Shown here: positions 1 to 64,000 of the stretch, in pieces
Layout of the letters: the number at the start of each line of letters is the position of its first letter
Numbering within the stretch: position 1 is the first letter of the stretch
Assembly (NCBI GenBank): GCA_017470145.1
Contig: JAFUFB010000025.1
Location: 124,001-188,000, forward strand
Reading direction: 5' to 3'
DNA from: Clostridia bacterium
GTDB taxonomy: Bacteria > Bacillota > Clostridia > Christensenellales > Aristaeellaceae
DNA: 64,000 nucleotides
Position numbers and translations under genes: made by a program
The notes under the pieces: generated by a model
What the model saw: the letters and a program-made list of their open reading frames with translations, nothing else
Told to the model about the DNA's origin: nothing
Databases searched by the model: none

Positions 1-2
1 GC

Positions 3-2051
3 AAGACCTATCAGACATTCCTGGACAAATTCAAGAACGTAAAATACAAGATGGTCGCCACGGCGACGCCTTCGCCAAACAAATACAAGGAGCTGATCCA
101 CTACGCCGGATATCTGGACGTCATGGACACGGGCCAGGCCCTCACCAGATTCTTCCAGCGGGACAGCACCAAGGCGAACAATCTGACGCTGTATCCTCAC
201 AAGCAGGATGAATTCTGGTTATGGGTATCCTCCTGGGCGCTGTGTATTCAAAAGCCATCCGACCTGGGATACAAGGACGATGGATATTCCCTGCCAGAGA
301 TGGAAGTCAGATATCACAAGCTGGAAACCAACCTGGCGGACGCGGGGATAGACCGGGACGGCCAGGTGAAGATGATCCGGGACGCGGCCCTGAGCCTCCA
401 GGACGCGGCCAGGGAGAAGCGGGAGAGCATCGCGGAGCGCGTGGCCAAGGCGAAAGAGATCGTGGGCAGCGATCCGGAAGCCCATTTCATCCTCTGGCAC
501 GACCTGGAAGCGGAACGGCACGAGATCAAAAAGCAGATCCCAGAGGCGGTGGAAGTATACGGCAGCCTGGACATCGACACGCGGGAGCGGCGAACCATCG
601 ACTTCAGCGAAGGGCGAAGTCGCATCCTGGCCACAAAGAAGGAAATCAGCGGCAGCGGCTGCAACTTCCAGCGGCATTGCCACCGGGCCATCTTTGTGGG
701 GATCGATTACGAATTCAATGATTTCATCCAGGCCATTCACCGGATATACCGCTTCCTGCAAAAGGAACAGGTGATTATAGATATCATCTACATGGACAGC
801 GAAGAGGAGATCCTCAAGCAGCTGAAAGACAAGTGGGAACGGCACAACGAGATGCAGAGCCGCCTGGCCTCCCTGATGCGCTGCTACGGGCTGAACAATC
901 AGATTATCATCAAAAAGATGGAAAGGAGCATCGGCGTGGAAAGGACAGAGATATCCGGGGCACATTTCCGGATCTTCCATAACGACACCATCCTGGAAAC
1001 CGCCAACCTGGAAGAAAACAGCGTTGACCTGATCGTGACCTCTATTCCCTTTAGCAACCATTACGAATATACACCGAGCTATAACGACCTGGGGCACAAC
1101 GAGGACACAGAGCGCTTCTTTGAACAGATGGACTACCTGGCGCCTTCCCTGCTTCGCTGCCTAAAACCGGGGCGGATTTACGCCTGCCACACGAAAGATC
1201 GGGTCATGTTCGGGAACGCCACCGGCACGGGCATGCCAACCATCGAACCTTTCCACGCCATGACCATTCAGCACTACATGAAGCACGGCTTCCAGTACAT
1301 CGGCATGATCACCGTGGTAACGGACGTGGTGCGGGAAAACAATCAGACCTACCGCCTGGGATGGACGGAACAGTGCAAGGACGGCAGCAAGATGGGCGTC
1401 GGTTGCCCGGAATACATTCTGCTTTTCCGGAAACTGCCAACGGACAGATCCACCGCCTACGCGGATGAAAAGGTGGTCAAAAGCAAAGAAGAATACACCA
1501 GGGCACAATGGCAGCTGGACGCCCACGCCTTCTGGCGGAGCAGCGGAGACAGGTTGGTGACGAAAGAGGAGCTGATGAACATTCCAATGACCGACCTGCA
1601 AAAGGTCTACCGGGAATTCAGCCGGGGAACGGTGTACGACTATCACGAACACCTGGAGATCGCCAACAAGCTGGATGCGGAGGGCCATCTGCCCGCAACG
1701 TTTATGTGCGTGGCCCCAGGGAGCTGGCAGGGCGAAGTATGGGACGACGTCAACCGCATGCGGACGCTGAACAGCGAGCAGGTGAGGGGCGGGCGGCAGA
1801 TGCACGTTTGCCCGCTGCAACTGGACATCGTAGAGCGGCTGATCAACCGATACAGCAACCCCGGCGAAACCGTCTATGATCCCTTCGGCGGCATCATGAC
1901 CGTGCCGTTTATGGCCGTCGAGATGGGCCGGGAAGGAATGGCCACAGAGCTAAACCCGGATTATTTCCGGGATGGGCTGGGGTATCTCCGCCAGGCGGAC
2001 GCCAAGCGAGATGTACCCACATTATTCGACTACTTAGAGGAGGGCGCATGA
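3..2051 (+). CDS. Phage helicase / DNA methyltransferase fusion, C-terminal part (cut by window start)
   Basis: The reading frame is open from the first codon of the window, so the gene begins upstream. The visible N-terminal part has a helicase motif III-like TATPSP followed by sequence typical of the second RecA-like half of a phage DEAD/SNF2 helicase. The C-terminal half is an N4/N6 DNA methyltransferase: a catalytic motif IV written TSIPF (usually SPPY/SPPF) and, near the end, DPFGG for SAM binding in the motif order of beta-type enzymes. Known relatives in Clostridia prophages join both activities and are thought to modify phage DNA. The stop overlaps the next gene (ATGATGA). Target sequence cannot be inferred. 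Confidence 0.8.
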   Translation, partial: KTYQTFLDKFKNVKYKMVATATPSPNKYKELIHYAGYLDVMDTGQALTRFFQRDSTKANNLTLYPHKQDEFWLWVSSWALCIQKPSDLGYKDDGYSLPEMEVRYHKLETNLADAGIDRDGQVKMIRDAALSLQDAAREKRESIAERVAKAKEIVGSDPEAHFILWHDLEAERHEIKKQIPEAVEVYGSLDIDTRERRTIDFSEGRSRILATKKEISGSGCNFQRHCHRAIFVGIDYEFNDFIQAIHRIYRFLQKEQVIIDIIYMDSEEEILKQLKDKWERHNEMQSRLASLMRCYGLNNQIIIKKMERSIGVERTEISGAHFRIFHNDTILETANLEENSVDLIVTSIPFSNHYEYTPSYNDLGHNEDTERFFEQMDYLAPSLLRCLKPGRIYACHTKDRVMFGNATGTGMPTIEPFHAMTIQHYMKHGFQYIGMITVVTDVVRENNQTYRLGWTEQCKDGSKMGVGCPEYILLFRKLPTDRSTAYADEKVVKSKEEYTRAQWQLDAHAFWRSSGDRLVTKEELMNIPMTDLQKVYREFSRGTVYDYHEHLEIANKLDAEGHLPATFMCVAPGSWQGEVWDDVNRMRTLNSEQVRGGRQMHVCPLQLDIVERLINRYSNPGETVYDPFGGIMTVPFMAVEMGREGMATELNPDYFRDGLGYLRQADAKRDVPTLFDYLEEGA

Positions 2052-2284
2052 TGAAATTGTTCAGATTCGGTAAGAGAAACCAGGAGAAGAAAGAAACAGA
2101 AAACCAGCAGGCGGAGGAACGGCTGACATCCGTATGGCGCGTTTACAACGCATTCGAGGATGACGAATTCGCGGAATGCGAGCACTGTGGCCAAGAGGCA
2201 GAAATGGAGATATATCCAATGCACTACGCTGCTATCTGCCCCAATTGCAAGGCCATCATGGAAAAGACGAAGATCGAGAGCTAA
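2048..2284 (+). CDS. Small zinc-ribbon-like phage protein
   Basis: A 78-residue protein whose start overlaps the stop of the methyltransferase gene, indicating translational coupling. It has a basic, lysine/glutamate-rich N-terminal third and two CxxC pairs (CEHC and CPNC) about 27 residues apart, the layout of a single zinc ribbon. Function unknown. Similar small zinc-finger proteins are common beside replication genes in Clostridia phages. Confidence 0.65.
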   Translation: MMKLFRFGKRNQEKKETENQQAEERLTSVWRVYNAFEDDEFAECEHCGQEAEMEIYPMHYAAICPNCKAIMEKTKIES

Positions 2285-2694
2285 ACGAAATAATCACCAG
2301 CCTGGATTAAACGCGGCCAGAGAGCCGGTATCCAGGCGCTTTACATGGGCAGCCCGGCGGAGCGTATCAATATATATTAGGAAGAAAGGGGAATCCTCCC
2401 AAGATATATGCGATGTGCCAACGCTGGAAGGTTCAACCCCTTCCCTGCCCACTTTCATGGAATAAGTGCCCGGCGGAGGGCCGCGAACAGAGGGGACGGG
2501 TTCCCTCTTTAGGGCCTTGTATAGGATATTATTAAATCAGTCACGGGGGCGGGCGAAAAGCCACCACCGACCTGGCCACCTCACCCTCAGGTATCTGTCC
2601 ATGAACACGACAGTCACCATGAGCCAGGGGGCCGGGGGCAGGCGAATGATGCCCCCGGGTAGCAACGAGAAAGACGAAGAAGGGAGGGCAGACC
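2285..2694 (+). other. 410-bp intergenic region upstream of the HUH protein gene
   Basis: No convincing gene. The open frames here lack good ribosome binding sites and their translations resemble nothing known. It holds a weak hairpin near 2492-2513 (AGAGGG...TCCCTCT) and a perfect 9-bp GC hairpin at 2632-2658. The position directly before a replication-initiator-type gene makes an origin or a structured RNA possible, but neither is shown. Confidence 0.4.
2632..2658. repeat. GC-rich hairpin before the HUH gene
   Basis: Arms CCGGGGGCA and TGCCCCCGG pair perfectly over 9 bp around a 9-base loop, 36 bases before the start codon of the HUH protein. There is no T-run, so it is not a standard terminator. 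HUH nickases commonly act at hairpins; any link here is inference. Confidence 0.5.
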
Positions 2695-3594
2695 ATGAGC
2701 TGGGAATACGAAGCGCTATTCAACCGGCAGGAGACGGCCATGATGGAGCAGCTAAACATATGGTCTGCCCAACCGACAGCCGTCAAGGTCGGGACCATGG
2801 GATACCGGACGCGGACAACCTGGGCCGGGGAACGCCTGGAGGCGGAGGTCTACCCCATCTATGGCCGGGAACAGCGGGCGGAGGCCAGGGCCAGGAAAGC
2901 GAACGTCAGCAGTGACGCGCAAAAGAGACTAAACGACAAACGGGCGGAGCATCACCTCATCCTGATGATCGAAACCAACTTCACCCGGGAAGACCTGCAC
3001 CTGCTGCTGACCTACGAGACGGAACCGACAGAAAAGCGAGCCATGAAAGATCTGCAAAACTTCTTTGGCCGGGTGCGCCGGGCCAGGAAGGCGGCCAACC
3101 TGCCGCCGCTGAAATACGTCTATGCCATGGGCGGCGGCGAAGGAGAAAACGAAAAACGAATCCATTTCCACCTGGTGGTCAACGGCGGGATAGAACGAGA
3201 CCACCTGGAAAGAATCTGGCGAGCGACGCCGGGAGCTGGGCGGGCAGACTCGGACAGGCTGCAGCCGGACGAGCGGGGCCTGGAAGCCATTACAAAATAC
3301 ATCTTCAAACAGCATAAAGACCGGGCCATCGATCCTGGCGCGAAGATCATTCGCAGATGGAATGGCAGCCGGAACCTGAAGAAACCGAAATCATCCACCA
3401 GCGACAGCCGGTGCAGCAACGCCAGAGTGCGGAGAATCGCCCACGACATGATGAACGAGGCAAAGCGGGAGATGGAGAAGGTATATCCTGGGTATCGATT
3501 CGTGGATTGCAGCGTATATTACAGCGATGTGATCGACGGGGTATATATCCGATGTGTGATGCGTAAAAACGAGGGAGGGATGCGACCGTGGTAG
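2695..3594 (+). CDS. HUH-type rolling-circle replication-associated protein
   Basis: A 299-residue protein with HFH inside the stretch IHFHLVVNGG (about residue 158), matching the metal-binding HUH motif, and a later KYIFK segment offering the nucleophilic tyrosine, followed by WNGSRNLKKP, which is typical of phage 'rolling circle replication-associated' proteins. Known HUH enzymes nick single-stranded DNA and stay bound through tyrosine. It lies just before the late regulator and terminase. Its role in this phage (replication initiation or something else) is inferred. An RBS (GGGAGGG) precedes the ATG. Confidence 0.75.
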   Translation: MSWEYEALFNRQETAMMEQLNIWSAQPTAVKVGTMGYRTRTTWAGERLEAEVYPIYGREQRAEARARKANVSSDAQKRLNDKRAEHHLILMIETNFTREDLHLLLTYETEPTEKRAMKDLQNFFGRVRRARKAANLPPLKYVYAMGGGEGENEKRIHFHLVVNGGIERDHLERIWRATPGAGRADSDRLQPDERGLEAITKYIFKQHKDRAIDPGAKIIRRWNGSRNLKKPKSSTSDSRCSNARVRRIAHDMMNEAKREMEKVYPGYRFVDCSVYYSDVIDGVYIRCVMRKNEGGMRPW

Positions 3595-3986
3595 ACTTTG
3601 ACGCCATCATGGCGAAAGACAAGGAAGTCAAGAGAAAGGCGGAGGCGCTGCAAATGATCCGGGCCAGGGCGACGGACATCTCTCCCAAGATTACTGGCAT
3701 GCCCAGCGGCGGCGGAGACGGAAAGCGAATGGAAAGGGATGTGGTGGGCATCGTTGACGCGGAAGAATCCTACCTCCAATCCAGCAGGGAGCTAAAGGCC
3801 ATGCGGAAAGAACTGGCCAGCTATTTGCCGAGGCTGGCAAAATGGCAGCACAAAGAAGTAATTCGGCTGAGATACATGGAAGGCAAAGACATCAACAGCG
3901 TGGCGGAGAGAATCGGATACGAATATCGCCAGACCTGCAGGTTTATCGACGAGGCGAAACGAATCATCCAGGCCAAAATGTCATAG
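3588..3986 (+). CDS. ArpU/RinA-like late transcription regulator (DUF1492-type)
   Basis: A 132-residue protein starting at GTG, overlapping the end of the HUH gene by 7 bases. The C-terminal half contains a sigma region 4-like helix-turn-helix (EVIRLRYMEGKDINSVAERIG, followed by a tyrosine/glutamine recognition segment). Proteins of this type sit at the end of the early region of Gram-positive phages and switch on packaging and structural genes. A strong terminator and the HNH/terminase module follow, which fits that job. Confidence 0.7.
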   Translation: MVDFDAIMAKDKEVKRKAEALQMIRARATDISPKITGMPSGGGDGKRMERDVVGIVDAEESYLQSSRELKAMRKELASYLPRLAKWQHKEVIRLRYMEGKDINSVAERIGYEYRQTCRFIDEAKRIIQAKMS

Positions 3987-4058
3987 ACTGACATATTACC
4001 CCTATGATAAAGTGTATGCGTGAAGAAAGGATCTTCATGGTTGGTCACCTCCGAAATG

Positions 4059-4096
4059 GGAAACGCGCCGCGCACACAGGCGCGTTTCCTGTTTTT
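4059..4096 (+). terminator. Rho-independent terminator at the early/late boundary
   Basis: A perfect 11-bp stem (GGAAACGCGCC / GGCGCGTTTCC) with a 9-base loop and a TGTTTTT tail lies after the late-regulator gene and before the HNH gene. It would separate early from packaging transcripts. Confidence 0.85.
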
Positions 4097-4118
4097 CCGG
4101 CGGGAAAGGGAAACACAA

Positions 4119-4406
4119 ATGAGTAGCAGATCGGGAAGATGGCCGCAGGTTCGCAAGATGGCATGGGAACGGGACAAAAAGAACCGGGCGAAATGTCACA
4201 TCTGCGGAATGGAGATTGACTATTATCAAGAGCCATCCAGCGGGCCAGGATCCTGGGAGCCTGACCACCTGATACCGGTAGCGAAGGCCCCAGAGCTGGA
4301 GCTGGATTTGAATAACATTCTGGCGTCCCACATGGGATGCAACAGAGCGAGAGGGGACGGGTCAAACGGAGAGAATGACCTGGGCCGGAGGAGCAGAATC
4401 TGGTGA
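4119..4406 (+). CDS. Phage HNH endonuclease
   Basis: A 95-residue HNH nuclease. CHIC forms part of a zinc knuckle; EPDHLIP gives the first catalytic histidine; LDLNNILASHMGCNRARG gives the Asn and final His. The start at 4119 is preferred over earlier in-frame starts because those lie within the terminator hairpin. HNH proteins directly upstream of terminase genes are required for DNA cleavage in cos-packaging HK97-like phages, so it probably works with the terminase pair that follows. Confidence 0.85.
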   Translation: MSSRSGRWPQVRKMAWERDKKNRAKCHICGMEIDYYQEPSSGPGSWEPDHLIPVAKAPELELDLNNILASHMGCNRARGDGSNGENDLGRRSRIW

Positions 4407-4573
4407 CAAAAATCGCGAAAAACTGGCGAAAATTCGCCTCCTCCCAAGGGGGAGGGGCGTTGAAATCTTCGCGCGCGCGATTTTGGAAGAGACCCACGCC
4501 GGCAGTCTTTTCCCCCTCCGCGGATTTGAAAACTTTTTTTGATTTAGGCCAGGCAGAAAGGCGGTGAACGGCG
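4407..4573 (+). other. HNH-terminase spacer with palindromes, candidate packaging (cos) region
   Basis: The 167-base gap between the HNH and small terminase genes holds a hairpin (about 4435-4460, CCTCCC/GGGAGG) and a 12-base perfect palindrome of alternating C and G at 4469-4480. In cos phages with an HNH gene the cohesive end site often lies here. There is no direct evidence of cutting. Confidence 0.3.
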
Positions 4574-4903
4574 ATGACGAAGGCGGAAAAGCTGATGGTT
4601 CAGAACATCGATCAGAACATGAAAGACCAGGTTGTAACCATCTGCAAGATCGAGAAGGCTATGCGGAAAAAGGTCAAGGAACAAATCCCCATCTTCGAAG
4701 AGCTGGAGTCTTCGCAAACCGTCACCAATACCCAGGGTGAGAAGGTTTTAAAAAGCAACCCCGCGCTGCAAGAGATCCGGGCCATGTTCCGGGACTACTG
4801 CTCCATCGTCAAGGTGCAGCAGGACATTCTGGCCAACAAGACAGCGCCGGTGGAAGTGAAATCCATTGACGATCTGCGGAACAAGTTGAGGATCGCAAAG
4901 TGA
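4574..4903 (+). CDS. Phage terminase small subunit
   Basis: A 109-residue, mostly helical and charged protein directly upstream of and overlapping the large terminase gene by 4 bases. This location, the size and the helical content match P27-type small subunits, which bind the packaging site and load the large subunit. Sequence similarity itself is weak by eye, so the call leans on context. Confidence 0.7.
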   Translation: MTKAEKLMVQNIDQNMKDQVVTICKIEKAMRKKVKEQIPIFEELESSQTVTNTQGEKVLKSNPALQEIRAMFRDYCSIVKVQQDILANKTAPVEVKSIDDLRNKLRIAK

Positions 4904-6408
4904 AGGGAATCACAGAGCCGCGGCTGTACACCCATGAGCTGCGCCAGCTAACGGAAGAAACCACCCTGGGCTATGCGTGTATCGAATACGCCACCACCAT
5001 CCTCCGCAAAGAACTATATCCCTGGCAGGAGTGGGCGCTGATCCACGCCCTGGAGATCATCGGGGAGCTATCCGGGGAATGGCGCTTCAGATACCGGACG
5101 GTGCTATTCCTCATCTCTCGCCAGAATGGGAAAACGGTGCTATCCGAGGTACTGGCCTCATTCTTCCTGAACGTGCTAATGGTGCAAAACATCTTTGGCA
5201 CATCTCTTTCTCTGGAAAAGGCGGAGGAGGTTTGGGAGGCGGTATGCAATGACCAGGAAACCTACCCGGAATTATCGGCGGACATCGTCCGCATCAGCAG
5301 GACGAACGGCAAAAAGCGCATCGACCTGCACGGTGGGCGGAGGTATAAGGTGGGAGCGCCTTCCAGGCGGGCCGGGCGCGGAGACAGTAACGACCTGGTA
5401 ATGCTGGACGAGGTACGCGAGCATCGAGACTGGGAAACATGGTCAGCGGCAGCGGCCAGCACCAACGCGAAGCCCAATGGACTGATAGTCTGCTTTTCCA
5501 ATGCAGGCGACCCGGATAGTATCGTCCTCCGCCAGCTGCGAGCGCAGGCCCTGGGGCAAAAGATGGATTTAGGCGGAGATGTGGACGCCAATACCCTGGG
5601 CCTATTCGAGTGGAGTGCCCCGGATGGCGCACCGACGGACGATATACCGGCCCTGGCCCAGGCGAACCCGGCCATGGGGTATGGCCTGCTGACCGAAAGG
5701 GCGCTGCTGGGCAACCGGGCTACCTTTCCAGAGGCGAAATTCAGATCCGAGTGTATGTGCCAACAGGTGGAGACCATCCTGCCTCCGCCATTCCCTGAGG
5801 GAGCCTGGGACGCAGGGACGGATAACAACTCCAGCATCCCCGCGGGGAATCAGGTCTATTATGGCATTGACCTGTCCCAAGATCGCAGATGGACATCCAT
5901 CGGTGTATGCGGCATGCGGGAAGACGGCAACTGGCACATCGAAGTCGTGGCCAGGCGGGTGGGCACAGAATGGGCCATCGACTGGTTTCGGGAAAGAGCG
6001 GCCATGCGGCCCATGAGCCTGGCGTTCCAGGTGCGTGGGGCGCCGGTGTCCGGATTGGCGGAGCAGATATGCACTCTACAGGGGGTGGAGCGGATCGGCA
6101 TCGAAGGCGCGGAGCTGACAAACGGCTGGGGCCGTTTCTTTGATGGCGTCTCCGCCTGCCTGCAAGACCGGGAAGGGACGAAGATCTACCACCTGCAGCA
6201 GCCGGTGATGGACACGCCGGGAAAGACCATGCAGCTCAAGCAGATGGGCGGAGGCGTGGCCCTGCCGGACAGGACGAAAAGCCCGGACGATATCGCCCCG
6301 CTGTTCGCTTGCATCATGGCCTACACGGCAGCCACAAGGCCAAATCAGAACGGGAAAAAGATTTACGAGAGCGCCTATTCAGCAGGCGCGGAATTATCAT
6401 TCATCTAA
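4900..6408 (+). CDS. Phage terminase large subunit
   Basis: A 502-residue packaging motor starting with GTG inside the end of the small-subunit gene. The ATPase has a Walker A-like SRQNGKT (residues 73-79) and a Walker B with LVMLDE (acidic pair at 170-171). The C-terminal nuclease domain begins around YYGIDLSQD, giving the first metal-binding Asp of the RNase H-like fold. The length and motifs fit the HK97-like family. It pumps DNA into the prohead through the portal encoded next. Confidence 0.93.
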   Translation: MKGITEPRLYTHELRQLTEETTLGYACIEYATTILRKELYPWQEWALIHALEIIGELSGEWRFRYRTVLFLISRQNGKTVLSEVLASFFLNVLMVQNIFGTSLSLEKAEEVWEAVCNDQETYPELSADIVRISRTNGKKRIDLHGGRRYKVGAPSRRAGRGDSNDLVMLDEVREHRDWETWSAAAASTNAKPNGLIVCFSNAGDPDSIVLRQLRAQALGQKMDLGGDVDANTLGLFEWSAPDGAPTDDIPALAQANPAMGYGLLTERALLGNRATFPEAKFRSECMCQQVETILPPPFPEGAWDAGTDNNSSIPAGNQVYYGIDLSQDRRWTSIGVCGMREDGNWHIEVVARRVGTEWAIDWFRERAAMRPMSLAFQVRGAPVSGLAEQICTLQGVERIGIEGAELTNGWGRFFDGVSACLQDREGTKIYHLQQPVMDTPGKTMQLKQMGGGVALPDRTKSPDDIAPLFACIMAYTAATRPNQNGKKIYESAYSAGAELSFI

Positions 6409-6426
6409 CGAGAAAGGGCGGATAAA

Positions 6427-8409
6427 ATGCCAAGCATCGTCGAAAGATGGCGGAATATGTTCCGCCCGACAATCGTGCAATATAACTTTGGGCCGGACGC
6501 GCCAACGCACGTATTAAACTACACGGCCAGGGAGCTTTACAACACACAGGACAACCTGGCTGCCGTGGTCAATTTCCTGGCGAACAGCATCGCCCAGCTG
6601 CCGCTGAAGGTTTATCGGCGGACGGAAGACGACGGCAGAGAGCGAGACAGAACCAGCAAAGCGGCCCTGCTGCTATGGCGGCCCAATGAAGACCAAACGG
6701 AATATGAGTTTATCCGGGGCCTGGCCATCGAGCTATTGCTGTTTGGATGCGTATATGTCTGGAAACTGCCGGACACAAAAAGTGAATCCGGCTTGCAACT
6801 GCGGATTATTCCCACCGACTGGATTACCAGCACGGAGAAGGCGAATAGCTACGGCCCGAACAAGATCTATGCGATCACAGGCGAAGGCGGCGGGCAGATC
6901 GAAATACCGCGAGAGGAATTTATCCGATTTTGCACCTATTCCCCTGGCAATCCGGGCGGATACGTGAGCCCCATCAGCGCCCTGCGGCAGACACTGGAGG
7001 AACAGATCCAGGCCGGGAGCTTCCGGAAAGAGCTGTGGCGCTCCTCCGGGCGGCTCAACGCCCAGATCATCCGGCCCAAGGACGTCGCCCAATGGAACGA
7101 CGAAGCGCGGAAGAAATTTATCACCGCTTTCCGGGAAGCCTGGGGGCCAGGAGGCAGCAAGGCCGGGAGCATCCCACTGCTGGAGGATGGCATGGAGATT
7201 AAACCATTCTCCACGTCTTTCAAAGAGCAGCAATGGGCGGAATCCATCAAACTGAGCCGGGAGGCGGTGGCAGCCGCCTACGGCATCAACCCTTCCCTGG
7301 TGTGGCACAGCGACACGCAAACCTACGCAAGCAGCAAGGATAACGCCCGGGCACTGTACGCCGAATGCCTGGGGCCGACACTCCAAATGCTGCAACAAAG
7401 GATTAACTCTTTCCTGCTGCCGATGATCGGCGCGGAGAAAGGAACCTATGTCGAATTCGACCTGACGGAAAAGCTCAAAGGCAGCTTCGAGGAACGGGCC
7501 AGCATCCTTCAGGCGTCCGTGGGCGGGCCGTGGCTGACACGGAATGAGGCTAGAGCGGACAACAACCTGCCACCCATCGAAGGCGGGGATGAGCTGATCG
7601 TCCCTCTCAACGTGATTGAAGGCGGGCAGGCCAGTCCACGAGACACCCGGCTCAACCTGGCGGAAACAAGCTACAAAGAGAGCTTTATCCAAAGGGCCAA
7701 GGCGAAGAAAAAGCCACAAATAAACGTCAAACCAACGGAAAAGGAGCTGGAAGAGGCGGAGGAGACGCTGAAGAAATACTTCCAGCGGCAACAGAAAAGC
7801 ATCCTGCCCAAGCTGGGAGCAAAAGCGGCTAGCTGGTGGGACGCGGCGAGATGGGACAAAGAGCTGGCGGAAGACCTGGAGCCGATCATGAGGGCCATTG
7901 CGGCGGATCACGGGAGGGCCATGGCGGCGGCCATCGGCAGCGAATTCGACGAGGACGCGATTATCGCTTACATCCGGAAGGTGGCGGAGGCTCGCGCCCA
8001 GGTGATTAACGAGCAGACGCTCAAAAAGCTAAAGGCGGCCATCGAACGGGCCAGGGAGGACGAAAGCGAGGACGCGCCAAGCCAACGCCAGGCGGCGGAG
8101 CATGAATTCGAGCAACGGGAAGGATTCGAAGCGGCCCTGCTGGGGGCGGCCATCGCGAAAACCATGTCCGGATGGGGCACAGAGGAGGCAACCCGCCAGG
8201 CGGAGGGCGGCGGTTCAAAGAAGCAGGTTTATAAGACCTGGAATGCGGGGCCGAACGCCCGATCAACCCACGCGGCCATGGACGGAGAAACCGTGCCGAT
8301 CCACGAAACCTTTTCCAACGGCGCAGATTGGCCGGGAGATGATTCTCTCGACCCGGACGAAAGCTGTGGGTGCAATTGCACGACAAGCATCACGATCATT
8401 GAGGAGTGA
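6427..8409 (+). CDS. Portal protein fused to MuF-like head morphogenesis domain
   Basis: 660 residues. The first ~400 form an HK97-family portal (LYNTQDNLAAVVNFLANSIAQL near the start; AAAYGINPSLV near residue 285). The last ~230 contain a charged helical stretch and end in a Mu gpF-like domain (WNAGPNARSTHAAMDGETV, then a closing CGC-type cysteine cluster). In many phages these are two genes. Portal forms the DNA entry ring; MuF-like proteins are minor head components injected or used in head assembly. There is no internal stop or strong internal start at the junction, so it appears to be one polypeptide. Confidence 0.88.
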   Translation: MPSIVERWRNMFRPTIVQYNFGPDAPTHVLNYTARELYNTQDNLAAVVNFLANSIAQLPLKVYRRTEDDGRERDRTSKAALLLWRPNEDQTEYEFIRGLAIELLLFGCVYVWKLPDTKSESGLQLRIIPTDWITSTEKANSYGPNKIYAITGEGGGQIEIPREEFIRFCTYSPGNPGGYVSPISALRQTLEEQIQAGSFRKELWRSSGRLNAQIIRPKDVAQWNDEARKKFITAFREAWGPGGSKAGSIPLLEDGMEIKPFSTSFKEQQWAESIKLSREAVAAAYGINPSLVWHSDTQTYASSKDNARALYAECLGPTLQMLQQRINSFLLPMIGAEKGTYVEFDLTEKLKGSFEERASILQASVGGPWLTRNEARADNNLPPIEGGDELIVPLNVIEGGQASPRDTRLNLAETSYKESFIQRAKAKKKPQINVKPTEKELEEAEETLKKYFQRQQKSILPKLGAKAASWWDAARWDKELAEDLEPIMRAIAADHGRAMAAAIGSEFDEDAIIAYIRKVAEARAQVINEQTLKKLKAAIERAREDESEDAPSQRQAAEHEFEQREGFEAALLGAAIAKTMSGWGTEEATRQAEGGGSKKQVYKTWNAGPNARSTHAAMDGETVPIHETFSNGADWPGDDSLDPDESCGCNCTTSITIIEE

Positions 8410-8413
8410 GAGC

Positions 8414-9091
8414 ATGAGACATAAGAATTTTGGGGTACTATGTAAGTACAGAGACGATGGCAACGGCAGCATCGAAGGATATGCAAGCACCTGGATTCGT
8501 AAACCGGACAGCTATGGCGACGTTGTGAAAAAGGGGGCCTTCGCCAAGACGCTGAAAGAGCGGTGGAATGGCGGGAAGGGAATCCCCTTCCTGTGGAGCC
8601 ACCAGATGGGCGACCTGCATGCTTTCATCGGCACGGCGGAGGCGGAGGAGGACGAGAACGGCCTACATTTTGTAGCCACTTTCGATGACACACCAGAGGC
8701 CCAGAAGGTACGGGAACTGTACAAGGATGGGCGGCTGCGCAAATTCTCTTTCGCCTACGATGTGAAAAAGGCAGGAGAGGTCACGCTGGAAAACAACCAG
8801 AAAGCCTATGAGCTGCAAGAGCTGGATCTGTTCGAGATTTCGGCGGTAACCGTTCCGGCGAATGATGACGCCGGAATAGTGGACGTCAAATCCGGGCGGA
8901 GGAACAGCAAATCCGACACGGAAAAACTGAGACAGGCGATCTCGCTGCTCCAGGATGTACTGGGCGAGCTGGACGCAGAGGGCGACGAAAACGGGGAGGA
9001 ATCTTCGAAGGGCAACGCGGAAGCGGAGGACTCGGAGAAGATCAACCAGGAAAAGAGCCGCCTTCTGGAATATATCAACAAAATGCTGTAA
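8414..9091 (+). CDS. HK97-family prohead protease
   Basis: A 225-residue S78-family protease. The early GYASTW segment, the LWSH catalytic histidine (about residue 60) and the RKFSFAY serine (about residue 110) follow the family order. The C-terminal third is acidic. It matures the capsid by cutting the N-terminal scaffold part of the next gene's product. The ATG at 8414 sits 5 bases after the portal stop with a GAGG RBS. Confidence 0.9.
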   Translation: MRHKNFGVLCKYRDDGNGSIEGYASTWIRKPDSYGDVVKKGAFAKTLKERWNGGKGIPFLWSHQMGDLHAFIGTAEAEEDENGLHFVATFDDTPEAQKVRELYKDGRLRKFSFAYDVKKAGEVTLENNQKAYELQELDLFEISAVTVPANDDAGIVDVKSGRRNSKSDTEKLRQAISLLQDVLGELDAEGDENGEESSKGNAEAEDSEKINQEKSRLLEYINKML

Positions 9092-9109
9092 ACAAGGAGG
9101 AACAAGAGA

Positions 9110-10252
9110 ATGAAAAAGAAGCTGGAAGAGCTGCAGAAACAGCTGGCGGAATTGAAAGATCGCATCGCTGCGGGCGAAAAGGATGCCATCGAAGAGGGCG
9201 CGAAGATCCGCGCCCAGATCGAGGAAACCCAGAAGGCCATCGAAATGGCGGAGGAGAAGGAGAAGCTGCTGGGCATGATCGGCGAAAAGCGCGACGAAAA
9301 GCAGCCGGAAGAAAAGGCAGCCCGGAACCTGGGCGAGCATTTCGTCCGGAGCCTGAAGGCCGCCCAGATCGGGCGGCGCTTCGATGTAACCGCTGCCGCC
9401 TTCAAGGCGAACAGTGACGTGCAGGTGACCCCTGCTGCGGAGGGTGTGGACGCTTTTGCCACCACCTTTGACCGGAACGTGGTCACTGGGCCGCGCACCG
9501 ATCTGGTGGTAAGAAACCTGTTCGGCGCGGAAGCCATCGGCGGCTCCACTCTGGTGTACCTGGTGGAAGGCGCGATTGAGGGCGCCCCGGCAGTGACCGC
9601 GGAAGGCGCGGCGAAGCCTCAGGTGCATTTTGCGGATCCGTCCCCTGTGACCGTGTCCCTGGACAAGGTCGCCTGCTTCATCAAAGAATCTGATGAATAC
9701 ATCAAGGATTACGCCTTCCTGGCATCTGCCATCAATGGCCGCCTGCTGTATCATCTGGGCCTGACGGAGCAGAAAAAGCTGATCACCGATCTGCTGGCCA
9801 CCTCCGGCATCCAGAAGGACAGCACCGGCTGGAAGGCCGCGAGTACCGCGACGGAGATCGCCGACCTGATTCTCCAGGCCGCCATGGACGTGCAGGAGAA
9901 CTCCGGATTTGCGGCGGACGCCATCGTGATGAACCCGGCCACCTGGTACACCCTGCGGGTCGCGAAGAACGGCAACCAGGATTATTACGGCGGCGGATTC
10001 TTCGGCGCTCAGAATGTGCCGAATCTTTGGGGCATCCCCGTATGCGTCACCACTGCGGTGAGCGCGGGTCAGATCATCGTCGGGGCCTTCAAGACCTGCG
10101 GATCTGTCGTGAGCAACGGCGGCGTCAGCGTGGAAGCCGTGAACACCGATCAGGATGATTTCATCAAGAACCTGATGACCATCCGGGCGGAGGAACGGCT
10201 GGCCCTGGCGGTTCGCCGCCCCGCCGGATTCAAGGCGATTATCAAAGCGTAA
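9110..10252 (+). CDS. HK97-fold major capsid protein
   Basis: 380 residues. Residues 1-80 are a lysine/glutamate-rich coiled coil, the delta (scaffold) domain removed by the protease. From about residue 100 the sequence follows HK97-like capsids, including DVTAAAF, a later VMNPATWY and a C-terminal FIKNLMTIRAEERL strand. An AAGGAGG RBS precedes it. Flanking protease and connector genes confirm the role. Confidence 0.93.
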   Translation: MKKKLEELQKQLAELKDRIAAGEKDAIEEGAKIRAQIEETQKAIEMAEEKEKLLGMIGEKRDEKQPEEKAARNLGEHFVRSLKAAQIGRRFDVTAAAFKANSDVQVTPAAEGVDAFATTFDRNVVTGPRTDLVVRNLFGAEAIGGSTLVYLVEGAIEGAPAVTAEGAAKPQVHFADPSPVTVSLDKVACFIKESDEYIKDYAFLASAINGRLLYHLGLTEQKKLITDLLATSGIQKDSTGWKAASTATEIADLILQAAMDVQENSGFAADAIVMNPATWYTLRVAKNGNQDYYGGGFFGAQNVPNLWGIPVCVTTAVSAGQIIVGAFKTCGSVVSNGGVSVEAVNTDQDDFIKNLMTIRAEERLALAVRRPAGFKAIIKA

Positions 10253-10260
10253 GCAAAGAT

Positions 10261-10289
10261 GGCGGAGGGGCATAGATAGCTCCTCCGCC
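10261..10289 (+). repeat. Hairpin after the capsid gene
   Basis: GGCGGAGG and CCTCCGCC form a perfect 8-bp stem between the capsid gene and the next small gene. It lacks a T-run, so it may stabilise or partly attenuate the capsid mRNA rather than end transcription. Confidence 0.6.
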
Positions 10290-10312
10290 GCATTGAAAGA
10301 AGGTGATACAGA

Positions 10313-10468
10313 ATGCTGAAAAGCTATGTTATCAACGGGAAGGAATGGCAATTCGAGGAAGGCAAGCAGCCTGCTGACGCGGTAGAGCTGGCCGAAAAGG
10401 CGCAAGCTGAACCGGAGACAAAGCCGGATAAGCCCGCGAATAAGGCGCGAAAGGTGGCAACCAAATGA
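10313..10468 (+). CDS. Small head-region phage protein
   Basis: A 51-residue protein with a GGTGAT-type RBS, whose stop overlaps the next start (ATGA). It has an N-terminal KSYVINGKEWQF stretch and a lysine/proline/alanine-rich tail. Small proteins with this placement (after the capsid, before connector 1) recur in HK97-like phages. No specific function is known. Confidence 0.6.
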   Translation: MLKSYVINGKEWQFEEGKQPADAVELAEKAQAEPETKPDKPANKARKVATK

Positions 10469-11112
10469 ACGGCGAGATAATTCAAGCGCCGGGATGGGGC
10501 TACCTGCTGCCGGAGGAGGCGATTTCCACCGGGATGATTACCCCGGAAGAATTCCAAACCGTGACGGCGGGGAAATACGCAGGCGATGCAGATCGGCTGC
10601 CTGCCATCATCGAATCAGCCTCCATGGCCGTGAGAAACTACTGCGGATGGCATCTGTATCCTTCTTGCGAATGCGAATTTACCGACCGCATGCTGTACGG
10701 CAACGGGAGGATCAAAGCCGTGGGGCCCGACCTGCTGATATTGTTACCGGCGGCCCATGTGGAAAAGATCGAATCTATCGAGGTCGATGGCCGGGAATGT
10801 ACGGATTATTCAGCAGACCAGGGCGGCCTGCTGCATATATTCAATGCCAGACTTCACGTGAGCGACCGAAGGACGCAGGTCACGGTGAAATATGTGGCCG
10901 GATTGCGGGAGAGCATGATGGCCAATATCCGGGAGCTAATCGCCAACAAGGCCATCCGGGGAATTACCGGAACGGCGGGCGTAACCAGCGAAACGGCGGG
11001 CGGTGTATCCATCAGCTACGCAAATTCCTGGGCCAACGGCGGAGGAGCTGGAGCGCTGACCTCTCTCGAAGCGGACGTGCTGCAACCATATAAGCTGGGA
11101 GGTGTGTTCTGA
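10465..11112 (+). CDS. Head-tail connector (gp6-like)
   Basis: A 215-residue protein. The segment ADRLPAIIESASMAVRNYCGW resembles the helical start of gp6/YqbG-like connectors, which pack against the portal. Position directly after the capsid module supports the call. Confidence 0.75.
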   Translation: MNGEIIQAPGWGYLLPEEAISTGMITPEEFQTVTAGKYAGDADRLPAIIESASMAVRNYCGWHLYPSCECEFTDRMLYGNGRIKAVGPDLLILLPAAHVEKIESIEVDGRECTDYSADQGGLLHIFNARLHVSDRRTQVTVKYVAGLRESMMANIRELIANKAIRGITGTAGVTSETAGGVSISYANSWANGGGAGALTSLEADVLQPYKLGGVF

Positions 11113-11465
11113 TGCTGCCATCCTGGGCGGGAGATACCATTCTCCGAATCCGGGCAGGAAGAATCACCAGGCGCGGATCTGTAGAGATGGACTGGTCAAA
11201 CACCATCGACGCGGAAATCGCTGGATGCTCTATGCAACCGATTTTTGCGGGGAATACAGACACGACGCTTTCACAGGAAAACCGAACGCTGGGAATAACG
11301 GATGTATATACCTGTTTTCTGCCGCCCCAGGCAGATGTGATGGCTGGCGATAAAATCGTATACGAAGGAAAGGAATTCCAGATTATCGGGGAACCGAGAA
11401 AATGGAGCTCACCGACGGGACGAGTATCGCACATCCAGGTGCAACTCCAAAGGTGGTCGGGATAA
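11112..11465 (+). CDS. Head closure-type protein
   Basis: A 117-residue beta-rich protein, translationally coupled to its neighbours by overlapping stop and start. The segment VMAGDKIVYEGKEFQIIGEP is typical of head-closure (SPP1 gp16-like) proteins, which sit between the connector and the tail. The call rests on that pattern and gene order. Confidence 0.7.
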   Translation: MLPSWAGDTILRIRAGRITRRGSVEMDWSNTIDAEIAGCSMQPIFAGNTDTTLSQENRTLGITDVYTCFLPPQADVMAGDKIVYEGKEFQIIGEPRKWSSPTGRVSHIQVQLQRWSG

Positions 11466-11740
11466 TGGCAAAGAAAACGGAAATTACATGGGTGCACGAA
11501 GGATTCTCGGCGATTCTATGCGACAAGGGAACGATGGGAGCTGTAAAAAGCGCAACGGAAAAGATCCAGGCCAGCGCAAACGCGAACAACCGGCGAGGTG
11601 GAGAAGGATTCGGAGCAGGAACGAGAATAGCAAACGCATTCGGCAGCAAACGCGCTATGGGATTCGTGTATACGACGGACATCAAAAGCAGAATCGCGGA
11701 GGCGGAGGATAAAGCATTGAGCAGGGCGGTGGGCGGCTAA
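11465..11740 (+). CDS. HK97 gp10-like neck/tail-completion protein
   Basis: A 91-residue small protein in the slot normally held by HK97 gp10-type proteins. The ATG at 11465 overlaps the preceding stop. Features: glycine/arginine-rich centre (NNRRGGEGFGAGTR) and an alanine-rich C-terminal helix. Assigned by gene order and size. Confidence 0.55.
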   Translation: MAKKTEITWVHEGFSAILCDKGTMGAVKSATEKIQASANANNRRGGEGFGAGTRIANAFGSKRAMGFVYTTDIKSRIAEAEDKALSRAVGG

Positions 11741-11741
11741 A

Positions 11742-12149
11742 ATGGAGATCGAGAGGTCAATAGACATTGAAAACGCGATCAGAATCGCGCTAAAGGACTA
11801 CATCAACATATATTGCCGTCCGCTGCCAGACACATACAAACTGCCGAACATTCTGGTTTCTCAGGTGGGTGGCAGCAACGCAAACAAGATCGATACATTC
11901 GAAATCGTGTTGGATTCGCGGGCGAGGAACAATGCAGATGCACTGGATTATCTGATGGACGCCATCGGAATTCTGAAAGGCGTAGCAGGCGGAGAAAATA
12001 CGCCAATCCTGCATGTATCGACCAGCTCGGCCATGAGCTGGGGCAATGACCCGGTTCGACCTGATTTGAAGATGTGTTCCGCGAGAATGAGCATCGTGGC
12101 GCACATGGCAACAAAAACGATTAAACGAAACGGAGGAAAACAAAAATGA
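11742..12149 (+). CDS. Tail terminator-like protein
   Basis: A 135-residue protein between the gp10-like gene and the tail tube gene, the usual place for the tail terminator that caps the tube. The mid-region DTFEIVLDSRARNNADALDYLMDAI has the mixed alpha/beta pattern of that family. Stop overlaps the next start. Confidence 0.65.
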   Translation: MEIERSIDIENAIRIALKDYINIYCRPLPDTYKLPNILVSQVGGSNANKIDTFEIVLDSRARNNADALDYLMDAIGILKGVAGGENTPILHVSTSSAMSWGNDPVRPDLKMCSARMSIVAHMATKTIKRNGGKQK

Positions 12150-12697
12150 AAGTAAACGTGGCAGTTGGCAACGAAAATGCGACCGGCATGTTTTTCCATG
12201 CGCCGTACGAAGTGGGAAGCCCGAACAGCATGCCGAAAACCGGCGCGGCGGTGCTGGAGCTGACCAGCGGAACCGACAGCAAGTGGAAAATCGCCGGATT
12301 GGTAAGCGAGGACGGCCCTTCGTGGACGCCATACGGATCGACGGAATCCATCAAATTGTGGGATCTGTCCGTGGCCCGCACGGTGGAGACGGAAAAGGGC
12401 AGCATGCGGGTCCCGGTCATCAGCACGGACGGCGAATCCATGAAGACGATCTTCGGCGAGGATGCCGTAGAAGCAACCGCGACCGGCTTTACCGTGGACG
12501 CGTCCGACGGGCTGAAGAACAAAGAAGAATCCTATGTCCTTTATGGCAAGGACGGCGGCGACGATCTGATCTGGACATGCGCTCACGGCATGGTTACGGA
12601 GATTTCCGAAGTAGGCCTGACACCCAATGGCGCGATGATCTGGGAAATCACCATCACGGGCGGGTGGAAATTTACCAAGGACACCCCGGCGGCATAA
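12146..12697 (+). CDS. Major tail tube protein
   Basis: A 183-residue beta-rich protein preceded by a GGAGGA RBS and followed by the tail assembly chaperones and tape measure, the invariant order for siphophage tail tube proteins. The C-terminal IWEITITGGWKF strand fits the tube fold. Polymerises into the tail tube. Confidence 0.8.
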   Translation: MKVNVAVGNENATGMFFHAPYEVGSPNSMPKTGAAVLELTSGTDSKWKIAGLVSEDGPSWTPYGSTESIKLWDLSVARTVETEKGSMRVPVISTDGESMKTIFGEDAVEATATGFTVDASDGLKNKEESYVLYGKDGGDDLIWTCAHGMVTEISEVGLTPNGAMIWEITITGGWKFTKDTPAA

Positions 12698-12731
12698 TAA
12701 AGAGACTTAACAAAATAGGAGGGACTGAAAG

Positions 12732-13028
12732 ATGGCCAAGAGCGTAAAAATTGGGAGCGAAAAGAAGACAGTCACCGTTGAAATCGGTGAGAAGAAATAC
12801 GCCATCCCCCTGGCGGGGTCCATGAAGCGCAAAGAGCTGGCAAATCTCCGGAACGCAGCAAAAGAGGGCGACGAAATGACGGTGGATGACGCCGTATACG
12901 AAATCTTTTGCAAATATATCCCTACCGAGACGCTGGATGATATGACGATGGACGAATACAAGCAACTCGTGGACACATGGACAAACGCCAATGAGGCGAC
13001 CGAGGGCACAACCCTGGGGGAATCTTAA
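12732..13028 (+). CDS. Tail assembly chaperone (G-type, zero frame)
   Basis: A 98-residue protein between tail tube and tape measure. It ends ...TTLGES in the zero frame. The sequence near its end contains a run of five G followed by AA (13016-13022), and the minus-one frame is open from there to 13432, matching the G/GT arrangement of lambda-like tail chaperones, which keep the tape measure soluble during tail assembly. Confidence 0.8.
   Translation: MAKSVKIGSEKKTVTVEIGEKKYAIPLAGSMKRKELANLRNAAKEGDEMTVDDAVYEIFCKYIPTETLDDMTMDEYKQLVDTWTNANEATEGTTLGES
13016..13022 (+). promoter_or_regulatory. Candidate minus-one ribosomal frameshift site
   Basis: G GGG GAA, read in the zero frame as GGG GAA. 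A one-base slip back gives GGG GGA and joins the frame that continues ILSLAEFVEAHKAAV. The downstream frame has no good RBS/ATG at its start, which argues for frameshifting. The site is not the classical GGGAAAG. Confidence 0.55.
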
Positions 13029-13432
13029 GCCTCGCGGAATTCGTAGAGGCGCACAAAGCTGCAGTAGAGCATGACCTGCTCGTTGAAGCGGGATATTCAT
13101 TGGACGACATCGGGCGCTCCCTGTCATGGGGAGCGCTCGGGTCTTTTTTACAATCGGCCAAGCCGGATTCCGCCGTCGCGGCGGAAGTCAATCCGGAAAT
13201 CGCCGAATGGTCAACAACATTTAAGACAAACGCAATCCTCGCGGATATTTACGACATTCTTGCACAATTTTTTGCGGTGATGGCAGCCAAAGGAACGGAT
13301 CGCCTGCCGAAAAAGATGGAGAAATACCCACGATCCTGGAGGGGGAAAGAGAGAGCGTTCAAAACGGTAATGAAAGCAAAAGAATGGCTGCAAATGCTGG
13401 GAGGTGAAAAGAAGAATGGCAGAGGGACATGA
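13019..13432 (+). CDS. Tail assembly chaperone T extension (minus-one frame)
   Basis: Open from the slippery site to 13432, about 137 residues, beginning ILSLAEFVEAHKAAVEHD. The pattern GYSLDDIGRSLSWGALGSFL resembles gpGT-type extensions. It would be made only as a fusion to the upstream chaperone (total about 233 residues). An independent start at a TTG near 13100 is possible but has no strong RBS. It overlaps the start of the tape measure gene. Confidence 0.65.
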   Translation, partial: GILSLAEFVEAHKAAVEHDLLVEAGYSLDDIGRSLSWGALGSFLQSAKPDSAVAAEVNPEIAEWSTTFKTNAILADIYDILAQFFAVMAAKGTDRLPKKMEKYPRSWRGKERAFKTVMKAKEWLQMLGGEKKNGRGT

Positions 13433-16400
13433 GGTTGCAAGGGCGGTTGTAACAATAATTCCATCCTTAAAGGGCTCCCAACAGTCAATCGTCAAAGAGC
13501 TGACCGGCAGCACGGACAAGGCGGCAAAATCCGCCGGGAAATCCGCAGGGGGAAACTTCCTGTCCAGCTTTGGAGATTCTATGAAAAAGCTGGGCCAGGT
13601 ATCCGCTACAGCATTCGCGGCCGTAGGCGGCGCGATTGCGAAGGTAACAAAAGATGCTGTAAGCTCTTTTGCGGATTATGAGCAGCTGGTAGGCGGCGTG
13701 GATACGCTATTCAAGGACGCCAGCGACAGCGTGCAAAAAAACGCGCAAAAAGCTTTTCTAACTGCGGGCGTATCTGCGAACGATTACATGGAATCGGTGA
13801 CAAGTTTCTCCGCCTCCCTGATTCAATCCGTTTCGGGAAACACGACCAAAGCAGCAGACATTGCCAACATGGCCATGATTGACATGTCCGACAACGCGAA
13901 CAAAATGGGCACGGACATGGCGAGTATCCAGAGTGCCTACCAGGGATTTGCAAAGCAGAACTATACCATGCTGGACAACCTAAAGCTGGGATACGGCGGC
14001 ACAAAAACCGAAATGGAACGCCTGCTGGCAGACGCTCAAAAGCTAACGGGTGTGAAATACGACATCAATAATCTAAGCGATGTCTATCAGGCCATCCATG
14101 TGATACAGGAAAATCTGGATATCACGGGCACAACGGCGAAGGAAGCGATGACAACAATATCCGGAGCAGCAGGGATGACGAAGGCGGCATGGGATAACTT
14201 GTTGGTTTCCATTGCCGGCGGCGGAGATGACATTAAAACTTCCATCGACAATCTGATGCTTTCCATTTTCGGGGGCGAGAGTGGCGGCGGCCTATTAAAC
14301 AACGTTCTTCCAGTGGTTCAGACGGCTTTTAATGGTGTAGCTGATTTTATATCTACGGCGGCACCGATCATCCTGCCAAGAATTACAGAACTGGTATCTA
14401 GTCTGCTGCCAGGCCTGGTTGCAGCCACAGCTTCCATCATGGGGGCGATTACGGAACAGCTGCCAACCGTGGTCAACGCCATTACACAGCTGATCCCGGA
14501 TATCATTGCGGCGCTATCCGGCCTCATTCCGCAGTTGACAAGCTCGGGGCTGGAAATTCTGAAGTCGATCATGTCCGGAATCAGCGAGAACCTGCCGCAA
14601 CTGATGGCAGCGGCAACGACGATTGTCACTACCATTGTCACAGATCTTGCAGCGGAGGCACCGCAAATATTGGTAGAGGCGGCGAACATGGTTGCAAACC
14701 TGGTAAAGGGAATTGTGGACAACGCGCCGACCCTGATATCAGGCGCGGCGACGGCAATCACGAACTTTGTATCCGGCATTGCGGAGAAGCTGCCAGAGGT
14801 GCTGGAAAAGGGAGGAGGGATCATTTCCAGCCTGATCGAGGGCATCGCCACCAATGCGCCGAATGTGCTAGCCACCATTAGCGGGGCCATGGGCGACATC
14901 ATCGTCAAGGTGGCGGAGGCGCTGCCGGACATCCTGGCCAAGGGCGGCGAGATTGCGAAGAATATCTTGACCGGTATCACGGACAACGCCCCGGCGATCA
15001 CGACGGCGATTGACGGCATTCTGAAATCCATCACCGGCGCGATTACGGACGCCTTCCCGACGATCTCCGCCGGGATTGCGGACATCATCAAAGCGGTGGA
15101 GCCGATGGCGGCGGATATCTCAAAAGCATTCACGGATACGGTGGCGACAGTATCCACAGCTATCACGGATATTGTGGCAGCGCTCGCGCCATACATCCCC
15201 GCGATCACGGAGATGGTATCGAACACCGTCGACAATATCCCAAAGATCATCGATAAGTTTAACGACATTGTAAAAACCATCTCGGACGCCATTACGGACA
15301 TCGTCAAAGCGATTGCGCCCTATATTCCGTCAATCACGGAGATGTGGACGACCGTATCTGAGAACCTACCGAAAATCATCGACTCCTTTACGGGACTGGT
15401 GAAGACTATCACGGACGCCATCACGGACATTGTGGCAGCGCTAGCACCATACATTCCGCAGATCACGGAGATGGTATCGAACACCGTCGACAATATCCCA
15501 AAGATCATTAGCAGCTTCAGCGACCTACTGGGCCAGGTAGGGCCGATCATCGATTCGGTGGCAGCGGCCATCAAAACCATCGGCGATGCGGTTGTCGATA
15601 TCGTCAACAGCGTGGGAACGAACCTGACGCAGATCGTAGGCGCATTCTCCGACTTCAACACTTCCCTGGCGACGCCGATTAAGGCAGTCAGTGACGCCAT
15701 CAGCGGCATGATTGACAGCATTAGCAAGGGAATTGTGGCGGTAAACGACAGCATCGCCAAGATCCTGGACAAACTGAGCGGCGTATTCGACTCCATCGGC
15801 GAAGCGGCCATCAAAGCGGGCGACGGATTCTCGACCGTTACGGACGCCATTATCCGGCTGACGAAAGAAACCAGCGTATTTGACCTGGGTGCCACGCTGG
15901 CGACGGTGGCCAAGAGCATCAAGGAAATTAACAACGAAGGCGAAAACGCGAACCGGAAGAAAACGGCGGAGACGATTATCGCCATCGGAGACGCGCTGAA
16001 GGATATGGCGGCGAAAGCTGCGGACACCACCAGCATGTCCACGGCGATCACGTCTCTTTCGACCTCCATCAAGAGCTTGAACGATGAGGTGAAAAACAAC
16101 GTCGCAAAGAACCTACGCGACCTGGAGAAGGCCATCAGCGACCTGACCAAGAAGGCGGGGCCAGACCTGAACACGCTGGGCGACAAGGCAGACCAATGCG
16201 CCAAGAAGCTGAAAACATTCAGCACGGATGCAACAAACGCCATGAAAGACCTGGCAAAGAACATCGGAACCCAGATGACCAGCGCAGCCAATGATTTCAC
16301 GAAGGGCCTAAACACCATGCAGCAGAACGCCACGACGGCCATGAGCAACATTACATCGACGATGAGCAAGAATACGAGCCAATTCTTGACGCAGCTGCAG

Positions 16401-16850
16401 AATCTATTCACCGGGGCGTTTAACAACATCGCCGTTTCGGCGAACAACGCCATGGTGAAAGCGTACAACGCCATCGTGGACGGGATCAACCAGATCGCGA
16501 AGATGATGGCTAGCGCGAAGCTCCAGATGGGGAATTACGTTATCCTACCGCATTTCTACATGTCCGGAGAGTTCAACGCGAAAACGGGCGCTGTGCCGAA
16601 CGTGGGCGTGAAATGGTACGACAAGGGCGGTGTATTCGACCGGCCTACCATTATCGGCGTCGGCGAGCGACGGCCAGAATTCGTCGGAGCGCTGGACGAT
16701 CTGCGGGAGATCGTGCGAGACGAATCCAACACGGCGAACGTGACCATCAACGTATACGGCAGCGAGGGCCAGGACATCTACGAGCTGGGAGATATCATCA
16801 TGGAGAGAATCCAGGCGAACATTAACAGACGGGAGGCGGCTTTCGCGTGA
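13416..16850 (+). CDS. Tail tape measure protein
   Basis: A 1144-residue protein starting at ATG 13416 behind GGGAGGTG. Residues ~60-230 carry the TP901-type tape measure region (VGGVDTLFKDASDSVQKNA... and GAAGMTKAAWDNLL). The middle is a long series of related hydrophobic/amphipathic repeats such as APYIPAITEM and VDNIPKIID. Length sets tail length in siphophages. The C-terminus (YDKGGVFDRPTIIGVGE) is typical of the family. Confidence 0.92.
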   Translation: MAEGHEVARAVVTIIPSLKGSQQSIVKELTGSTDKAAKSAGKSAGGNFLSSFGDSMKKLGQVSATAFAAVGGAIAKVTKDAVSSFADYEQLVGGVDTLFKDASDSVQKNAQKAFLTAGVSANDYMESVTSFSASLIQSVSGNTTKAADIANMAMIDMSDNANKMGTDMASIQSAYQGFAKQNYTMLDNLKLGYGGTKTEMERLLADAQKLTGVKYDINNLSDVYQAIHVIQENLDITGTTAKEAMTTISGAAGMTKAAWDNLLVSIAGGGDDIKTSIDNLMLSIFGGESGGGLLNNVLPVVQTAFNGVADFISTAAPIILPRITELVSSLLPGLVAATASIMGAITEQLPTVVNAITQLIPDIIAALSGLIPQLTSSGLEILKSIMSGISENLPQLMAAATTIVTTIVTDLAAEAPQILVEAANMVANLVKGIVDNAPTLISGAATAITNFVSGIAEKLPEVLEKGGGIISSLIEGIATNAPNVLATISGAMGDIIVKVAEALPDILAKGGEIAKNILTGITDNAPAITTAIDGILKSITGAITDAFPTISAGIADIIKAVEPMAADISKAFTDTVATVSTAITDIVAALAPYIPAITEMVSNTVDNIPKIIDKFNDIVKTISDAITDIVKAIAPYIPSITEMWTTVSENLPKIIDSFTGLVKTITDAITDIVAALAPYIPQITEMVSNTVDNIPKIISSFSDLLGQVGPIIDSVAAAIKTIGDAVVDIVNSVGTNLTQIVGAFSDFNTSLATPIKAVSDAISGMIDSISKGIVAVNDSIAKILDKLSGVFDSIGEAAIKAGDGFSTVTDAIIRLTKETSVFDLGATLATVAKSIKEINNEGENANRKKTAETIIAIGDALKDMAAKAADTTSMSTAITSLSTSIKSLNDEVKNNVAKNLRDLEKAISDLTKKAGPDLNTLGDKADQCAKKLKTFSTDATNAMKDLAKNIGTQMTSAANDFTKGLNTMQQNATTAMSNITSTMSKNTSQFLTQLQNLFTGAFNNIAVSANNAMVKAYNAIVDGINQIAKMMASAKLQMGNYVILPHFYMSGEFNAKTGAVPNVGVKWYDKGGVFDRPTIIGVGERRPEFVGALDDLREIVRDESNTANVTINVYGSEGQDIYELGDIIMERIQANINRREAAFA

Positions 16851-17584
16851 GAGGCATAATCAGCTGGAATGGCGCGAGATCGGATCAATTCGGGATAGAG
16901 ATAGAGAAATACCCATCTATATCAAGGCCGCAACGAAAGATAGACAGATACACCGTTCCAGGAAGGAACGGAGACATCATCATGGCCCAAGATGCGTGGG
17001 ACAACGTGACGCAACGATACGAGATCATCGCCGGGGACGGAGAAAAGCATTCCGTCCACGGCGATTTTGATAACATCGCAAAATGGCTATGTGCGCCAAC
17101 CGGATATTGCGAGCTGTGGGACGACTTCGACCCGGGGCATTATCGCATGGCATATTTTGCGGGACCGATGGATATCTCCACGCTGCCAATTGGGAGAATG
17201 GGCAGGGCGACAATTGAGTTTAACTGCAAGCCGCAAAGATACCTAATATCCGGAAAAGCGGCAATTCCTATCAGTAGGAAAACAGTTATAAACAATAGGA
17301 CAGGGTATGCGGCGCGGCCGCTCATTTATATTGAGGGAACGACAAATGGCAATGGAACGCTGACCATCGGGAAAACCGTTTTCAGCTGTTCGGAGATACC
17401 GGACACTTGCGCATATATAGACTGCGAGGAAATGGATTGTTTTGACGGGAACGGCACGAAGATCAACGCTAAAATCATCTCCAGCACGAGCGAATTTGCA
17501 AAGCTGGAGCCGGGGGACAATGAAATCAGTTTCACGGGAAGCATAACCAAAGTATCAATCACACCGCGATGGTACGAAATCTAA
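16847..17584 (+). CDS. Distal tail protein (Dit)
   Basis: A 245-residue protein starting at GTG and overlapping the tape measure stop. The N-terminus (ISWNGARSDQFGIEIEKYPSI) and the central PQRYLISGKAAI match distal tail hub proteins, which join the tail tube to the baseplate. Confidence 0.85.
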   Translation: MRGIISWNGARSDQFGIEIEKYPSISRPQRKIDRYTVPGRNGDIIMAQDAWDNVTQRYEIIAGDGEKHSVHGDFDNIAKWLCAPTGYCELWDDFDPGHYRMAYFAGPMDISTLPIGRMGRATIEFNCKPQRYLISGKAAIPISRKTVINNRTGYAARPLIYIEGTTNGNGTLTIGKTVFSCSEIPDTCAYIDCEEMDCFDGNGTKINAKIISSTSEFAKLEPGDNEISFTGSITKVSITPRWYEI

Positions 17585-17595
17585 AGAGGTGCAGG

Positions 17596-20500
17596 ATGTA
17601 CCCTATTCTTTTTGACGAAAACGCAACCAGATGGGAATCTTTCGGCGTAGGCGTCCTATCCAGCGCGATCTCCTGCGAGGCGGAAGAAAACCGGAACGGA
17701 TCCTACGAGCTAGAGATGAAATATCCCATCAGCGGGGCCTATTATCGGGAGATCGGGCTAAGATCGCTGATCGTGGCCAAACCGAATTATGCGGACGGGC
17801 CACAACCCTTCCGGGTTTACAAAATCAGTAAACCCATCGGCGGCGTGGTAACGATCAACGCACAGCATATCAGCTACGATCTATCCGGATACGTGGCAGC
17901 GCCATTCAAGGCGGCGGGGATCCGGGACGCGATGGCGAAAATCACCAGCGCGGGAACGGTATATCCGTCACCGTGCCCATTCTCGCTTTCGACAGATATC
18001 GACGATGATAAAACCACAGAATCGAGATATCCTCAGAGCATTCGCTCCATCCTGGGCAAGGGAGACGGCAACCTGCTGGAAACCTACGGCGGAGAATGGC
18101 ATTTTGATGGGTACCGGTGCGAACTGAAGGCGGAAAGAGGCAAAGATCGAGGCGTTGCGATCCGGTACGGGAAGAACATGATCGATCTGAAGCAGGAGGA
18201 AAACAACGCGGAGGTTTGCACGGCGGTCTATCCCTACTATTTCAGCGGGGAGGACAATGTACTCATTACACTGCCAGAAAAGGTGATGCAGGTAGGGGCA
18301 GCGCAGGGATATTCCCGAGTGCTACCTGTAGACTTGACATCATACTTTGATGGGACGCCGACGGCGGAGGATCTGCGGACGGTGGCCCGGAGCTACATCG
18401 AAGTGAACAATGTCGGCGTGCCGAAAGTCAACCTGACAATCAAATTCGTAAACCAGGAAACGGAGCAGGATCGCGTCGATCTATGCGACACGGTGCAGGT
18501 ACAGTTTGATAAGCTGGGCGTATCGGCATATGCGAAGTGTATCCGGGCCAAATGGGACACGCTGAAAGAGAGATACATCGAGGCAGAGCTGGGCACACCG
18601 AAAGATAACCTGGCAGCAACGATTGTGACCATCTCCAAGGCGACGAAAGACCTGGAAACGATCCGGACAGATCTAAACGCCACCGCCGGGGAGATCAGGA
18701 CGGAGCTGGCGACGACGGATACCAATATCCGGCAGGAAATCGCATCAACCGCGCAACAGATCACGAATGATTACACCACCCTCAACACGGAAACAGGGGA
18801 AGAGCTGAGAGGCGTTATCACCCAGACAGCGGAGCAGCTGACGAGCGACTATACTGCGCTGAATACCCAGACGGGCGAAGAATTGCGGGGAACGATCACC
18901 CAGACGGCAGAGCAGCTGACGAGTGACTATACCGCATTGAACACTCAGACAGGCAACGAATTGCGAGGGACAATTAGCCAAACGGCTGAGAGACTGACAA
19001 GTGAATACACGTCCCTAAACCAGGAAACCGGTCAGGAGCTGCGGGGCGTTATCACTCAGACGGCGGAAAGCCTCACAAGCGACTACACCGCGCTAAACCA
19101 GGAAACCGGTCAGGAGCTGCGGGGCGTTATCACTCAGACGGCGGAAAGCCTCACAAGCGACTACACCGCGCTAAACCAGGAAACCGGCCAGGAGCTGCGA
19201 GGCGTTATCACCCAGACGGCGGAGAGCCTCACAAGCGACTACACCGCACTAAACTCGCAAACCGGCCAGGAGCTGCGGGGTGTTATCACCCAGACGGCGG
19301 AAAGCCTCACAAGCGATTACACCGCACTAAACTCGCAAACCGGCCAGGAGCTGCGGGGTGTTATCACCCAGACGGCGGAAAGCCTCACAAGCGATTACAC
19401 CGCACTAAACTCGCAAACCGGCCAGGAGCTGCGAGGTGTTATCACCCAGACGGCGGAAAGCCTCACGAGTGACTACACCAACAAGCTGGATGAAACAGAA
19501 AGCCATATCACCCAAACGGCGAACGAAATCAAGGCGGAGGTGAAGAACAACAAAGAGGAGCTGCAAAGCGCCATCGATGTGCAGGCTGGCAGAATCGGTC
19601 TGATTGTGGAAGGAACAGGAAACAACGCAAAGATCAAACCGGCAGAGATCGTGGCAGCCATCAATAATGGAGTAAGCACGATCAAGCTGAGCGCTGATCA
19701 TATCGATATCGATGGAATGGTCGGCAATCTTGCAACGCGCGACATAATGGCGCAATCATACACCATTTATGGATCGAAAGCCGGAAATGTGAATGTTGGA
19801 ACTGCACTCAGAGATATCGCCATTATAAAGAACGGGACAGAATACACGATAAGAAAAATCGGTTTGTTGGATACCCAATGGACGGACGTCGGAACTTTTA
19901 GCAAGGCCGCCACACTCAGTGTCGCGTATGGCGGCGATAACACGGGAGACACGGCCACGTTCACCGTCACAGGTAGCCCGGCAGAGAACTTCCCATCTGG
20001 GAACAGCGTCACCGGAACTTTTACCGTTCACCAGAGCAAAGTGGCGGCTTATATTCAAGATTACAACGGCGTTGTACGAGCCCGAATCGATAACCCGCAA
20101 TACGGGAACGGATGGACAGCGGCCCAGGGCGATGTATCCTGGCCAGGGACGAATACATCGAGCGCCATCGCTACCTTCAAAGCGCCCAGCGGCACGGTGG
20201 ACGGGACACAGGTCACAAAGAGCTATTATCTCGACATTGTGAGCAGCGGATACAGCTCGACAACGAAGGTGTACCTACGGAACCCGGACGATCAGGCGGT
20301 CGCCGCGTTGGACGTCGGCAAGGTATATGACGCCGGGAAGACAGCAGGCGCGGGAAGCGTCAAGATGGCGCTAAACACCAACACGAGTAAGATTGTGTTA
20401 TCCGAAACCGGAACGGCGACGGAGTACGCGGTAAGCGCACAGGCGGGGATAACGTACAATTCCAGCACGCACAAGTACACACCATCGGCCAGCGCTCTGG

Positions 20501-21498
20501 TAGGCGGCACGGTGATGGCGAGCAACACCGGAAGCGCCAGCGGAACAGAAGCATATGACGCAGGGTGGAAGGCGGCACATGATAAATTCAGCAGCGAAAC
20601 GTCATATAGCACGGACGATAAGCTGGAGGTGAATTATCCGCCTACGACGGTGGACGGGAGCACACTAACGAGAGAATATTACCTGACACTTGATGATGAT
20701 TACGCCTACATCCGCAACGGCAGCAGAACCGGGACAGTTGTGGCCCGCGTAACGAACACGAAGAAATCCGGGTCGGATATTACGGGACTATCAAGTTCGT
20801 GGGACGGCAACACGTTCAAGGTAAGCACGTCAACAAGTGGGACGCTGCAAAGCGCGGATTGCACGGTGACGATCTACCCGACAAGCGACAGAACGCTCGA
20901 CTATGGAGAGACGCTTACAGTAAGCGCCAGGGGAAACAATGTAGCCAGAGACAGCATCAAAATAACGGCTCCGGCAGACAGATATGCAGCAGGATATGAC
21001 TGGGGAGCGCAGATAGGAAGTTGGCTGGACTACGATGGCAGCCCTAACATACAGAGTCAAGGCCAGCTGGCATACGGATATAACATATATCTGTATTATG
21101 TTACGAGCGATTCGAAGAAACACTATAGAGCGAGGTGGGAAGTACCGCCGGATAGATGGGACAGCGCATTGACGACGGTGGCGCTTGTAAGCAATCAAGC
21201 TGTCAGCAGCAGCGCAGCTGTGTTGGGCTACGACGTTCCCCTGAGATTGGCAGCGACAAACGCCGCAGGGCAGATCATCTATTGGGGAGAGTGGAAGACG
21301 CCGCCGGATAATTCTGGAAGTGGAGGCGGGAGCGCATCGCATAGCCCAGTTGCGACGATGACATCTGGATGGACGGGGAGCATTGCAGGGAAAACAAGTT
21401 TAGGATCTATTAACGGAGCGAGTTCTGCGAGGACATATATTCTCATCAATGTAAGTTGCGGAGATAGATCAAAGGGATATTACATCACAGTGAATTAA
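17596..21498 (+). CDS. Tail-associated (prophage endopeptidase tail-like) protein with tandem repeats
   Basis: About 1300 residues, start at ATG 17596 behind AGAGGTGCAGG. Residues 1-350 are the phage minor structural/Tal N-terminal region (MYPILFDENATRWESFG..., forms the tail hub). Residues ~395-628 are nine copies of a 26-residue unit, likely forming a long helical or fibrous stalk. The rest is beta-rich, threonine/serine/glycine-rich sequence with Ig- or carbohydrate-binding-like character. Follows the distal tail gene as expected. Peptidoglycan cleavage activity is not evident. Confidence 0.8.
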   Translation: MYPILFDENATRWESFGVGVLSSAISCEAEENRNGSYELEMKYPISGAYYREIGLRSLIVAKPNYADGPQPFRVYKISKPIGGVVTINAQHISYDLSGYVAAPFKAAGIRDAMAKITSAGTVYPSPCPFSLSTDIDDDKTTESRYPQSIRSILGKGDGNLLETYGGEWHFDGYRCELKAERGKDRGVAIRYGKNMIDLKQEENNAEVCTAVYPYYFSGEDNVLITLPEKVMQVGAAQGYSRVLPVDLTSYFDGTPTAEDLRTVARSYIEVNNVGVPKVNLTIKFVNQETEQDRVDLCDTVQVQFDKLGVSAYAKCIRAKWDTLKERYIEAELGTPKDNLAATIVTISKATKDLETIRTDLNATAGEIRTELATTDTNIRQEIASTAQQITNDYTTLNTETGEELRGVITQTAEQLTSDYTALNTQTGEELRGTITQTAEQLTSDYTALNTQTGNELRGTISQTAERLTSEYTSLNQETGQELRGVITQTAESLTSDYTALNQETGQELRGVITQTAESLTSDYTALNQETGQELRGVITQTAESLTSDYTALNSQTGQELRGVITQTAESLTSDYTALNSQTGQELRGVITQTAESLTSDYTALNSQTGQELRGVITQTAESLTSDYTNKLDETESHITQTANEIKAEVKNNKEELQSAIDVQAGRIGLIVEGTGNNAKIKPAEIVAAINNGVSTIKLSADHIDIDGMVGNLATRDIMAQSYTIYGSKAGNVNVGTALRDIAIIKNGTEYTIRKIGLLDTQWTDVGTFSKAATLSVAYGGDNTGDTATFTVTGSPAENFPSGNSVTGTFTVHQSKVAAYIQDYNGVVRARIDNPQYGNGWTAAQGDVSWPGTNTSSAIATFKAPSGTVDGTQVTKSYYLDIVSSGYSSTTKVYLRNPDDQAVAALDVGKVYDAGKTAGAGSVKMALNTNTSKIVLSETGTATEYAVSAQAGITYNSSTHKYTPSASALVGGTVMASNTGSASGTEAYDAGWKAAHDKFSSETSYSTDDKLEVNYPPTTVDGSTLTREYYLTLDDDYAYIRNGSRTGTVVARVTNTKKSGSDITGLSSSWDGNTFKVSTSTSGTLQSADCTVTIYPTSDRTLDYGETLTVSARGNNVARDSIKITAPADRYAAGYDWGAQIGSWLDYDGSPNIQSQGQLAYGYNIYLYYVTSDSKKHYRARWEVPPDRWDSALTTVALVSNQAVSSSAAVLGYDVPLRLAATNAAGQIIYWGEWKTPPDNSGSGGGSASHSPVATMTSGWTGSIAGKTSLGSINGASSARTYILINVSCGDRSKGYYITVN
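18778..19479 (+). repeat. Nine tandem 78-bp repeats inside the tail gene
   Basis: Nine in-frame units of 26 codons, consensus ALNxQTGQELRGVITQTAES then LTSDYT. Copies 4-9 are nearly identical in DNA while copies 1-3 have diverged, which points to recent expansion by unequal recombination at the 3' side. Confidence 0.95.
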
Positions 21499-21514
21499 CA
21501 AGGAGGACAACAAA

Positions 21515-21805
21515 ATGAACACTCAAGTAACTCTACAGACCACCATCGACCTGATCAACAAAGCCATGGTAAACACGCAGAATCTCCAGCTGCAGCCGAC
21601 GGAACACAACGTAAACCTTATCGCGGAGAGCCTGAAAAGCCTCCGGAGCGTGGCGGCGATTGTGAATGATCTGTTTGCAACGGTCAAAATGTATGAGGAC
21701 AAGGCGAAGGGCGAGCCTCAGCTGATCGTCGAACAGGGCGAGCCGGAACCGGCAGAAGGAGAACATATCATCCAGCTGCAGGCGGAAGCCAGGGACAAAA
21801 TGTGA
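21515..21805 (+). CDS. Small baseplate-region protein, unknown
   Basis: A 96-residue protein with an AAGGAGG RBS. The first ~65 residues are helical (TTIDLINKAMVNTQNLQL..., LIAESLKSLRSVAAIVNDLF) and the tail is acidic. It lies between the large tail protein and the BppU-like gene. No family recognised. Confidence 0.6.
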   Translation: MNTQVTLQTTIDLINKAMVNTQNLQLQPTEHNVNLIAESLKSLRSVAAIVNDLFATVKMYEDKAKGEPQLIVEQGEPEPAEGEHIIQLQAEARDKM

Positions 21806-21818
21806 AGGAGAGGGCAAG

Positions 21819-22577
21819 ATGGCAGTATTCGAAAAGTGGCTAAAGAACGACTTGAAAAAGCCAGTCACGGTGGAGCGCCTGGGTGGGAACATCTTTTCCA
21901 GGGACATCGGCGCCAACCGGATCGGCGTCATTATCACAGACGATGGCGCAGAGGCTTCCATCACCGGGGACGTTACCGGATACGTTATCCGGGCAGACGG
22001 CGAGACGGTGATCGTCAGCGGAACGCTCGACGGCAACAGGGCCAGCATCATCCTGCCCGCGGAATGTTACGCCATTGTCGGGATCATCAGCATCGTTATC
22101 AAAGTCGGCTCCACAACGGTGGGCGCCTGCACGGGCCACGTATATCAGACATCGACGGATGCGATCGTGGATCCTGGGCAGGTTATCCCATCCGTCGAGG
22201 AACTGCTGGAAAAGATTTCCATCCTCAATAGCGAGATCGGCGACGCCGAAGCCTGGGCCGTTGGCCAGCGGGGCGGGGTGGACGTCGGGGAAGATGATCC
22301 GGCGTACCAGAACAACGCGAAGTATTATGCACAGAAGACGGCGGAGGATCGGACATCCACCAGCGGGGCGAGCCAGGCGGTGCAGCAGTACGCCAACGCA
22401 GCGGCCCGGAGTGCTGAGCAGGCTGCGGGCAGCGCAAGCGCGGCAGGGATGGCCCAGGAGGCTGCGGAGAAGGCGGAGGCGGATGTATTGGCCGCAATCG
22501 TGGCAGCACAGGGAAACGACCTGCTGCGGATGGACGAGAATGGAGATTTCTACATCCTGGAAGAAACGGACGATTAA
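21819..22577 (+). CDS. BppU-like upper baseplate protein
   Basis: A 252-residue protein. The N-terminal ~115 residues (DGAEASITGDVTGYVIRADG, then SIILPAECYAIVGIISIVIKV) match the BppU N-domain that docks fibres on lactococcal-type baseplates. The middle is an alanine/glutamate coiled coil and the last residues DENGDFYILEE form a small strand. It directly precedes the receptor-binding gene and probably anchors it. Confidence 0.75.
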   Translation: MAVFEKWLKNDLKKPVTVERLGGNIFSRDIGANRIGVIITDDGAEASITGDVTGYVIRADGETVIVSGTLDGNRASIILPAECYAIVGIISIVIKVGSTTVGACTGHVYQTSTDAIVDPGQVIPSVEELLEKISILNSEIGDAEAWAVGQRGGVDVGEDDPAYQNNAKYYAQKTAEDRTSTSGASQAVQQYANAAARSAEQAAGSASAAGMAQEAAEKAEADVLAAIVAAQGNDLLRMDENGDFYILEETDD

Positions 22578-22598
22578 AGAAGGGAGCGAGAAAACGAG

Positions 22599-24314
22599 AT
22601 GGGAACCAAAAAGAACTACGGCGTAAACAACCAGCTGGAGCGCATCGCTAACGCCCTGGAGGCTCAAGCGGGGAGCGTATCGGCGGCGGTGCTGGACGCG
22701 GCTTTCAGCGGCAGCATCGACGGAACGAACACGACGGCGCTATTCCGCCGGTGGTGGCGGCTGGCTTGCGATCTGATCGCTCGCAACGAGGGCGAGATCG
22801 ACCGCTACGCTCTCCTCACCCGCTGGTTCACGCTGATCGGCGAAGCCTGGGGGGACAAAATCTACACCCTGCGGGGGCCAGACTATCGGGTATCGAACGG
22901 CAACACCGCTTTGACCCCCATGGCCGACCTGGCGGGGAAAGAGGCGGCTCCTCTCTGCACGGAGGTATCCGCCAACGAATTCCACTGGATGGACGAAGAC
23001 CCGATGTACTGGTATGTCCGGTTCAACGGCATCAGCAAGGCAGACGGGACGATGGACATCAAGGCCGTGGAAGGGATCGACGATGAATTCGACATCACGG
23101 GGAACCTGGCCCCGGTATACACCGGAAGCATCGGGCTGTGGCACATCCGTTTCACCGACGGGAGCTACGAATACCACACCCGGGCAACGCGGCAGGGCGG
23201 CGGGATGTATCCCTACGAGAGCGACGTGGCCCCGGACGGAACGCACCGGGCGATGCACTGGGAGGCGACCTTCGGCGGGAGCCTGACGAAGGATGGGAAG
23301 CTGACCAGCGGCAGCGGATACGGCAAAGGATGGGAGCGGAACGAGAACACCACCGCCATCAGCAGGAGCGCGAACAACGGCATCAGCGACGCCCGGAAGA
23401 TGGGGGCCTACGAGGGCCTATACAGCGACACGGAGAGATGCCACCTGCTGGACGAATGGCAATTCCGCCACTATAACCTGGAGAACAGCGGCATCCTGGA
23501 GGGCTGCACGAGCTACAACTATGATTACGTTGTCAGCGTGGCGGAGGAGGATGTCACCAGCGTGGTACTGACCACGGCACAGGGGGCGAACATCGTCATG
23601 GGCAGCTTCCTGGACGTGGGCGAAGCGGCGAGAGACGGAAAGATTGCCCGGGGCAACGTGATCGGCATCGAGAGCGTCACCATCGACGGGACGGCCTACA
23701 CGCGAGTGACCCTGGACGTGGCTGCCCCCTTCACCACCACGGCGGAAAGCCACGTATGCACCCTGCCCTGGACACCTGGCAGCACGGAGCGGCTCCCGGG
23801 CCACAAGGACGGCAGCCTGTACAACGTGACGAACGGCAAGACCCCGGCGCGGATCGGCGGGATCGAGGTGATCGATGGGGCGTATGCCATCGGGCTTGAC
23901 CCGCTATGGAACAGCGACTGGAACGCAGACCGCGACCCGAAGAGCATCTACAGCGTATACGTAGTGCGGGACGCGACAAAGCAGGGCGGGAGCATTAGCG
24001 CCAGCCACACGCTGGTAGGAACCTTCACGGGGTCGAACTCTGGATGGCAATATCCGAGGCACTTCCAAATCCGCAAGGACGATATGCTGATGCCGGAAGG
24101 ATTCCCCGGAAGCGGCAGCACGTACCTGAAGTCGGCCTTCGGTTTCGGTGGCGGCTCCGGCGTGCGCACGCCCTGGCTGTTTGCGGATCTCGGCAATGGG
24201 GCTAATGCGGGCTTGGCCTGTGCGAGTGGCAGCCTTGCGCCCTCGAGCGCGTACTGGCATGGCCGCTCCCGGCTTTCGGGTTCTGGGAAGACGCGGGGTG
24301 AATGGGCGGCGTAA
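22599..24314 (+). CDS. DGR-diversified receptor-binding (tail/baseplate) protein
   Basis: A 571-residue protein starting behind GAAGGGAGCG. The N-terminal ~100 residues are helical and probably attach to the baseplate; the centre is beta-rich and aromatic. Residues ~512-560 are encoded by the variable repeat and resemble the C-type-lectin/formylglycine-type fold of DGR targets (GVRTPWLF, then GLACASG, then WHGRSR). Changed residues include Gly, Asp, Ser, Leu, Tyr and His where the template encodes Asn or Thr. Known DGR target proteins of this place mediate host receptor binding, so tropism switching is the likely result; that part is inference. Confidence 0.88.
   Translation: MGTKKNYGVNNQLERIANALEAQAGSVSAAVLDAAFSGSIDGTNTTALFRRWWRLACDLIARNEGEIDRYALLTRWFTLIGEAWGDKIYTLRGPDYRVSNGNTALTPMADLAGKEAAPLCTEVSANEFHWMDEDPMYWYVRFNGISKADGTMDIKAVEGIDDEFDITGNLAPVYTGSIGLWHIRFTDGSYEYHTRATRQGGGMYPYESDVAPDGTHRAMHWEATFGGSLTKDGKLTSGSGYGKGWERNENTTAISRSANNGISDARKMGAYEGLYSDTERCHLLDEWQFRHYNLENSGILEGCTSYNYDYVVSVAEEDVTSVVLTTAQGANIVMGSFLDVGEAARDGKIARGNVIGIESVTIDGTAYTRVTLDVAAPFTTTAESHVCTLPWTPGSTERLPGHKDGSLYNVTNGKTPARIGGIEVIDGAYAIGLDPLWNSDWNADRDPKSIYSVYVVRDATKQGGSISASHTLVGTFTGSNSGWQYPRHFQIRKDDMLMPEGFPGSGSTYLKSAFGFGGGSGVRTPWLFADLGNGANAGLACASGSLAPSSAYWHGRSRLSGSGKTRGEWAA
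24131..24279 (+). repeat. DGR variable repeat (VR)
   Basis: 149 bases in the 3' end of the receptor-binding gene, aligned without gaps to the template repeat 474 bases downstream. 19 mismatches, all at positions where the template has A (replaced by G, C or T); the other 119 non-A positions are identical. Homology ends at TTCGG, 35 bases before the stop codon. Confidence 0.95.
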
Positions 24315-24328
24315 GCCGACCAGAGGGG

Positions 24329-24376
24329 GAGCATCCCCTTTGACCTCCGGTGGAGGAAATTTCAAGGGGGATGCTC
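24329..24376. repeat. Inverted repeat after the VR (candidate homing hairpin/cruciform)
   Basis: Left arm 24329-24343 and right arm 24362-24376 pair over 14 of 15 bases (GAGCATCCCCTTTGA against its complement), with a second hairpin CCTCC-GGT-GGAGG inside. It lies 50 bases after the VR. Several DGRs have such a structure just past the VR, where it boosts retrohoming. No T-run, so a terminator is less likely. Confidence 0.75.
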
Positions 24377-24555
24377 TCACCCGAAACAAGCGAGCTGTCC
24401 AGTGGACAGTCGCGTAGATTGAGGGTGCGGATAAGGCCCCTACCAACTAAACCAACAACCACCATAACGGTGAAGCCACCGAAAGGCAGCTGCGCCTCAA
24501 AGCAGCATCCAACAAGGCACAGAAACATGGGCATGGGAAGGACATGCCAAAGGCC

Positions 24556-24582
24556 CTCCGGGGACGGGAAACCGCCCCGGAG
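24556..24582 (+). repeat. Hairpin just upstream of the template repeat
   Basis: CTCCGGGG and CCCCGGAG form a perfect 8-bp stem with an 11-base loop, 22 bases before the template repeat. Probably part of the DGR RNA fold. Confidence 0.6.
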
Positions 24583-24604
24583 CGGCCCAAGGGTTTGATC
24601 GTGT

Positions 24605-24753
24605 GTCGGCCTTCAATTTCAATGGCAGCTCCGGCGTACGCACGCCCTGGCTGTTTGCGAATCTCAACAATGGGGCTAATGCGGGCTTGGCCTGTGCGAA
24701 TGGCAACAATACGCCCTCGAACGCGAACTGGAATGGCCGCTCCCGGAATTCGG
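24605..24753 (+). repeat. DGR template repeat (TR)
   Basis: 149 bases that are the unmutated source of the variable repeat. It holds 30 adenines, most in AAY (Asn) codons when read in the target frame; 19 of the 30 differ in the VR. AAY-rich design is a hallmark of DGR templates because mutated A's give varied side chains without stop codons. Confidence 0.95.
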
Positions 24754-25051
24754 CAAGGCGAAGGGAGAAACCAGCTCTCTCGCCGGAAATAAGATGCCAA
24801 TGGGCATCCAATACGCGATCAAATCCGCGAAATGAAAATCGGTTTATCCCAGCACTGAGAAATCAGGGGCGGCGGAAAAGCCACCGCTCGCGGCGAGTAG
24901 AAGAGAGCTTGCGCCTGCGGCCCCCAAGGGGCGAAGAGCCAAAGACCGGGGAGAACCGTCCAAAGGACAGGCTAACCGAAAACCGCTGAAGCCACACCGA
25001 AAGCGCACAACCCGAAAGGGAAGACATAAGCCAAAGGGGAAAGGACAAGGA

Positions 25052-26386
25052 TTGAAGCAGCGATATCGAGAACTGGACAGGGATTTATGCTACGCGGCGG
25101 TAGAGAAATGCTTTGACGGCAAATGGAACCGGAACGATGTGCTGACGGACATCGAAGAATGGACGGGGTACAGCCGGAACCAAATCCGGGAATACAAGAT
25201 CGACCACCCGGGGCACGAATTCCCCATCAAGTACGCCATACTGGACGAAAGGGCCGACGCGCTGATGGACATGATCCGGGAGATCGAAAGGGGCATTGAC
25301 CCAGACTTCGACCTTGTAAAAATCCACAGGCGAGCTGACGCGGCCACTGGGAAGATGCGAGACATCGCATATCTGTGCATACGGATGCAGCTATTAGGGC
25401 ACTGCCTACAGCTGGGGCTGGAACCGCTGCTGAAGGCCAGAATCCTCCCCTGCCAGCACGCCAGCCTACCGGGCCGAGGGCCGACAAGGCTGGTACGCCA
25501 GGTAAGGCGGCTACTGCGGAAGCGGCACATCAAATACTTTCGGAAGACGGACTGCAAGAACGCCTACGGCAGCACGATGTACGGGGACGTGATTGAGATC
25601 ATCCGGGGAGAGATACCGGACGCGACATGGATCCTCCGGGGACTGGAAGTCATGGCCCGGTACGCTCCGGGCGGGCATCTGATCATCGGCGGATTTCTGG
25701 ACGCTTGGCTATTCAACCTGGTGATGAGCTACGCCATCCGGGAAGCGTTGAGTGCAGCCGGGAAACGGCGGGGACAGCGAATCCGCATGGTGGCGGGATG
25801 CGCGGGCTACATGGACGACGTGGTTTTCATGAGCGGGAGCAAGAAGGGCCTGAAGGAAGGGACGAAGATATGCGGGGCATACCTTCTGGACGGGTTCGGC
25901 ATCCAGAGCAAGCACACGACGGGCACGATCCGGCTGATGGAGCGGGAGGAGGAACGGAAACGCAAGGCCCGGGCCAGCCCCGCCGGGAGAGGATGCCCGG
26001 CCATCGACGTGGCAGGATACCGCATCAGCCGGACACACTGCCGGATGCGGGGAAGAAACGCGAAACGGACGAGGAGGAGCTACCTGCGAGCCTGGAGGGA
26101 ATACCGGGAAACGGGAACCATCGGGCGGCAGCGGGCAGCGCAGATCATCAGCCGGAACGGGATCATCCAAGGGGCGGACAGCTACCGATTCATGGAGAAA
26201 TACCAGGTGGTTACGCTGCGGCGGATGGCCCGAAAGATCATGGGATACTGGGGACGAAAACAGGAACGAGCAAGAAAGGAGATCATGCAAGATGCTGTGG
26301 AGAAATACAGAAAGCACAGAGAGACCCTCGAAGGTGACCATTGGAACTATGCCGGAGGGAAACCGATTCGTGCGGCTGGCGGATAA
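25052..26386 (+). CDS. DGR reverse transcriptase
   Basis: A 444-residue reverse transcriptase starting at TTG behind GGGAAAGGACAAGG. Motifs: GRGP (141-144), the RT3 aspartate in KTDCKNAYG (D167), RT4 IIGGFLDAWLFN (211-222), the catalytic YMDD (253-256), thumb-proximal IDVAGYRIS (318-326). It copies the template RNA with adenine-specific errors into the VR. RT4 in DGR enzymes normally reads IGxxxSQ; here the last two are D-A. Residues 1-110 are an N-terminal extension lacking a recognised domain. The 3' end overlaps the next gene by 95 bases. Confidence 0.92.
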   Translation: MKQRYRELDRDLCYAAVEKCFDGKWNRNDVLTDIEEWTGYSRNQIREYKIDHPGHEFPIKYAILDERADALMDMIREIERGIDPDFDLVKIHRRADAATGKMRDIAYLCIRMQLLGHCLQLGLEPLLKARILPCQHASLPGRGPTRLVRQVRRLLRKRHIKYFRKTDCKNAYGSTMYGDVIEIIRGEIPDATWILRGLEVMARYAPGGHLIIGGFLDAWLFNLVMSYAIREALSAAGKRRGQRIRMVAGCAGYMDDVVFMSGSKKGLKEGTKICGAYLLDGFGIQSKHTTGTIRLMEREEERKRKARASPAGRGCPAIDVAGYRISRTHCRMRGRNAKRTRRSYLRAWREYRETGTIGRQRAAQIISRNGIIQGADSYRFMEKYQVVTLRRMARKIMGYWGRKQERARKEIMQDAVEKYRKHRETLEGDHWNYAGGKPIRAAGG

Positions 26387-26621
26387 CATCCGGGAAGAGA
26401 TGCGGACGGAAGCGGGCGGCGAAGAGGGACAGGCCACGGAGCAGAAGGTATACATCTACGACGAGGTGCAATTCGAGCTGGAAGCCGAACGGGAAGAAAC
26501 CGAGAGGGACATCAAGCGGGACTTCGAAGGCTGGTGGGAATACGGCAGCCAGGAGGAGAGCGGCGAGCCGACGCTGGAGGAACGGGTGGCGGCGATTGAG
26601 GACTTTTTGCTGGAGATGTAA
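26292..26621 (+). CDS. Small acidic phage protein downstream of the RT
   Basis: A 109-residue protein beginning inside the RT gene, with AAAGGAG 10 bases before its ATG. It is strongly acidic in the second half (ELEAEREETERD...). The sequence EGNRFVRLADNIREEM and the C-terminal LEERVAAIEDFLLEM suggest helices. It has no Avd-like basic four-helix signature. Small acidic proteins of this kind are common between tail fibre and lysis genes. Function unknown. Confidence 0.65.
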   Translation: MLWRNTESTERPSKVTIGTMPEGNRFVRLADNIREEMRTEAGGEEGQATEQKVYIYDEVQFELEAEREETERDIKRDFEGWWEYGSQEESGEPTLEERVAAIEDFLLEM

Positions 26622-26634
26622 GGAGGGGTGAAGG

Positions 26635-26766
26635 ATGTTTAGCATCATCAAAATGAAATACCAGGCGAAGAAGATCACGGCGGCGGAGGTTTGGGCCTAC
26701 GCGGACGCGGGGAAGATCACCGAGGCGGAGGCCATCAAGATTTGCGGGCCGAGGCCGAAGGGGTGA
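26635..26766 (+). CDS. XkdX-like small phage protein
   Basis: A 43-residue protein with an AGGAGGGG RBS. The pattern VWAYADAGKITEAEAIKICG matches the XkdX family (short proteins after tail fibre genes, ending in an IT...ITG-like turn). Role unknown, likely tail-linked. Confidence 0.65.
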   Translation: MFSIIKMKYQAKKITAAEVWAYADAGKITEAEAIKICGPRPKG

Positions 26767-26771
26767 GAAGG

Positions 26772-26933
26772 ATGGACGGAAACGAGATTATCAGGGCTAT
26801 CCCAGAGCTGATGGACTATGAGCTGATCGGCGTGCTGCACGCGGCGGCCAATGAGATCGAGGCCAGGATGCTGCGGCCGCCCAGAGAAGTGGAATATCCA
26901 ACGGACGGAGACGGGCACAAACTGCCATGGTAG
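26772..26933 (+). CDS. Small phage protein, unknown
   Basis: A 53-residue protein starting 5 bases after the XkdX-like stop with a GAGAAGG RBS. It has a helical N-terminus (IIRAIPELMDYELIGVLHAAANEIEARML). No family recognised. Confidence 0.55.
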   Translation: MDGNEIIRAIPELMDYELIGVLHAAANEIEARMLRPPREVEYPTDGDGHKLPW

Positions 26934-26990
26934 AAGAGACGGAAAAAGTGGCTATTTTCGAAAAGGAAACAACCACCGGAGGGAAGGAGA

Positions 26991-27101
26991 ATGGACAGGA
27001 TGATCGCGTTTGCGGCGGGGTTATTCGTCGGGGCGATGGTGGCCATCTTCATCGTGGCCCTGGTAACGGCGGCAGACCAGAGAGAAGGCGATGATGAATG
27101 A
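26991..27101 (+). CDS. Small single-pass membrane protein (DUF3789-like)
   Basis: A 36-residue protein with GGAGGGAAGGAG upstream. One membrane segment (AFAAGLFVGAMVAIFIVALV) then a charged tail. This resembles DUF3789 phage proteins. Its stop overlaps the endolysin start (ATGA), so it belongs to the lysis region. Confidence 0.65.
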   Translation: MDRMIAFAAGLFVGAMVAIFIVALVTAADQREGDDE

Positions 27102-27979
27102 GCAAGATATCGGCGGCGGATTTCGTCAGCCGGGTGGAGCAGATCGCGGCGGAGGGTCCAGCTTATGAAAAGGGATACGATGGCAGCCGGGGGCTATGTG
27201 ATTGCATCGGGCTGATCATCGGCGGAATCCGGCGGGCCGGGGGCGACTGGCACGGGCTGCACGGCAGCAACTACGCTGCCCGGAGCGAGATGGAGCAGCT
27301 ACGGCCAATCGCCGGAACCGGCGACCTGCAGATCGGCGAGGCGGTATACAAGGCATGGGAGCCGGGACAGGAGAAATACGACCTGCCGGATTACTACAAG
27401 CCCGGCGGCGGGAGCTATAACGGCGACCTGCGGGATTATTACCATGTGGGCGTCGTGGTAAGCGTGGAACCGCTCAGAATCCGACACATGACATCACCGC
27501 AGCCAAAGATGGATACTACCATCGGGAAATGGAAATGGCACGGAAGGCTGAAAAAGATCGACTATGGCAACACGGGAAGAAACTCCACCAGCGGTGGCGG
27601 AGGAACAATGCCAAGAGAGGACAAAAAGGAGAAGATGAGCATGGAGGCGAGAGTGGTACTGGCCACCGGAGAAGGCGGCACGACAGTCAATCTGCGGGAA
27701 GGCCCTGGGACGAGCTATGGCCGCATCAAGGCGGTGAAGGTTGGCAGCACGGTGGAGATCGTCGAGGATCAGGGAGCCTGGTGTAAGATCATCGCGGACG
27801 GGAAAACCGGATGGATGATGGCGAACCACCTGGAATACATCGGGGAAGGGATTCAAAACGATGTGATTACAGAGGAAAACCAAGAGAAGATCGACAAGGC
27901 CCTGAGCGCCATGGAGAACGCCCTGGTCACCATCTCCGAACAGATCGAGATCATCGGCATGATCAACGGGCGGGGGTGA
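27098..27979 (+). CDS. Endolysin: NlpC/P60 peptidase with SH3 domain
   Basis: 293 residues. Residues 1-150 are an NlpC/P60 domain with the catalytic Cys in GLCDCIGLIIGGI and a His in YYHVGVVV. Residues ~185-245 are a bacterial SH3 domain (VNLREGPGTSYGRIKAVKVG ... GKTGWMMANHLEYI) that binds cell wall. The remaining tail is a helix. It cuts peptide bonds in peptidoglycan at the end of the lytic cycle; it lacks a signal peptide, so it needs the holin. Confidence 0.9.
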   Translation: MSKISAADFVSRVEQIAAEGPAYEKGYDGSRGLCDCIGLIIGGIRRAGGDWHGLHGSNYAARSEMEQLRPIAGTGDLQIGEAVYKAWEPGQEKYDLPDYYKPGGGSYNGDLRDYYHVGVVVSVEPLRIRHMTSPQPKMDTTIGKWKWHGRLKKIDYGNTGRNSTSGGGGTMPREDKKEKMSMEARVVLATGEGGTTVNLREGPGTSYGRIKAVKVGSTVEIVEDQGAWCKIIADGKTGWMMANHLEYIGEGIQNDVITEENQEKIDKALSAMENALVTISEQIEIIGMINGRG

Positions 27980-28353
27980 TGGCGATGAGCGAGGCAACAC
28001 AGATCATCGGATTCGGCCCGGAAAGCCTGTGGATATTTTTCGGCGTCTTGATCGGATTAGCAATTATCGTTGTGCTGTGGCTGGATTTGATCATCAAAGT
28101 GAGAGAGGTACGGAAACCGAAAGTGAACGATGAGCAGACGATACAGGACAGGCTGTCCAACGACCACAAGCGGCTGAAGGCGCTGGAGGATAAGACAAAA
28201 GAACAGGATAAGGAGCTGCGGCTGATCCTGCGGAGCCAGATGGACATCCTCCATCACCTGGTGGACGGAAACGGGACAGAGAAAATGAAAAAGACCCAGA
28301 CGGACATAGAGAATTATCTCATCACCGGAGAGGTGGAGGAAAGGAAGGAATGA
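27979..28353 (+). CDS. Membrane-anchored coiled-coil lysis-region protein
   Basis: A 124-residue protein whose ATG overlaps the endolysin stop. One membrane segment near residues 14-35 (LWIFFGVLIGLAIIVVLWL) is followed by a charged coiled coil (RLSNDHKRLKALEDKTKEQD). This resembles phage haemolysin XhlA-type or other holin-accessory proteins in layout only. Stop overlaps the holin start. Confidence 0.6.
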   Translation: MAMSEATQIIGFGPESLWIFFGVLIGLAIIVVLWLDLIIKVREVRKPKVNDEQTIQDRLSNDHKRLKALEDKTKEQDKELRLILRSQMDILHHLVDGNGTEKMKKTQTDIENYLITGEVEERKE

Positions 28354-28610
28354 AAGCTATGTATAAGAGCTGGTTGAAGGCGGCTATTATCCGGGCGATC
28401 AGGACGTTTGCAGAGAGCGCCCTGGCTTACATCGGCACCGGAGCGGTAGGCATCACTGAGGTGGATTGGCTGGGCGTGGTGAGCGCCGGAGCCTTCGGAT
28501 TCGTCACCAGTCTTCTGCTGGCCGTAGCGACGGGTCTGCCAGAAGTAGAGCAGCCGAAGGGTGAGCGGACGGAACCGCCTGACGCTGACAATATTGCCGC
28601 TAACGAATGA
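28350..28610 (+). CDS. Phage holin, r1t-like
   Basis: An 86-residue protein with the family pattern IRAIRTFAESALAYIG ... ITEVDWLGVVSAGAFGFVTS and a second membrane segment, then a charged tail. Holins form the membrane holes that release endolysin. It ends the prophage transcript; a terminator follows. Confidence 0.8.
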   Translation: MKAMYKSWLKAAIIRAIRTFAESALAYIGTGAVGITEVDWLGVVSAGAFGFVTSLLLAVATGLPEVEQPKGERTEPPDADNIAANE

Positions 28611-28611
28611 T

Positions 28612-28650
28612 AAAGAAAAACCCCGGGGAGAATTCCCTGGGGATTTTCTT
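28612..28650 (+). terminator. Rho-independent terminator after the holin
   Basis: A-rich left side, then CCCCGGGGAG - AATTC - CCTGGGG and a TTTTCTTTT run. Ends the late phage operon. Confidence 0.85.
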
Positions 28651-28938
28651 TTACACCGCGATGGTGTAGACCACAACCCGCTTATTTGAGCGTGGTACAT
28701 GAGGCAGACCGTCCGCAAAGGTTCGGATGAGTCTGGTTTGGTGAGCCCGGCGGGATTCGAACCCACGACCTTTTGATTCGTAGATCCTACCCTGCACGAG
28801 CCGCCATGTCAGTATTTCCAACAGGTTCCGGCTTTCAGAAGGCAATTCTGAACCCCGATCTGAACCCCAACCGGGAAATAACCACAAGAAACCTTTGATC
28901 CCAATCAACTATCCCGCACTCATCTGCGATTCGATTAC
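28651..28938. other. Spacer between phage and island, containing the partial tRNA repeat
   Basis: No gene is visible. It contains the 43-bp tRNA-Arg 3'-half copy (28741-28783). The remaining sequence has no recognised integrase or RNA. Confidence 0.6.
28741..28783. repeat. Attachment-site repeat: copy of the tRNA-Arg 3' half
   Basis: These 43 bases are identical to 39467-39509, which run from the anticodon loop to the 3' end of tRNA-Arg. The match stops abruptly at ATCC versus TCAA. This is the usual core for tyrosine recombinase integration in tRNA genes. It is not a working tRNA. Confidence 0.88.
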
Positions 28939-29766
28939 TCATTGTCCTTTATGAGAGCGGACGGGTTTCTGGGATTCAGCATATAGCTTCTCAATCTGAG
29001 ATGCCCTTAACTGAGGATACATCTGCTTTGCAAGATCTTTTGTCAATCCGCTGCGGAAGCCTTTTACAATAGCCGCATTCCGTTCGCTTGTCGCTTTTTC
29101 CGCAGCGTATTTTTCAACTATAGCGCACATAGCATCCTTTCCTTTCTGTGTCTCCTTAAAAAATCGGACACGATCGGCGAGTAGTGAATAGTTCATCTGA
29201 TCGGCTTGTGTACAGTGAAAATCATGCATTAATCTTCCCAGATCGGTATCGTCCTTGTTTTCACCGTTCACGTAGATAATGTGTTCCATATCTCCGAACA
29301 GTTCACCAGATTCTTGAATCGTTCGGTCGATATGGTAGATCGGCCTGTTTCCACCCAATACATCATGCTCAGTAATAAAGATCACATAGGTTTCAGGAAG
29401 CTTTTCAAAATCCTGACGTTTATTCAGCGCGTTTGCATCAATCAAGCTGCTGATATATCTAGCCCGTTTTGGTTTTGCGCCGGCGTCAGCTCGCTGTACT
29501 TCCACAGCAAATAGTTTGCCGCTGGAATCCTTGGCGCGTATGTCCAAACGGAGACTCCGTCCTTGAAGATTTTTGATCTCCATCTGAGCGTGTACGGAAA
29601 TCACCTTGATTCCCGGATCCTCCAGGATGATCTGAAGCAGAAGCGCCGTCTCTTCCTTTTGTCCGTCAAACACCTTGGACATGAAGGTGTCATCGAAGAG
29701 CCGGAACATCTCGACCCTTCTGTAGACTTCCGGCGGATAAGCCTGGGTCTTCCGTTTCTGAGACAT
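28939..29766 (-). CDS. Rpn/PD-(D/E)XK nuclease family putative transposase
   Basis: A 275-residue protein of the recombination-promoting nuclease (PDDEXK_2) family. The N-terminus (YRRVEMFRLFDDTFMSKVFDG) and nuclease core (LRLDIRAKDSSGKLFAVEVQ: Asp, then the E-x-Q variant) are characteristic. The C-terminal RSGLTKDLAKQMY-type helix is also typical. Members cut DNA and aid RecA-independent recombination, and are often mobile-region passengers. It has its own sigma-A promoter and an AAGGGAGCG RBS. Confidence 0.88.
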   Translation of the reverse strand: MSQKRKTQAYPPEVYRRVEMFRLFDDTFMSKVFDGQKEETALLLQIILEDPGIKVISVHAQMEIKNLQGRSLRLDIRAKDSSGKLFAVEVQRADAGAKPKRARYISSLIDANALNKRQDFEKLPETYVIFITEHDVLGGNRPIYHIDRTIQESGELFGDMEHIIYVNGENKDDTDLGRLMHDFHCTQADQMNYSLLADRVRFFKETQKGKDAMCAIVEKYAAEKATSERNAAIVKGFRSGLTKDLAKQMYPQLRASQIEKLYAESQKPVRSHKGQ

Positions 29767-29795
29767 TGCTTCCGCTCCCTTCAGGTGATACCTTA

Positions 29796-29824
29796 ATTAT
29801 ACTGAATCTTTACCGATGCGTCAA
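29796..29824 (-). promoter_or_regulatory. Sigma-A-type promoter for the Rpn gene
   Basis: On the minus strand: TTGACG, 17 bases, TATAAT, about 30 bases before the start codon. Confidence 0.8.
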
Positions 29825-29841
29825 ACTGCTTTTCCTATGTA

Positions 29842-31833
29842 TTAATTTTGATTCAGGCACTCGCCTACAACATATCCCCGGTATGTTTTCCCGCTGACAG
29901 TTGTCTCCACATAGTATAACGGCGCCTTTCGAGCCAACACGGTTACTTTTGTTCCTTTTTTCAATGTGCACAGCGTGCCGCTGTTATTGATCGGATCGTC
30001 AACCAGTACGGTCTTTGTTTTTACGCTGACGTTATCCCTTGTAAAATTGGGCTCCATGGAGACTTTCGCAATCCGCTCCAAGATCGGATCATCATGAATA
30101 ATCACCCAGCCTGTCCGATGCTTTCCTTTCCCGGTTTCATAATGTACCATAAGCCAGTCTCCCTCGCGGCAGAGAAATGCCACGGGTTCCTTCAGCGATA
30201 CAGCGGCTTTCCCTTTTGCGGCGCGTGATGCTTTTTTATCCGGATATACATATACAGGAACCGATTTGTCGATTCCAAGTCGGGCATACAATACTTCCGC
30301 ATCTCCAATATCCGCGTAGTTATCCATCAGGGCTCCGTTCACATACTGCTCTCTGATTGCCAGGTCAAAGTCCCAAGTAAGCAGCCGCATAAGCGTTTCA
30401 TAAGCTTCGAAGATATCCCTGGTTCGGAAAGATGACGCTTCCCGATTGATCGCCTGCGGCATATATAGCGCATGATTGTCTGATGAAAGTGATGAGTTTT
30501 GGATGAGCATGCAGTCTTCAAACAAATATGCATGTTCAATATAATACTTGCTGTCCACAGTATCCACCTGCCAGGAACCATTACTTTTCCTGGATAGTTC
30601 AATCCATATATTCGGATGTTCATCCCCGGCGTAAATGCATACCTGATCCGTCACGGTACGGCTGAAACGACCGGTTTCCTGGACGCTTTCGCCTGGAGAA
30701 AAGCGCATGCTCATCGCCTCGCAGTGGTTTTCGATCATCTGACTGTTGATCCAATCCGTTTCCCATCGCCCGTCTGTCAGGATTTCATGGCAAAGGCGAT
30801 GATAGCATGTGTCCCGTTGAAGCGTGAATCGCTCCACGTCCGAAGTATTCACCTGGGCTTCGGTCATCCATTCAGATTTTCTTTCGCCGGCAAGTTCCGC
30901 CAGGTATCTTTCCAAAACCTCCACATCCATCCTGCAAAGGCCCTCGCATGTAACCGTAGGCTGCCGGTATTCTGGATAATGTCCTTCAGTCATTACCAAC
31001 GGCAGGGTATAGGAGATGGAGCCATATTCATCCTGAAGCAAGACTGTCAGTTCCTCAAGCGTAGCATGCGCGGTAATCGTTTCTAAGGCTTTCCCGTCTT
31101 CCTGCCGAATCTTCGTCAGTATTTCGGTTCCGGTGGTTCCTCCCCATTCATACGGATAGCTGACGTCATCAAAGGATGTTGTCAGTTTTTCATCCACACC
31201 TTCATCTGGAATCCAGGTGCGGGTATAGAGCATTCGCTTCTCATCCTCTACTCTTTCAACCGTGGTGCATCCCATCGGCCACGGGTCATCAAAGGCCATC
31301 AGCATATTCGCCGCAACAATGATAACTCCTGGTAGATTCCCTCCTGCCTCCGCATAACTGCCCATGGGTGTATCAGTACGACGAAACATATCAATGTATT
31401 CCTGCAGCATTTGATTGATCTTCTTCTCGGAAAACCTACCCTGCAAGAACTTCTTCTCCATGTTCTTTGGCATGATTTCCGGAATCTCGCTATAATCCTC
31501 CACCTGCAGAACTTCCTTTGGGACCCAGTCCCTGTATCCTTTTTGGAATACCAGGGTAATGGGGCCGCTCCATCCGGAAAACTGTGTACAATACCCACCC
31601 ATATATCCATATCGTCCTACACAGGCAGCCAGATAAAAATACCAGTCGTTCCCTTCCTTTTTTTGCCCCAGAATATCGTAACCGACAGCGCCAAACTCTC
31701 CCAGACCCTCTGATACAGTAGAGAGAAGCAGCGCCTCAATATAATGGGTGGGTATTTCATCAGCATGAGCTTTATTCAAAGGTGCAACAAACAGGATCAG
31801 GAACATACAGACCAGGCAAAGGATTCTCCTCAT
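29842..31833 (-). CDS. Secreted protein with C-terminal SH3-like domains
   Basis: About 663 residues, ATG at 31833 with CGGAGG nine bases upstream. A signal peptide (MRRILCLVCMFLILFVAPLN) ends at AHA. The first ~500 residues have no recognised family. The C-terminus has one or two SH3-like domains (KEPVAFLCREGDWLMVHYET and a final GTKVTVLARKAPLYYVETTV), suggesting cell-wall or ligand binding outside the cell. It is next to another SH3-bearing secreted protein of similar size. Confidence 0.65.
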   Translation of the reverse strand: MRRILCLVCMFLILFVAPLNKAHADEIPTHYIEALLLSTVSEGLGEFGAVGYDILGQKKEGNDWYFYLAACVGRYGYMGGYCTQFSGWSGPITLVFQKGYRDWVPKEVLQVEDYSEIPEIMPKNMEKKFLQGRFSEKKINQMLQEYIDMFRRTDTPMGSYAEAGGNLPGVIIVAANMLMAFDDPWPMGCTTVERVEDEKRMLYTRTWIPDEGVDEKLTTSFDDVSYPYEWGGTTGTEILTKIRQEDGKALETITAHATLEELTVLLQDEYGSISYTLPLVMTEGHYPEYRQPTVTCEGLCRMDVEVLERYLAELAGERKSEWMTEAQVNTSDVERFTLQRDTCYHRLCHEILTDGRWETDWINSQMIENHCEAMSMRFSPGESVQETGRFSRTVTDQVCIYAGDEHPNIWIELSRKSNGSWQVDTVDSKYYIEHAYLFEDCMLIQNSSLSSDNHALYMPQAINREASSFRTRDIFEAYETLMRLLTWDFDLAIREQYVNGALMDNYADIGDAEVLYARLGIDKSVPVYVYPDKKASRAAKGKAAVSLKEPVAFLCREGDWLMVHYETGKGKHRTGWVIIHDDPILERIAKVSMEPNFTRDNVSVKTKTVLVDDPINNSGTLCTLKKGTKVTVLARKAPLYYVETTVSGKTYRGYVVGECLNQN

Positions 31834-31923
31834 GACCACGAACCTCCGATAAAGATTTTCACACGGATCTTTCCATTCAGCGATCTTATTAACCTTCCGT
31901 CTGCATTGATGGAAGCTTTTCTA

Positions 31924-33933
31924 TTAGTTACCGTTGCGATTTAAAACCAATTCATAATCCGTAAGTCCCATGCGAAGTGCATTACGCTTGAAATAGCCAT
32001 ATGTTCCCTCAGCATCCATTATGCAACCTAAATCTCCACTGGGAATAGATACGTAGCACCATCCGTCTTTCTCAAAGAGAATATGCATTGGGGTACCGGC
32101 CGCAACTTTCGTGACTGTGCGATCAAACAGCCCTGTTCCGGATTTCAAGTTCGTCTCTTCAACTGCTTCCCCCATGGGGAGCAGCGTATAGGAGCTGGCT
32201 GTTGGCTGATCGTTGTCATCCAGGCAAACATAAACCGAGGAAACAAAGCCCTTAAGATCACCAAGCCGTACTTCATACCAGGGGAATGGATCTCCGTCCG
32301 CTTTCCCGAGAATCTGAACGATTGTTCCGGGATTCAGCAATCCCAAATCCCGGGAGTGAGAAGATTTCTTCTCCCGTAAATGAACTCCGCTCACCATTGC
32401 ATAGTTTTCTGGAAATGGTGTTTGGTTCCACTCGACAAAGTCCTCTGAGGTCTTCGGCAGCTCACCAAACCGCAACATTGCCTCCGCGCTGCTGATGTAC
32501 ATGTTCTGGCTTCCATTGCTTTTTTCCCCAGAACTTGACGTGATCCAAGTCCATCGATCATTTCCGTTATCATAGAGCTGGAAGCTTTTTTCAGCATCAC
32601 CAAATGTGATATTATACTTATTGAGATGAATCATGCCGTCCGCATCTATCTCGCAAATGCAGGAAACTGTTTCTCCATTCTGTTCTCCGTAATTGATGCG
32701 AAATCGAGGCAAAAGCATCAAAGGAGTCATCGTGACGGAAATCTCACGATCTGATAGGACGCACGGTCCAATAGCATGCGGTTCCCACCGCCCATGCTCG
32801 CGAATCAGTGAAACTGCAATTCGGGTAGAATCCTTCTCCAGAATAAACAATCCCTGGTCATCAGAATCGTCAAAGCTTTCATCACCTTCTCTGGAAAACT
32901 GTGCTAGTACGCCCTCCACCAGTTTCCATCCCTGATTTATATATTGTTCCAGATTCGTTTCATCTGGAATGGATTCGACAAAATAGGATGCGGTACAAAC
33001 TATATTGTTTTCCAGTTCGATCCTGACGTCTTCATTCTGAGACGGTTTCTCTTCTGGCTCCCTTGCTTCAGAAGCAGTTGTGTTTATATTTTCTTCCCCC
33101 AGCAACTCCTTCAGCCACATCGATGCGGCATGCGTCCAACCCTCTTCAGGGCCAAGGCAGGAAAGCCAGAGCTCCCTGATAGCTTCACTCGCAGTGATAT
33201 TCCCTGATTTTAATCCTTCCTCGAGCCGCTGCGTCGGTATAATTACACCCCATCGATAGAGCTTATCAGAAAACAACTGGATACTGTTTGAATCCCAATG
33301 ATGAAGCCAATCATTCTTATCGAATGCGTCTGCTATTTCTCGGATGTTTCCTTCACCAGGATAATTCTCATAGTCCCCTTGATAAAAAGGCGTTGCCGCT
33401 TCCATGGTTCTTCCTGTTACTTGATCAAAATACAGCCTGTAGCAGTATTCTGAATGGCCTTCATCCGGCCAGTATTCCAGCAATCCATTCGCTTCATCGC
33501 AGTGAAAAATAAATTTCTCAGAATCCTCATAGGACCATCCATATACTTCTGTCAAAAGGTCCTTTGCATTCTGAATCACAGTTTCTTCGATAGAACCTGA
33601 TTCTGGTATATCCTGTGTCGCAGGAGAAGGAGCCGAAGCAGTATCAGAATCGTCTTCTGAGAGACCCATGCAAACAGAACATGGAGATAAAAGATCATAG
33701 GGAGACATACTGAGCTGGTCTTCTGTAATTTCAATCATGCCATCATAATACCGAGGATGGATGGATGCGCAATGATGAATCCAATGATATCTTGTCCCGC
33801 CTTCAGGATTCACCCAATAAGTTTGCTTCTCCGCGGTTTCTGCCTGTGCGTTACAGAATGAAGCGCTGAATCCTGTCCCAAGAGTATTAAATAAACATAC
33901 CCCAGCGATCACAGCTGCGATTTTTCTTTTCAT
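31924..33933 (-). CDS. Secreted SH3-domain protein with N-terminal Cys/His motif
   Basis: About 669 residues. Signal peptide MKRKIAAVIAGVCLFNTLGT. After it comes WVNPEGGTRYHWIHHCASIH ... LLSPCSVC, a Cys/His pattern found in many secreted Clostridia proteins (YxNPEGGxxYHxxxxC). The middle resembles the ectodomain of the sigma-factor partner encoded at 36401-37645 (helical, tryptophan-rich). A C-terminal SH3 domain includes GTIVQILGKADGDPFPWYEV. ATG at 33933 preferred; its 3' neighbour overlap is small. Function unknown, likely envelope-associated. Confidence 0.65.
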   Translation of the reverse strand: MKRKIAAVIAGVCLFNTLGTGFSASFCNAQAETAEKQTYWVNPEGGTRYHWIHHCASIHPRYYDGMIEITEDQLSMSPYDLLSPCSVCMGLSEDDSDTASAPSPATQDIPESGSIEETVIQNAKDLLTEVYGWSYEDSEKFIFHCDEANGLLEYWPDEGHSEYCYRLYFDQVTGRTMEAATPFYQGDYENYPGEGNIREIADAFDKNDWLHHWDSNSIQLFSDKLYRWGVIIPTQRLEEGLKSGNITASEAIRELWLSCLGPEEGWTHAASMWLKELLGEENINTTASEAREPEEKPSQNEDVRIELENNIVCTASYFVESIPDETNLEQYINQGWKLVEGVLAQFSREGDESFDDSDDQGLFILEKDSTRIAVSLIREHGRWEPHAIGPCVLSDREISVTMTPLMLLPRFRINYGEQNGETVSCICEIDADGMIHLNKYNITFGDAEKSFQLYDNGNDRWTWITSSSGEKSNGSQNMYISSAEAMLRFGELPKTSEDFVEWNQTPFPENYAMVSGVHLREKKSSHSRDLGLLNPGTIVQILGKADGDPFPWYEVRLGDLKGFVSSVYVCLDDNDQPTASSYTLLPMGEAVEETNLKSGTGLFDRTVTKVAAGTPMHILFEKDGWCYVSIPSGDLGCIMDAEGTYGYFKRNALRMGLTDYELVLNRNGN

Positions 33934-33947
33934 GACCGATCCTCTTT

Positions 33948-34151
33948 TCAATTCTTATTGCGTATGGAATCCAGCAAGCTCTGCAGCTCGTCCACCGACA
34001 TATCTCCGGAATCCACCAGATTATTCACCAGCATGGCGGGCTGCCCGCCGAAAGCACGAGTCACCAGCTTCCATAACTCATAGGTAGAAGCTTCAGCTTC
34101 CTCTCTGCAGATCTCCTGCGTATCATCTGTCAGATAAGCTACACTGTTCAC
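33948..34151 (-). pseudogene. BlaI/MecI repressor C-terminal fragment
   Basis: 67 codons matching the dimerisation tail of BlaI: ICREEAEASTYELWKLV ... MLVNNLVDSGDMSVDELQSL. The same region of the intact BlaI here reads LLVNHLVDSGDLSAQDLEEI. The DNA-binding domain is absent and no RBS is evident, so it looks like a remnant. Confidence 0.75.
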
Positions 34152-34163
34152 TGGTATGGACGA

Positions 34164-35585
34164 TCATCCATTACTCCTCGGAATATGCAGGGTATCCACT
34201 CTCCAGGACGGAGCCAATCGCACAATAAATAATGACTGGGTGCTTATGTCTACCAGGCGAACAAACGTTTGTTCATTATCCTGGAAAATAGCATCCAACT
34301 TATATCCATTGATCTCATTGCTCAGTCCGGGCTGAATGGCCTCCATATAGCGATTCAGCTTCACACAGCATTCTTCAATCAAATCATTTGTAATGTCTTC
34401 TCTTTCGCGAATGATCTCCTCTTCGCTCCACGGGTTCGTTATATTTCTGAATTCCACAAGACTTCCGTCCGGATTCAGCACACAGTAAGCAAAGAAAGAG
34501 TTATTTGCGTTGTTGATTATCACAGTCACGTCTTCATCATCCTGTTGTGCTTCTATGTTTGTCATCAAATCAAGGTCAAAACCTGCTTCTTCAAAGATAA
34601 ACTTCGCCCGGTTTTCATACCAGGCCATCTGTGGTGTTGCCTCTTCCTGAGTCCGTGCAGCCCCTGACCCTATTGAATAAGCATTCAGAGGAAGATACGT
34701 TCCTTCTGCCGGTATTACCCCATATTCATCCGGGTCAAAGGCTGATACAGTACTGGCCCCATAATCCGAAGCGTTTCCCGCGAATGAAATATGGAGTTCA
34801 TGAACTCCATCCAGAAAAGTATGCAGTGCAATGCGGGCTGTTCCGTTCACTTCTGTAAACAGTCCCATTTCATTCATCTCTGCATCCATGGAAAACTGTG
34901 ACAGCTCATATTTCTCCGTCATGTTTATGATAGCCTGGGTGGGCGTAATATAGTCTTCCATTTTTACAGCTTCTTCTGGATAAGGCGGGGCAGAGATAGA
35001 ATCGTCCACGATATTCATCGTTCGCTGAACCGCTAACCAGATGCCCAGACTTAGAATATTGCTTATAGAATCAGGAATCTGATCCCCATCCAGGCGAACG
35101 GTCAAGTGTCTGCCATCTGAAAATGAGAACGCATCTTCTGACAGCGCAGGGACCTGGGCAAAAACACTGTGGCCAAGCGCTATAAGCTGGTTTAGCTGCG
35201 CGCTGGATCTGAGGATAGCAGATTGCGGATTATCTTCCGCAACAACATATGTCCCAGGATGACACACTTCCATTCCATATTTATATCGATTATTTGCAAT
35301 CGCCGTAAACCCATTCTCCCGAAGGCTTCCATCGCGTCTTGGAGAAGACAGATCCAGTACCCATTTGGAATTTACTCCGTCCTGAACATAGGATGTCTCC
35401 AGATATTTGAATGCTTCTCCATCCAGGGAGAATGTAGCGCTGCCTGTCAGTGTGACATTCTCAGTGGCGGTCAAAAGCTGTGCCGCTGCATCGAATATCC
35501 GCGCTGCAGCTTCATCCGCATAAGCAGAAAACAGGCTTCCCATGGCCAGAATCAGTGTCACAATCAAAGCTATCCATTTTTTCAT
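34164..35585 (-). CDS. Secreted protein of unknown function
   Basis: About 473 residues. Signal peptide MKKWIALIVTLILAMGSLFS ending at SAYA. The mature part has YLETSYVQDG..., then EKYELSQFSMDAEMNEMGLF, with an acidic, asparagine-containing C-terminal part. No family recognised. An earlier in-frame start would include a leftover BlaI tail (LLDDIRNN), so ATG at 35585 is chosen. Confidence 0.6.
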   Translation of the reverse strand: MKKWIALIVTLILAMGSLFSAYADEAAARIFDAAAQLLTATENVTLTGSATFSLDGEAFKYLETSYVQDGVNSKWVLDLSSPRRDGSLRENGFTAIANNRYKYGMEVCHPGTYVVAEDNPQSAILRSSAQLNQLIALGHSVFAQVPALSEDAFSFSDGRHLTVRLDGDQIPDSISNILSLGIWLAVQRTMNIVDDSISAPPYPEEAVKMEDYITPTQAIINMTEKYELSQFSMDAEMNEMGLFTEVNGTARIALHTFLDGVHELHISFAGNASDYGASTVSAFDPDEYGVIPAEGTYLPLNAYSIGSGAARTQEEATPQMAWYENRAKFIFEEAGFDLDLMTNIEAQQDDEDVTVIINNANNSFFAYCVLNPDGSLVEFRNITNPWSEEEIIREREDITNDLIEECCVKLNRYMEAIQPGLSNEINGYKLDAIFQDNEQTFVRLVDISTQSLFIVRLAPSWRVDTLHIPRSNG

Positions 35586-35609
35586 TTTCAATACGACCTT
35601 CTTTCTTTT

Positions 35610-35697
35610 ATTGTTGCGTATGTCGTCCAGCAAGCTCTAAAGCTCTTCAACCGACATAATTCCGGAATCTACCAGGACTTTTTTACCGGCATCATCT
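35610..35697 (-). pseudogene. Second BlaI tail remnant with an in-frame stop
   Basis: Reads VLVDSGIMSVEEL, stop, SLLDDIRNN on the minus strand, clearly the BlaI C-terminus with a TAG stop and missing upstream part. It runs into the leader of the downstream secreted gene. Confidence 0.7.
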
Positions 35698-35736
35698 CTG
35701 CTTTCCTTCTCTTAACCGTTTCCCTGATAATCTATT

Positions 35737-35919
35737 TCATCCCGATTGCAGTTCAACCAGACCACCCGGAACACAGGGGCAATTTGTATGGCGAACATAG
35801 CCACAGTCGGCGATCCTGCTTCCTGTCCCTTTACTGCGAATTGCGCATAGTATCAGTGCGCTGATTATGACAGTTATCACCAGAAGCATAGTTACCACAA
35901 ACACAAATTGCAGTTTCAT
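35737..35919 (-). CDS. Small signal-peptide/membrane protein, paralogue A
   Basis: A 60-residue protein. N-terminus MKLQFVFVVTMLLVITVIIS is a signal or membrane helix; the rest has three cysteines. Its upstream DNA and N-terminus match the gene at 38187-38441, so the two are duplicates with different C-termini. GAGGTACGGATTT supplies the RBS. Confidence 0.45.
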   Translation of the reverse strand: MKLQFVFVVTMLLVITVIISALILCAIRSKGTGSRIADCGYVRHTNCPCVPGGLVELQSG

Positions 35920-36004
35920 AAATCCGTACCTCGTTTTTGTATAACTGTTGCTATCCATACAATCGGATAATCAACCTACAGGAACAGCGATCCTATGGCC
36001 GCAA
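35857..36004. repeat. Imperfect direct repeat, copy 1
   Basis: About 145 bases matching 38377-38527: part of the small signal-peptide gene, its RBS region, and a shared downstream tail of the preceding gene (encoding RIAVPVG). Marks a segmental duplication. Confidence 0.75.
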
Positions 36005-36245
36005 GAACACAGTCCTGATGGACAGGCGTCGCCTTGGGCATCCAAACCCCGCAGATTACACGGTCGCCTGCTTGTTGGAACGAAATGGTAAAAGGCTGAA
36101 TGTCCCAAGGGAAGCCTCCGAAAAAATGCGTGTATTCTGTTCCATCCTCCATCAGCTGGACTTTGAAGCCCTTTGCAGATGCAGCAGATAGTCCACTGAT
36201 CACAAGAAGTGCAAGTACAAGGCAAACCATCAATCGTCTTCTCAT
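35976..36245 (-). CDS. Small secreted protein, unknown
   Basis: About 89 residues starting at ATG 36245 behind GGAGGTGCC. Signal peptide MRRRLMVCLVLALLVISGLS, mature part FKVQLMEDGTEYTHFFGG.... A one-base shift near the 3' end would give the RIAVPVG ending seen in the sister copy at 38.5 kb, so its C-terminus may be frameshifted. Confidence 0.55.
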   Translation of the reverse strand: MRRRLMVCLVLALLVISGLSAASAKGFKVQLMEDGTEYTHFFGGFPWDIQPFTISFQQAGDRVICGVWMPKATPVHQDCVLAAIGSLFL

Positions 36246-36400
36246 CGTGGCACCTCCGTCCAAGGCGTGACATCAGCTTGCGACGCCTCACCCAAGTAAA
36301 CGAAACACAGCGTAGTATTCTTTCATCGATATGGCGTTTCCTGCCATTTCAGAAACTGTTACATTCCATGTTGGCTGTTCTCATCCCGCTAACAACTTGT

Positions 36401-37645
36401 TCAACCGTTTCCCAGATGCGCATGATCAACACTCAGATCTGTGATCTCTTCCTCTCCAGTTTCATGATGAATCACTCTTTGAAACTGTACTCGATAGCCA
36501 TCCGACAAGTATTCAGGATCTGTTGTAAGCATTATATCCCACATTAACTGTGTCAGATGATACTCATCGTTTTCCAGCCGCTGGAATAGATATCCCACCT
36601 GATAGTCTCCGAGTTTACCCAGAGCATCCGATCCGTATTTCTCAGCAATGAATCCTTCCGCGTCCTCCCGTGCCTGATCTAATTCCGCCTGCTCCGGAAT
36701 TGCATAGGGCAACCCTGTAGCACCGTATACTTCAACTTTTACCTCGTCCGGCCAGAAGTACATGATTTCGCCGTACTTCTTTATAGCCTCCTGCTCTCTC
36801 GAAGCATTGGTCATCAATTCAGTATACATTTGAAGTGCCCGCTCGTTTAATTCTGGTTCTTCATGATAATCAGTCTGGACATTATTACCGTGACGGTCAA
36901 AAACGACATCGTAAACCAAAACATTCGGCTTCGTAGGGCGGCTGAAGTTTATATGCCATTCTACAATCCAATAGCCGTCTTCGCCCTCATCATAATAATT
37001 TGACGCAAATCCTATGCCAACCAACCAATCCTCGTTGGTTTCTGAGGGGAGCTCCACGCTGTATGCATCCTTCAATGATTTCACTGCAAGCTTTCTGGCT
37101 TCTTGCTCCGTCAGATCGCCCGTCCCCGGCAATAGATAATCATTGCGATCCCAGGCGCCAACAGTAACCATCATTTCTCCATACCAGTGTCTTTGCTCAA
37201 CACTCCAGGCGCCCTCATTTTTTCCGAATGCTGCCCGACAGATTTCGTAGATTGCATTTCTTTCCCAGTAACCTCGTCCGCTTTCAAAAGCCTGTATCAG
37301 GGTAGAACCCTCATCCAATGTAATTCCATTTTCATTCAGAGAAGCAATCAATTCCTTCAGTTCTTCATAGGTATAGTTCTCTTGGGAGTTTCCCTGAGCT
37401 AATGGAACTGCTACTTGTTCCACGATCTCTTTTGGTGAAAGCAGTGCAACTGCAAGAGCAGTCACAGCAATCAGCAAAATGGCTATGGCAAATATTAATC
37501 CGGCAGAAAATTTCTTTTTCATTGGTTTTGTTTCTCCCTTCTCAGCGTTCATGATTCGCTGAGCCAGGAACGGATTCTCCTGCAGACCGGAAAGACGCCG
37601 ATCCACAGCACTTTGGAAGATTGCTCTTTCTTCAGCTTCACGCAT
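36401..37645 (-). CDS. Membrane-anchored partner of the ECF sigma factor (anti-sigma-like)
   Basis: 414 residues. A cytoplasmic N-terminus (~45 residues, with LSGLQENPFLAQRIM), one membrane helix (FSAGLIFAIAILLIAVTALA), and a ~340-residue outside part with PepSY-like duplicated segments (QEARKLAVKSLKDAY). It overlaps the sigma gene by 8 bases. This is the standard layout of a sigma factor and its membrane regulator. The anti-sigma contact itself is inferred. Confidence 0.7.
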   Translation of the reverse strand: MREAEERAIFQSAVDRRLSGLQENPFLAQRIMNAEKGETKPMKKKFSAGLIFAIAILLIAVTALAVALLSPKEIVEQVAVPLAQGNSQENYTYEELKELIASLNENGITLDEGSTLIQAFESGRGYWERNAIYEICRAAFGKNEGAWSVEQRHWYGEMMVTVGAWDRNDYLLPGTGDLTEQEARKLAVKSLKDAYSVELPSETNEDWLVGIGFASNYYDEGEDGYWIVEWHINFSRPTKPNVLVYDVVFDRHGNNVQTDYHEEPELNERALQMYTELMTNASREQEAIKKYGEIMYFWPDEVKVEVYGATGLPYAIPEQAELDQAREDAEGFIAEKYGSDALGKLGDYQVGYLFQRLENDEYHLTQLMWDIMLTTDPEYLSDGYRVQFQRVIHHETGEEEITDLSVDHAHLGNG

Positions 37646-38156
37646 CGGAATCCCTCCTTTCCAGCAATCCGCGAAGTTTATCTCTTCCTCGTTTCAGCCG
37701 TCCCGTGACGGTTGACTGGGATACACCCAGCGAATCCATGATTTCCTGTATGCTGAATCCCCGATAGTAAAACAGCAAAATCACTTCGCGCAGTTTGATC
37801 GGGAGCCGCATGACAGCTGTAATCAGTTCCTCATCCTTTTCCTCAAATGGGACTGTCGCTTCAGGCAACATCTCCGGTGTGATCCGCCGATCAAAATGCC
37901 GGAACCATCCGGAATGATTCATATCATAGCAAGTATGAATGGCAATCTTCATGATCCATGTCTTGATACTGCTCTGACCATGAAAACCATTCAGTCCCCT
38001 GTACACCTTCAAAAACGTTTCCTGCACAGCGTCCTCAGCCAGTGTCTTATCGCACAGGTAGAGGAAACACATCCGCAATACAGATCCCTGATACTGCGCT
38101 ACCAGATCTTCAAAACTCGGGTTTTGAGCTTCGTCAGGGTCCTTGACATTGCTCAA
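37638..38156 (-). CDS. ECF-type RNA polymerase sigma factor
   Basis: 172 residues. Region 2: LCDKTLAEDAVQETFLKVYR and IKTWIMKIAIHTCYD. Region 4: LPIKLREVILLFYYRGFSIQ, then DSLGVSQSTVTGRLKRGRDK. The TTG at 38156 is chosen because GGAGG lies 8 bases before it, whereas an upstream GTG is inside the RBS. Directs transcription of a small stress or envelope regulon, under control of the membrane partner. Confidence 0.9.
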   Translation of the reverse strand: MSNVKDPDEAQNPSFEDLVAQYQGSVLRMCFLYLCDKTLAEDAVQETFLKVYRGLNGFHGQSSIKTWIMKIAIHTCYDMNHSGWFRHFDRRITPEMLPEATVPFEEKDEELITAVMRLPIKLREVILLFYYRGFSIQEIMDSLGVSQSTVTGRLKRGRDKLRGLLERRDSDA

Positions 38157-38186
38157 ACATATCACCTCCTGGATATCGCGGATGAT

Positions 38187-38441
38187 TTACCCGCGATTTG
38201 GTCCTTCACTATTATAGACTGGAAAGGAGCGATTAATATTTCGTTTTTGAGAAAATGACTGCACTACGTCAGTTTCATCAGTTTTCTCATAAAAATGTCC
38301 CGGCTTTATCACAGCCGGAACAAGAGAAACAAGTTCTACGATGCAATCATCCATCTGCCGCATTGGCGTTTCTGCCAGCGCGCCGATCACGACAGTCAGC
38401 ACCAGAAGCATTGTGATCACAAACACGAATACCCGTTTCAT
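38187..38441 (-). CDS. Small secreted protein, paralogue B
   Basis: 84 residues. Signal peptide MKRVFVFVITMLLVLTVVIG then ALAETPMRQMDDCIVELVSL.... N-terminus and upstream DNA duplicate those of the 35737-35919 gene. CGAGGAGGTACGGATTT is the RBS region. Confidence 0.5.
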   Translation of the reverse strand: MKRVFVFVITMLLVLTVVIGALAETPMRQMDDCIVELVSLVPAVIKPGHFYEKTDETDVVQSFSQKRNINRSFPVYNSEGPNRG

Positions 38442-38527
38442 AAATCCGTACCTCCTCGGTTTTGTATAACTATTGCTATCCCATACAATCGGATAATCAA
38501 CCTACAGGAACAGCGATCCTGTATCCG
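38377..38527. repeat. Imperfect direct repeat, copy 2
   Basis: Partner of 35857-36004; see that copy. Covers the start of the small secreted gene and the end of the gutted BlaR1-like gene. Confidence 0.75.
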
Positions 38528-38718
38528 CAGATACTGCCGTCATGCGCATATACTGCCACATCAAAAATCGTGGAAACATCCGCACCTTGATCAAAGGGCA
38601 TCCAGGTATTGCCGATTTGCTTTCTCAGCAGCTTCCGCAGTGGAATCATCAGCAGAATCGCGATCGAAGCCATGATGTTTGCTTCGATCAGAAAGTTAAA
38701 AACCAACGCTGAACGCAT
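38497..38718 (-). pseudogene. Gutted BlaR1/M56 membrane peptidase (N-terminus only)
   Basis: 73 codons. The N-terminus FNFLIEANIMASIAILLMIP and LRKLLRKQIGN matches the first membrane segment of BlaR1/MecR1 M56 proteases, normally 400-600 residues. It then jumps to unrelated sequence ending ICGYRIAVPVG. The peptidase and sensor parts are missing. It lies directly after the BlaI gene, where BlaR1 should be, so an internal deletion/fusion is the likely cause. Confidence 0.7.
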
Positions 38719-38779
38719 AGTAAATAAACCTCCCATCTATACAGACGATTCACGAGGCATCTTGTTTTCGTTTTTGGGA

Positions 38780-39163
38780 TTATTTCTTTTCTTTCTTTTC
38801 TCCGCGCATAACATTCAGTATTTCTTCCAGATCCTGCGCGGAAAGATCACCGCTATCCACCAGGTGATTGACCAGCAGCGAAGCTTTCCCTTTGAACACA
38901 TGATTCAGGAACTTATGTGTTTCAGTTGTGGAAGCCTCCTCCCGGGTGATCAGCGGAACATACGTCTTTGCCCTGGCAGAGTCATCCATGCTGACAGCGC
39001 CTTTTTCAGTCATTCTTTTCAGCAGGGTGATGACCGTCTGGCGAGTCCAGCCGGTTACCGGTTCCAGTGTTGACGTGATCTCTCCCATGGTTTGGGGAGC
39101 ATGATCCCACAAACATTCCATGATCTTCCATTCAGCTTCCGTGACCTGTACAGTCATCTTCAC
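38780..39163 (-). CDS. BlaI/MecI-family transcriptional repressor
   Basis: A 127-residue repressor, close to full family length. Winged helix: VTEAEWKIMECLWDHAPQTM and GWTRQTVITLLKRMTEKGAV. C-terminal dimerisation part: LLVNHLVDSGDLSAQDLEEI. It binds an inverted repeat overlapping its own promoter. Normally released when BlaR1 cuts it; here BlaR1 is truncated, so derepression by that route seems lost. Confidence 0.92.
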   Translation of the reverse strand: MKMTVQVTEAEWKIMECLWDHAPQTMGEITSTLEPVTGWTRQTVITLLKRMTEKGAVSMDDSARAKTYVPLITREEASTTETHKFLNHVFKGKASLLVNHLVDSGDLSAQDLEEILNVMRGEKKEKK

Positions 39164-39176
39164 TACCTCCCCAAAA

Positions 39177-39216
39177 GTCGACGCGCGTCTACTTCAAATA
39201 GTATACGCACGTCGAC
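39177..39216. promoter_or_regulatory. Inverted-repeat operator at the BlaI promoter
   Basis: GTCGACGCGCGTCTAC (39177-39192), 8 bases, GTATACGCACGTCGAC (39201-39216): 14 of 16 positions pair as an inverted repeat. It spans the -10 and start region, fitting autorepression by BlaI. Confidence 0.75.
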
Positions 39217-39228
39217 ATGTAATGTCAA
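39200..39228 (-). promoter_or_regulatory. Sigma-A promoter of the BlaI gene
   Basis: Minus strand: TTGACA, 17 bases, TATACT, about 40 bases before the BlaI start. Confidence 0.85.
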
Positions 39229-39434
39229 GTACTATTCCAATGAGGCACTTATCTGAAGTCATTTAACCGAATATATTGCGTCACTCGTTGAAGATATCTG
39301 AACCCCGTTTGAACCTTTCAGTCTGATAAAAATACGTATAAATCGATAGAAAAACGTTTTCGCCTGTCAGATCTGGTAAACGGCCTTCGCTACAATGATC
39401 GAATTCAGATCGCTGTAGCCCTTGAAACACAAGG

Positions 39435-39464
39435 AAAAGGAGGCCTCTTTCGAAGTCTCCTTTT
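39435..39464 (-). terminator. Terminator of tRNA-Arg
   Basis: AAAAGGAG ... CTCCTTTT, an 8-bp stem just 3' of the tRNA in its direction of transcription. Confidence 0.65.
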
Positions 39465-39467
39465 CAG

Positions 39468-39541
39468 TGAGCCCGGCGGGATTCGAACCCACGACCTTTT
39501 GATTCGTAGTCAAACACTCTATCCAGCTGAGCTACGAGCCC
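39468..39541 (-). tRNA. tRNA-Arg (anticodon ACG)
   Basis: 74 bases forming a full cloverleaf on the minus strand: 7-bp acceptor stem (with two G-U pairs), D arm AGCTCAGCTGGATAGAG, anticodon stem TTTGA/TCAAA with loop CTACGAA (ACG), T arm GTGGG-TTCGAAT-CCCGC. No CCA encoded. Its 3' half serves as the integration core (see 28741-28783). Confidence 0.95.
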
Positions 39542-39664
39542 ACAGCCATCTCTCGACAGCCCCGATATGATACCACAAGACAACCAGAATGTCAATTCCT
39601 TTTTTTCAAGAAAAGTGTGAAGAAAATCCGACAATAAGTTAACAAAATCGTTGCTTGTTGCGGA

Positions 39665-39693
39665 TTGTAAAACGGGAAAGGATTCGATAAAAT
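39665..39693 (+). promoter_or_regulatory. Possible promoter for the nucleotidase gene
   Basis: TTGTAA, 17 bases, TAAAAT, about 50 bases before the start codon. Moderate match to sigma-A consensus. Confidence 0.45.
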
Positions 39694-39744
39694 AAGGGTG
39701 TCAACCGTTCCTATTCTTTATTTGAGGAAGGAGTCGTGGTAACC

Positions 39745-41415
39745 ATGAAAAGGATTATTGCTCTGATTCTGGCCCTGTGCATGGCGCTGAGCCTTTCCTT
39801 CGCCTTCGCGGAGGATGGCGGGGTGGCGGCGGATATTCGCACGGCCACAGCCAGCGACTACACGGGAAAGACCGTGATCCTGCACTCCAACGATGTGCAC
39901 GGACAGATTGATGGCTATGCCTGGATTGCCGGCCTGCGGACCTATTTTGAAGGCCTGGGCGCTAAGGTGATTCTGGCGGACGCTGGCGATTTTAGCCAGG
40001 GCACGGTGTATGTCAGCTCCAGCAAAGGTGCTGCCGCCATCGATATGATGAACGCCGCGAAGTACGACGTCATCACCCTGGGAAATCATGAATTTGACTT
40101 CGGTTATCCTCAGCTGATGGACAACCTGAGCAAGGCGGAGTTCACCGCGCTGTGCGCGAACATCACGCTGGATGAAACGGGCGAGTCGATCCTGCCCGGT
40201 ACCAAGGTCATCGAGACGGAAAGCGGTCTGAAGATTGGCTTCTTCGGCCTGGATACGCCTGAAACCGTGACCAAGGTGAACCCCGGTCTGATCAACATGA
40301 TTACCTTCTCCACCTTTGACAAGCTGTACGAAGCGGGCCAGAGCGCCGTGGACGCGCTGAAGAGCGAGAATGCGGATCTGGTTATCGGCCTGGTGCACCT
40401 GGGCGTGGATGAAGAGAGCCGGGCGAATGGTTATCGGTCCATCGACCTGCTGGGCAAGGTAAGCGGCATTGATCTGCTAATCGATGGTCATAGCCACACC
40501 GTGATGACCGCGGGCCCCGATGGTGAACCCATCCAGTCCACTGGCACCAAGTTTGCTTACGTGGGCGTGGTGGTGATCGACGACGAAAGCAAGACCATTG
40601 AAAATCGTTTCCTGCTGCCCACCTATCTGGGAAATAAGCTGTATGCCATGAACGGTGTGGACGGCGACGTGCTGGCTGTGGCGGAGAAGATCACTGCGGA
40701 AGTGGACGCAGAATACAGTGCTGTGTTCGCGACCTCTGAGGTCGTGCTGAATGGCGAAAAGGCCCCCGGCAACCGCACCGAGGAAACCAACCTGGGCGAT
40801 CTGATTACGGACGCTATGGTTTGGTCTGTCGTGAAGGAAGGCGGCATCGAGCAGGTGGAGCCCAACGCAGTGGTTGGCATCACCAATGGTGGCGGCATCC
40901 GCGCGGCGATTAACGTGGGCGATGTTTCCAAGAAGGATATCAACACCGTGCTGCCCTTCGGCAACACTGTGGCCGTGATCTATGTGACGGGCAGCGAGCT
41001 GCTGGAAGCGCTGGAAGCTTCCACCTTCTGCACGCCGGAATCCATCGGCGGCTATCCGCAGACCTCCGGAATTACCTGGACCCTGGATACCACCAAGGCC
41101 TATGATCAGGGCGAGGTTTATGTGCTGGATGGCAAGGAGAGCAGCTATTATGCTCCTGCTTCCATCAACCGTGTAACCATCACAGCCATCAATGGAGAAG
41201 CGTTCGATGAAAACGCGACCTACGCTGTGGTGACCAACAACTTCTGCGCGGCAGGCGGCGATACCTACAATGTGTTTGGTCGGTCCACCTCTTCCTTCGA
41301 TACCGGCATCCCCATGGACGAAGCTGTGATGGCTTATGTGGAGGATGTGCTGGCTGGGAAGATTTCCGCGGATACCTACGCGGAGCCTCAGGGCCGTGAA
41401 ACGCAGATCAAGTAA
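39745..41415 (+). CDS. Secreted 5'-nucleotidase / metallophosphatase (UshA-like)
   Basis: About 556 residues. Signal peptide MKRIIALILALCMALSLSFA ending AFA. N-terminal metallophosphatase motifs: LHSNDVHG, LADAGDF, LGNHEFDFG, DGHSHTVM. The C-terminal 5'-nucleotidase domain has NGGGIRAAI and later FCAAGGD. Likely removes phosphate from extracellular nucleotides or related esters for uptake. No sortase or membrane anchor, so probably released or loosely held. Single gene with its own terminator. ATG at 39745 is 13 bases after GAAGGAG; a GTG 9 bases upstream is the alternative. Confidence 0.92.
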   Translation: MKRIIALILALCMALSLSFAFAEDGGVAADIRTATASDYTGKTVILHSNDVHGQIDGYAWIAGLRTYFEGLGAKVILADAGDFSQGTVYVSSSKGAAAIDMMNAAKYDVITLGNHEFDFGYPQLMDNLSKAEFTALCANITLDETGESILPGTKVIETESGLKIGFFGLDTPETVTKVNPGLINMITFSTFDKLYEAGQSAVDALKSENADLVIGLVHLGVDEESRANGYRSIDLLGKVSGIDLLIDGHSHTVMTAGPDGEPIQSTGTKFAYVGVVVIDDESKTIENRFLLPTYLGNKLYAMNGVDGDVLAVAEKITAEVDAEYSAVFATSEVVLNGEKAPGNRTEETNLGDLITDAMVWSVVKEGGIEQVEPNAVVGITNGGGIRAAINVGDVSKKDINTVLPFGNTVAVIYVTGSELLEALEASTFCTPESIGGYPQTSGITWTLDTTKAYDQGEVYVLDGKESSYYAPASINRVTITAINGEAFDENATYAVVTNNFCAAGGDTYNVFGRSTSSFDTGIPMDEAVMAYVEDVLAGKISADTYAEPQGRETQIK

Positions 41416-41435
41416 TATTTGATCGAATTGCACTC

Positions 41436-41473
41436 GCGGACTGCCATAGGATATGATGGCAGTCCGCTTTTTT
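41436..41473 (+). terminator. Terminator after the nucleotidase gene
   Basis: GCGGACTGCCAT / ATGGCAGTCCGC, a perfect 12-bp stem with 8-base loop and six T. Confidence 0.93.
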
Positions 41474-41504
41474 GAAGCCATTGGGCAAACAGGGAGGCGA
41501 AGAA

Positions 41505-42233
41505 ATGCAATCGGAAAAGATTCAGCAATTGCAAGAGATTATAGATCAATCTAAAAGGATAGTATTCTTTGGCGGCGCTGGGGTTTCCACCGCCAGCGGG
41601 ATTCCAGATTTTCGATCCGCAACGGGGATATATTCCGAACAGTTTGGACATCTTTCTCCAGAAACGATTCTAAGCAGGACGTTTTTCGACCTGCATCCGG
41701 AAATCTTCTTTGACTTTTATCGCAAGCACCTGCTGTACCCGGATGCCCAGCCCAATGCGGCCCATCGGAAGCTTTACGAATGGGAAAAGCAGGACAAGCT
41801 GAAGGGCATCGTGACACAGAACATCGACGGCCTGCACAAGGCGGCGGGGAATATCCGGGTCTATGAGCTGCACGGGACTATCCATGAAAACTATTGCATG
41901 GAGTGCAACGCGGCGTATCCCATGGAATATATTCTTGAATCGGAAGGGATTCCTCGGTGCAAGGACTGCGGCGGCGTTATCAAGCCCAAGGTGGTGCTAT
42001 ATGAGGAGCCGTTGGAAAAGTACGTTTGCATTGGCGCGGTTCGCGAAATCGCGAATGCGGACACATTGATCGTCGCGGGCACGTCCCTGGCAGTGCAGCC
42101 GGCGGCCTCCTTCATTGACAATTTCCGGGGAAAGCATCTTGTGATTCTGAACAAAGAGGCGATTCCGGGAGAAGAAAGAGCAACGCTGGTAATCCACGAT
42201 GATCTGGCCGCGGTGATGGCGCAGCTACATTAA
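41505..42233 (+). CDS. cobB: NAD-dependent protein deacylase (sirtuin)
   Basis: 242 residues from ATG 41505 (GGAGGCGAAG upstream). Class U/III-type sirtuin: GAGVSTASGIPDFRS for NAD, TQNIDGLH, catalytic His in YELHGTIHENYC, a four-Cys zinc site (CMEC ... CKDC), and late GTSLAVQPAA. Removes acetyl or other acyl groups from lysines using NAD, producing nicotinamide and O-acyl-ADP-ribose. Single gene between two terminators. Confidence 0.93.
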   Translation: MQSEKIQQLQEIIDQSKRIVFFGGAGVSTASGIPDFRSATGIYSEQFGHLSPETILSRTFFDLHPEIFFDFYRKHLLYPDAQPNAAHRKLYEWEKQDKLKGIVTQNIDGLHKAAGNIRVYELHGTIHENYCMECNAAYPMEYILESEGIPRCKDCGGVIKPKVVLYEEPLEKYVCIGAVREIANADTLIVAGTSLAVQPAASFIDNFRGKHLVILNKEAIPGEERATLVIHDDLAAVMAQLH

Positions 42234-42278
42234 GGGAAGATAACGTTTTTCTTGCTTCAAAGAAAGACACATATTCAG

Positions 42279-42322
42279 CCGAGATGGGGCGAAACATGGT
42301 TTCGTTCGATTTCGGTTTTTTT
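42279..42322 (+). terminator. Terminator after the sirtuin gene
   Basis: CCGAGAT...GAAAC / GTTTC...ATTTCGG stem (about 12 of 17 paired plus wobble) followed by seven T. Confidence 0.7.
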
Positions 42323-42323
42323 A

Positions 42324-42352
42324 TTGACGTGAAGGGTGGTTTTTTGTATAAT
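42324..42352 (+). promoter_or_regulatory. Sigma-A promoter of the dCMP deaminase operon
   Basis: TTGACG, 17 bases, TATAAT, 77 bases before the dCMP deaminase start. Probably drives the operon through the hydrogenase-type genes. Confidence 0.85.
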
Positions 42353-42428
42353 AGATTATTCAAAGCGGTGAAGTATTTTCCATATTCGACAGGTCTGAGA
42401 CGTGGAGAAGTGAAAGGCGGGGAGCATC

Positions 42429-42893
42429 ATGGATAAATGGGATCATCGGTTTATGAAGATGACCTATACCATCGCGGAATGGTCCAGCTGCTTCCGCAAG
42501 GGGCGGAGCATCGGCTGCGTCATTGTGCGGGACAAGCGGATCATGACCACGGGATATAACGGCGCGCCGGCGGGGATCAAGACCTGCCGGGAGCGGGGGG
42601 AGTGCCTGCGGGATAAGCTGGGCATCGCCAGCGGTACGCGGATGGAAACCTGCTACGCAGTCCACGCGGAGCAGAACGCCATCGTCCAGGCGGCGAAGCT
42701 GGGGGTCAATATTGACGGAGCCACCCTGTACTGCACCCATCAGCCCTGCAGCATGTGCTGCAAGATGATCATCAACAGCGGGATTCAGCGGGTGGTTTAT
42801 AAAGAAGGATACCCGGATCCCTTCACGCTGGAGCTGTTTGACGAGGCGGGCGTGCGGCTGGAGAAGTACGAGGACGAGGGAAACGAAGCATGA
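42429..42893 (+). CDS. dCMP deaminase
   Basis: 154 residues of the deoxycytidylate deaminase (ComEB-like) family. Zinc and catalysis: HAEQNAI (His and Glu) and PCSMCCKMI (two Cys). Turns dCMP into dUMP for dTTP synthesis. Its stop overlaps the next start (ATGA). First gene of the operon. Confidence 0.9.
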   Translation: MDKWDHRFMKMTYTIAEWSSCFRKGRSIGCVIVRDKRIMTTGYNGAPAGIKTCRERGECLRDKLGIASGTRMETCYAVHAEQNAIVQAAKLGVNIDGATLYCTHQPCSMCCKMIINSGIQRVVYKEGYPDPFTLELFDEAGVRLEKYEDEGNEA

Positions 42894-43666
42894 AATATCA
42901 CATTGACACGATTCCTATCTGGGACGCGGCGAAGCTGGAAGGAGAATGCCTCCTCTGCGCCCTGGAGCGGCGGACGGAGCTGGGGGAGGCGGAAAGATAT
43001 CTGGGGGCCTCCGTCATGGAGCCGGACACCCGCATCCAGGTGAACTCCCGGGGCTTTTGCAGGAAGCATCACGCCATGCTTTTCACCATGAGCAATCGGC
43101 TGGGGCATGCCCTGATGCTGGAAAGCCACATGATCGAGAACCGGGAGCGGCTGGAGAAAAGCTGGAAAGCCCTGGAGAAGGCAGGGCAGGCGCTGGCGGG
43201 TGCCGGGCTGGGAGATAAAATCAACGGCAAGGCCCGCAGCGCCAAGGAGGCGGTGGTGCAGGAGGCGAAGAAGATTCAGGAGATGGCCGGGACCTGCGTC
43301 ATGTGCGACACAATTAACGACAACATGCTGCGCTATCTGCACACCTTCTTCCATCTTTATCAGAACGACGGGGAATTCCGTCGGAAGTTCCTCTCTGGCA
43401 AAGGACTCTGCATCCCCCACACGGGGCAGCTGCTGGAGGTGGCGGCGGAGGAGCTGAACACCAAGGAGCTGGGCGAGTTCGTTCAGGCCCTGGCCAAAAT
43501 GGAAGGGGAGAACCTGGACCGGATTCAGGAGGACATCTCCTGGTTCATCAAGAAATTCGACTACCGATTCGAGAAAGAGGACTGGAAAAACAGCAAGGAC
43601 GCGGTGGAGCGGACGGTGAACAAGACCCGGGGCTGGTGCGTCGGGAAAGAACCCAATGAAACATAA
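42890..43666 (+). CDS. DUF6062 family protein
   Basis: 258 residues. The N-terminus (YHIDTIPIWDAAKLEGECLL), conserved Cys/His (CLLCALERR, GFCRKHH) and later GLCIPHTGQLLE match DUF6062 of Clostridia. Metal-binding function is plausible from the Cys/His set, but no role is known. Coupled to the dCMP deaminase gene by a 4-base overlap. Confidence 0.8.
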   Translation: MKYHIDTIPIWDAAKLEGECLLCALERRTELGEAERYLGASVMEPDTRIQVNSRGFCRKHHAMLFTMSNRLGHALMLESHMIENRERLEKSWKALEKAGQALAGAGLGDKINGKARSAKEAVVQEAKKIQEMAGTCVMCDTINDNMLRYLHTFFHLYQNDGEFRRKFLSGKGLCIPHTGQLLEVAAEELNTKELGEFVQALAKMEGENLDRIQEDISWFIKKFDYRFEKEDWKNSKDAVERTVNKTRGWCVGKEPNET

Positions 43667-43740
43667 TCCGGGGCCCGGCGGGGGAGATCCTTTCGCCCTG
43701 TGGGTCCGACGCGAAAATACGTTTGGAGGAGACGGGAAAC

Positions 43741-44109
43741 ATGACCATCGGAGAAGTGAAAGACATTCTGGAAGCAAAGGTGCTGATTGGCGGGGATCGG
43801 ATGGATGAGCCGGTGGACACGGCCTGCGGGTCCGACCTGATGAGCGATGTGCTGGCCTTCGTGAAGGACAAGACGGTGCTGATTACCGGGCTCATCAATC
43901 CTCACGTGGTCCGCACCAGCGAGATGCTGGACATTACCTGCATCGTCTTCTCCCGGGGGAAGCTGCCCAGCGAGGAGATCCTGGAGGAAGCGGAGGAAAG
44001 CGGCATCACGGTGCTGAGCACGGAAATGACCACATATACCGCCTGCGGTGAGCTTTATGTGCACGGCCTGCCGGGTACCAAGAAGCGCGCAGGCGCGGAG
44101 GGAGCGTGA
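43741..44109 (+). CDS. DRTGG-domain protein 1
   Basis: 122 residues from ATG 43741 (GGAGGAGACGGG upstream). DRTGG-type fold: VKDILEAKVLIGGDRMDEP, ACGSDLMSDVLAF, LITGLINPHVVRTSEMLDI. Such domains bind nucleotides (AMP/ADP-like ligands) in some proteins. Followed within 5 bases by an ATPase gene and by the hydrogenase-like gene; the cluster looks like one sensory unit. Confidence 0.8.
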   Translation: MTIGEVKDILEAKVLIGGDRMDEPVDTACGSDLMSDVLAFVKDKTVLITGLINPHVVRTSEMLDITCIVFSRGKLPSEEILEEAEESGITVLSTEMTTYTACGELYVHGLPGTKKRAGAEGA

Positions 44110-44113
44110 GAAC

Positions 44114-44539
44114 ATGGGCGTGCTGATTGAAAAGACATTCCCGGTGGAGGCCGGCGCCTATGAAACAGCAGGGGAGGCGTCCACCACCATTAAGCGGACG
44201 CTGAAGCAGCTGGGCGTCGGGGCGGAGGTGCTGCGGCATGTCAGCGTCGCCTGCTACGAGGTGGAGCTGAACCTGGTGATCCACTCCCTGGGCGGCGAGC
44301 TGATTTTGCAGGTGGAGCCGGAGAAGGTGACCCTGATCTCCAAGGACGTGGGGCCCGGCATCCCGGACATCGAAAAGGCCATGACGGAGGGATACTCCAC
44401 AGCCAACGAGGAGGCCCGGACCCTAGGCTTCGGCGCTGGCATGGGCCTGCCCAACATGAAGCGGAACGCCACGGAGTTCGACATCCAGAGCGAAGTGGGC
44501 GTCGGAACCACGATTACCATGAGTTTTGCACTAAAATAA
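44114..44539 (+). CDS. HATPase-domain (anti-sigma kinase-like) protein
   Basis: 141 residues from ATG 44114. GHKL ATP-binding features: HVSVACYEVELNLVIHSLGG (N-box), DVGPGIPDIEKAM (G1), GFGAGMGLPNMKR (G2). This is the RsbW/SpoIIAB type rather than a full histidine kinase. In similar Clostridia loci the protein pairs with hydrogenase-like and DRTGG proteins; its target is unknown. Confidence 0.82.
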   Translation: MGVLIEKTFPVEAGAYETAGEASTTIKRTLKQLGVGAEVLRHVSVACYEVELNLVIHSLGGELILQVEPEKVTLISKDVGPGIPDIEKAMTEGYSTANEEARTLGFGAGMGLPNMKRNATEFDIQSEVGVGTTITMSFALK

Positions 44540-44549
44540 GGTGTGATAG

Positions 44550-45842
44550 ATGGAACAGAAGAGATTTCATTCGGTGCGGCTGGAACGGGACAAATGCCGC
44601 GCCTGTACCAATTGCCTGAAGCGATGTCCCACGGAAGCCATCCGGGTTCGGGGCGGCAGCGCCCACATTATCGATGAGCGCTGCATCGATTGCGGAGAAT
44701 GCATCCGAGTGTGTGATTATCACGCCAAGGTGGCAGTGACGGATCCCCTGAGCGTCATCGAGGGATGGAAGTACAAAATCGCTCTGCCGGCCCCCAGCCT
44801 CTACGGGCAGTTCAAGAATCTGCAGCACATTTCCCAGCTGCTCTCTGCTCTGAAGGACCTGGGATTTGACGACGTGTTTGAGGTGGCCCGCGGCGCGGAT
44901 GTGGTTAGCCGGGCCATTCGGGAAAGGCTAAAAAAGCCGGACCTGCCCCGGCCGGTGATTTCTTCCGCCTGCCCGGCCATTGTTCGACTGATTCAGGTTC
45001 GCTTTCCGGACCTGATCGATCATATCGTGGATATCCGCCAGCCCATGGAGGTGGCGGCCATGATCGCTAAGAAGGAATTCGCCCGGAAATATCAGGTGGA
45101 GGAAAAGGAGATTGGATGCTTTTTCCTGACCCCCTGCCCGGCAAAGATGACGGCCATTCAGAACCCCATTGGCCATGAGAAAAGCGCCGTGGACGGCGCC
45201 ATCAGCGTCATGGATATCTATGGTCCCCTCAGCGCCGCGCTACGGAAGGCGCCGGTGGTGGAGGAGCTGCAAACCTCCTCGGATTTCGGGGTGGGCTGGG
45301 CCCGCAGCGGCGGGGAATGCGACGCGGTGTGCCCGACGGAGAGCATGGCTGTAGACGGTATCGCCAACTGCATCCGCGTGCTGGAGGAGATTGAGGATAA
45401 CCGGCTGAACGGGCTGGAATTCTTCGAGGGCGCCGCCTGCACGGGAGGCTGTGTCGGCGGGCCACTGAATTTTGAAAACACCTACGTGGCCCGGAACTGG
45501 ATTCGCCGGCTGGTGGATATTCGGAACGCGGAGCTGAATGTAGAGGCAGGCATGATGACCAAGTACAACCTGTACGACAGCCGCCGCATCCTGCCAAATT
45601 CCGCCATGAAGCTGGATGACGACCTGGTGGAAGCCATGCGGAAGATGGAGCGAATTGAGGAAATTTATGCCAACCTGCCAGGGTATGACTGCGGCAGCTG
45701 TGGCAGCCCCACCTGCCGGACCTTTGCGGAGGATATCGTCCAGGGAAACGCCCGGGAGATGGACTGCATCCACCGCATGAAGGATCAGCTGCGGGTCATG
45801 GCCCAACAGATGGTGGATATTGCCGAAACGACAAGAGAATAA
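44550..45842 (+). CDS. Sensory-type [FeFe] hydrogenase-like protein
   Basis: 430 residues. Two [4Fe-4S] ferredoxin sites: C16, C19, C22, C26 and C45, C48, C51, C55. H-cluster segments follow: SSACPAI (A140, C141), TPCPAK (C196) and ACTGGCVGG (C297, C301). All four cluster-binding Cys are present but the proton-relay Cys of catalytic enzymes (first C of TSCCP) is Ala, as reported for sensory HydS-type hydrogenases. A C-terminal Fe-S site (C381, C384, C389, C406) follows. No PAS domain. Probably a hydrogen or redox sensor for the operon. Confidence 0.85.
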   Translation: MEQKRFHSVRLERDKCRACTNCLKRCPTEAIRVRGGSAHIIDERCIDCGECIRVCDYHAKVAVTDPLSVIEGWKYKIALPAPSLYGQFKNLQHISQLLSALKDLGFDDVFEVARGADVVSRAIRERLKKPDLPRPVISSACPAIVRLIQVRFPDLIDHIVDIRQPMEVAAMIAKKEFARKYQVEEKEIGCFFLTPCPAKMTAIQNPIGHEKSAVDGAISVMDIYGPLSAALRKAPVVEELQTSSDFGVGWARSGGECDAVCPTESMAVDGIANCIRVLEEIEDNRLNGLEFFEGAACTGGCVGGPLNFENTYVARNWIRRLVDIRNAELNVEAGMMTKYNLYDSRRILPNSAMKLDDDLVEAMRKMERIEEIYANLPGYDCGSCGSPTCRTFAEDIVQGNAREMDCIHRMKDQLRVMAQQMVDIAETTRE

Positions 45843-45856
45843 GGAGAAATTCAACC

Positions 45857-46210
45857 ATGACTGTTAAAGAACTGATTGAACTGACCGGCGCGAAGGACAT
45901 GACGCCGGACGCGCCGAAGGATACGGAAGTGACCTGTGGATACACCTGCGATTTGCTGAGCTGGGTCATGGCCCACGGGAAAGCGGGCATGGCCTGGATC
46001 ACGGTGCAGACCCATATGAACGTCATCGCGGTGGCCAGCCTGATGGAGATGGCGGCGGTCATTATTCCGGAGGATATCGAGATGGAGGAGGCCACCCTGG
46101 CCAAGGCGAAGGACGAGGATATCTGCGTCCTGCAGAGCAGCAAAACCGCCTATGAGCTGTGCGCCCTGATGGCGCAGGCCGGGCTGCCGGGGACGCCTCG
46201 GGAGGGATAA
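45857..46210 (+). CDS. DRTGG-domain protein 2
   Basis: 117 residues, ATG behind AAGGAG. Related to the first DRTGG protein (VKELIELTGAKDM; CGYTCDLLSWVMAHG). Two DRTGG proteins flanking the hydrogenase and ATPase genes is the usual arrangement. Confidence 0.78.
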   Translation: MTVKELIELTGAKDMTPDAPKDTEVTCGYTCDLLSWVMAHGKAGMAWITVQTHMNVIAVASLMEMAAVIIPEDIEMEEATLAKAKDEDICVLQSSKTAYELCALMAQAGLPGTPREG

Positions 46211-46215
46211 GGGCC

Positions 46216-46905
46216 ATGTGGGTGGATTTGCACATGCATTCCTGCCTCAGCCCCTGCGCCGATGATGACATGACACCGGCCAACATCTGTGGCATGGCCC
46301 ATCTGAAGGGCCTGGACGCCATCGCGGTGACGGATCATAACACGGGGCGGAACCTGCCCTATGTGAAGGAAGCGGCGGATTATTACGGGCTGATCTTTCT
46401 GCCAGGAATGGAAATTACCACCAAGGAAGAGGTGCACCTGCTGGGCTATTTCCGAGAGGTGGATGTGGCGGTGGAAGTAGGGGAGATTTTCTGCAGCCAC
46501 TTGCCGCCCATGAAGAACAAACCGGACTTTTTCGGTAATCAGCTGGTGATGAACACGGACGACGAGGTACAGGACATCGAGGATCGGCTGTTGATCGGCG
46601 CCACGGATCTGACCCTGCAGGAATGCACCGCCATCATCCGGGAGCATGGCGGGGCCGCGGTGCCTGCTCATATCAATCGGGGTCATGGGCTGCTGGTGAA
46701 CCTGGGGCTCTTCCCGGAAGACGTGGATTTCCCTGTGGTGGAGGTGCGGCCGGAATTGCCGGTGAACGAGAAACTGATCGCGGGCAAGCGGCGGCTCTGG
46801 TCCTCGGACGCCCACCATTTGGGGAATATCCTGGAGGCGGTCAGCGATTTGCCGGTGGATCGATTCAGCCTGGGCGGATTGTTTGACGCGGTGAGCGGAA
46901 AGTGA
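46216..46905 (+). CDS. PHP-domain phosphoesterase
   Basis: 229 residues from ATG 46216. Metal motifs: DLHMHSCLSPCADDD, AVTDHNTG, PAHINRG and SSDAHHLGN. PHP proteins hydrolyse phosphate esters or nucleotides. Coupled to the DRTGG gene; may process the ligand or signal of the sensory unit. That link is inference. Confidence 0.85.
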   Translation: MWVDLHMHSCLSPCADDDMTPANICGMAHLKGLDAIAVTDHNTGRNLPYVKEAADYYGLIFLPGMEITTKEEVHLLGYFREVDVAVEVGEIFCSHLPPMKNKPDFFGNQLVMNTDDEVQDIEDRLLIGATDLTLQECTAIIREHGGAAVPAHINRGHGLLVNLGLFPEDVDFPVVEVRPELPVNEKLIAGKRRLWSSDAHHLGNILEAVSDLPVDRFSLGGLFDAVSGK

Positions 46906-46943
46906 TAAGATAATCAATTGGGCAAACCAAGGAGGAATGTGGA

Positions 46944-47816
46944 TTGCAGAGCATGACGGGTTGCGGCAGCGGCCGGGCCAGCCGGGAGGGCTGGGAGGTG
47001 ACGGCGGATCTGAAAACGGTGAATCACCGTTTTCTGGACATCAGCCTGCGGCTGCCGCGGAATCTGAATTTTTTAGAGCAAGTGACGCGGAAAAAGCTTT
47101 CCAGCGGGATAAAGCGGGGGCATGTGGACGTCTTTCTCAACGTGCGGAACACGGAGGAGGGTGCCCAGGAGGTACAGATGGATCTGCATCTGGCCCGGGG
47201 ATACATGCAGGCCGCGAAGCAGATCGGCGAGGCCCTGGAAAGCAGCCAGCGCCTGGAGCTGCGGGATCTGATGGCCCTGGAAGGGGTGGTTACCCTGACG
47301 GAACGGGAGATGGATCAGGACATCGTCCAAAGCCTCTGCGGTGAAGCCCTGGAGGAAGCCATCGTCCAGCTGACCGCCATGCGGGCCCGGGAAGGGGAGC
47401 ACCTGCGGGAGGATCTGCGGGTTCACCTGGCCGCCGCGGCGGAGCTGCGGGAGAGGATCTTGGAGCGGGCGCCCCTGGTGGTTTCGGAATATAAGACCAA
47501 GCTGGAAGCTCGGCTGGCCCAGTTGGGTGCCAATGGGGTGGATCCCCAGCGGCTGGCCCAGGAGGTAGCCCTGATGGCAGATCGATGCGCCATCGACGAG
47601 GAGCTTTCCCGGTTGGAGAGCCATCTGCGCCAGATGAATCAATACCTTGGTGCGGAAGGGGAAATCGGCAAGAAAATGGATTTCCTCATTCAGGAGATGA
47701 ACCGGGAGGTCAACACCATCGGCTCCAAGGCCCAGGACGCGGAGATCGCTCAGCGGGTGGTGGATCTCAAGAGCGAAATCGAAAAGCTGCGGGAACAGAT
47801 TCAGAACGTGGAGTAA
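46944..47816 (+). CDS. YicC/YloC-family endoribonuclease
   Basis: 290 residues with TTG start (GGAGGAATG upstream) giving MQSMTGCG, the family start. C-terminal signature KMDFLIQEMNREVNTIGSKA. Family members cut structured RNA; in Bacillus-like genomes it heads the remA-gmk-rpoZ-coaBC cluster, as here. Confidence 0.92.
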   Translation: MQSMTGCGSGRASREGWEVTADLKTVNHRFLDISLRLPRNLNFLEQVTRKKLSSGIKRGHVDVFLNVRNTEEGAQEVQMDLHLARGYMQAAKQIGEALESSQRLELRDLMALEGVVTLTEREMDQDIVQSLCGEALEEAIVQLTAMRAREGEHLREDLRVHLAAAAELRERILERAPLVVSEYKTKLEARLAQLGANGVDPQRLAQEVALMADRCAIDEELSRLESHLRQMNQYLGAEGEIGKKMDFLIQEMNREVNTIGSKAQDAEIAQRVVDLKSEIEKLREQIQNVE

Positions 47817-47819
47817 GGC

Positions 47820-48074
47820 ATGCATCTGGTAAATATTGGATACGGGAATTTGGCCCAGGCGGAGAGGATCATCTCCGTGGTGGCCCCGGAGGCGGCCCCC
47901 ATCCGGCGGATGGTTCAGGACGCCCGGGATCGGGGGGAGGTCATTGACGCCACCTGCGGCCACAAGACCAAGGCGGTGCTGGTGATGGACTCTGGCCATC
48001 TGGTGCTGTCCCCCTTGCTGCCGGAGACCATTGCCGGAAGAACAAACCCTCGAAAGGAGCTTTCACAGGCATGA
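47820..48074 (+). CDS. remA: RemA-like regulator (DUF370)
   Basis: 84 residues: NIGYGNLAQAERIISVVAPE and DATCGHKTKAVLVMDSGHLV. RemA proteins are DNA-binding regulators (extracellular matrix genes in Bacillus). 3 bases after yicC stop; overlaps gmk start. Confidence 0.88.
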   Translation: MHLVNIGYGNLAQAERIISVVAPEAAPIRRMVQDARDRGEVIDATCGHKTKAVLVMDSGHLVLSPLLPETIAGRTNPRKELSQA

Positions 48075-48676
48075 AGGAAGTCAGGAAAGGAATGCTGCTG
48101 GTGATTTCCGGGCCTTCGGGCGCGGGAAAGGGAACCCTGGTGGATAAGCTGTTAAACAAGGATCCCAGCTTCTGCTTCTCCGTCAGCGTGACAACGCGGG
48201 GAAAGCGAAAAAATGAAATCGAGGATGTGCATTATCACTTTATTTCTGAGGAAGAATATGATAAACTGCTGGCGGAGGATGCTTTCCTGGAGCACGCCAG
48301 CGTCCACAACCATCGCTATGGCACGCTGAAAAGCGAGGTCTATGAGCGGATGGAGCGGGGGCAGAATGTACTGCTGGATATCGACCCCCAGGGGGCCCGC
48401 ACGGTGATGGAAAAGGAGCCCAGCTGCGTCAGCGTGTTTATTCTTCCTCCCAGCTATGCCGAGCTGAAGGTTCGGCTGCACACCCGGAATACGGAGCAGC
48501 CGGAGGAGATTCAGCGTCGGTTGAACAATGCCCGGGGGGAGATCGCCCAGATGAACCGGTATCGGTACCTGATCGTCAATGACGATCTGGATCTGGCCTA
48601 TGATCAGCTGGCTGCCATCGTCCGAGCGGAGAAGCAAAACTCCGTTCGCTATTTCCCGGAAATCGAGGAAGGGTAG
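48071..48676 (+). CDS. gmk: Guanylate kinase
   Basis: 201 residues with P-loop SGPSGAGKGTL (Walker A), the GMP-binding VTTRGKRKNEIEDVHYHF, YGTLKSE. Converts GMP to GDP. Coupled to the remA gene by an ATGA overlap. Confidence 0.96.
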   Translation: MKEVRKGMLLVISGPSGAGKGTLVDKLLNKDPSFCFSVSVTTRGKRKNEIEDVHYHFISEEEYDKLLAEDAFLEHASVHNHRYGTLKSEVYERMERGQNVLLDIDPQGARTVMEKEPSCVSVFILPPSYAELKVRLHTRNTEQPEEIQRRLNNARGEIAQMNRYRYLIVNDDLDLAYDQLAAIVRAEKQNSVRYFPEIEEG

Positions 48677-48750
48677 GAGAGTAAAGGGCCCCGGAGTGAA
48701 ACATCCCTTCGCATGACTGAGGTGCACTAATACTTAGGAGGAAACCGAAG

Positions 48751-48960
48751 ATGTCCATTGTAGACCCGAATGTACTGGAGCTTTTGAACCACACTGACAG
48801 CCGCTACACCCTGGTGGTGGAAGCCAGCAAGCGCGCCCGAGAGATCGTCAGCGGATCCGCCCCCGCCATCAACGCGGAGGGGATGAAGCCATTGAAGGCT
48901 GCCGTGGAGGAGATCAACCGCGGGCTGCTGAGTTACGACCGGCCAGTGGAAGAGGAGTAA
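48751..48960 (+). CDS. rpoZ: RNA polymerase omega subunit
   Basis: 69 residues, LLNHTDSRYTLVVEASKRAR is the family signature. RBS AGGAGGAAACC. Helps assemble RNA polymerase. Position between gmk and coaBC is conserved. Confidence 0.95.
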   Translation: MSIVDPNVLELLNHTDSRYTLVVEASKRAREIVSGSAPAINAEGMKPLKAAVEEINRGLLSYDRPVEEE

Positions 48961-48966
48961 TTGAAT

Positions 48967-50169
48967 ATGGATTTGACCGGCAGAGAGATCGTGCTGGGCG
49001 TAACGGGAGGCATCGCCGCGTATAAAAGCGCGGACCTGGTCTCCCGTTTGCGGCATTTAGGCGCGAAAGTCAGCGTCATCATGACGAAAAATGCCACAGA
49101 GTTTGTTGCGCCCTTAACCTTCCAGACCCTGAGCGCCAACCAGGTGACGGTGGATACCTTCCAGGCCCCGGAATACTGGAATGTGGAGCATGTGGCCCTG
49201 GCCAAGCGGGCGGAGATCTTTGTGATCGCGCCGGCCACGGCAAACATTCTGGCCAAGATGGCCTATGGCATTGCAGACGACATGCTGAGCACCACCGTGT
49301 TGGCCACGAAGGCCCCGGTGTTGGTGGCTCCGGCTATGAACACGGGCATGTGGACCGCAGAGGCCACCCGGGAAAACGTGGCTCTCCTGCGCCGGCGGGG
49401 CGTCCATTTTGTGGGCCCCGGAAATGGCATCCTGGCCTGCGGGGATACAGGGGATGGGCGCATGAGCGAGCCTGTGGACATCGTGGCGGCCATCGATAGC
49501 ATCCTGCATCCCCGGAAGGATCTGGAGGGGAAGAAGGTGCTGGTGACCGCAGGCGCCACCCGGGAACGGCTGGACCCCGTCCGTTTTTTGACCAACGATT
49601 CCAGCGGAAAAATGGGTTTTGCCCTGGTCGAGGCTGCCCGGGACCGAGGGGCGGAGGTCACCCTGGTAAAGGGGAGCACCACCGCCGCGGTGCCGGAGGC
49701 TGTTCGTGTGGTTCCAATTGAAAGCACGGAGGATCTGCTGCGGGTCATGGAGGTGGAGGCGCCTAACCAGGATATCGTGATTCAGGCAGCGGCCCCGGCA
49801 GATTATCGTCCGGAGGAGGTTTCGACCCGGAAGATCAAGAAACAGAAGGGCGAAGAATTCCTGCTGCGGCTGGTGGAAACTCCAGACGTGGCCAAGGCCA
49901 TCGGGGCAAAAAAGCGGGAAGGGCAGATCTTTGTAGGCTTTGCCGCAGAGACGGATCATCTGATCGAACACGCGGAAGCCAAGCTGGCTAAGAAGGGTTT
50001 GGATATGATCGTGGCTAATGATGTGACCCAGCCCGGCGCGGGCTTCGGGGTGGACACCAATATCGCTACGCTGATCACCCGGGAAGGGAAAATAGAATGC
50101 CCCCTGCAGACGAAGCGTGAGCTGGCGGAAGAGATTCTGGATCAGGTGCTAAAGATACAGAAACCATGA
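48967..50169 (+). CDS. coaBC: Bifunctional phosphopantothenoylcysteine decarboxylase / synthetase
   Basis: About 400 residues. CoaC half: GVTGGIAAYKSADLVSRL (FMN), APAMNTGMW, GILACGDTG. CoaB half: VTAGATRERLDPVRFLTNDS, SGKMG. Makes 4'-phosphopantetheine for coenzyme A. ATG 48967 has AGGAG 9 bases upstream; TTG 48961 is too close to it. The usual next gene priA is replaced by a divergent tRNA-Leu. Confidence 0.95.
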   Translation: MDLTGREIVLGVTGGIAAYKSADLVSRLRHLGAKVSVIMTKNATEFVAPLTFQTLSANQVTVDTFQAPEYWNVEHVALAKRAEIFVIAPATANILAKMAYGIADDMLSTTVLATKAPVLVAPAMNTGMWTAEATRENVALLRRRGVHFVGPGNGILACGDTGDGRMSEPVDIVAAIDSILHPRKDLEGKKVLVTAGATRERLDPVRFLTNDSSGKMGFALVEAARDRGAEVTLVKGSTTAAVPEAVRVVPIESTEDLLRVMEVEAPNQDIVIQAAAPADYRPEEVSTRKIKKQKGEEFLLRLVETPDVAKAIGAKKREGQIFVGFAAETDHLIEHAEAKLAKKGLDMIVANDVTQPGAGFGVDTNIATLITREGKIECPLQTKRELAEEILDQVLKIQKP

Positions 50170-50312
50170 TGAGTTGCAGGAAAGAACAAGAACAGAAGTA
50201 AAATAACAATCTTACTCGAAATAGGACCCTGTTCAAAAGAAGTTCATGTTTTTCTGTAGGTGAGAATCAGATCCGGTTGGTCTTTAAAGGCGGAGGGAGT
50301 TTTTATGCGAAA

Positions 50313-50346
50313 GAAAAACGCCACAAAGGCTTGCGGCGCAAGGCGT
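50313..50346 (-). terminator. Terminator of tRNA-Leu
   Basis: Minus strand: CGCC ... TTGC-GCC-GCAA ... GGCG followed by a T-run. Confidence 0.5.
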
Positions 50347-50428
50347 GCGGATGGCGGGACTCGAACCCGCACGGCTGTTAGGCCAGGGGATTTTAAGTCC
50401 CCGGTGTCTGCCATTCCACCACATCCGC
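50346..50428 (-). tRNA. tRNA-Leu (anticodon TAA)
   Basis: 83 bases on the minus strand. Long variable arm, acceptor GCGGATG, anticodon stem GGGGA/TCCCC with loop CTTAAAA, T arm GCGGGTTCGAGTCCCGC, discriminator A. Confidence 0.95.
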
Positions 50429-50562
50429 TCAACGAGGGTTAGTATATCACTTTGGCAAACGATGCGCAAGGGCATGATTTTCGAGATTGCTTGGCTGCGT
50501 CGTCTGCCATAGAGCCATAGAGAAAAATTTTTGCCAGCCATAGGGAAAATTTTTCACCAGAC

Positions 50563-50591
50563 TGTACAAACGCGAAAAGGTATGTTATAAT
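50563..50591 (+). promoter_or_regulatory. Promoter for the zinc-ribbon gene
   Basis: TGTACA, 17 bases, TATAAT, about 140 bases before the start codon, leaving a long untranslated leader. Confidence 0.6.
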
Positions 50592-50733
50592 TTAAACGTA
50601 CCCCAGCACTGGTCCACTACTGGAAACGCTTCCCTCATGGTTGTTCACCCAACGCCATCGTATGGAAAGAGCTCAGTTCAAAGTCCAATGGCGCGGGTCG
50701 AATAACATTTTTATTAGGGAGGATTTGGTTACC

Positions 50734-51021
50734 ATGTACGAGGACAAGACTCTGACCTGCCGTGACTGCGGCAACGAATTCGTTTTCTCTGCCAGCGAGC
50801 AGGCTTTCTTCGCGGAGAAGGGCTTCCAGAATGAGCCCAGCCGCTGCCCCGCTTGCCGCGCCGCCCGCCGCGCTCAGAACGGCGGCAATGGCCCTCGGCA
50901 GATGTTCGAAGTCATCTGCGATGGCTGCGGAAAGACCACCCAGGTGCCCTTCCAGCCCCGGGGAGATCGGCCCGTGTACTGCCGTGAGTGCTTCGAAGCC
51001 CAGCGTCAGGATCGGTATTGA
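50734..51021 (+). CDS. Zinc-ribbon domain protein
   Basis: 95 residues from ATG 50734 behind AGGGAGGATT. Four CxxC motifs (CRDC, CPAC, CDGC, CREC) form two zinc ribbons, with AASEQAFFAEKGF-type sequence between the first two. Small proteins of this zinc-binding class are frequent in Clostridia; role unknown. It is a lone gene with its own promoter and terminator. Confidence 0.85.
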   Translation: MYEDKTLTCRDCGNEFVFSASEQAFFAEKGFQNEPSRCPACRAARRAQNGGNGPRQMFEVICDGCGKTTQVPFQPRGDRPVYCRECFEAQRQDRY

Positions 51022-51038
51022 TTTCCGAAAAACCAGAA

Positions 51039-51075
51039 AAGAGGACGGCCAGATTTGGTCGCCCTCTTCTTTTTT
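51039..51075 (+). terminator. Terminator after the zinc-ribbon gene
   Basis: AAGAGGxCGGCCA / TGGTCGCCCTCTT stem (one mismatch, one wobble) and TTCTTTTTT. Confidence 0.85.
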
Positions 51076-51286
51076 GCCTTTCGTAACAAAGTGGAAATAT
51101 TTCCACCAGATGATGCGGAGAAGGAGGGAGAAGACCACAAGAAAAGGGGAGTAAACCAGGGAATATTACGATTATTACAAAAAGTTAATACTTTTGACCA
51201 CAATATGTAGTGTAATCGTATTGACGATGACACCAATTCAGACTATCATATTGGTTGGATTTTTCGAGAGAGGGGGCGGAAGGCTG

Positions 51287-51820
51287 GTGATTGCCAGGTA
51301 TGGCTACAAGCCTATTTTTCAATACAAGTTTCGCCCCTTTGGCCAGAATGGGGATTTGCCGGCGGACGGGGGGTTCACCGTGCTCTTCTACGAAAATGGT
51401 ATTCTGTCTTTCTCTACCTACGACAGCCATGGCCTTTTCATGGACGAGCTGTGCTTTACGCTGCCTGGCCGGGTGATGCAGTGCTTCTATGGCCTGCTGC
51501 GGAATGCATCCTCCTGGCTGCCTTCCACGCCAAATCATCTGCAGGGGCAGGAGGAAAGCCTGTATGGGTCCTCCTTTGCCTTCGACGGGTATGACCCAAT
51601 CCGTGTTTTCGGGATGAACAGCCTGCTGTGCGAGCCCTGTGGCAGCGCGGGCGGCTTCTTCGCGCGGCATCTCTATGTGCTGTTCGAGGATGTGAGCAAT
51701 CTTTTTGCGGAATATGGCATCAACATGACGCTGGATGGCTTTTCCTGGAGCAACGATCGTATTCACCCCTTCCGGAAGAATCAAATGTACGCTTCTACGC
51801 CGCAGCAGGGCGCGGTATAA
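51287..51820 (+). CDS. Conserved-looking hypothetical protein
   Basis: About 177 residues if GTG at 51287 (GGGGGCGGAAGG upstream) is the start; a longer frame from 51194 is possible. No signal peptide or known motif. Features: VIARYGYKPIFQYKFRPFGQ, FTVLFYENGILSFSTYDSHG, and a mid LHQG-like LCEPCGSAGGFF. Beta-rich, aromatic. Not recognised. Confidence 0.55.
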   Translation: MIARYGYKPIFQYKFRPFGQNGDLPADGGFTVLFYENGILSFSTYDSHGLFMDELCFTLPGRVMQCFYGLLRNASSWLPSTPNHLQGQEESLYGSSFAFDGYDPIRVFGMNSLLCEPCGSAGGFFARHLYVLFEDVSNLFAEYGINMTLDGFSWSNDRIHPFRKNQMYASTPQQGAV

Positions 51821-51927
51821 AACAATTTATTCGCACGAAAGTGCGTTTTTTCTTTCCCTCGGATAGCGGAGGCCTTGGGTTGGGGAATCCACTTACTTCA
51901 ATAAATATCATAATTCGGAGGTGCATC

Positions 51928-53592
51928 ATGAGCAGCAGTATTCAAGCCCAATATGAAGCGTGGCTGGCTTGTCCGGCCATGCCCCAAGAGCTGTTGGAAG
52001 ACCTGAAGGGAATGGACGAGGCGGCGAAGAACGACAGCTTCTATCGGGAATTAGCCTTCGGCACCGGCGGCCTTCGGGGCGTTCTGGGGGCGGGGACCAA
52101 TCGAATGAATTCCTTCACCGTAGCCAGGGCTACTCGGGGGCTGGGAACCTATCTGAAGGAAAGCTATGAGCATCCCTCTGTGGCGCTGAGCTGCGACAGC
52201 CGGATCCATTCTCGGGATTTTGTGGAGCTGACGGCGGCCACATTGGCGGAGATGGGCATTCGGGTATTCCTTTATCCCAAGCTGCAGCCCACCCCCATGC
52301 TCTCCTTCGCTGTTCGTCACCTGGGATGCTCCGCCGGCGTCATGGTGACGGCGAGCCACAACCCCGCAAAATTCAACGGATACAAGGTATATGGTGACGA
52401 CGGCTGCCAGATTACCCTGGAGGCGGCGGACCGGATTACCGGGTATATCCAGCAGCAGCCCATGCTGGCGGACAAGCTGCCGGAGCTGGCGCCATGGCTG
52501 GAAAAGGGCGTCGTTACCTATATTACAGAAGAGACGATTGAAGCCTATTATCAGCAGATTCTGACACTGCAGGTAAAGCCCAGCAAGACGCCGCTCCACG
52601 TGGTTTATTCTCCGCTGAACGGGGCGGGGAATGTGCCTGTGCGCGAGATTATGCGCCGAATGGGAAATATCCAGGTGGATGTGGTGGCGGAGCAGGAAAA
52701 CCCGGACGGGCATTTCCCCACCTGCCCCTATCCGAACCCGGAGATTCGGGAAGCCATGAACCTGGCGATTCAAAAATGCGTGGAAACGGGGGCGGATTTC
52801 TGCTTCGCCACCGATCCGGACTCGGACCGGATGGGCGCGGGCGTACGGGTTGGCAACGACGTCACCCTGATCAGCGGCAACGAAATGGGCGTGCTGATGC
52901 TGGATTATCTGAGCCGGAACAAGGCCCAGAAGAGCGATTTGCCCCCGGTGGCGGTCAAGACGATCGTCAGCACGAACATGGCGGACGCCCTGTGCGAAAA
53001 GCGGGGGATTGAGCTCAAGAGTGTGCTGACGGGGTTCAAATTCATCTGTGAACAGATCCATTTCCTGGACGAGAAGGGTCAGACGGATCGATTCCTGTTT
53101 GGCTTTGAAGAAAGCTATGGATACCTTTCCGGTACCTTTGTACGGGACAAGGACGCTGTGAATGCGGCACTGCTGCTTTGCGAAATGGCGGCGAATTTGA
53201 AGGCGGAAGGAAAGACTCTTCTGGACCGGCTGCAGGAGCTACGGGAAGAATTCGGGTATTTTGCGCAGAAGACCTTGACCTTCCAATACGAGGGCCAGGA
53301 TGGTGCCAACCGGATGGCGCAGATTATGGCGGAGCTGCGCAAGCCGCTGGCGGAGTTTGCGGATCCCGCAGTGCAGACGGCCCGGCGGGTGGATTACCTG
53401 ATTGACGAAACCGGGCTGCCCAAGAGCGATGTGATTGAATTTAACCTGGAAAACGGCCAGAAATTCATCGTTCGCCCCTCCGGAACGGAGCCAAAGCTGA
53501 AGGCATATCTTTTCAGCCGGGGGAAGGATCAGGAGGCCGCGGGCGTAGCCTTGGCGGAGCTGGAGCCCCAGGTGGCAAAGCTGTGCCAATAA
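51928..53592 (+). CDS. Phosphoglucomutase / phosphomannomutase
   Basis: 554 residues of the alpha-D-phosphohexomutase family. Active-site serine loop TASHNPAKFNGYK, metal-binding DPDSDRMG, sugar-binding GFEESYGYL, and phosphate-binding RPSGTEPKLK. The length and the FGTGGLRGVLGAGTNRMN start fit the PgcA-type phosphoglucomutase group. Interconverts glucose-1- and glucose-6-phosphate. RBS GGAGGTGC. Followed by a terminator. Confidence 0.93.
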   Translation: MSSSIQAQYEAWLACPAMPQELLEDLKGMDEAAKNDSFYRELAFGTGGLRGVLGAGTNRMNSFTVARATRGLGTYLKESYEHPSVALSCDSRIHSRDFVELTAATLAEMGIRVFLYPKLQPTPMLSFAVRHLGCSAGVMVTASHNPAKFNGYKVYGDDGCQITLEAADRITGYIQQQPMLADKLPELAPWLEKGVVTYITEETIEAYYQQILTLQVKPSKTPLHVVYSPLNGAGNVPVREIMRRMGNIQVDVVAEQENPDGHFPTCPYPNPEIREAMNLAIQKCVETGADFCFATDPDSDRMGAGVRVGNDVTLISGNEMGVLMLDYLSRNKAQKSDLPPVAVKTIVSTNMADALCEKRGIELKSVLTGFKFICEQIHFLDEKGQTDRFLFGFEESYGYLSGTFVRDKDAVNAALLLCEMAANLKAEGKTLLDRLQELREEFGYFAQKTLTFQYEGQDGANRMAQIMAELRKPLAEFADPAVQTARRVDYLIDETGLPKSDVIEFNLENGQKFIVRPSGTEPKLKAYLFSRGKDQEAAGVALAELEPQVAKLCQ

Positions 53593-53654
53593 GGAGAGCG
53601 TGATTGCGTCTTCAGGAGCGAATGAAGCATCACACGGCAAACCCAAATAGCCCG

Positions 53655-53692
53655 AAGGAGATGGCGCGGAATGATTGCGCCATCTCCTTTTT
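53655..53692 (+). terminator. Terminator after the phosphoglucomutase gene
   Basis: AAGGAGATGGCGC / GCGCCATCTCCTT perfect 13-bp stem, 9-base loop, five T. Confidence 0.93.
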
Positions 53693-53695
53693 GGC

Positions 53696-53724
53696 TTGCA
53701 TGGGGAGGGCTTCTGTTGTAAAAT
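53696..53724 (+). promoter_or_regulatory. Promoter of the Lrp-aminotransferase operon
   Basis: TTGCAT, 17 bases, TAAAAT, directly after the terminator. Confidence 0.65.
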
Positions 53725-53764
53725 GATAAATGTGTATATCATTTTTACGGAAGGAATGGAAGCA

Positions 53765-54256
53765 ATGACGAAACTGGAATCTTGCTTGCTGGATTTGCTG
53801 AAGGAGGATTGCCGGCTGCCTCTGGAAAAGCTGGCGATTATGTCCGGGGCCTCGCTGGAGGAGGTAGCGGCCACGATTGAGAATCTGGAAAAACGGCGGG
53901 TCATTTTACGCTACGCCCCTGTGATCAACTGGGATTTGACAGACCGGGAGCGGGTCGAGGCCATGATTGAGGTGAAGGTGACCCCCCAGCGAGATATGGG
54001 CTTTGACGCCGTCGCGGCGCGGATTTACCGCTTCGACGAAGTGAAGAGCGTCTACTTGATGAGCGGCGCCTACGATCTGCTGGTGCTGGTAGAGGCGCGG
54101 ACGCTGCGGGAGCTGGCCTCCTTCGTCTCCGCCAAGCTGAGTACCCTGGAGCTGGTGACGGGGACGGCGACCAGCTTCGTGCTGAAGAGATACAAGGAAG
54201 AAGGGGTTATCTTCGAAGGGGAAGAATCTGATCACAGGCTGGTGGTCAGCCCATGA
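53765..54256 (+). CDS. Lrp/AsnC-family regulator
   Basis: 163 residues. N-terminal HTH (LLKEDCRLPLEKLAIMSGAS LEEV), C-terminal RAM domain (MIEVKVTPQRDMGFDAVA ... SVYLMSGAYDLLVLVEA). Senses an amino acid or related ligand. Overlaps the aminotransferase start, so it likely controls that gene. ATG 53765 chosen; ATG 53756 is an alternative. Confidence 0.88.
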   Translation: MTKLESCLLDLLKEDCRLPLEKLAIMSGASLEEVAATIENLEKRRVILRYAPVINWDLTDRERVEAMIEVKVTPQRDMGFDAVAARIYRFDEVKSVYLMSGAYDLLVLVEARTLRELASFVSAKLSTLELVTGTATSFVLKRYKEEGVIFEGEESDHRLVVSP

Positions 54257-55440
54257 CATATGATCGCTTCTTAAACCCGGAGGTTGTGGCGGTGCCGCCC
54301 AGCGGCATCCGGCGCTTTTTCGACCTGGCCTCCACCATGAAGGACACCATCTCCCTGGGGGTGGGCGAGCCGGACTTTAAAACCCCTTATCACATCCGGA
54401 ACATGGCCATCAATTCCCTGATCGATGGCGAAACCCAATACACGCCGAACCGGGGGCTCCTTTCCCTGCGGAAGGAGATTGGTCGATACCTTTCCGGACG
54501 GTTCCAATTGGAATATGATCCGGAGACGGAGATCCTGGTAACAGTCGGCGCCAGCGAAGCCATTGACCTGGCGCTGCGGGCCATGGTTCGGCCGGGAGAC
54601 GAGGTGCTGGTACCGGAACCCAGCTATGTATCCTATTCTCCCAGCGTCATCTTCGCGGGGGGGACGCCGGTGGGCGTAGTGACCCGGGAAGAGGATGACT
54701 TCCGGCTGAAGCCGGAATATCTGGAAGCCGCCATCACGGAGAAAACAAGGCTGCTGATTTTGCCCTATCCTAATAACCCCACCGGGGGCATTATGGAGCA
54801 GGAGGATCTGGCAGCGATTGCGCCCATCATCGAGAAGCACGATCTGATGGTTATCTCGGACGAGATTTACGCGGAACTGATCTACGACGGAAAACAACAT
54901 ACCTCCTTTGCTACCCAAGCGGGAATGATGCCGCGGACCATTACGATCAACGGATTTTCCAAGGCCTTCGCCATGACTGGATGGCGGGTGGGCTATGCCT
55001 GCGGGCCGAAGGAAATCATCAACGTCATGAATAAAATCCACCAATACGGCATTATGTGCGCACCCCGTATGGGGCAGGTGGCGGCGGAGGAAGCGCTGCG
55101 GCTGGGGAGAGAAAACGGATATGAGGATGTGCTCACCATGCGAGAGAGCTATGACCGGCGGCGCCGGCTGATGGTGGACAGCTTCCGCAGCATGGGGCTC
55201 CATTGCTTCGAGCCCTATGGCGCCTTCTATGTTTTCCCATCCATCCGCTCCACGGGGCTGACCAGCGAGGAATTCTGCGCTAGGCTGCTGCGGGAAAAGA
55301 GCATCGCGGCTGTACCCGGGAACGCCTTCGGGCCCTGCGGGGAGGGGAACATCCGCTGTTGCTATGCCACGGCGCTGGACAAGCTCAACATCGCGCTGGA
55401 CAGAATTGCGGAATTCGTACAGGAAGTGAAAGGAAACTGA
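54253..55440 (+). CDS. Class I/II PLP-dependent aminotransferase
   Basis: 395 residues. PLP lysine in INGFSKAFAMTGWRVGY, YPNNPTGG, VISDEIYAELIYDG, and an arginine near the end (NIRCCYATA). Matches the aspartate/PatA-like branch that usually acts on aromatic or N-succinyl-type substrates. The true substrate is not visible. Coupled to the Lrp gene by ATGA-type overlap. Confidence 0.9.
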   Translation: MTYDRFLNPEVVAVPPSGIRRFFDLASTMKDTISLGVGEPDFKTPYHIRNMAINSLIDGETQYTPNRGLLSLRKEIGRYLSGRFQLEYDPETEILVTVGASEAIDLALRAMVRPGDEVLVPEPSYVSYSPSVIFAGGTPVGVVTREEDDFRLKPEYLEAAITEKTRLLILPYPNNPTGGIMEQEDLAAIAPIIEKHDLMVISDEIYAELIYDGKQHTSFATQAGMMPRTITINGFSKAFAMTGWRVGYACGPKEIINVMNKIHQYGIMCAPRMGQVAAEEALRLGRENGYEDVLTMRESYDRRRRLMVDSFRSMGLHCFEPYGAFYVFPSIRSTGLTSEEFCARLLREKSIAAVPGNAFGPCGEGNIRCCYATALDKLNIALDRIAEFVQEVKGN

Positions 55441-55442
55441 GC

Positions 55443-56555
55443 ATGAAAAAATGGTTATCCCTGCTGCTGGCGGCGAGTCTGCTACTGATGAGCGCTTCAG
55501 GTGTGGCGGAATACGCGGACGAGGATGATGAGGATCTGCTGATCGAGGACATCATCGAAGAAGTGGTAACGGAGAAGAAGGAAATTCTGGACACGGACGG
55601 CAGCTCCATTATTACCATTACCTGCACGGGCGATTTCACCATCGGCGGGGATTCCCGGAAGAAGAAGAACATCTTTGAGGACGAGTTGAAGGAGCAGGGC
55701 GGGGACATCAACTTCACGATGCAAAACATGCGGGAGTATTTCCTGGAGGACGATATGACTCTGGTGAATTTCGAGGGGACGCTCACGGAATCCACCTATG
55801 TGCCCGCGAATAAAAGAGAAAACCAATTCCTTTTCAGCGCGCCGCCCTCCTACGTATCCATACTGTCGGACAACGGCATTGAAGCCGTTTCCCTGGAAAA
55901 CAACCACATCATGGACCACGGGCAAGAAGTATACGAAGAGACCCAGCGCACTCTGGAGGAGGCGGGCATCGTATGGTCCAACTCCGAGCATATGGGGATC
56001 TTCGAGGTGAAGGGGATTCAGATCGCCATGCTGAGCTACCTGTGCATCGACCGGTACGATCAGCTATGGGACAAGGTGCCGGCGGATATCGCGGAAGCCA
56101 AGGAGAGATATCCCCTGGTGATCGTTTCCTTCCACTGGGGCAACGAGCTGGATTATTCGCCCACGAACAACCAAATTCGCATGGGGCGGCTGGCGGTGGA
56201 CGCGGGGGCGGACCTGGTGATTGGGCACCACTCTCATCGCATGAATCCCATCGAGGAATATAACGGTGTATACATCTGCTACAGCCTGGGGAATTTCTGC
56301 TTCTCGGGCAATTCCAAGCCCTCGGACATGAGCTCCTTCGTTTTCCAGATTCGTTTCCGGGTAAAGGACGGGGTATGCACCTCCCGGGGATTCCGGATTA
56401 TTCCGATTCGGATTTCCTCCCGGAGCAATCGAAACGACTTTATCCCCACGCCCTACACCACCGGGTCGAACATCGACTCCGTGCTGACGGTGCTGCAGAA
56501 CAATGGGCGAAAGCTGGAATACGCGGTAAAGGATTATCCCCTGGATTGGAAATAA
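55443..56555 (+). CDS. Secreted CapA-like metallophosphatase
   Basis: 370 residues. Signal peptide MKKWLSLLLAASLLLMSASG. CapA/poly-gamma-glutamate synthesis fold: TCTGDFTIGG, SLENNHIMDHG, SFHWGNE, IGHHSHRMNPIEEYNG. An acidic stretch follows the signal peptide. Starts 2 bases after the aminotransferase stop. Role in exopolymer production or cell-wall phosphate handling cannot be chosen. Confidence 0.88.
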   Translation: MKKWLSLLLAASLLLMSASGVAEYADEDDEDLLIEDIIEEVVTEKKEILDTDGSSIITITCTGDFTIGGDSRKKKNIFEDELKEQGGDINFTMQNMREYFLEDDMTLVNFEGTLTESTYVPANKRENQFLFSAPPSYVSILSDNGIEAVSLENNHIMDHGQEVYEETQRTLEEAGIVWSNSEHMGIFEVKGIQIAMLSYLCIDRYDQLWDKVPADIAEAKERYPLVIVSFHWGNELDYSPTNNQIRMGRLAVDAGADLVIGHHSHRMNPIEEYNGVYICYSLGNFCFSGNSKPSDMSSFVFQIRFRVKDGVCTSRGFRIIPIRISSRSNRNDFIPTPYTTGSNIDSVLTVLQNNGRKLEYAVKDYPLDWK

Positions 56556-56644
56556 AAACTGGTGGCTGCGGCCAGGTGAAAAGCATCCCTTTGCGGGACA
56601 AAACAAGGTGCAGCGAAAAAGCATTGGATGGAGGAAAAAGAAAA

Positions 56645-57565
56645 ATGAGCAATAATCCTTTTCTGGATATTTACCCGGAGGTAGCGGAAGCGTTGCGGGC
56701 AGGGAAGCCGGTGGTAGCGCTGGAATCTACCATCATCAGCCATGGCATGCCCTATCCGCAGAACGTGGAAACGGCGCTGAATGTAGAGAAAATCATCCGG
56801 GAAAGCGGCGCGGTGCCGGCGACGATCGCCATCATTGGTGGGCGACTCAAGGCGGGATTGAGCCCGGAGGAAATTGAATATTTTGGTAAAAAGGGCCGGG
56901 AGATTGCCAAGGTCAGTCGGCGGGATATCGCGGCCATCTGCGCCCGGGGCGAGGATGGCGCCACCACGGTGACCACGACGATGATGATCGCCCACATGGC
57001 GGGTATCCAGTTCTTCGCCACCGGCGGCATCGGTGGCGTGCATCGAGGCGCGGAGAAGACCATGGACATTTCCGCGGACTTGGAGGAGCTGGGCAACATA
57101 CCGGTGACAGTGGTCTGTGCGGGAGCAAAGGCGATTCTGGACCTGGGCTTGACCCTGGAATATCTGGAGACCCGGGGCGTGCCCGTCATCGGCTTTGGCA
57201 CAGAAGAGCTGCCGGCATTCTATTCCCGACACTCCGGGCTGCAGGTGGATTATCGCATGGACAGCGCGAAGGAGATCGCCGCCGCGTTCCATGCCCAGCA
57301 GGCCATGGGGTTGAAGGGCGGCATGCTGGTGACCAATCCTATTCCGGAAGAATATGCTATGGACGACGCGGTAATCAACCAGGCGATTGACCAGGCGGTG
57401 GCGGAATCTGTGGCGCAGGGGATCAAGGGCAAGGAGATTACGCCCTTCCTGCTAGCGCGGGTGGCGGAATTGACGGGAGGCGACAGCCTGGATTCCAACA
57501 TCCAATTGGTATACAACAATGCCAGACTGGCCAGCGAGATCGCAAAAGAATATGCAAAAATCTAA
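56645..57565 (+). CDS. psuG: Pseudouridine-5'-phosphate glycosidase
   Basis: 306 residues. Family signature: ALESTIISHGMPYPQN, ICARGEDGATTVTTTMMIAH, FFATGGIGGVHRGAE, SGLQVDYRMDS. Splits pseudouridine phosphate to uracil and ribose phosphate. No psuK kinase partner is seen next to it. The stop lies 14 bases inside queH. Confidence 0.94.
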   Translation: MSNNPFLDIYPEVAEALRAGKPVVALESTIISHGMPYPQNVETALNVEKIIRESGAVPATIAIIGGRLKAGLSPEEIEYFGKKGREIAKVSRRDIAAICARGEDGATTVTTTMMIAHMAGIQFFATGGIGGVHRGAEKTMDISADLEELGNIPVTVVCAGAKAILDLGLTLEYLETRGVPVIGFGTEELPAFYSRHSGLQVDYRMDSAKEIAAAFHAQQAMGLKGGMLVTNPIPEEYAMDDAVINQAIDQAVAESVAQGIKGKEITPFLLARVAELTGGDSLDSNIQLVYNNARLASEIAKEYAKI

Positions 57566-58166
57566 GCTTTTATTGCACTGTTGCTGTGCGCCCTGCTCCT
57601 CGGCCACGCTGGAGCGGGTGCAGGAAGAATTTGACGTGGACATCTACTACTACAACCCGAATATCGAGCCGGAGGAGGAATTTCTGCGGCGTGCGGGGGA
57701 AGAGGAGCGGTTTGTCCGGGAATTTCGACCCGACGGCGGAGTACAGGTCATCGTCGCGGAATACGAGCACGAAGCCTTCGAAGAAATCGCCCGAGGCCGG
57801 GAAGAAATGCCGGAGCGGAGCGAAAGATGCTATTTATGCTATGAAATGCGGATGCGAAAAACCGCGGAATACGCGAAGCAGCATGGATATGATTGCTTCA
57901 CCACCTCCCTCTCCATCAGCCCATACAAATCCTCCCGATGGATCAATGAGATTGGGGAACGATTGGCGGAAACATACGGGATTGCCTTTCTGCACAGCGA
58001 TTTTAAAAAGCAGAATGGATACAAACGATCCATCGAGCTTTCCGCGGAATATCAGCTCTATCGTCAGGATTGGTGCGGATGCGTGTACTCCTTCCAGGAG
58101 CGGGAAAGAAAGCTGGAGGCGAGAAAGCAGATCAATCAGGTAGGCAACAAAGAAAGGAATCCATGA
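57552..58166 (+). CDS. queH: Epoxyqueuosine reductase QueH
   Basis: 204 residues from ATG 57552. Cys motifs LLHCCCAPCSS (metal and Fe-S binding), CYLCYEMRM and DWCGCVYS. Last step of queuosine synthesis in tRNA. Coupled at both ends (overlap with psuG and ATGA with the next gene). Confidence 0.93.
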   Translation: MQKSKLLLHCCCAPCSSATLERVQEEFDVDIYYYNPNIEPEEEFLRRAGEEERFVREFRPDGGVQVIVAEYEHEAFEEIARGREEMPERSERCYLCYEMRMRKTAEYAKQHGYDCFTTSLSISPYKSSRWINEIGERLAETYGIAFLHSDFKKQNGYKRSIELSAEYQLYRQDWCGCVYSFQERERKLEARKQINQVGNKERNP

Positions 58167-59701
58167 GCATAAAACGAGAAATTGGGATACTGGCGCTGTG
58201 CCTCTGCCTGCTGATCTGCTTAGTGGCCCAGGCAGAGGTGGTCAGCATTCAGATAGGCAACGATGGGGAAGCAACGGAGATTGAAACACAAACGGCAAAG
58301 CCAGCAGAAGTAAAGATCGTAGAGACCAGAATCGTCAAAACGAAGGAAGCGGATACAAGCGATGTTCCAGCAAAGGAAGCGGAAGAGCAAATCGCAGAAG
58401 CGGTAGATAAGGAGACAAAAGAAGCAGATATTCTGACCATCGAACCAAAGGTCATAACAACAGTCGTTCGCAAAAAGAAAGCGGAAGAAACGCGGGAAGA
58501 GGCTGAACCGGGGGAGGAGGAAGCGAAAGAGGAGACCACCCCAAACCCGGAGCCGAAAACTACCGTGACATATACTCCCCATTGGGAGGGCGCGGAGACC
58601 CTGGATATCAGCGAGCATTGTCTCTATAACGGAAGAGCAGGCGGGCCCCATCATCCGCTGAATGACGGCGCCTACAATTATCCCTATGAGACTGCGCCGC
58701 GATCCGGCGTGCACTATATCGAGATCACCGTAACGGACGGGGAGCCCATGGGGGCCCTGTACATCCAGTGGGAAGGGGATCCGGTGCCGCTGGCGGTTCA
58801 GGTTCCTGACGGGGAGGAATGGGAAACCATCGTCACCAGCGATGGGGACTTCTACGCGGAATACATCAGCTTTCCTCCCTGCAGGGAATGCAGGATCGTG
58901 GGGCGGGATAACCCCGGAACGCCGATGAGCATCTGCGAAATGCGGGTGTTGACGGAGGGAAAGCCTGCGGAGAACATTCAGCTATGGCAGAAGCCAGAAG
59001 GGAAAATCGACCTGATGCTGATCGCTGGACATCCGGACGACGAGCTGCTGTGGTTCGGCGGGGCATTGCCCTATTACGCGGGAGAATTGAAGAAGAATAC
59101 CCTGGTGATCACCTGCGCCATGAGCGTCAGGATGCGCCGGCTGGAGCTCTGCGATGCGCTGTGGGCCTGCGGGGTACGGATTCATCCGATCTATCTGCAT
59201 CTGCGGGATTTCTCAGACACGGACGTGAGAAAGGTACTGCATACCTGGCACGCGGAGGAAAAGGTCCTTGGGAAACTGGTCGGATACATCCGACAGTTTC
59301 AGCCGGATGTGCTGCTGCTGCATGACGTGAATGGCGAATACGGCCATGGAATCCACCGCGCGGCTTCCTGGCTGGGGCGGGAATGCATCCCCCTGGCGGC
59401 GGATCCGGAGGTGGAGCCAGCATCTGCCGCGGAATATGGTACCTGGGAGGTCAAGAAGGCTTACATCCATCTTTGGCCGGAAAACCAGATTACCATGGAC
59501 TGGAAGCGCCCCTTGACAGCCTTCGGCGGACTGACTGGGCTGGAAGCTGCCCAGCAGGCGCTGGACTTCCATAAGAGCCAGGTGGTTCACGGATGGGAGA
59601 TTGAAGAGGGCGGAGAATATGATAATTCCCTCTTCGGGCTCTATCATTCCACCGTTGGAGCGGACGTCATCGGTGATGATTTTTTTGAAAACATAGAATA
59701 A
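58163..59701 (+). CDS. Secreted PIG-L/LmbE-type deacetylase
   Basis: About 512 residues. Signal peptide (MSIKREIGILALCLCLLICL), then a ~110-residue low-complexity linker rich in E, K, T, A, then a discoidin-like beta domain and a C-terminal PIG-L domain: AGHPDDELLW and DVNGEYGHGIHRA give the zinc site. Likely removes acetyl groups from cell-surface sugars. Coupled to queH by ATGA overlap, which looks like chance operon fusion rather than pathway. Confidence 0.85.
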   Translation: MSIKREIGILALCLCLLICLVAQAEVVSIQIGNDGEATEIETQTAKPAEVKIVETRIVKTKEADTSDVPAKEAEEQIAEAVDKETKEADILTIEPKVITTVVRKKKAEETREEAEPGEEEAKEETTPNPEPKTTVTYTPHWEGAETLDISEHCLYNGRAGGPHHPLNDGAYNYPYETAPRSGVHYIEITVTDGEPMGALYIQWEGDPVPLAVQVPDGEEWETIVTSDGDFYAEYISFPPCRECRIVGRDNPGTPMSICEMRVLTEGKPAENIQLWQKPEGKIDLMLIAGHPDDELLWFGGALPYYAGELKKNTLVITCAMSVRMRRLELCDALWACGVRIHPIYLHLRDFSDTDVRKVLHTWHAEEKVLGKLVGYIRQFQPDVLLLHDVNGEYGHGIHRAASWLGRECIPLAADPEVEPASAAEYGTWEVKKAYIHLWPENQITMDWKRPLTAFGGLTGLEAAQQALDFHKSQVVHGWEIEEGGEYDNSLFGLYHSTVGADVIGDDFFENIE

Positions 59702-59704
59702 CAG

Positions 59705-59739
59705 AACGCCCCCTGCGAGAAGCTCTCGCAGGGGGCGTT
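59705..59739. terminator. Terminator between convergent genes
   Basis: AACGCCCCCTGCGAGA / TCTCGCAGGGGGCGTT, 16 bp with a 3-base loop, between the deacetylase and the end of gltX; may serve both strands although the T-run is short. Confidence 0.85.
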
Positions 59740-59753
59740 GCGCTGAAGACTTA

Positions 59754-61202
59754 TTATCCTAAGCGATCCAGGCCAATTTGCAGGCGGCGAAGGGTTTCCT
59801 CCCGCCCTAACAGGCCGGCGATTTCAAAAGCGCCGCCGGGGGTGTTGGCCACGCCGGCGATGGCAATGCGCAGAGGCCAGAGAACGGCACCATTCTTGAG
59901 CCCGGCTTCCTGAATGGCGGCCATAACCGCGTCATGTATCGCGGCCTCGTCCCACTGGGGGAGAGCCTCCAGCACGGGCTGCACCAGATGCAGCGCATCC
60001 CGGGCTACGTCGGGATTGGTCTTCATCTTTTTATGGGTATACAGCTCCAGATCATAATCCGGTAGGTCCGCCAGGAAGGAGACCATCTCCGGTAGCTGCT
60101 GGAAGACCTCTGTGCGGGATTGGGTCAGCTCTGCCAGCCGGGCATAGTCGATACCTTTGCCAGCCAGCACCTGATCGAACCAGGGGGTGGCCATGGTCAA
60201 GTATTTTTCGGGGGCAAGATTGCGAATATATTCGGCGTTGAACCAGGTCAGCTTAGCGACATCGAAAATGCCGGGGGATTTGTTCAGCCGGTGAATATCA
60301 AAGGCCTCCACCAGCTCCTCCAGGGAGAACACCTCCCGCTCGTCCCCAGGATTCCAGCCCACCAGGGCCAAGTAGTTAATCAGGGCTTCCGGCAGATAGC
60401 CCTTGTCCACGAAATCGGAATAATACGCATCTCCATCCCGCTTGGACAGCTTGTGTTGCGCGTCCCGCATGACGGTGGTCAGATGCACATAGGTGGGCAC
60501 CTCCCAGCCGAAGGCTTCGTAAAGGAAATTATAACGGGGAGTGGAGGACAGATATTCCATGCCACGCATGACATGGGTGATACCCATCAGATGATCATCA
60601 ATCACGTTGGCAAAGTTATAGGTGGGCATGCCATCCTGCTTAATCAGCACCATATCGTCCATGGCTTCTGCGTTGGGGAAGGTCATGTCTCCAAAGACAG
60701 TGTCGTGATAGCTGGTTTCCCCTTCGGTGGGGGCGTTCATGCGAATGGTCCAGGGAAGACCGGCATCCAGCTTGCGCTGCACTTCCGCCTTGGAGAGGTG
60801 GAGACAATGCTTGTCGTACTTCCAGGTGCCGCCGGCGGCCTCCACAGCGGCCCGACGGGCGTCAATTTCTTCCTTGGAGCAGAAGCAATAATAGGCATGG
60901 CCGGATTCCACCAGCTGCTGGGCGTAGGGCAGATACAGATCCTTCCGCTCGCTCTGAACATAGGGACCGCAGGGGCCGCCTACGTCCGGGCCTTCATCCC
61001 AGGTAAGGCCGCAGCCCTTCAGGGTTTCATAGATGACCTCCGTGGCCCCGGGAACGAAGCGCTCCTGATCCGTATCCTCAATACGGAGGATGAACTGGCC
61101 GCCGTTTTTGCGGGCATAGAGGTAATTATACAGCGCGGTGCGCAGGCCGCCCAGATGCATAAAACCGGTGGGGCTGGGGGCGAATCTGGTTCTGACATTC
61201 AT
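59754..61202 (-). CDS. gltX: Glutamate-tRNA ligase
   Basis: 482 residues. Class I features: HIGH-like HLGG in FAPSPTGFMHLGGLRTALYN, KMSKS-like KLSKRDG. Charges tRNA-Glu (and tRNA-Gln in genomes lacking glnS). Downstream of glnS in the same direction, 34 bases apart. Confidence 0.95.
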   Translation of the reverse strand: MNVRTRFAPSPTGFMHLGGLRTALYNYLYARKNGGQFILRIEDTDQERFVPGATEVIYETLKGCGLTWDEGPDVGGPCGPYVQSERKDLYLPYAQQLVESGHAYYCFCSKEEIDARRAAVEAAGGTWKYDKHCLHLSKAEVQRKLDAGLPWTIRMNAPTEGETSYHDTVFGDMTFPNAEAMDDMVLIKQDGMPTYNFANVIDDHLMGITHVMRGMEYLSSTPRYNFLYEAFGWEVPTYVHLTTVMRDAQHKLSKRDGDAYYSDFVDKGYLPEALINYLALVGWNPGDEREVFSLEELVEAFDIHRLNKSPGIFDVAKLTWFNAEYIRNLAPEKYLTMATPWFDQVLAGKGIDYARLAELTQSRTEVFQQLPEMVSFLADLPDYDLELYTHKKMKTNPDVARDALHLVQPVLEALPQWDEAAIHDAVMAAIQEAGLKNGAVLWPLRIAIAGVANTPGGAFEIAGLLGREETLRRLQIGLDRLG

Positions 61203-61236
61203 GATTTGTGGAAACTCCCTTCCTAAAAGATGTGAT

Positions 61237-63012
61237 TTACTTTTTCACCTGTTTGGCAAAGGTATCCCGAAGACCAACGGTGCGGTTGAAGACGGGCAGC
61301 TGATCTGTAGAATCCGGATCCTTGCAGAAGTATCCAATCCGCATGAACTGCCAGGTCGTTCCGGGATCCCCCTCCTTCACACAGGGTTCAGCCCAGCCAT
61401 GGAGCACCTCCAGGCTGTGGGGATTCAACCGGCGGATGAACTCCTTCAGCTTCCGATCCGTGCTGTTTTCCACAGCGGCTTCTTCCGCCTCTTCCTCCGG
61501 AAGGTCAGCGGCCTCCTCCGTGATCTCGGCCTCCTCCGGCGCAGCAATATCTTCCTTCGCTTCCGCGCCGTCGGCGGTCAGCAGCGGCTCATAAAGCCGG
61601 CCTTCGATGGCGACGGAATCTGCGGCATGGACCCAGTGCAGCGTAGCACCCTTGATCTTCCGATCGGCGCCAGGGGTTCCGCTCTCAGTGGAAAAATCAA
61701 CGGTACAGTACACAGCGGTGATATTTCCTTCCGCATCCTTCTCGCAGCCATCACACCGGACAATGTAGGCTCCTTTCAGGCGCACCTCGTTACCAGGATA
61801 CATCCGCTTATAACCCTTGACGGGCTCCTCCAAGAAGTCCTCCGCCTCGATATACAGCTCCCGGCCGAAGGTGACGGTATGCGTCCCCATCTCCGGATGC
61901 TTCGGATGATTTTCCATGGTGAGGGTTTTTACTTCTCCTTCCGGCCAGTTGGTTAGGATCACCTTCACCGGATGAAGCACCGCCATAGCCCGGGCGGAGC
62001 GCTCATCCAGATCAGCCCGGACGCAGCTTTCCAGCAGGGCGAAATCCACCAGGGAATCCGCCTTGCTCATCCCGATTCGATCCACGAAATCCCGAATGGC
62101 CTGGCCAGTGTATCCCCGGCGGCGCATGGCCGTCAGGGTGGGCATCCGCGGATCATCCCACCCCCGGACATATCCGCCTTCCACCAGGGCCCGGAGATAG
62201 CGCTTGCTCATGACGGTCTGGGTCATGTTCAGACGGGCGAACTCAATTTGCCGCGGGCGAGCAGGAAGCATATTCGCGCTTTTTTCCACCACCCAGTCAT
62301 ACAGGGGACGGTGAATCTCATATTCCAGAGAACACATGGAATGACTGATGCCCTCCAGCGCGTCGCCAATGGGGTGGGCAAAATCATACATGGGATAGAT
62401 GCACCATTTATTGCCCGTGCGCCAATGCTCCTTATACAGGATGCGATACATGGCGGGATCCCGCATCACCACATTAGGAGAGGCCATGTCGATCTTGGCC
62501 CGCAGGGTTTTGCTGCCCTCCGGAAATTCCCCTGCCCGCATGCGGCGGAACAGATCCAGGCTTTCCTCCCAAGGCCGATCCCGCCAGGGGCTATTTTTCC
62601 CGGGCTCGGTTAAGGTTCCCCGATATTCCCGCATCTCATCCTTGCTGAGCTCATCCACATAGGCCAGGCCGCGGCGAATCCAGTCCTCGGCGATTTCATA
62701 GCATTTGTCATAATAATCCGAGGCGTAAAACTCGCCACCGGTCCAGTGAAAGCCGAGCCAATGGATATCCTTCTTGATGTTTTCCACATATTCGGTATCC
62801 TCTTTGGCCGGGTTTGTATCATCGAAGCGGAGGTTGCATTTTCCGCCGAACTTTTCCGCCGTCAGGAAGTCCATGATCAGGGCTTTGCAATGGCCAATAT
62901 GCATATAGCCATTGGGCTCGGGAGGAAAACGGGTATGAATCTCCTGATATCGGCCGTCCGAAAGATCCTGCTCGATGGCATCCCAAATAAAATTACTGCG
63001 ATCAGTTTCCAT
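61237..63012 (-). CDS. glnS: Glutamine-tRNA ligase
   Basis: 591 residues from ATG 63012. HIGH in NGYMHIGHCKALI, KMSKS-like VMSKRYL, and PEPNGY. The C-terminal anticodon-binding barrel carries an acidic insert of ~45 residues (EEAEITEEAADLPEEEAEE), making it longer than the ~554-residue E. coli enzyme. Direct glutaminylation in Clostridia is usually a transferred trait. An AAGATG-type RBS lies upstream. Confidence 0.95.
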   Translation of the reverse strand: METDRSNFIWDAIEQDLSDGRYQEIHTRFPPEPNGYMHIGHCKALIMDFLTAEKFGGKCNLRFDDTNPAKEDTEYVENIKKDIHWLGFHWTGGEFYASDYYDKCYEIAEDWIRRGLAYVDELSKDEMREYRGTLTEPGKNSPWRDRPWEESLDLFRRMRAGEFPEGSKTLRAKIDMASPNVVMRDPAMYRILYKEHWRTGNKWCIYPMYDFAHPIGDALEGISHSMCSLEYEIHRPLYDWVVEKSANMLPARPRQIEFARLNMTQTVMSKRYLRALVEGGYVRGWDDPRMPTLTAMRRRGYTGQAIRDFVDRIGMSKADSLVDFALLESCVRADLDERSARAMAVLHPVKVILTNWPEGEVKTLTMENHPKHPEMGTHTVTFGRELYIEAEDFLEEPVKGYKRMYPGNEVRLKGAYIVRCDGCEKDAEGNITAVYCTVDFSTESGTPGADRKIKGATLHWVHAADSVAIEGRLYEPLLTADGAEAKEDIAAPEEAEITEEAADLPEEEAEEAAVENSTDRKLKEFIRRLNPHSLEVLHGWAEPCVKEGDPGTTWQFMRIGYFCKDPDSTDQLPVFNRTVGLRDTFAKQVKK

Positions 63013-63063
63013 TACAAATACTGCCTCCCTTTCGCCCTTTCTGCGCGGAACGCGCACCCCGAT

Positions 63064-63092
63064 ATTATACGGAAAAGTAAGAGGGGACGCAA
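63064..63092 (-). promoter_or_regulatory. Sigma-A promoter of glnS-gltX
   Basis: Minus strand: TTGCGT, 17 bases, TATAAT, about 52 bases before the glnS start. Confidence 0.8.
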
Positions 63093-63124
63093 GGAAAAAA
63101 TTGCTGATTGGATGTTGAAATTGT

Positions 63125-63150
63125 TACATTTACCTCTTTTCAAATGTAAG
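63125..63150. promoter_or_regulatory. 8-bp dyad over the ireB -35 region
   Basis: TTACATTT, 10 bases, AAATGTAA, a perfect inverted repeat. Placed like an operator between the divergent glnS and ireB promoters. Confidence 0.55.
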
Positions 63151-63166
63151 AAAAGGGAGTATAATC
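63138..63166 (+). promoter_or_regulatory. Promoter for the ireB-type gene
   Basis: TTTTCA, 17 bases, TATAAT. The -10 is strong and the -35 is weak. Confidence 0.5.
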
Positions 63167-63206
63167 ATCGCAAGGTTGTTTTCAGCAAGGAATGGGGGGA
63201 TCCGCC

Positions 63207-63461
63207 GTGCAAGATAGATTTGAAACGATGAAGTTTCAGCCCATTGAGGAATCGGGGAACGAGGCGCAGGACATTCTGCTGTACGTTTATCAGGCGCTTC
63301 AGGCCAAGGGGTATGATCCGATCACGCAGCTGGTTGGCTACATCATCTCCGGAGATCCGACGTACATTACCAGCTACAATTCCGCGCGGAGCATGATTTG
63401 CCGCCTGGAGCGGGATGAGATCATTGAGGAGCTGGTTCGCTCCTACTTGGAGACCCATTAA
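63207..63461 (+). CDS. IreB family regulatory phosphoprotein (UPF0297)
   Basis: 84 residues from GTG 63207 behind [64 protein letters not shown]. In enterococci IreB is phosphorylated by the IreK kinase and modulates antibiotic tolerance. The usual neighbours (ruvX, DUF1292) are not present here. Confidence 0.92.
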
Positions 63462-63531
63462 AGGCGTATTTTGAGAGGGTGTCGGCGACGACATCCTTTT
63501 TCCTTAAAAACCGAAGGAGGCGGAGAGTTTG

Positions 63532-64000
63532 ATGAAGAAAAGAGCCGGATACGGGCTGATCTTGACGATGGCGCTGGTGCTAATTGCCTTCAGCGCTTTG
63601 GCGACGGACGTGTTCCGCTTTGCGGAGAAGAGCATCGATCTTTTCGAAGGGGAAACAGCCCAGGCTCAGCTGCAGATGGAGGGTGCGCCGGAAGCGGGCG
63701 GAACCCTGACCTATTCCAGCGCCAATGCCAAGACTGCGAAGGTGGATGCGGACGGCACCATTACAGCCCTGAAGAAGGGCCAGGTCACCGTGAAGGCCAC
63801 CTTGAAGGCGGAGAAAAAATCCTGGAGCGCTACGGTGACGGTGAACGTAATTCGGCGGGTAACGAATGTTACGCTGAATACCACCAGGCTGCAGGTTTAC
63901 CGCCCGACGGACGCTATCCTGCAGGGGCTCCTGCGGGAGGAGACGGAAAATGACGTCATCCTGATTCCTGCGGGGCGTAGCTTCGACCTGCGGTCCACCG
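63532..64000 (+). CDS. Secreted protein with Big_2-type Ig-like domain (cut by window end)
   Basis: Starts at ATG 63532 behind GAAGGAGGCGGAG. Signal peptide MKKRAGYGLILTMALVLIAF ends near ALA. The visible mature part includes SSANAKTAKVDADGTITALK, a bacterial Ig-like (Big_2) repeat, then a second strand set. Likely a cell-surface protein. The C-terminus is outside the window. Confidence 0.8.
   Translation, partial: MKKRAGYGLILTMALVLIAFSALATDVFRFAEKSIDLFEGETAQAQLQMEGAPEAGGTLTYSSANAKTAKVDADGTITALKKGQVTVKATLKAEKKSWSATVTVNVIRRVTNVTLNTTRLQVYRPTDAILQGLLREETENDVILIPAGRSFDLRST

What the first reader, a model, noticed from the sequence alone, without database searches (positions are those of the whole stretch)
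22599..26386. A diversity-generating retroelement targets a phage receptor-binding protein
Seen: a 149-bp template repeat and a variable repeat in the 3' end of the target gene differ at 19 of the 30 template adenines (to G, C or T) and at none of the other 119 positions. A reverse transcriptase with YMDD follows. Known: this A-only pattern is the hallmark of DGR mutagenic retrohoming. Inference: the prophage varies its host-recognition tip, since the target follows a BppU-like baseplate gene.
Basis: partly seen in the sequence, partly recalled or inferred. Interest (0 to 1): 0.92.

Follow-up and report, generated by a model that had tools for sequence, protein, structure and literature searches.

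The report
Phage tail-diversifying retroelement, unusual reverse transcriptase
A virus integrated in a gut Clostridia bacterium carries a known kind of machine that rewrites the end of one of its tail proteins, but its reverse transcriptase lacks the sequence signature proposed to cause the targeted errors, and a conserved folded RNA lies beside the template.

Summary
It is a genuine diversity-generating retroelement (DGR) in a prophage tail module. (1) The RT belongs to a well-supported clade in which the DGR signature (I/V/L)GxxxSQ reads IGG[YF][LI]DA: SQ is replaced by DA. SQ was proposed as the cause of adenine-specific errors, and its variants as possible inactivations. Yet six DA-type viral contigs with one identical TR differ in VR only at template adenines (256 of 256 pairwise differences), and two roe-deer MAGs alike over 2.6 kb of compared flank and the TR differ in VR at three sites, all template adenines. 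(2) The TR-RT spacer holds a covarying RNA (24813-24987); no Rfam match; in 308 genomes it was found only beside the seven DA-type copies. A hairpin after VR holds the target's stop codon in its loop. Receptor binding is inferred; the 'BppU-like' claim was not confirmed; variation of this very VR was not testable.

The parts
22599..24314 (+). DGR target gene, 571 aa, tail-module protein (phrog_17147), putative receptor-binding protein
   Evidence: near full-length PHROG match (residues 7-571) E 2.5e-87; follows Dit and tail endopeptidase genes
24131..24279 (+). variable repeat (VR)
   Evidence: 19 mismatches, all at TR adenines; 13 of 14 changed codons are non-synonymous
24303..24322 (+). hairpin after VR, 7 of 8 pairs, loop GTAA that contains the target's stop codon TAA (24312-24314)
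   Evidence: pairs counted on 20 of 28 aligned sequences: 90.0% of cells paired vs 78.0% shuffled, covariation 0.307 vs 0.085
24324..24339 (+). second short hairpin AGGGG..CCCCT, similar ones in most of the 28 sequences listed
   Evidence: by eye; pairs not counted
24605..24753 (+). template repeat (TR)
24813..24987 (+). conserved structured RNA element in the TR-RT spacer; inferred RT-binding/priming scaffold
   Evidence: model R1 trained without the window: 71.6 bits, E 5.6e-17; covariation; genome control; no Rfam match at E<=0.1
25052..26386 (+). DGR reverse transcriptase, 444 aa, TTG start (several relatives have ATG at the aligned place)
25700..25705 (+). RT motif 4: codons for Asp217-Ala218, where DGR RTs usually have Ser-Gln
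25808..25819 (+). RT catalytic YMDD
26292..26621 (+). small acidic protein (109 aa, weakly phrog_37768-like) overlapping the RT 3' end; tail-module neighbour, not shown to be part of the DGR
   Evidence: also found where no DGR was seen, in G544 and G667

Best explanation
This is a working, or very recently working, DGR of a Clostridia prophage. An RNA running through TR and the structured spacer is reverse-transcribed by the adjacent RT, which misincorporates opposite template adenines. The mutated cDNA replaces VR at the 3' end of the tail gene, helped by the hairpin just after it, so that 13 AAY codons of the tail protein's C-terminus are varied without creating stops. The RT belongs to a lineage in which the motif-4 Ser-Gln has become Asp-Ala while adenine-selective mutagenesis is kept. 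Shown: the sequence pattern, the clade, VR variation at TR adenines among relatives, concerted TR/VR change, covariation of spacer RNA and hairpin. Inferred by analogy with BPP-1: that the spacer RNA recruits the RT and primes cDNA, that the hairpin promotes homing, that the target binds a host receptor.
For: A-only TR/VR (p 1.1e-16); the same scan finds no such pair in 12 control stretches of up to 3.1 kb upstream of the window. RT among DGR RTs; 26 DA representatives on one side of a branch, support 100/100, next to SQ-type DGR RTs; still so with the motif residues masked. Best PDB relative is the reverse transcriptase of 8ub7 (recalled as the BPP-1 DGR complex), weak: E 0.0033 for the whole sequence, 0.16 for its best domain. 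Concerted change: window and L027 TRs differ at 5 sites of the first 139; L027's VR carries L027's TR base at all 5, the window's VR the window's base at 4 and a G for an A at the fifth. DA-type variation: 6 contigs with one identical 146-nt TR, 256 of 256 pairwise VR differences at TR adenines; 26 sites vary, all among the 29 TR-A sites. L028 vs L029: 1000 nt before VR, TR, 128-nt spacer and 1500 nt after identical, VR differs at 3 sites, all TR-A. L055 vs L078: 22 of 22; L051 vs L058: 20 of 22, the other two being sites where the TRs differ and each VR follows its own TR. Hairpin, spacer RNA.
Against: No reads or sister isolates show variation in this very VR; the closest copy, L026 (RT 95%), is cut by the contig end where VR would lie. 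In the L067 group I left out L071 (VR and TR out of register), L072 (VR cut by the contig end) and L074/L075 (one non-A change, C>G); L022 was left out of its pair because its contig starts inside VR. L073, with a DA-type RT and 6 kb upstream, and L036 show no A-only pair even at 30 nt. L027's TR departs from VR after position 139. No Avd homologue was found (weak test), although BPP-1 needs Avd. The Pfam RVT_1 score, 21 bits, is under the curated 29.6, and NCBIfam gave nothing.
Confidence: 0.93

Rival explanations
1. A decayed DGR: the SQ>DA change marks loss of function and the TR/VR pattern is a relic of past activity.
For: PMC4244168 calls its 5 SQ variants probable inactivation events or sequencing errors (passages); PMC3521204 leaves that possibility open while noting that its variant DGRs still show adenine exchanges (passages). 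This VR was not seen to vary; L073 has no TR/VR pair that I could find.
Against: DA is fixed across a deep clade (26 representatives; 35-95% identical to the window RT among the 23 others aligned), each with [YF]MDD. In a scan blind to the motif 23 of 24 loci read DA, 1 unreadable, none SQ. Near-identical DNA differs in VR at TR-A sites. TR and VR match at non-A sites in the window and over 139 nt in L027.
Confidence: 0.05
2. The conserved spacer RNA is a cis-regulatory leader of the RT gene rather than part of the retrohoming RNA.
For: It lies directly upstream of the RT start codon, and there are no binding data.
Against: It occupies the place of the BPP-1 spacer, which folds, recruits bRT-Avd and primes cDNA (PMC12875486, passages). 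In 308 genomes it was found only beside DGRs, and SQ-type sisters L032 and L034 give weak matches in their own spacers (22.9 and 21.1 bits). Both roles could hold.
Confidence: 0.15
3. The small protein 26292-26621 is the DGR accessory protein of this clade, in place of Avd.
For: tblastn at E<=1 finds it in 22 of 23 DA loci and in 0 of 5 SQ sisters; a profile also finds it in the missing L081 and at or just after the RTs of SQ/SP/SH-type L024, L032, L034, L035, L040, L085, weaker in L036, L041. In L058/L083 (near copies) it sits between VR and TR, where BPP-1 has bbp7 (bbp7 = avd is recalled). In 308 genomes all 10 hits lie next to RTs found.
Against: In the order-wide sample 2 of 5 hits (G544, G667) lie in tail modules where my motif and repeat scans see no DGR RT or TR/VR within the 12.0 and 12.5 kb fetched; in G544 right after a phrog_17147 homologue. 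It shows no relation to BPP-1 Avd (hhalign probability 0.03%).
Confidence: 0.15

Closest known systems
Bordetella phage BPP-1 DGR (mtd / TR / brt)
   Same: TR between target and RT, VR at the target's 3' end, A-only changes, GC-rich hairpin after VR (23 nt away; 4-34 in PMC3240598), structured TR-RT spacer, YMDD.
   Different: No Avd found. RT motif 4 is IIGGFLDAW where BPP-1 has IPIGSLTSQL. Hairpin loop GTAA, not GRNA. The spacer model gives no match in the BPP-1 stretch.
SQ-type DGRs of gut phages and Clostridia (L024, L025, L032, L034, L085 here; Butyrivibrio phage Arawn more distant)
   Same: Nearest RT lineages to the DA clade, same layout, A-only TR/VR; weak spacer-RNA match in L032 and L034.
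   Different: They keep SQ; RTs are 23-27% identical to the window's.
Phage DGR clades of Roux et al. 2021 (PMC8144416)
   Same: Phage DGRs of gut Firmicutes with tail targets and a dominant adenine bias (passages).
   Different: No motif-4 census in the main text ('motif' 0 times). These IMG/VR elements may well be in that catalogue; its supplements were not available to me.

Membership tests
diversity-generating retroelement | TR/VR pair whose mismatches face template adenines | tested here: met
   19 of 19 at A
diversity-generating retroelement | VR in the 3' coding end of a target gene; TR near the RT | tested here: met
   TR overlaps only short ORFs whose reality was not examined
diversity-generating retroelement | RT within the DGR RT clade | tested here: met
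   (53 RTs, midpoint-rooted); the outside RTs were drawn by Pfam hit; calling L089/L091 group II intron RTs rests on recalled motifs, and no labelled retron, Abi or CRISPR RT was included
diversity-generating retroelement | (I/V/L)GxxxSQ in RT motif 4 (a signature of 90% of DGRs in PMC3521204, not a requirement) | tested here: not met
   IGGFLDAW; DA is not among the printed variants that I saw: SP, SH, NQ, PA, AQ, VQ; AQ, AN
diversity-generating retroelement | GC-rich inverted repeat of 7-10 bp, 4-34 bp after VR | tested here: met
   7 of 8 pairs, 23 nt after VR
diversity-generating retroelement | 4-nt GRNA loop of that hairpin | tested here: not met
   loop GTAA
diversity-generating retroelement | accessory protein Avd (in BPP-1; not in every DGR, recalled) | tested here: inconclusive
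   no tblastn hit of BPP-1 Avd at E<=1e-4 in the fetched loci; a weak test
diversity-generating retroelement | C-type-lectin fold around VR | not testable with these tools
   no relevant Pfam or PDB sequence match; structure prediction switched off
diversity-generating retroelement | active mutagenic homing | tested here: inconclusive
   indicated by natural variation among DA-type relatives; not testable for this very element

The most novel reading that the evidence does not exclude
A whole lineage of gut-phage DGRs makes adenine-selective errors without the Ser-Gln motif, and perhaps without Avd, using its own conserved RNA scaffold. Adenine infidelity would then reside elsewhere in the RT (for example the Ile before the motif-4 Gly, kept in all 26 DA representatives) or be shared with the RNA, so the SQ hypothesis would fall.
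Probability: 0.5. Interest if true: 0.72.

Novelty: new variant of a known kind. Interest (0 to 1): 0.55.

Why it matters
What makes DGR reverse transcriptases err at adenines is open. PMC3521204 proposed the motif-4 Ser-Gln as the cause while noting scattered variants that might still work; PMC4244168 read variants as inactivation or error (passages). A deep natural clade without the motif, with VR variation at template adenines, makes the proposal directly testable on wild-type enzymes and warns that SQ-based searches could miss real DGRs. The covariance model gives a handle on the template RNA of a whole phage DGR lineage.

Tried and rejected
Single-sequence RT scan of viral contigs found nothing; alignments were needed. 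The idea that DA-type RTs have another error spectrum: 34 DA DGRs G258/T156/C113 of 884 A vs 12 others G67/T63/C41 of 313 A, p 0.075 (L043 dropped because its RT motif is unreadable), not convincing; with one DGR per distinct TR, 28 DA DGRs give G220/T115/C93 of 707 A. A surplus of G is already described. The small downstream protein was first favoured as a DGR accessory, then demoted after finding it without a visible DGR; its relation to Avd was not supported. The long inverted repeat 24329-24376 looked like the homing hairpin but is not kept in L027; the shorter one at 24303-24322 is. The C-type lectin fold could not be tested. The 43-bp tRNA repeat was first taken for the prophage's right att site; with no third copy (up to 8 mismatches) in the 104 kb searched it fits better as the edge of a separate island.

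Limits of my counts. My TR/VR finder reports only stretches with no non-A mismatch, so 'A-only' is partly by construction; searches are not; 65 entries, L042 without an RT hit, 55 of 64 with a pair; several entries are the same DNA under two ids; 47 after removing identical pairs. The 9 without: L026/L044 (one contig), L049, L059, L062, L082 are cut by contig ends; L032 gives two shorter pieces; L036 and L073 give none even at 30 nt. Hairpin pairs were counted on 20 of the 28 sequences; left out were L048, L060, L076, L077, L080 (longer or irregular stems) and L051, L058, L074 (near copies); I drew the structure from these sequences. R1's structure was derived from the alignment on which one search counts it, and one search uses a model-fitted alignment. 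One search used stricter filters that lose weak matches. After the recount I softened what PMC3521204 says and lowered interest slightly for that reason.
Full report
OBSERVATION. The repeats are as described: 149 nt, 19 mismatches, all at the 30 adenines of 24605-24753, none at the other 119 sites (chance 1.1e-16). VR is in frame at the end of a 571-aa ORF. 29 of 30 TR adenines sit at codon positions 1/2, 13 codons are AAY, and no A>N change makes a stop. The scan that finds such pairs finds none in 12 stretches of up to 3.1 kb upstream of the window.

CONTEXT. The window is bases 124001-188000 of a 218.7-kb contig in a 2.45-Mb, 83.7%-complete genome. Gene order: capsid 9110-10252, Dit 16847-17584, tail endopeptidase protein 17569-21498, small ORFs, target, TR, RT, SH3-domain protein 27098-27979, holin-like 28350-28610. 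A large serine recombinase lies 7-8.5 kb before the window, and bacterial-type genes (class V aminotransferase, ion channel; 5'-nucleotidase at 39736-41415) lie on both sides. So this is a prophage tail module; receptor binding is inferred. The BppU-like label for 21819-22577 was not confirmed.

THE RT. By tree it is a DGR-type RT: among 53 RTs it falls with BPP-1 and SQ-type RTs, while RTs with PQG..SP motifs (group II introns by recalled motif) fall outside. Motif 4 reads HLIIGGFLDAWLFN; DGR RTs usually have IGxxxSQ. All 26 DA representatives form one side of a branch (100/100), also with the motif residues masked (SH-aLRT 100; 50 of 51 rows masked, L101 and L102 left out). The nearest rows outside, L024, L025, L032, L034, L085, have SQ. 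Because the patterns partly hold the motif, I repeated the viral scan with the N-terminal 203 aa only: of 24 loci 23 read DA (L108 as DAR, the rest DAW), L111 could not be read, none read SQ. The clade is uncommon: 2 of 396 order-wide genomes at E<=1e-10, the window's own included. In the family 16 of 308 genomes hold any relative at E<=1e-3; five of them carry the seven DA-type copies (G000, G015 twice, G032, G206, G209 twice).

IS THE DA CLADE ACTIVE? Six IMG/VR contigs (L067, L068, L069, L070, L079, L084) share one identical 146-nt TR but have six different VRs: 256 of 256 pairwise differences fall on TR adenines; 26 sites vary, all among the 29 TR-A sites. Left out of that group: L071 (VR and TR out of register), L072 (VR cut by the contig end), L074/L075 (one C>G non-A change). 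MAGs RGIG4032 and RGIG4686 (labelled Roe_deer_Cecum-5 and Rectum-5; L028, L029) are identical over 1000 nt before VR, the TR, the 128-nt spacer between and 1500 nt after, yet VR differs at 3 sites, all TR-A. L055/L078: 22 of 22 at TR-A. L051/L058: 20 of 22; the other two are sites where the TRs themselves differ and each VR follows its own TR. The TRs of window and L027 (RT 93% identical) differ at 5 sites of the first 139; L027's VR carries its own TR's base at all 5 and the window's VR its own base at 4, with G for A at the fifth. So VRs have been overwritten from their own TR since the split. L027's TR departs from VR after position 139. Against: L073, with a DA-type RT, shows no TR/VR pair.

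SPACER RNA. The TR-RT spacers of 16 DA-type loci, the window included, share invariant blocks (AAAATC, GTA, CTG). A covariance model from 12 of them, without the window, finds the window at 24813-24987 with 71.6 bits, E 5.6e-17, its only match there. Over 59 sources it gives 41 matches at E<1e-8: 40 in loci with a DA-type RT and L043, whose RT motif is unreadable. Many are training members or near copies; the window, L026, L027, L043, L049, L051/L058/L083, L054, L055/L078, L056, L057, L063, L073, L076, L081, L108 are not in the training set. L032 and L034 match weakly (22.9, 21.1 bits). Five further matches (E 0.36-0.64) are at noise level, one of them L024 in its own spacer. BPP-1 and the remaining SQ/SP/SH-type loci give none in their spacers. 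On the plain MAFFT alignment 90.4% of cells pair (shuffled 73.8%), covariation 0.538 vs 0.213, slid structures 32-50%. On the model-fitted alignment: 93.0% vs 69.4%, 0.504 vs 0.169. In 308 genomes of the family the model hits 7 places in 5 genomes: exactly beside the 7 DA-type copies (stricter filters). No Rfam family matches at E<=0.1. In BPP-1 the spacer folds, recruits bRT-Avd and primes cDNA with an internal adenine (PMC12875486, passages); I infer the same role here.

HAIRPIN. 23 nt after VR lies TGGGCGGC-GTAA-GCCGACCA (24303-24322), 7 of 8 pairs, with the target's TAA in the loop. On 20 of 28 sequences 7 of 8 pairs show changes on both sides. It fits the phage DGR hairpins of PMC3240598 (passages) except for the loop, GTAA or close to it in most, rather than GRNA.

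OTHER PARTS. No Avd was found (weak test). In most DA relatives TR starts 242-292 nt after VR starts, which leaves too little room for an avd-sized gene between them; the window's spacing is 474 and that of L051/L058/L083 about 728. The small downstream protein is a tail-module neighbour until shown otherwise.

LITERATURE (passages only). PMC3521204: SQ in 90% of DGRs; 15 of 155 vary (SP, SH, NQ, PA, AQ, VQ) and still show adenine exchanges, so SQ 'may not be absolutely necessary', with errors or recent inactivation left open; SQ hypothesised to define fidelity. [quoted passage not shown] PMC8144416: six DGR clades, the word motif not used in the main text. In searches (listings) I saw no report of a DA clade or of this RNA; the library lacks most subscription papers, so this is weak evidence of novelty.

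VERDICT. Ordinary as a DGR; a new variant through an SQ-less RT clade, active by its natural variation, with its own conserved RNA.

Noticed in passing
window 28741-28783 and 39467-39509: Identical 43-bp repeats, the 3' end of tRNA-Arg(acg) (39467-39541, minus strand), bracket 10.7 kb (PDDEXK_2, two SH3 proteins, sigma factor, BlaI-like repressor) absent from L027, where the phage end runs straight into DNA matching the window's tRNA-Arg. Looks like a separate integrated island; no integrase among the 8 ORFs scanned.
   Followed up: partly
L026 (G015:C12) and L027 (G015:C20): One same-genus MAG holds two copies of this prophage module (RT 95% and 93%). The L026 contig starts at the 3' end of VR, which may reflect VR heterogeneity or the repeat itself.
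   Followed up: no
L043/L111 (IMGVR_UViG_3300031994_000231): TR/VR and spacer RNA present but the RT frame gives only about 220-240 aa and no readable motif 4: possibly a broken RT.
   Followed up: no
L144 3578-6654: An 885-aa homologue of the target family (phrog_17147, E 2e-81) with no TR/VR or DGR RT seen in the 12 kb fetched: perhaps a natural DGR-free version of the tail protein.
   Followed up: partly
L074 and L075 (IMGVR_UViG_3300031853_000021): One 78.7-kb viral contig carries two DGR copies with identical TR and VR.
   Followed up: no
L073 (IMGVR_UViG_3300011008_000301): DA-type RT and a spacer-RNA match (48 bits) but no TR/VR pair found upstream.
   Followed up: partly
window 24329-24376: Long inverted repeat (15-nt arms, 93%) after the target, not kept in L027; perhaps a terminator.
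   Followed up: partly
window 51-2051: 666-aa DNA methylase-domain protein (N6_N4_Mtase) near the start of the phage genes in the window.
   Followed up: no
window 18769-19704: Internal repeats within the tail endopeptidase gene, apparently with another copy number in L027 (overlapping matches; ORF 1309 aa vs 1185 aa).
   Followed up: no
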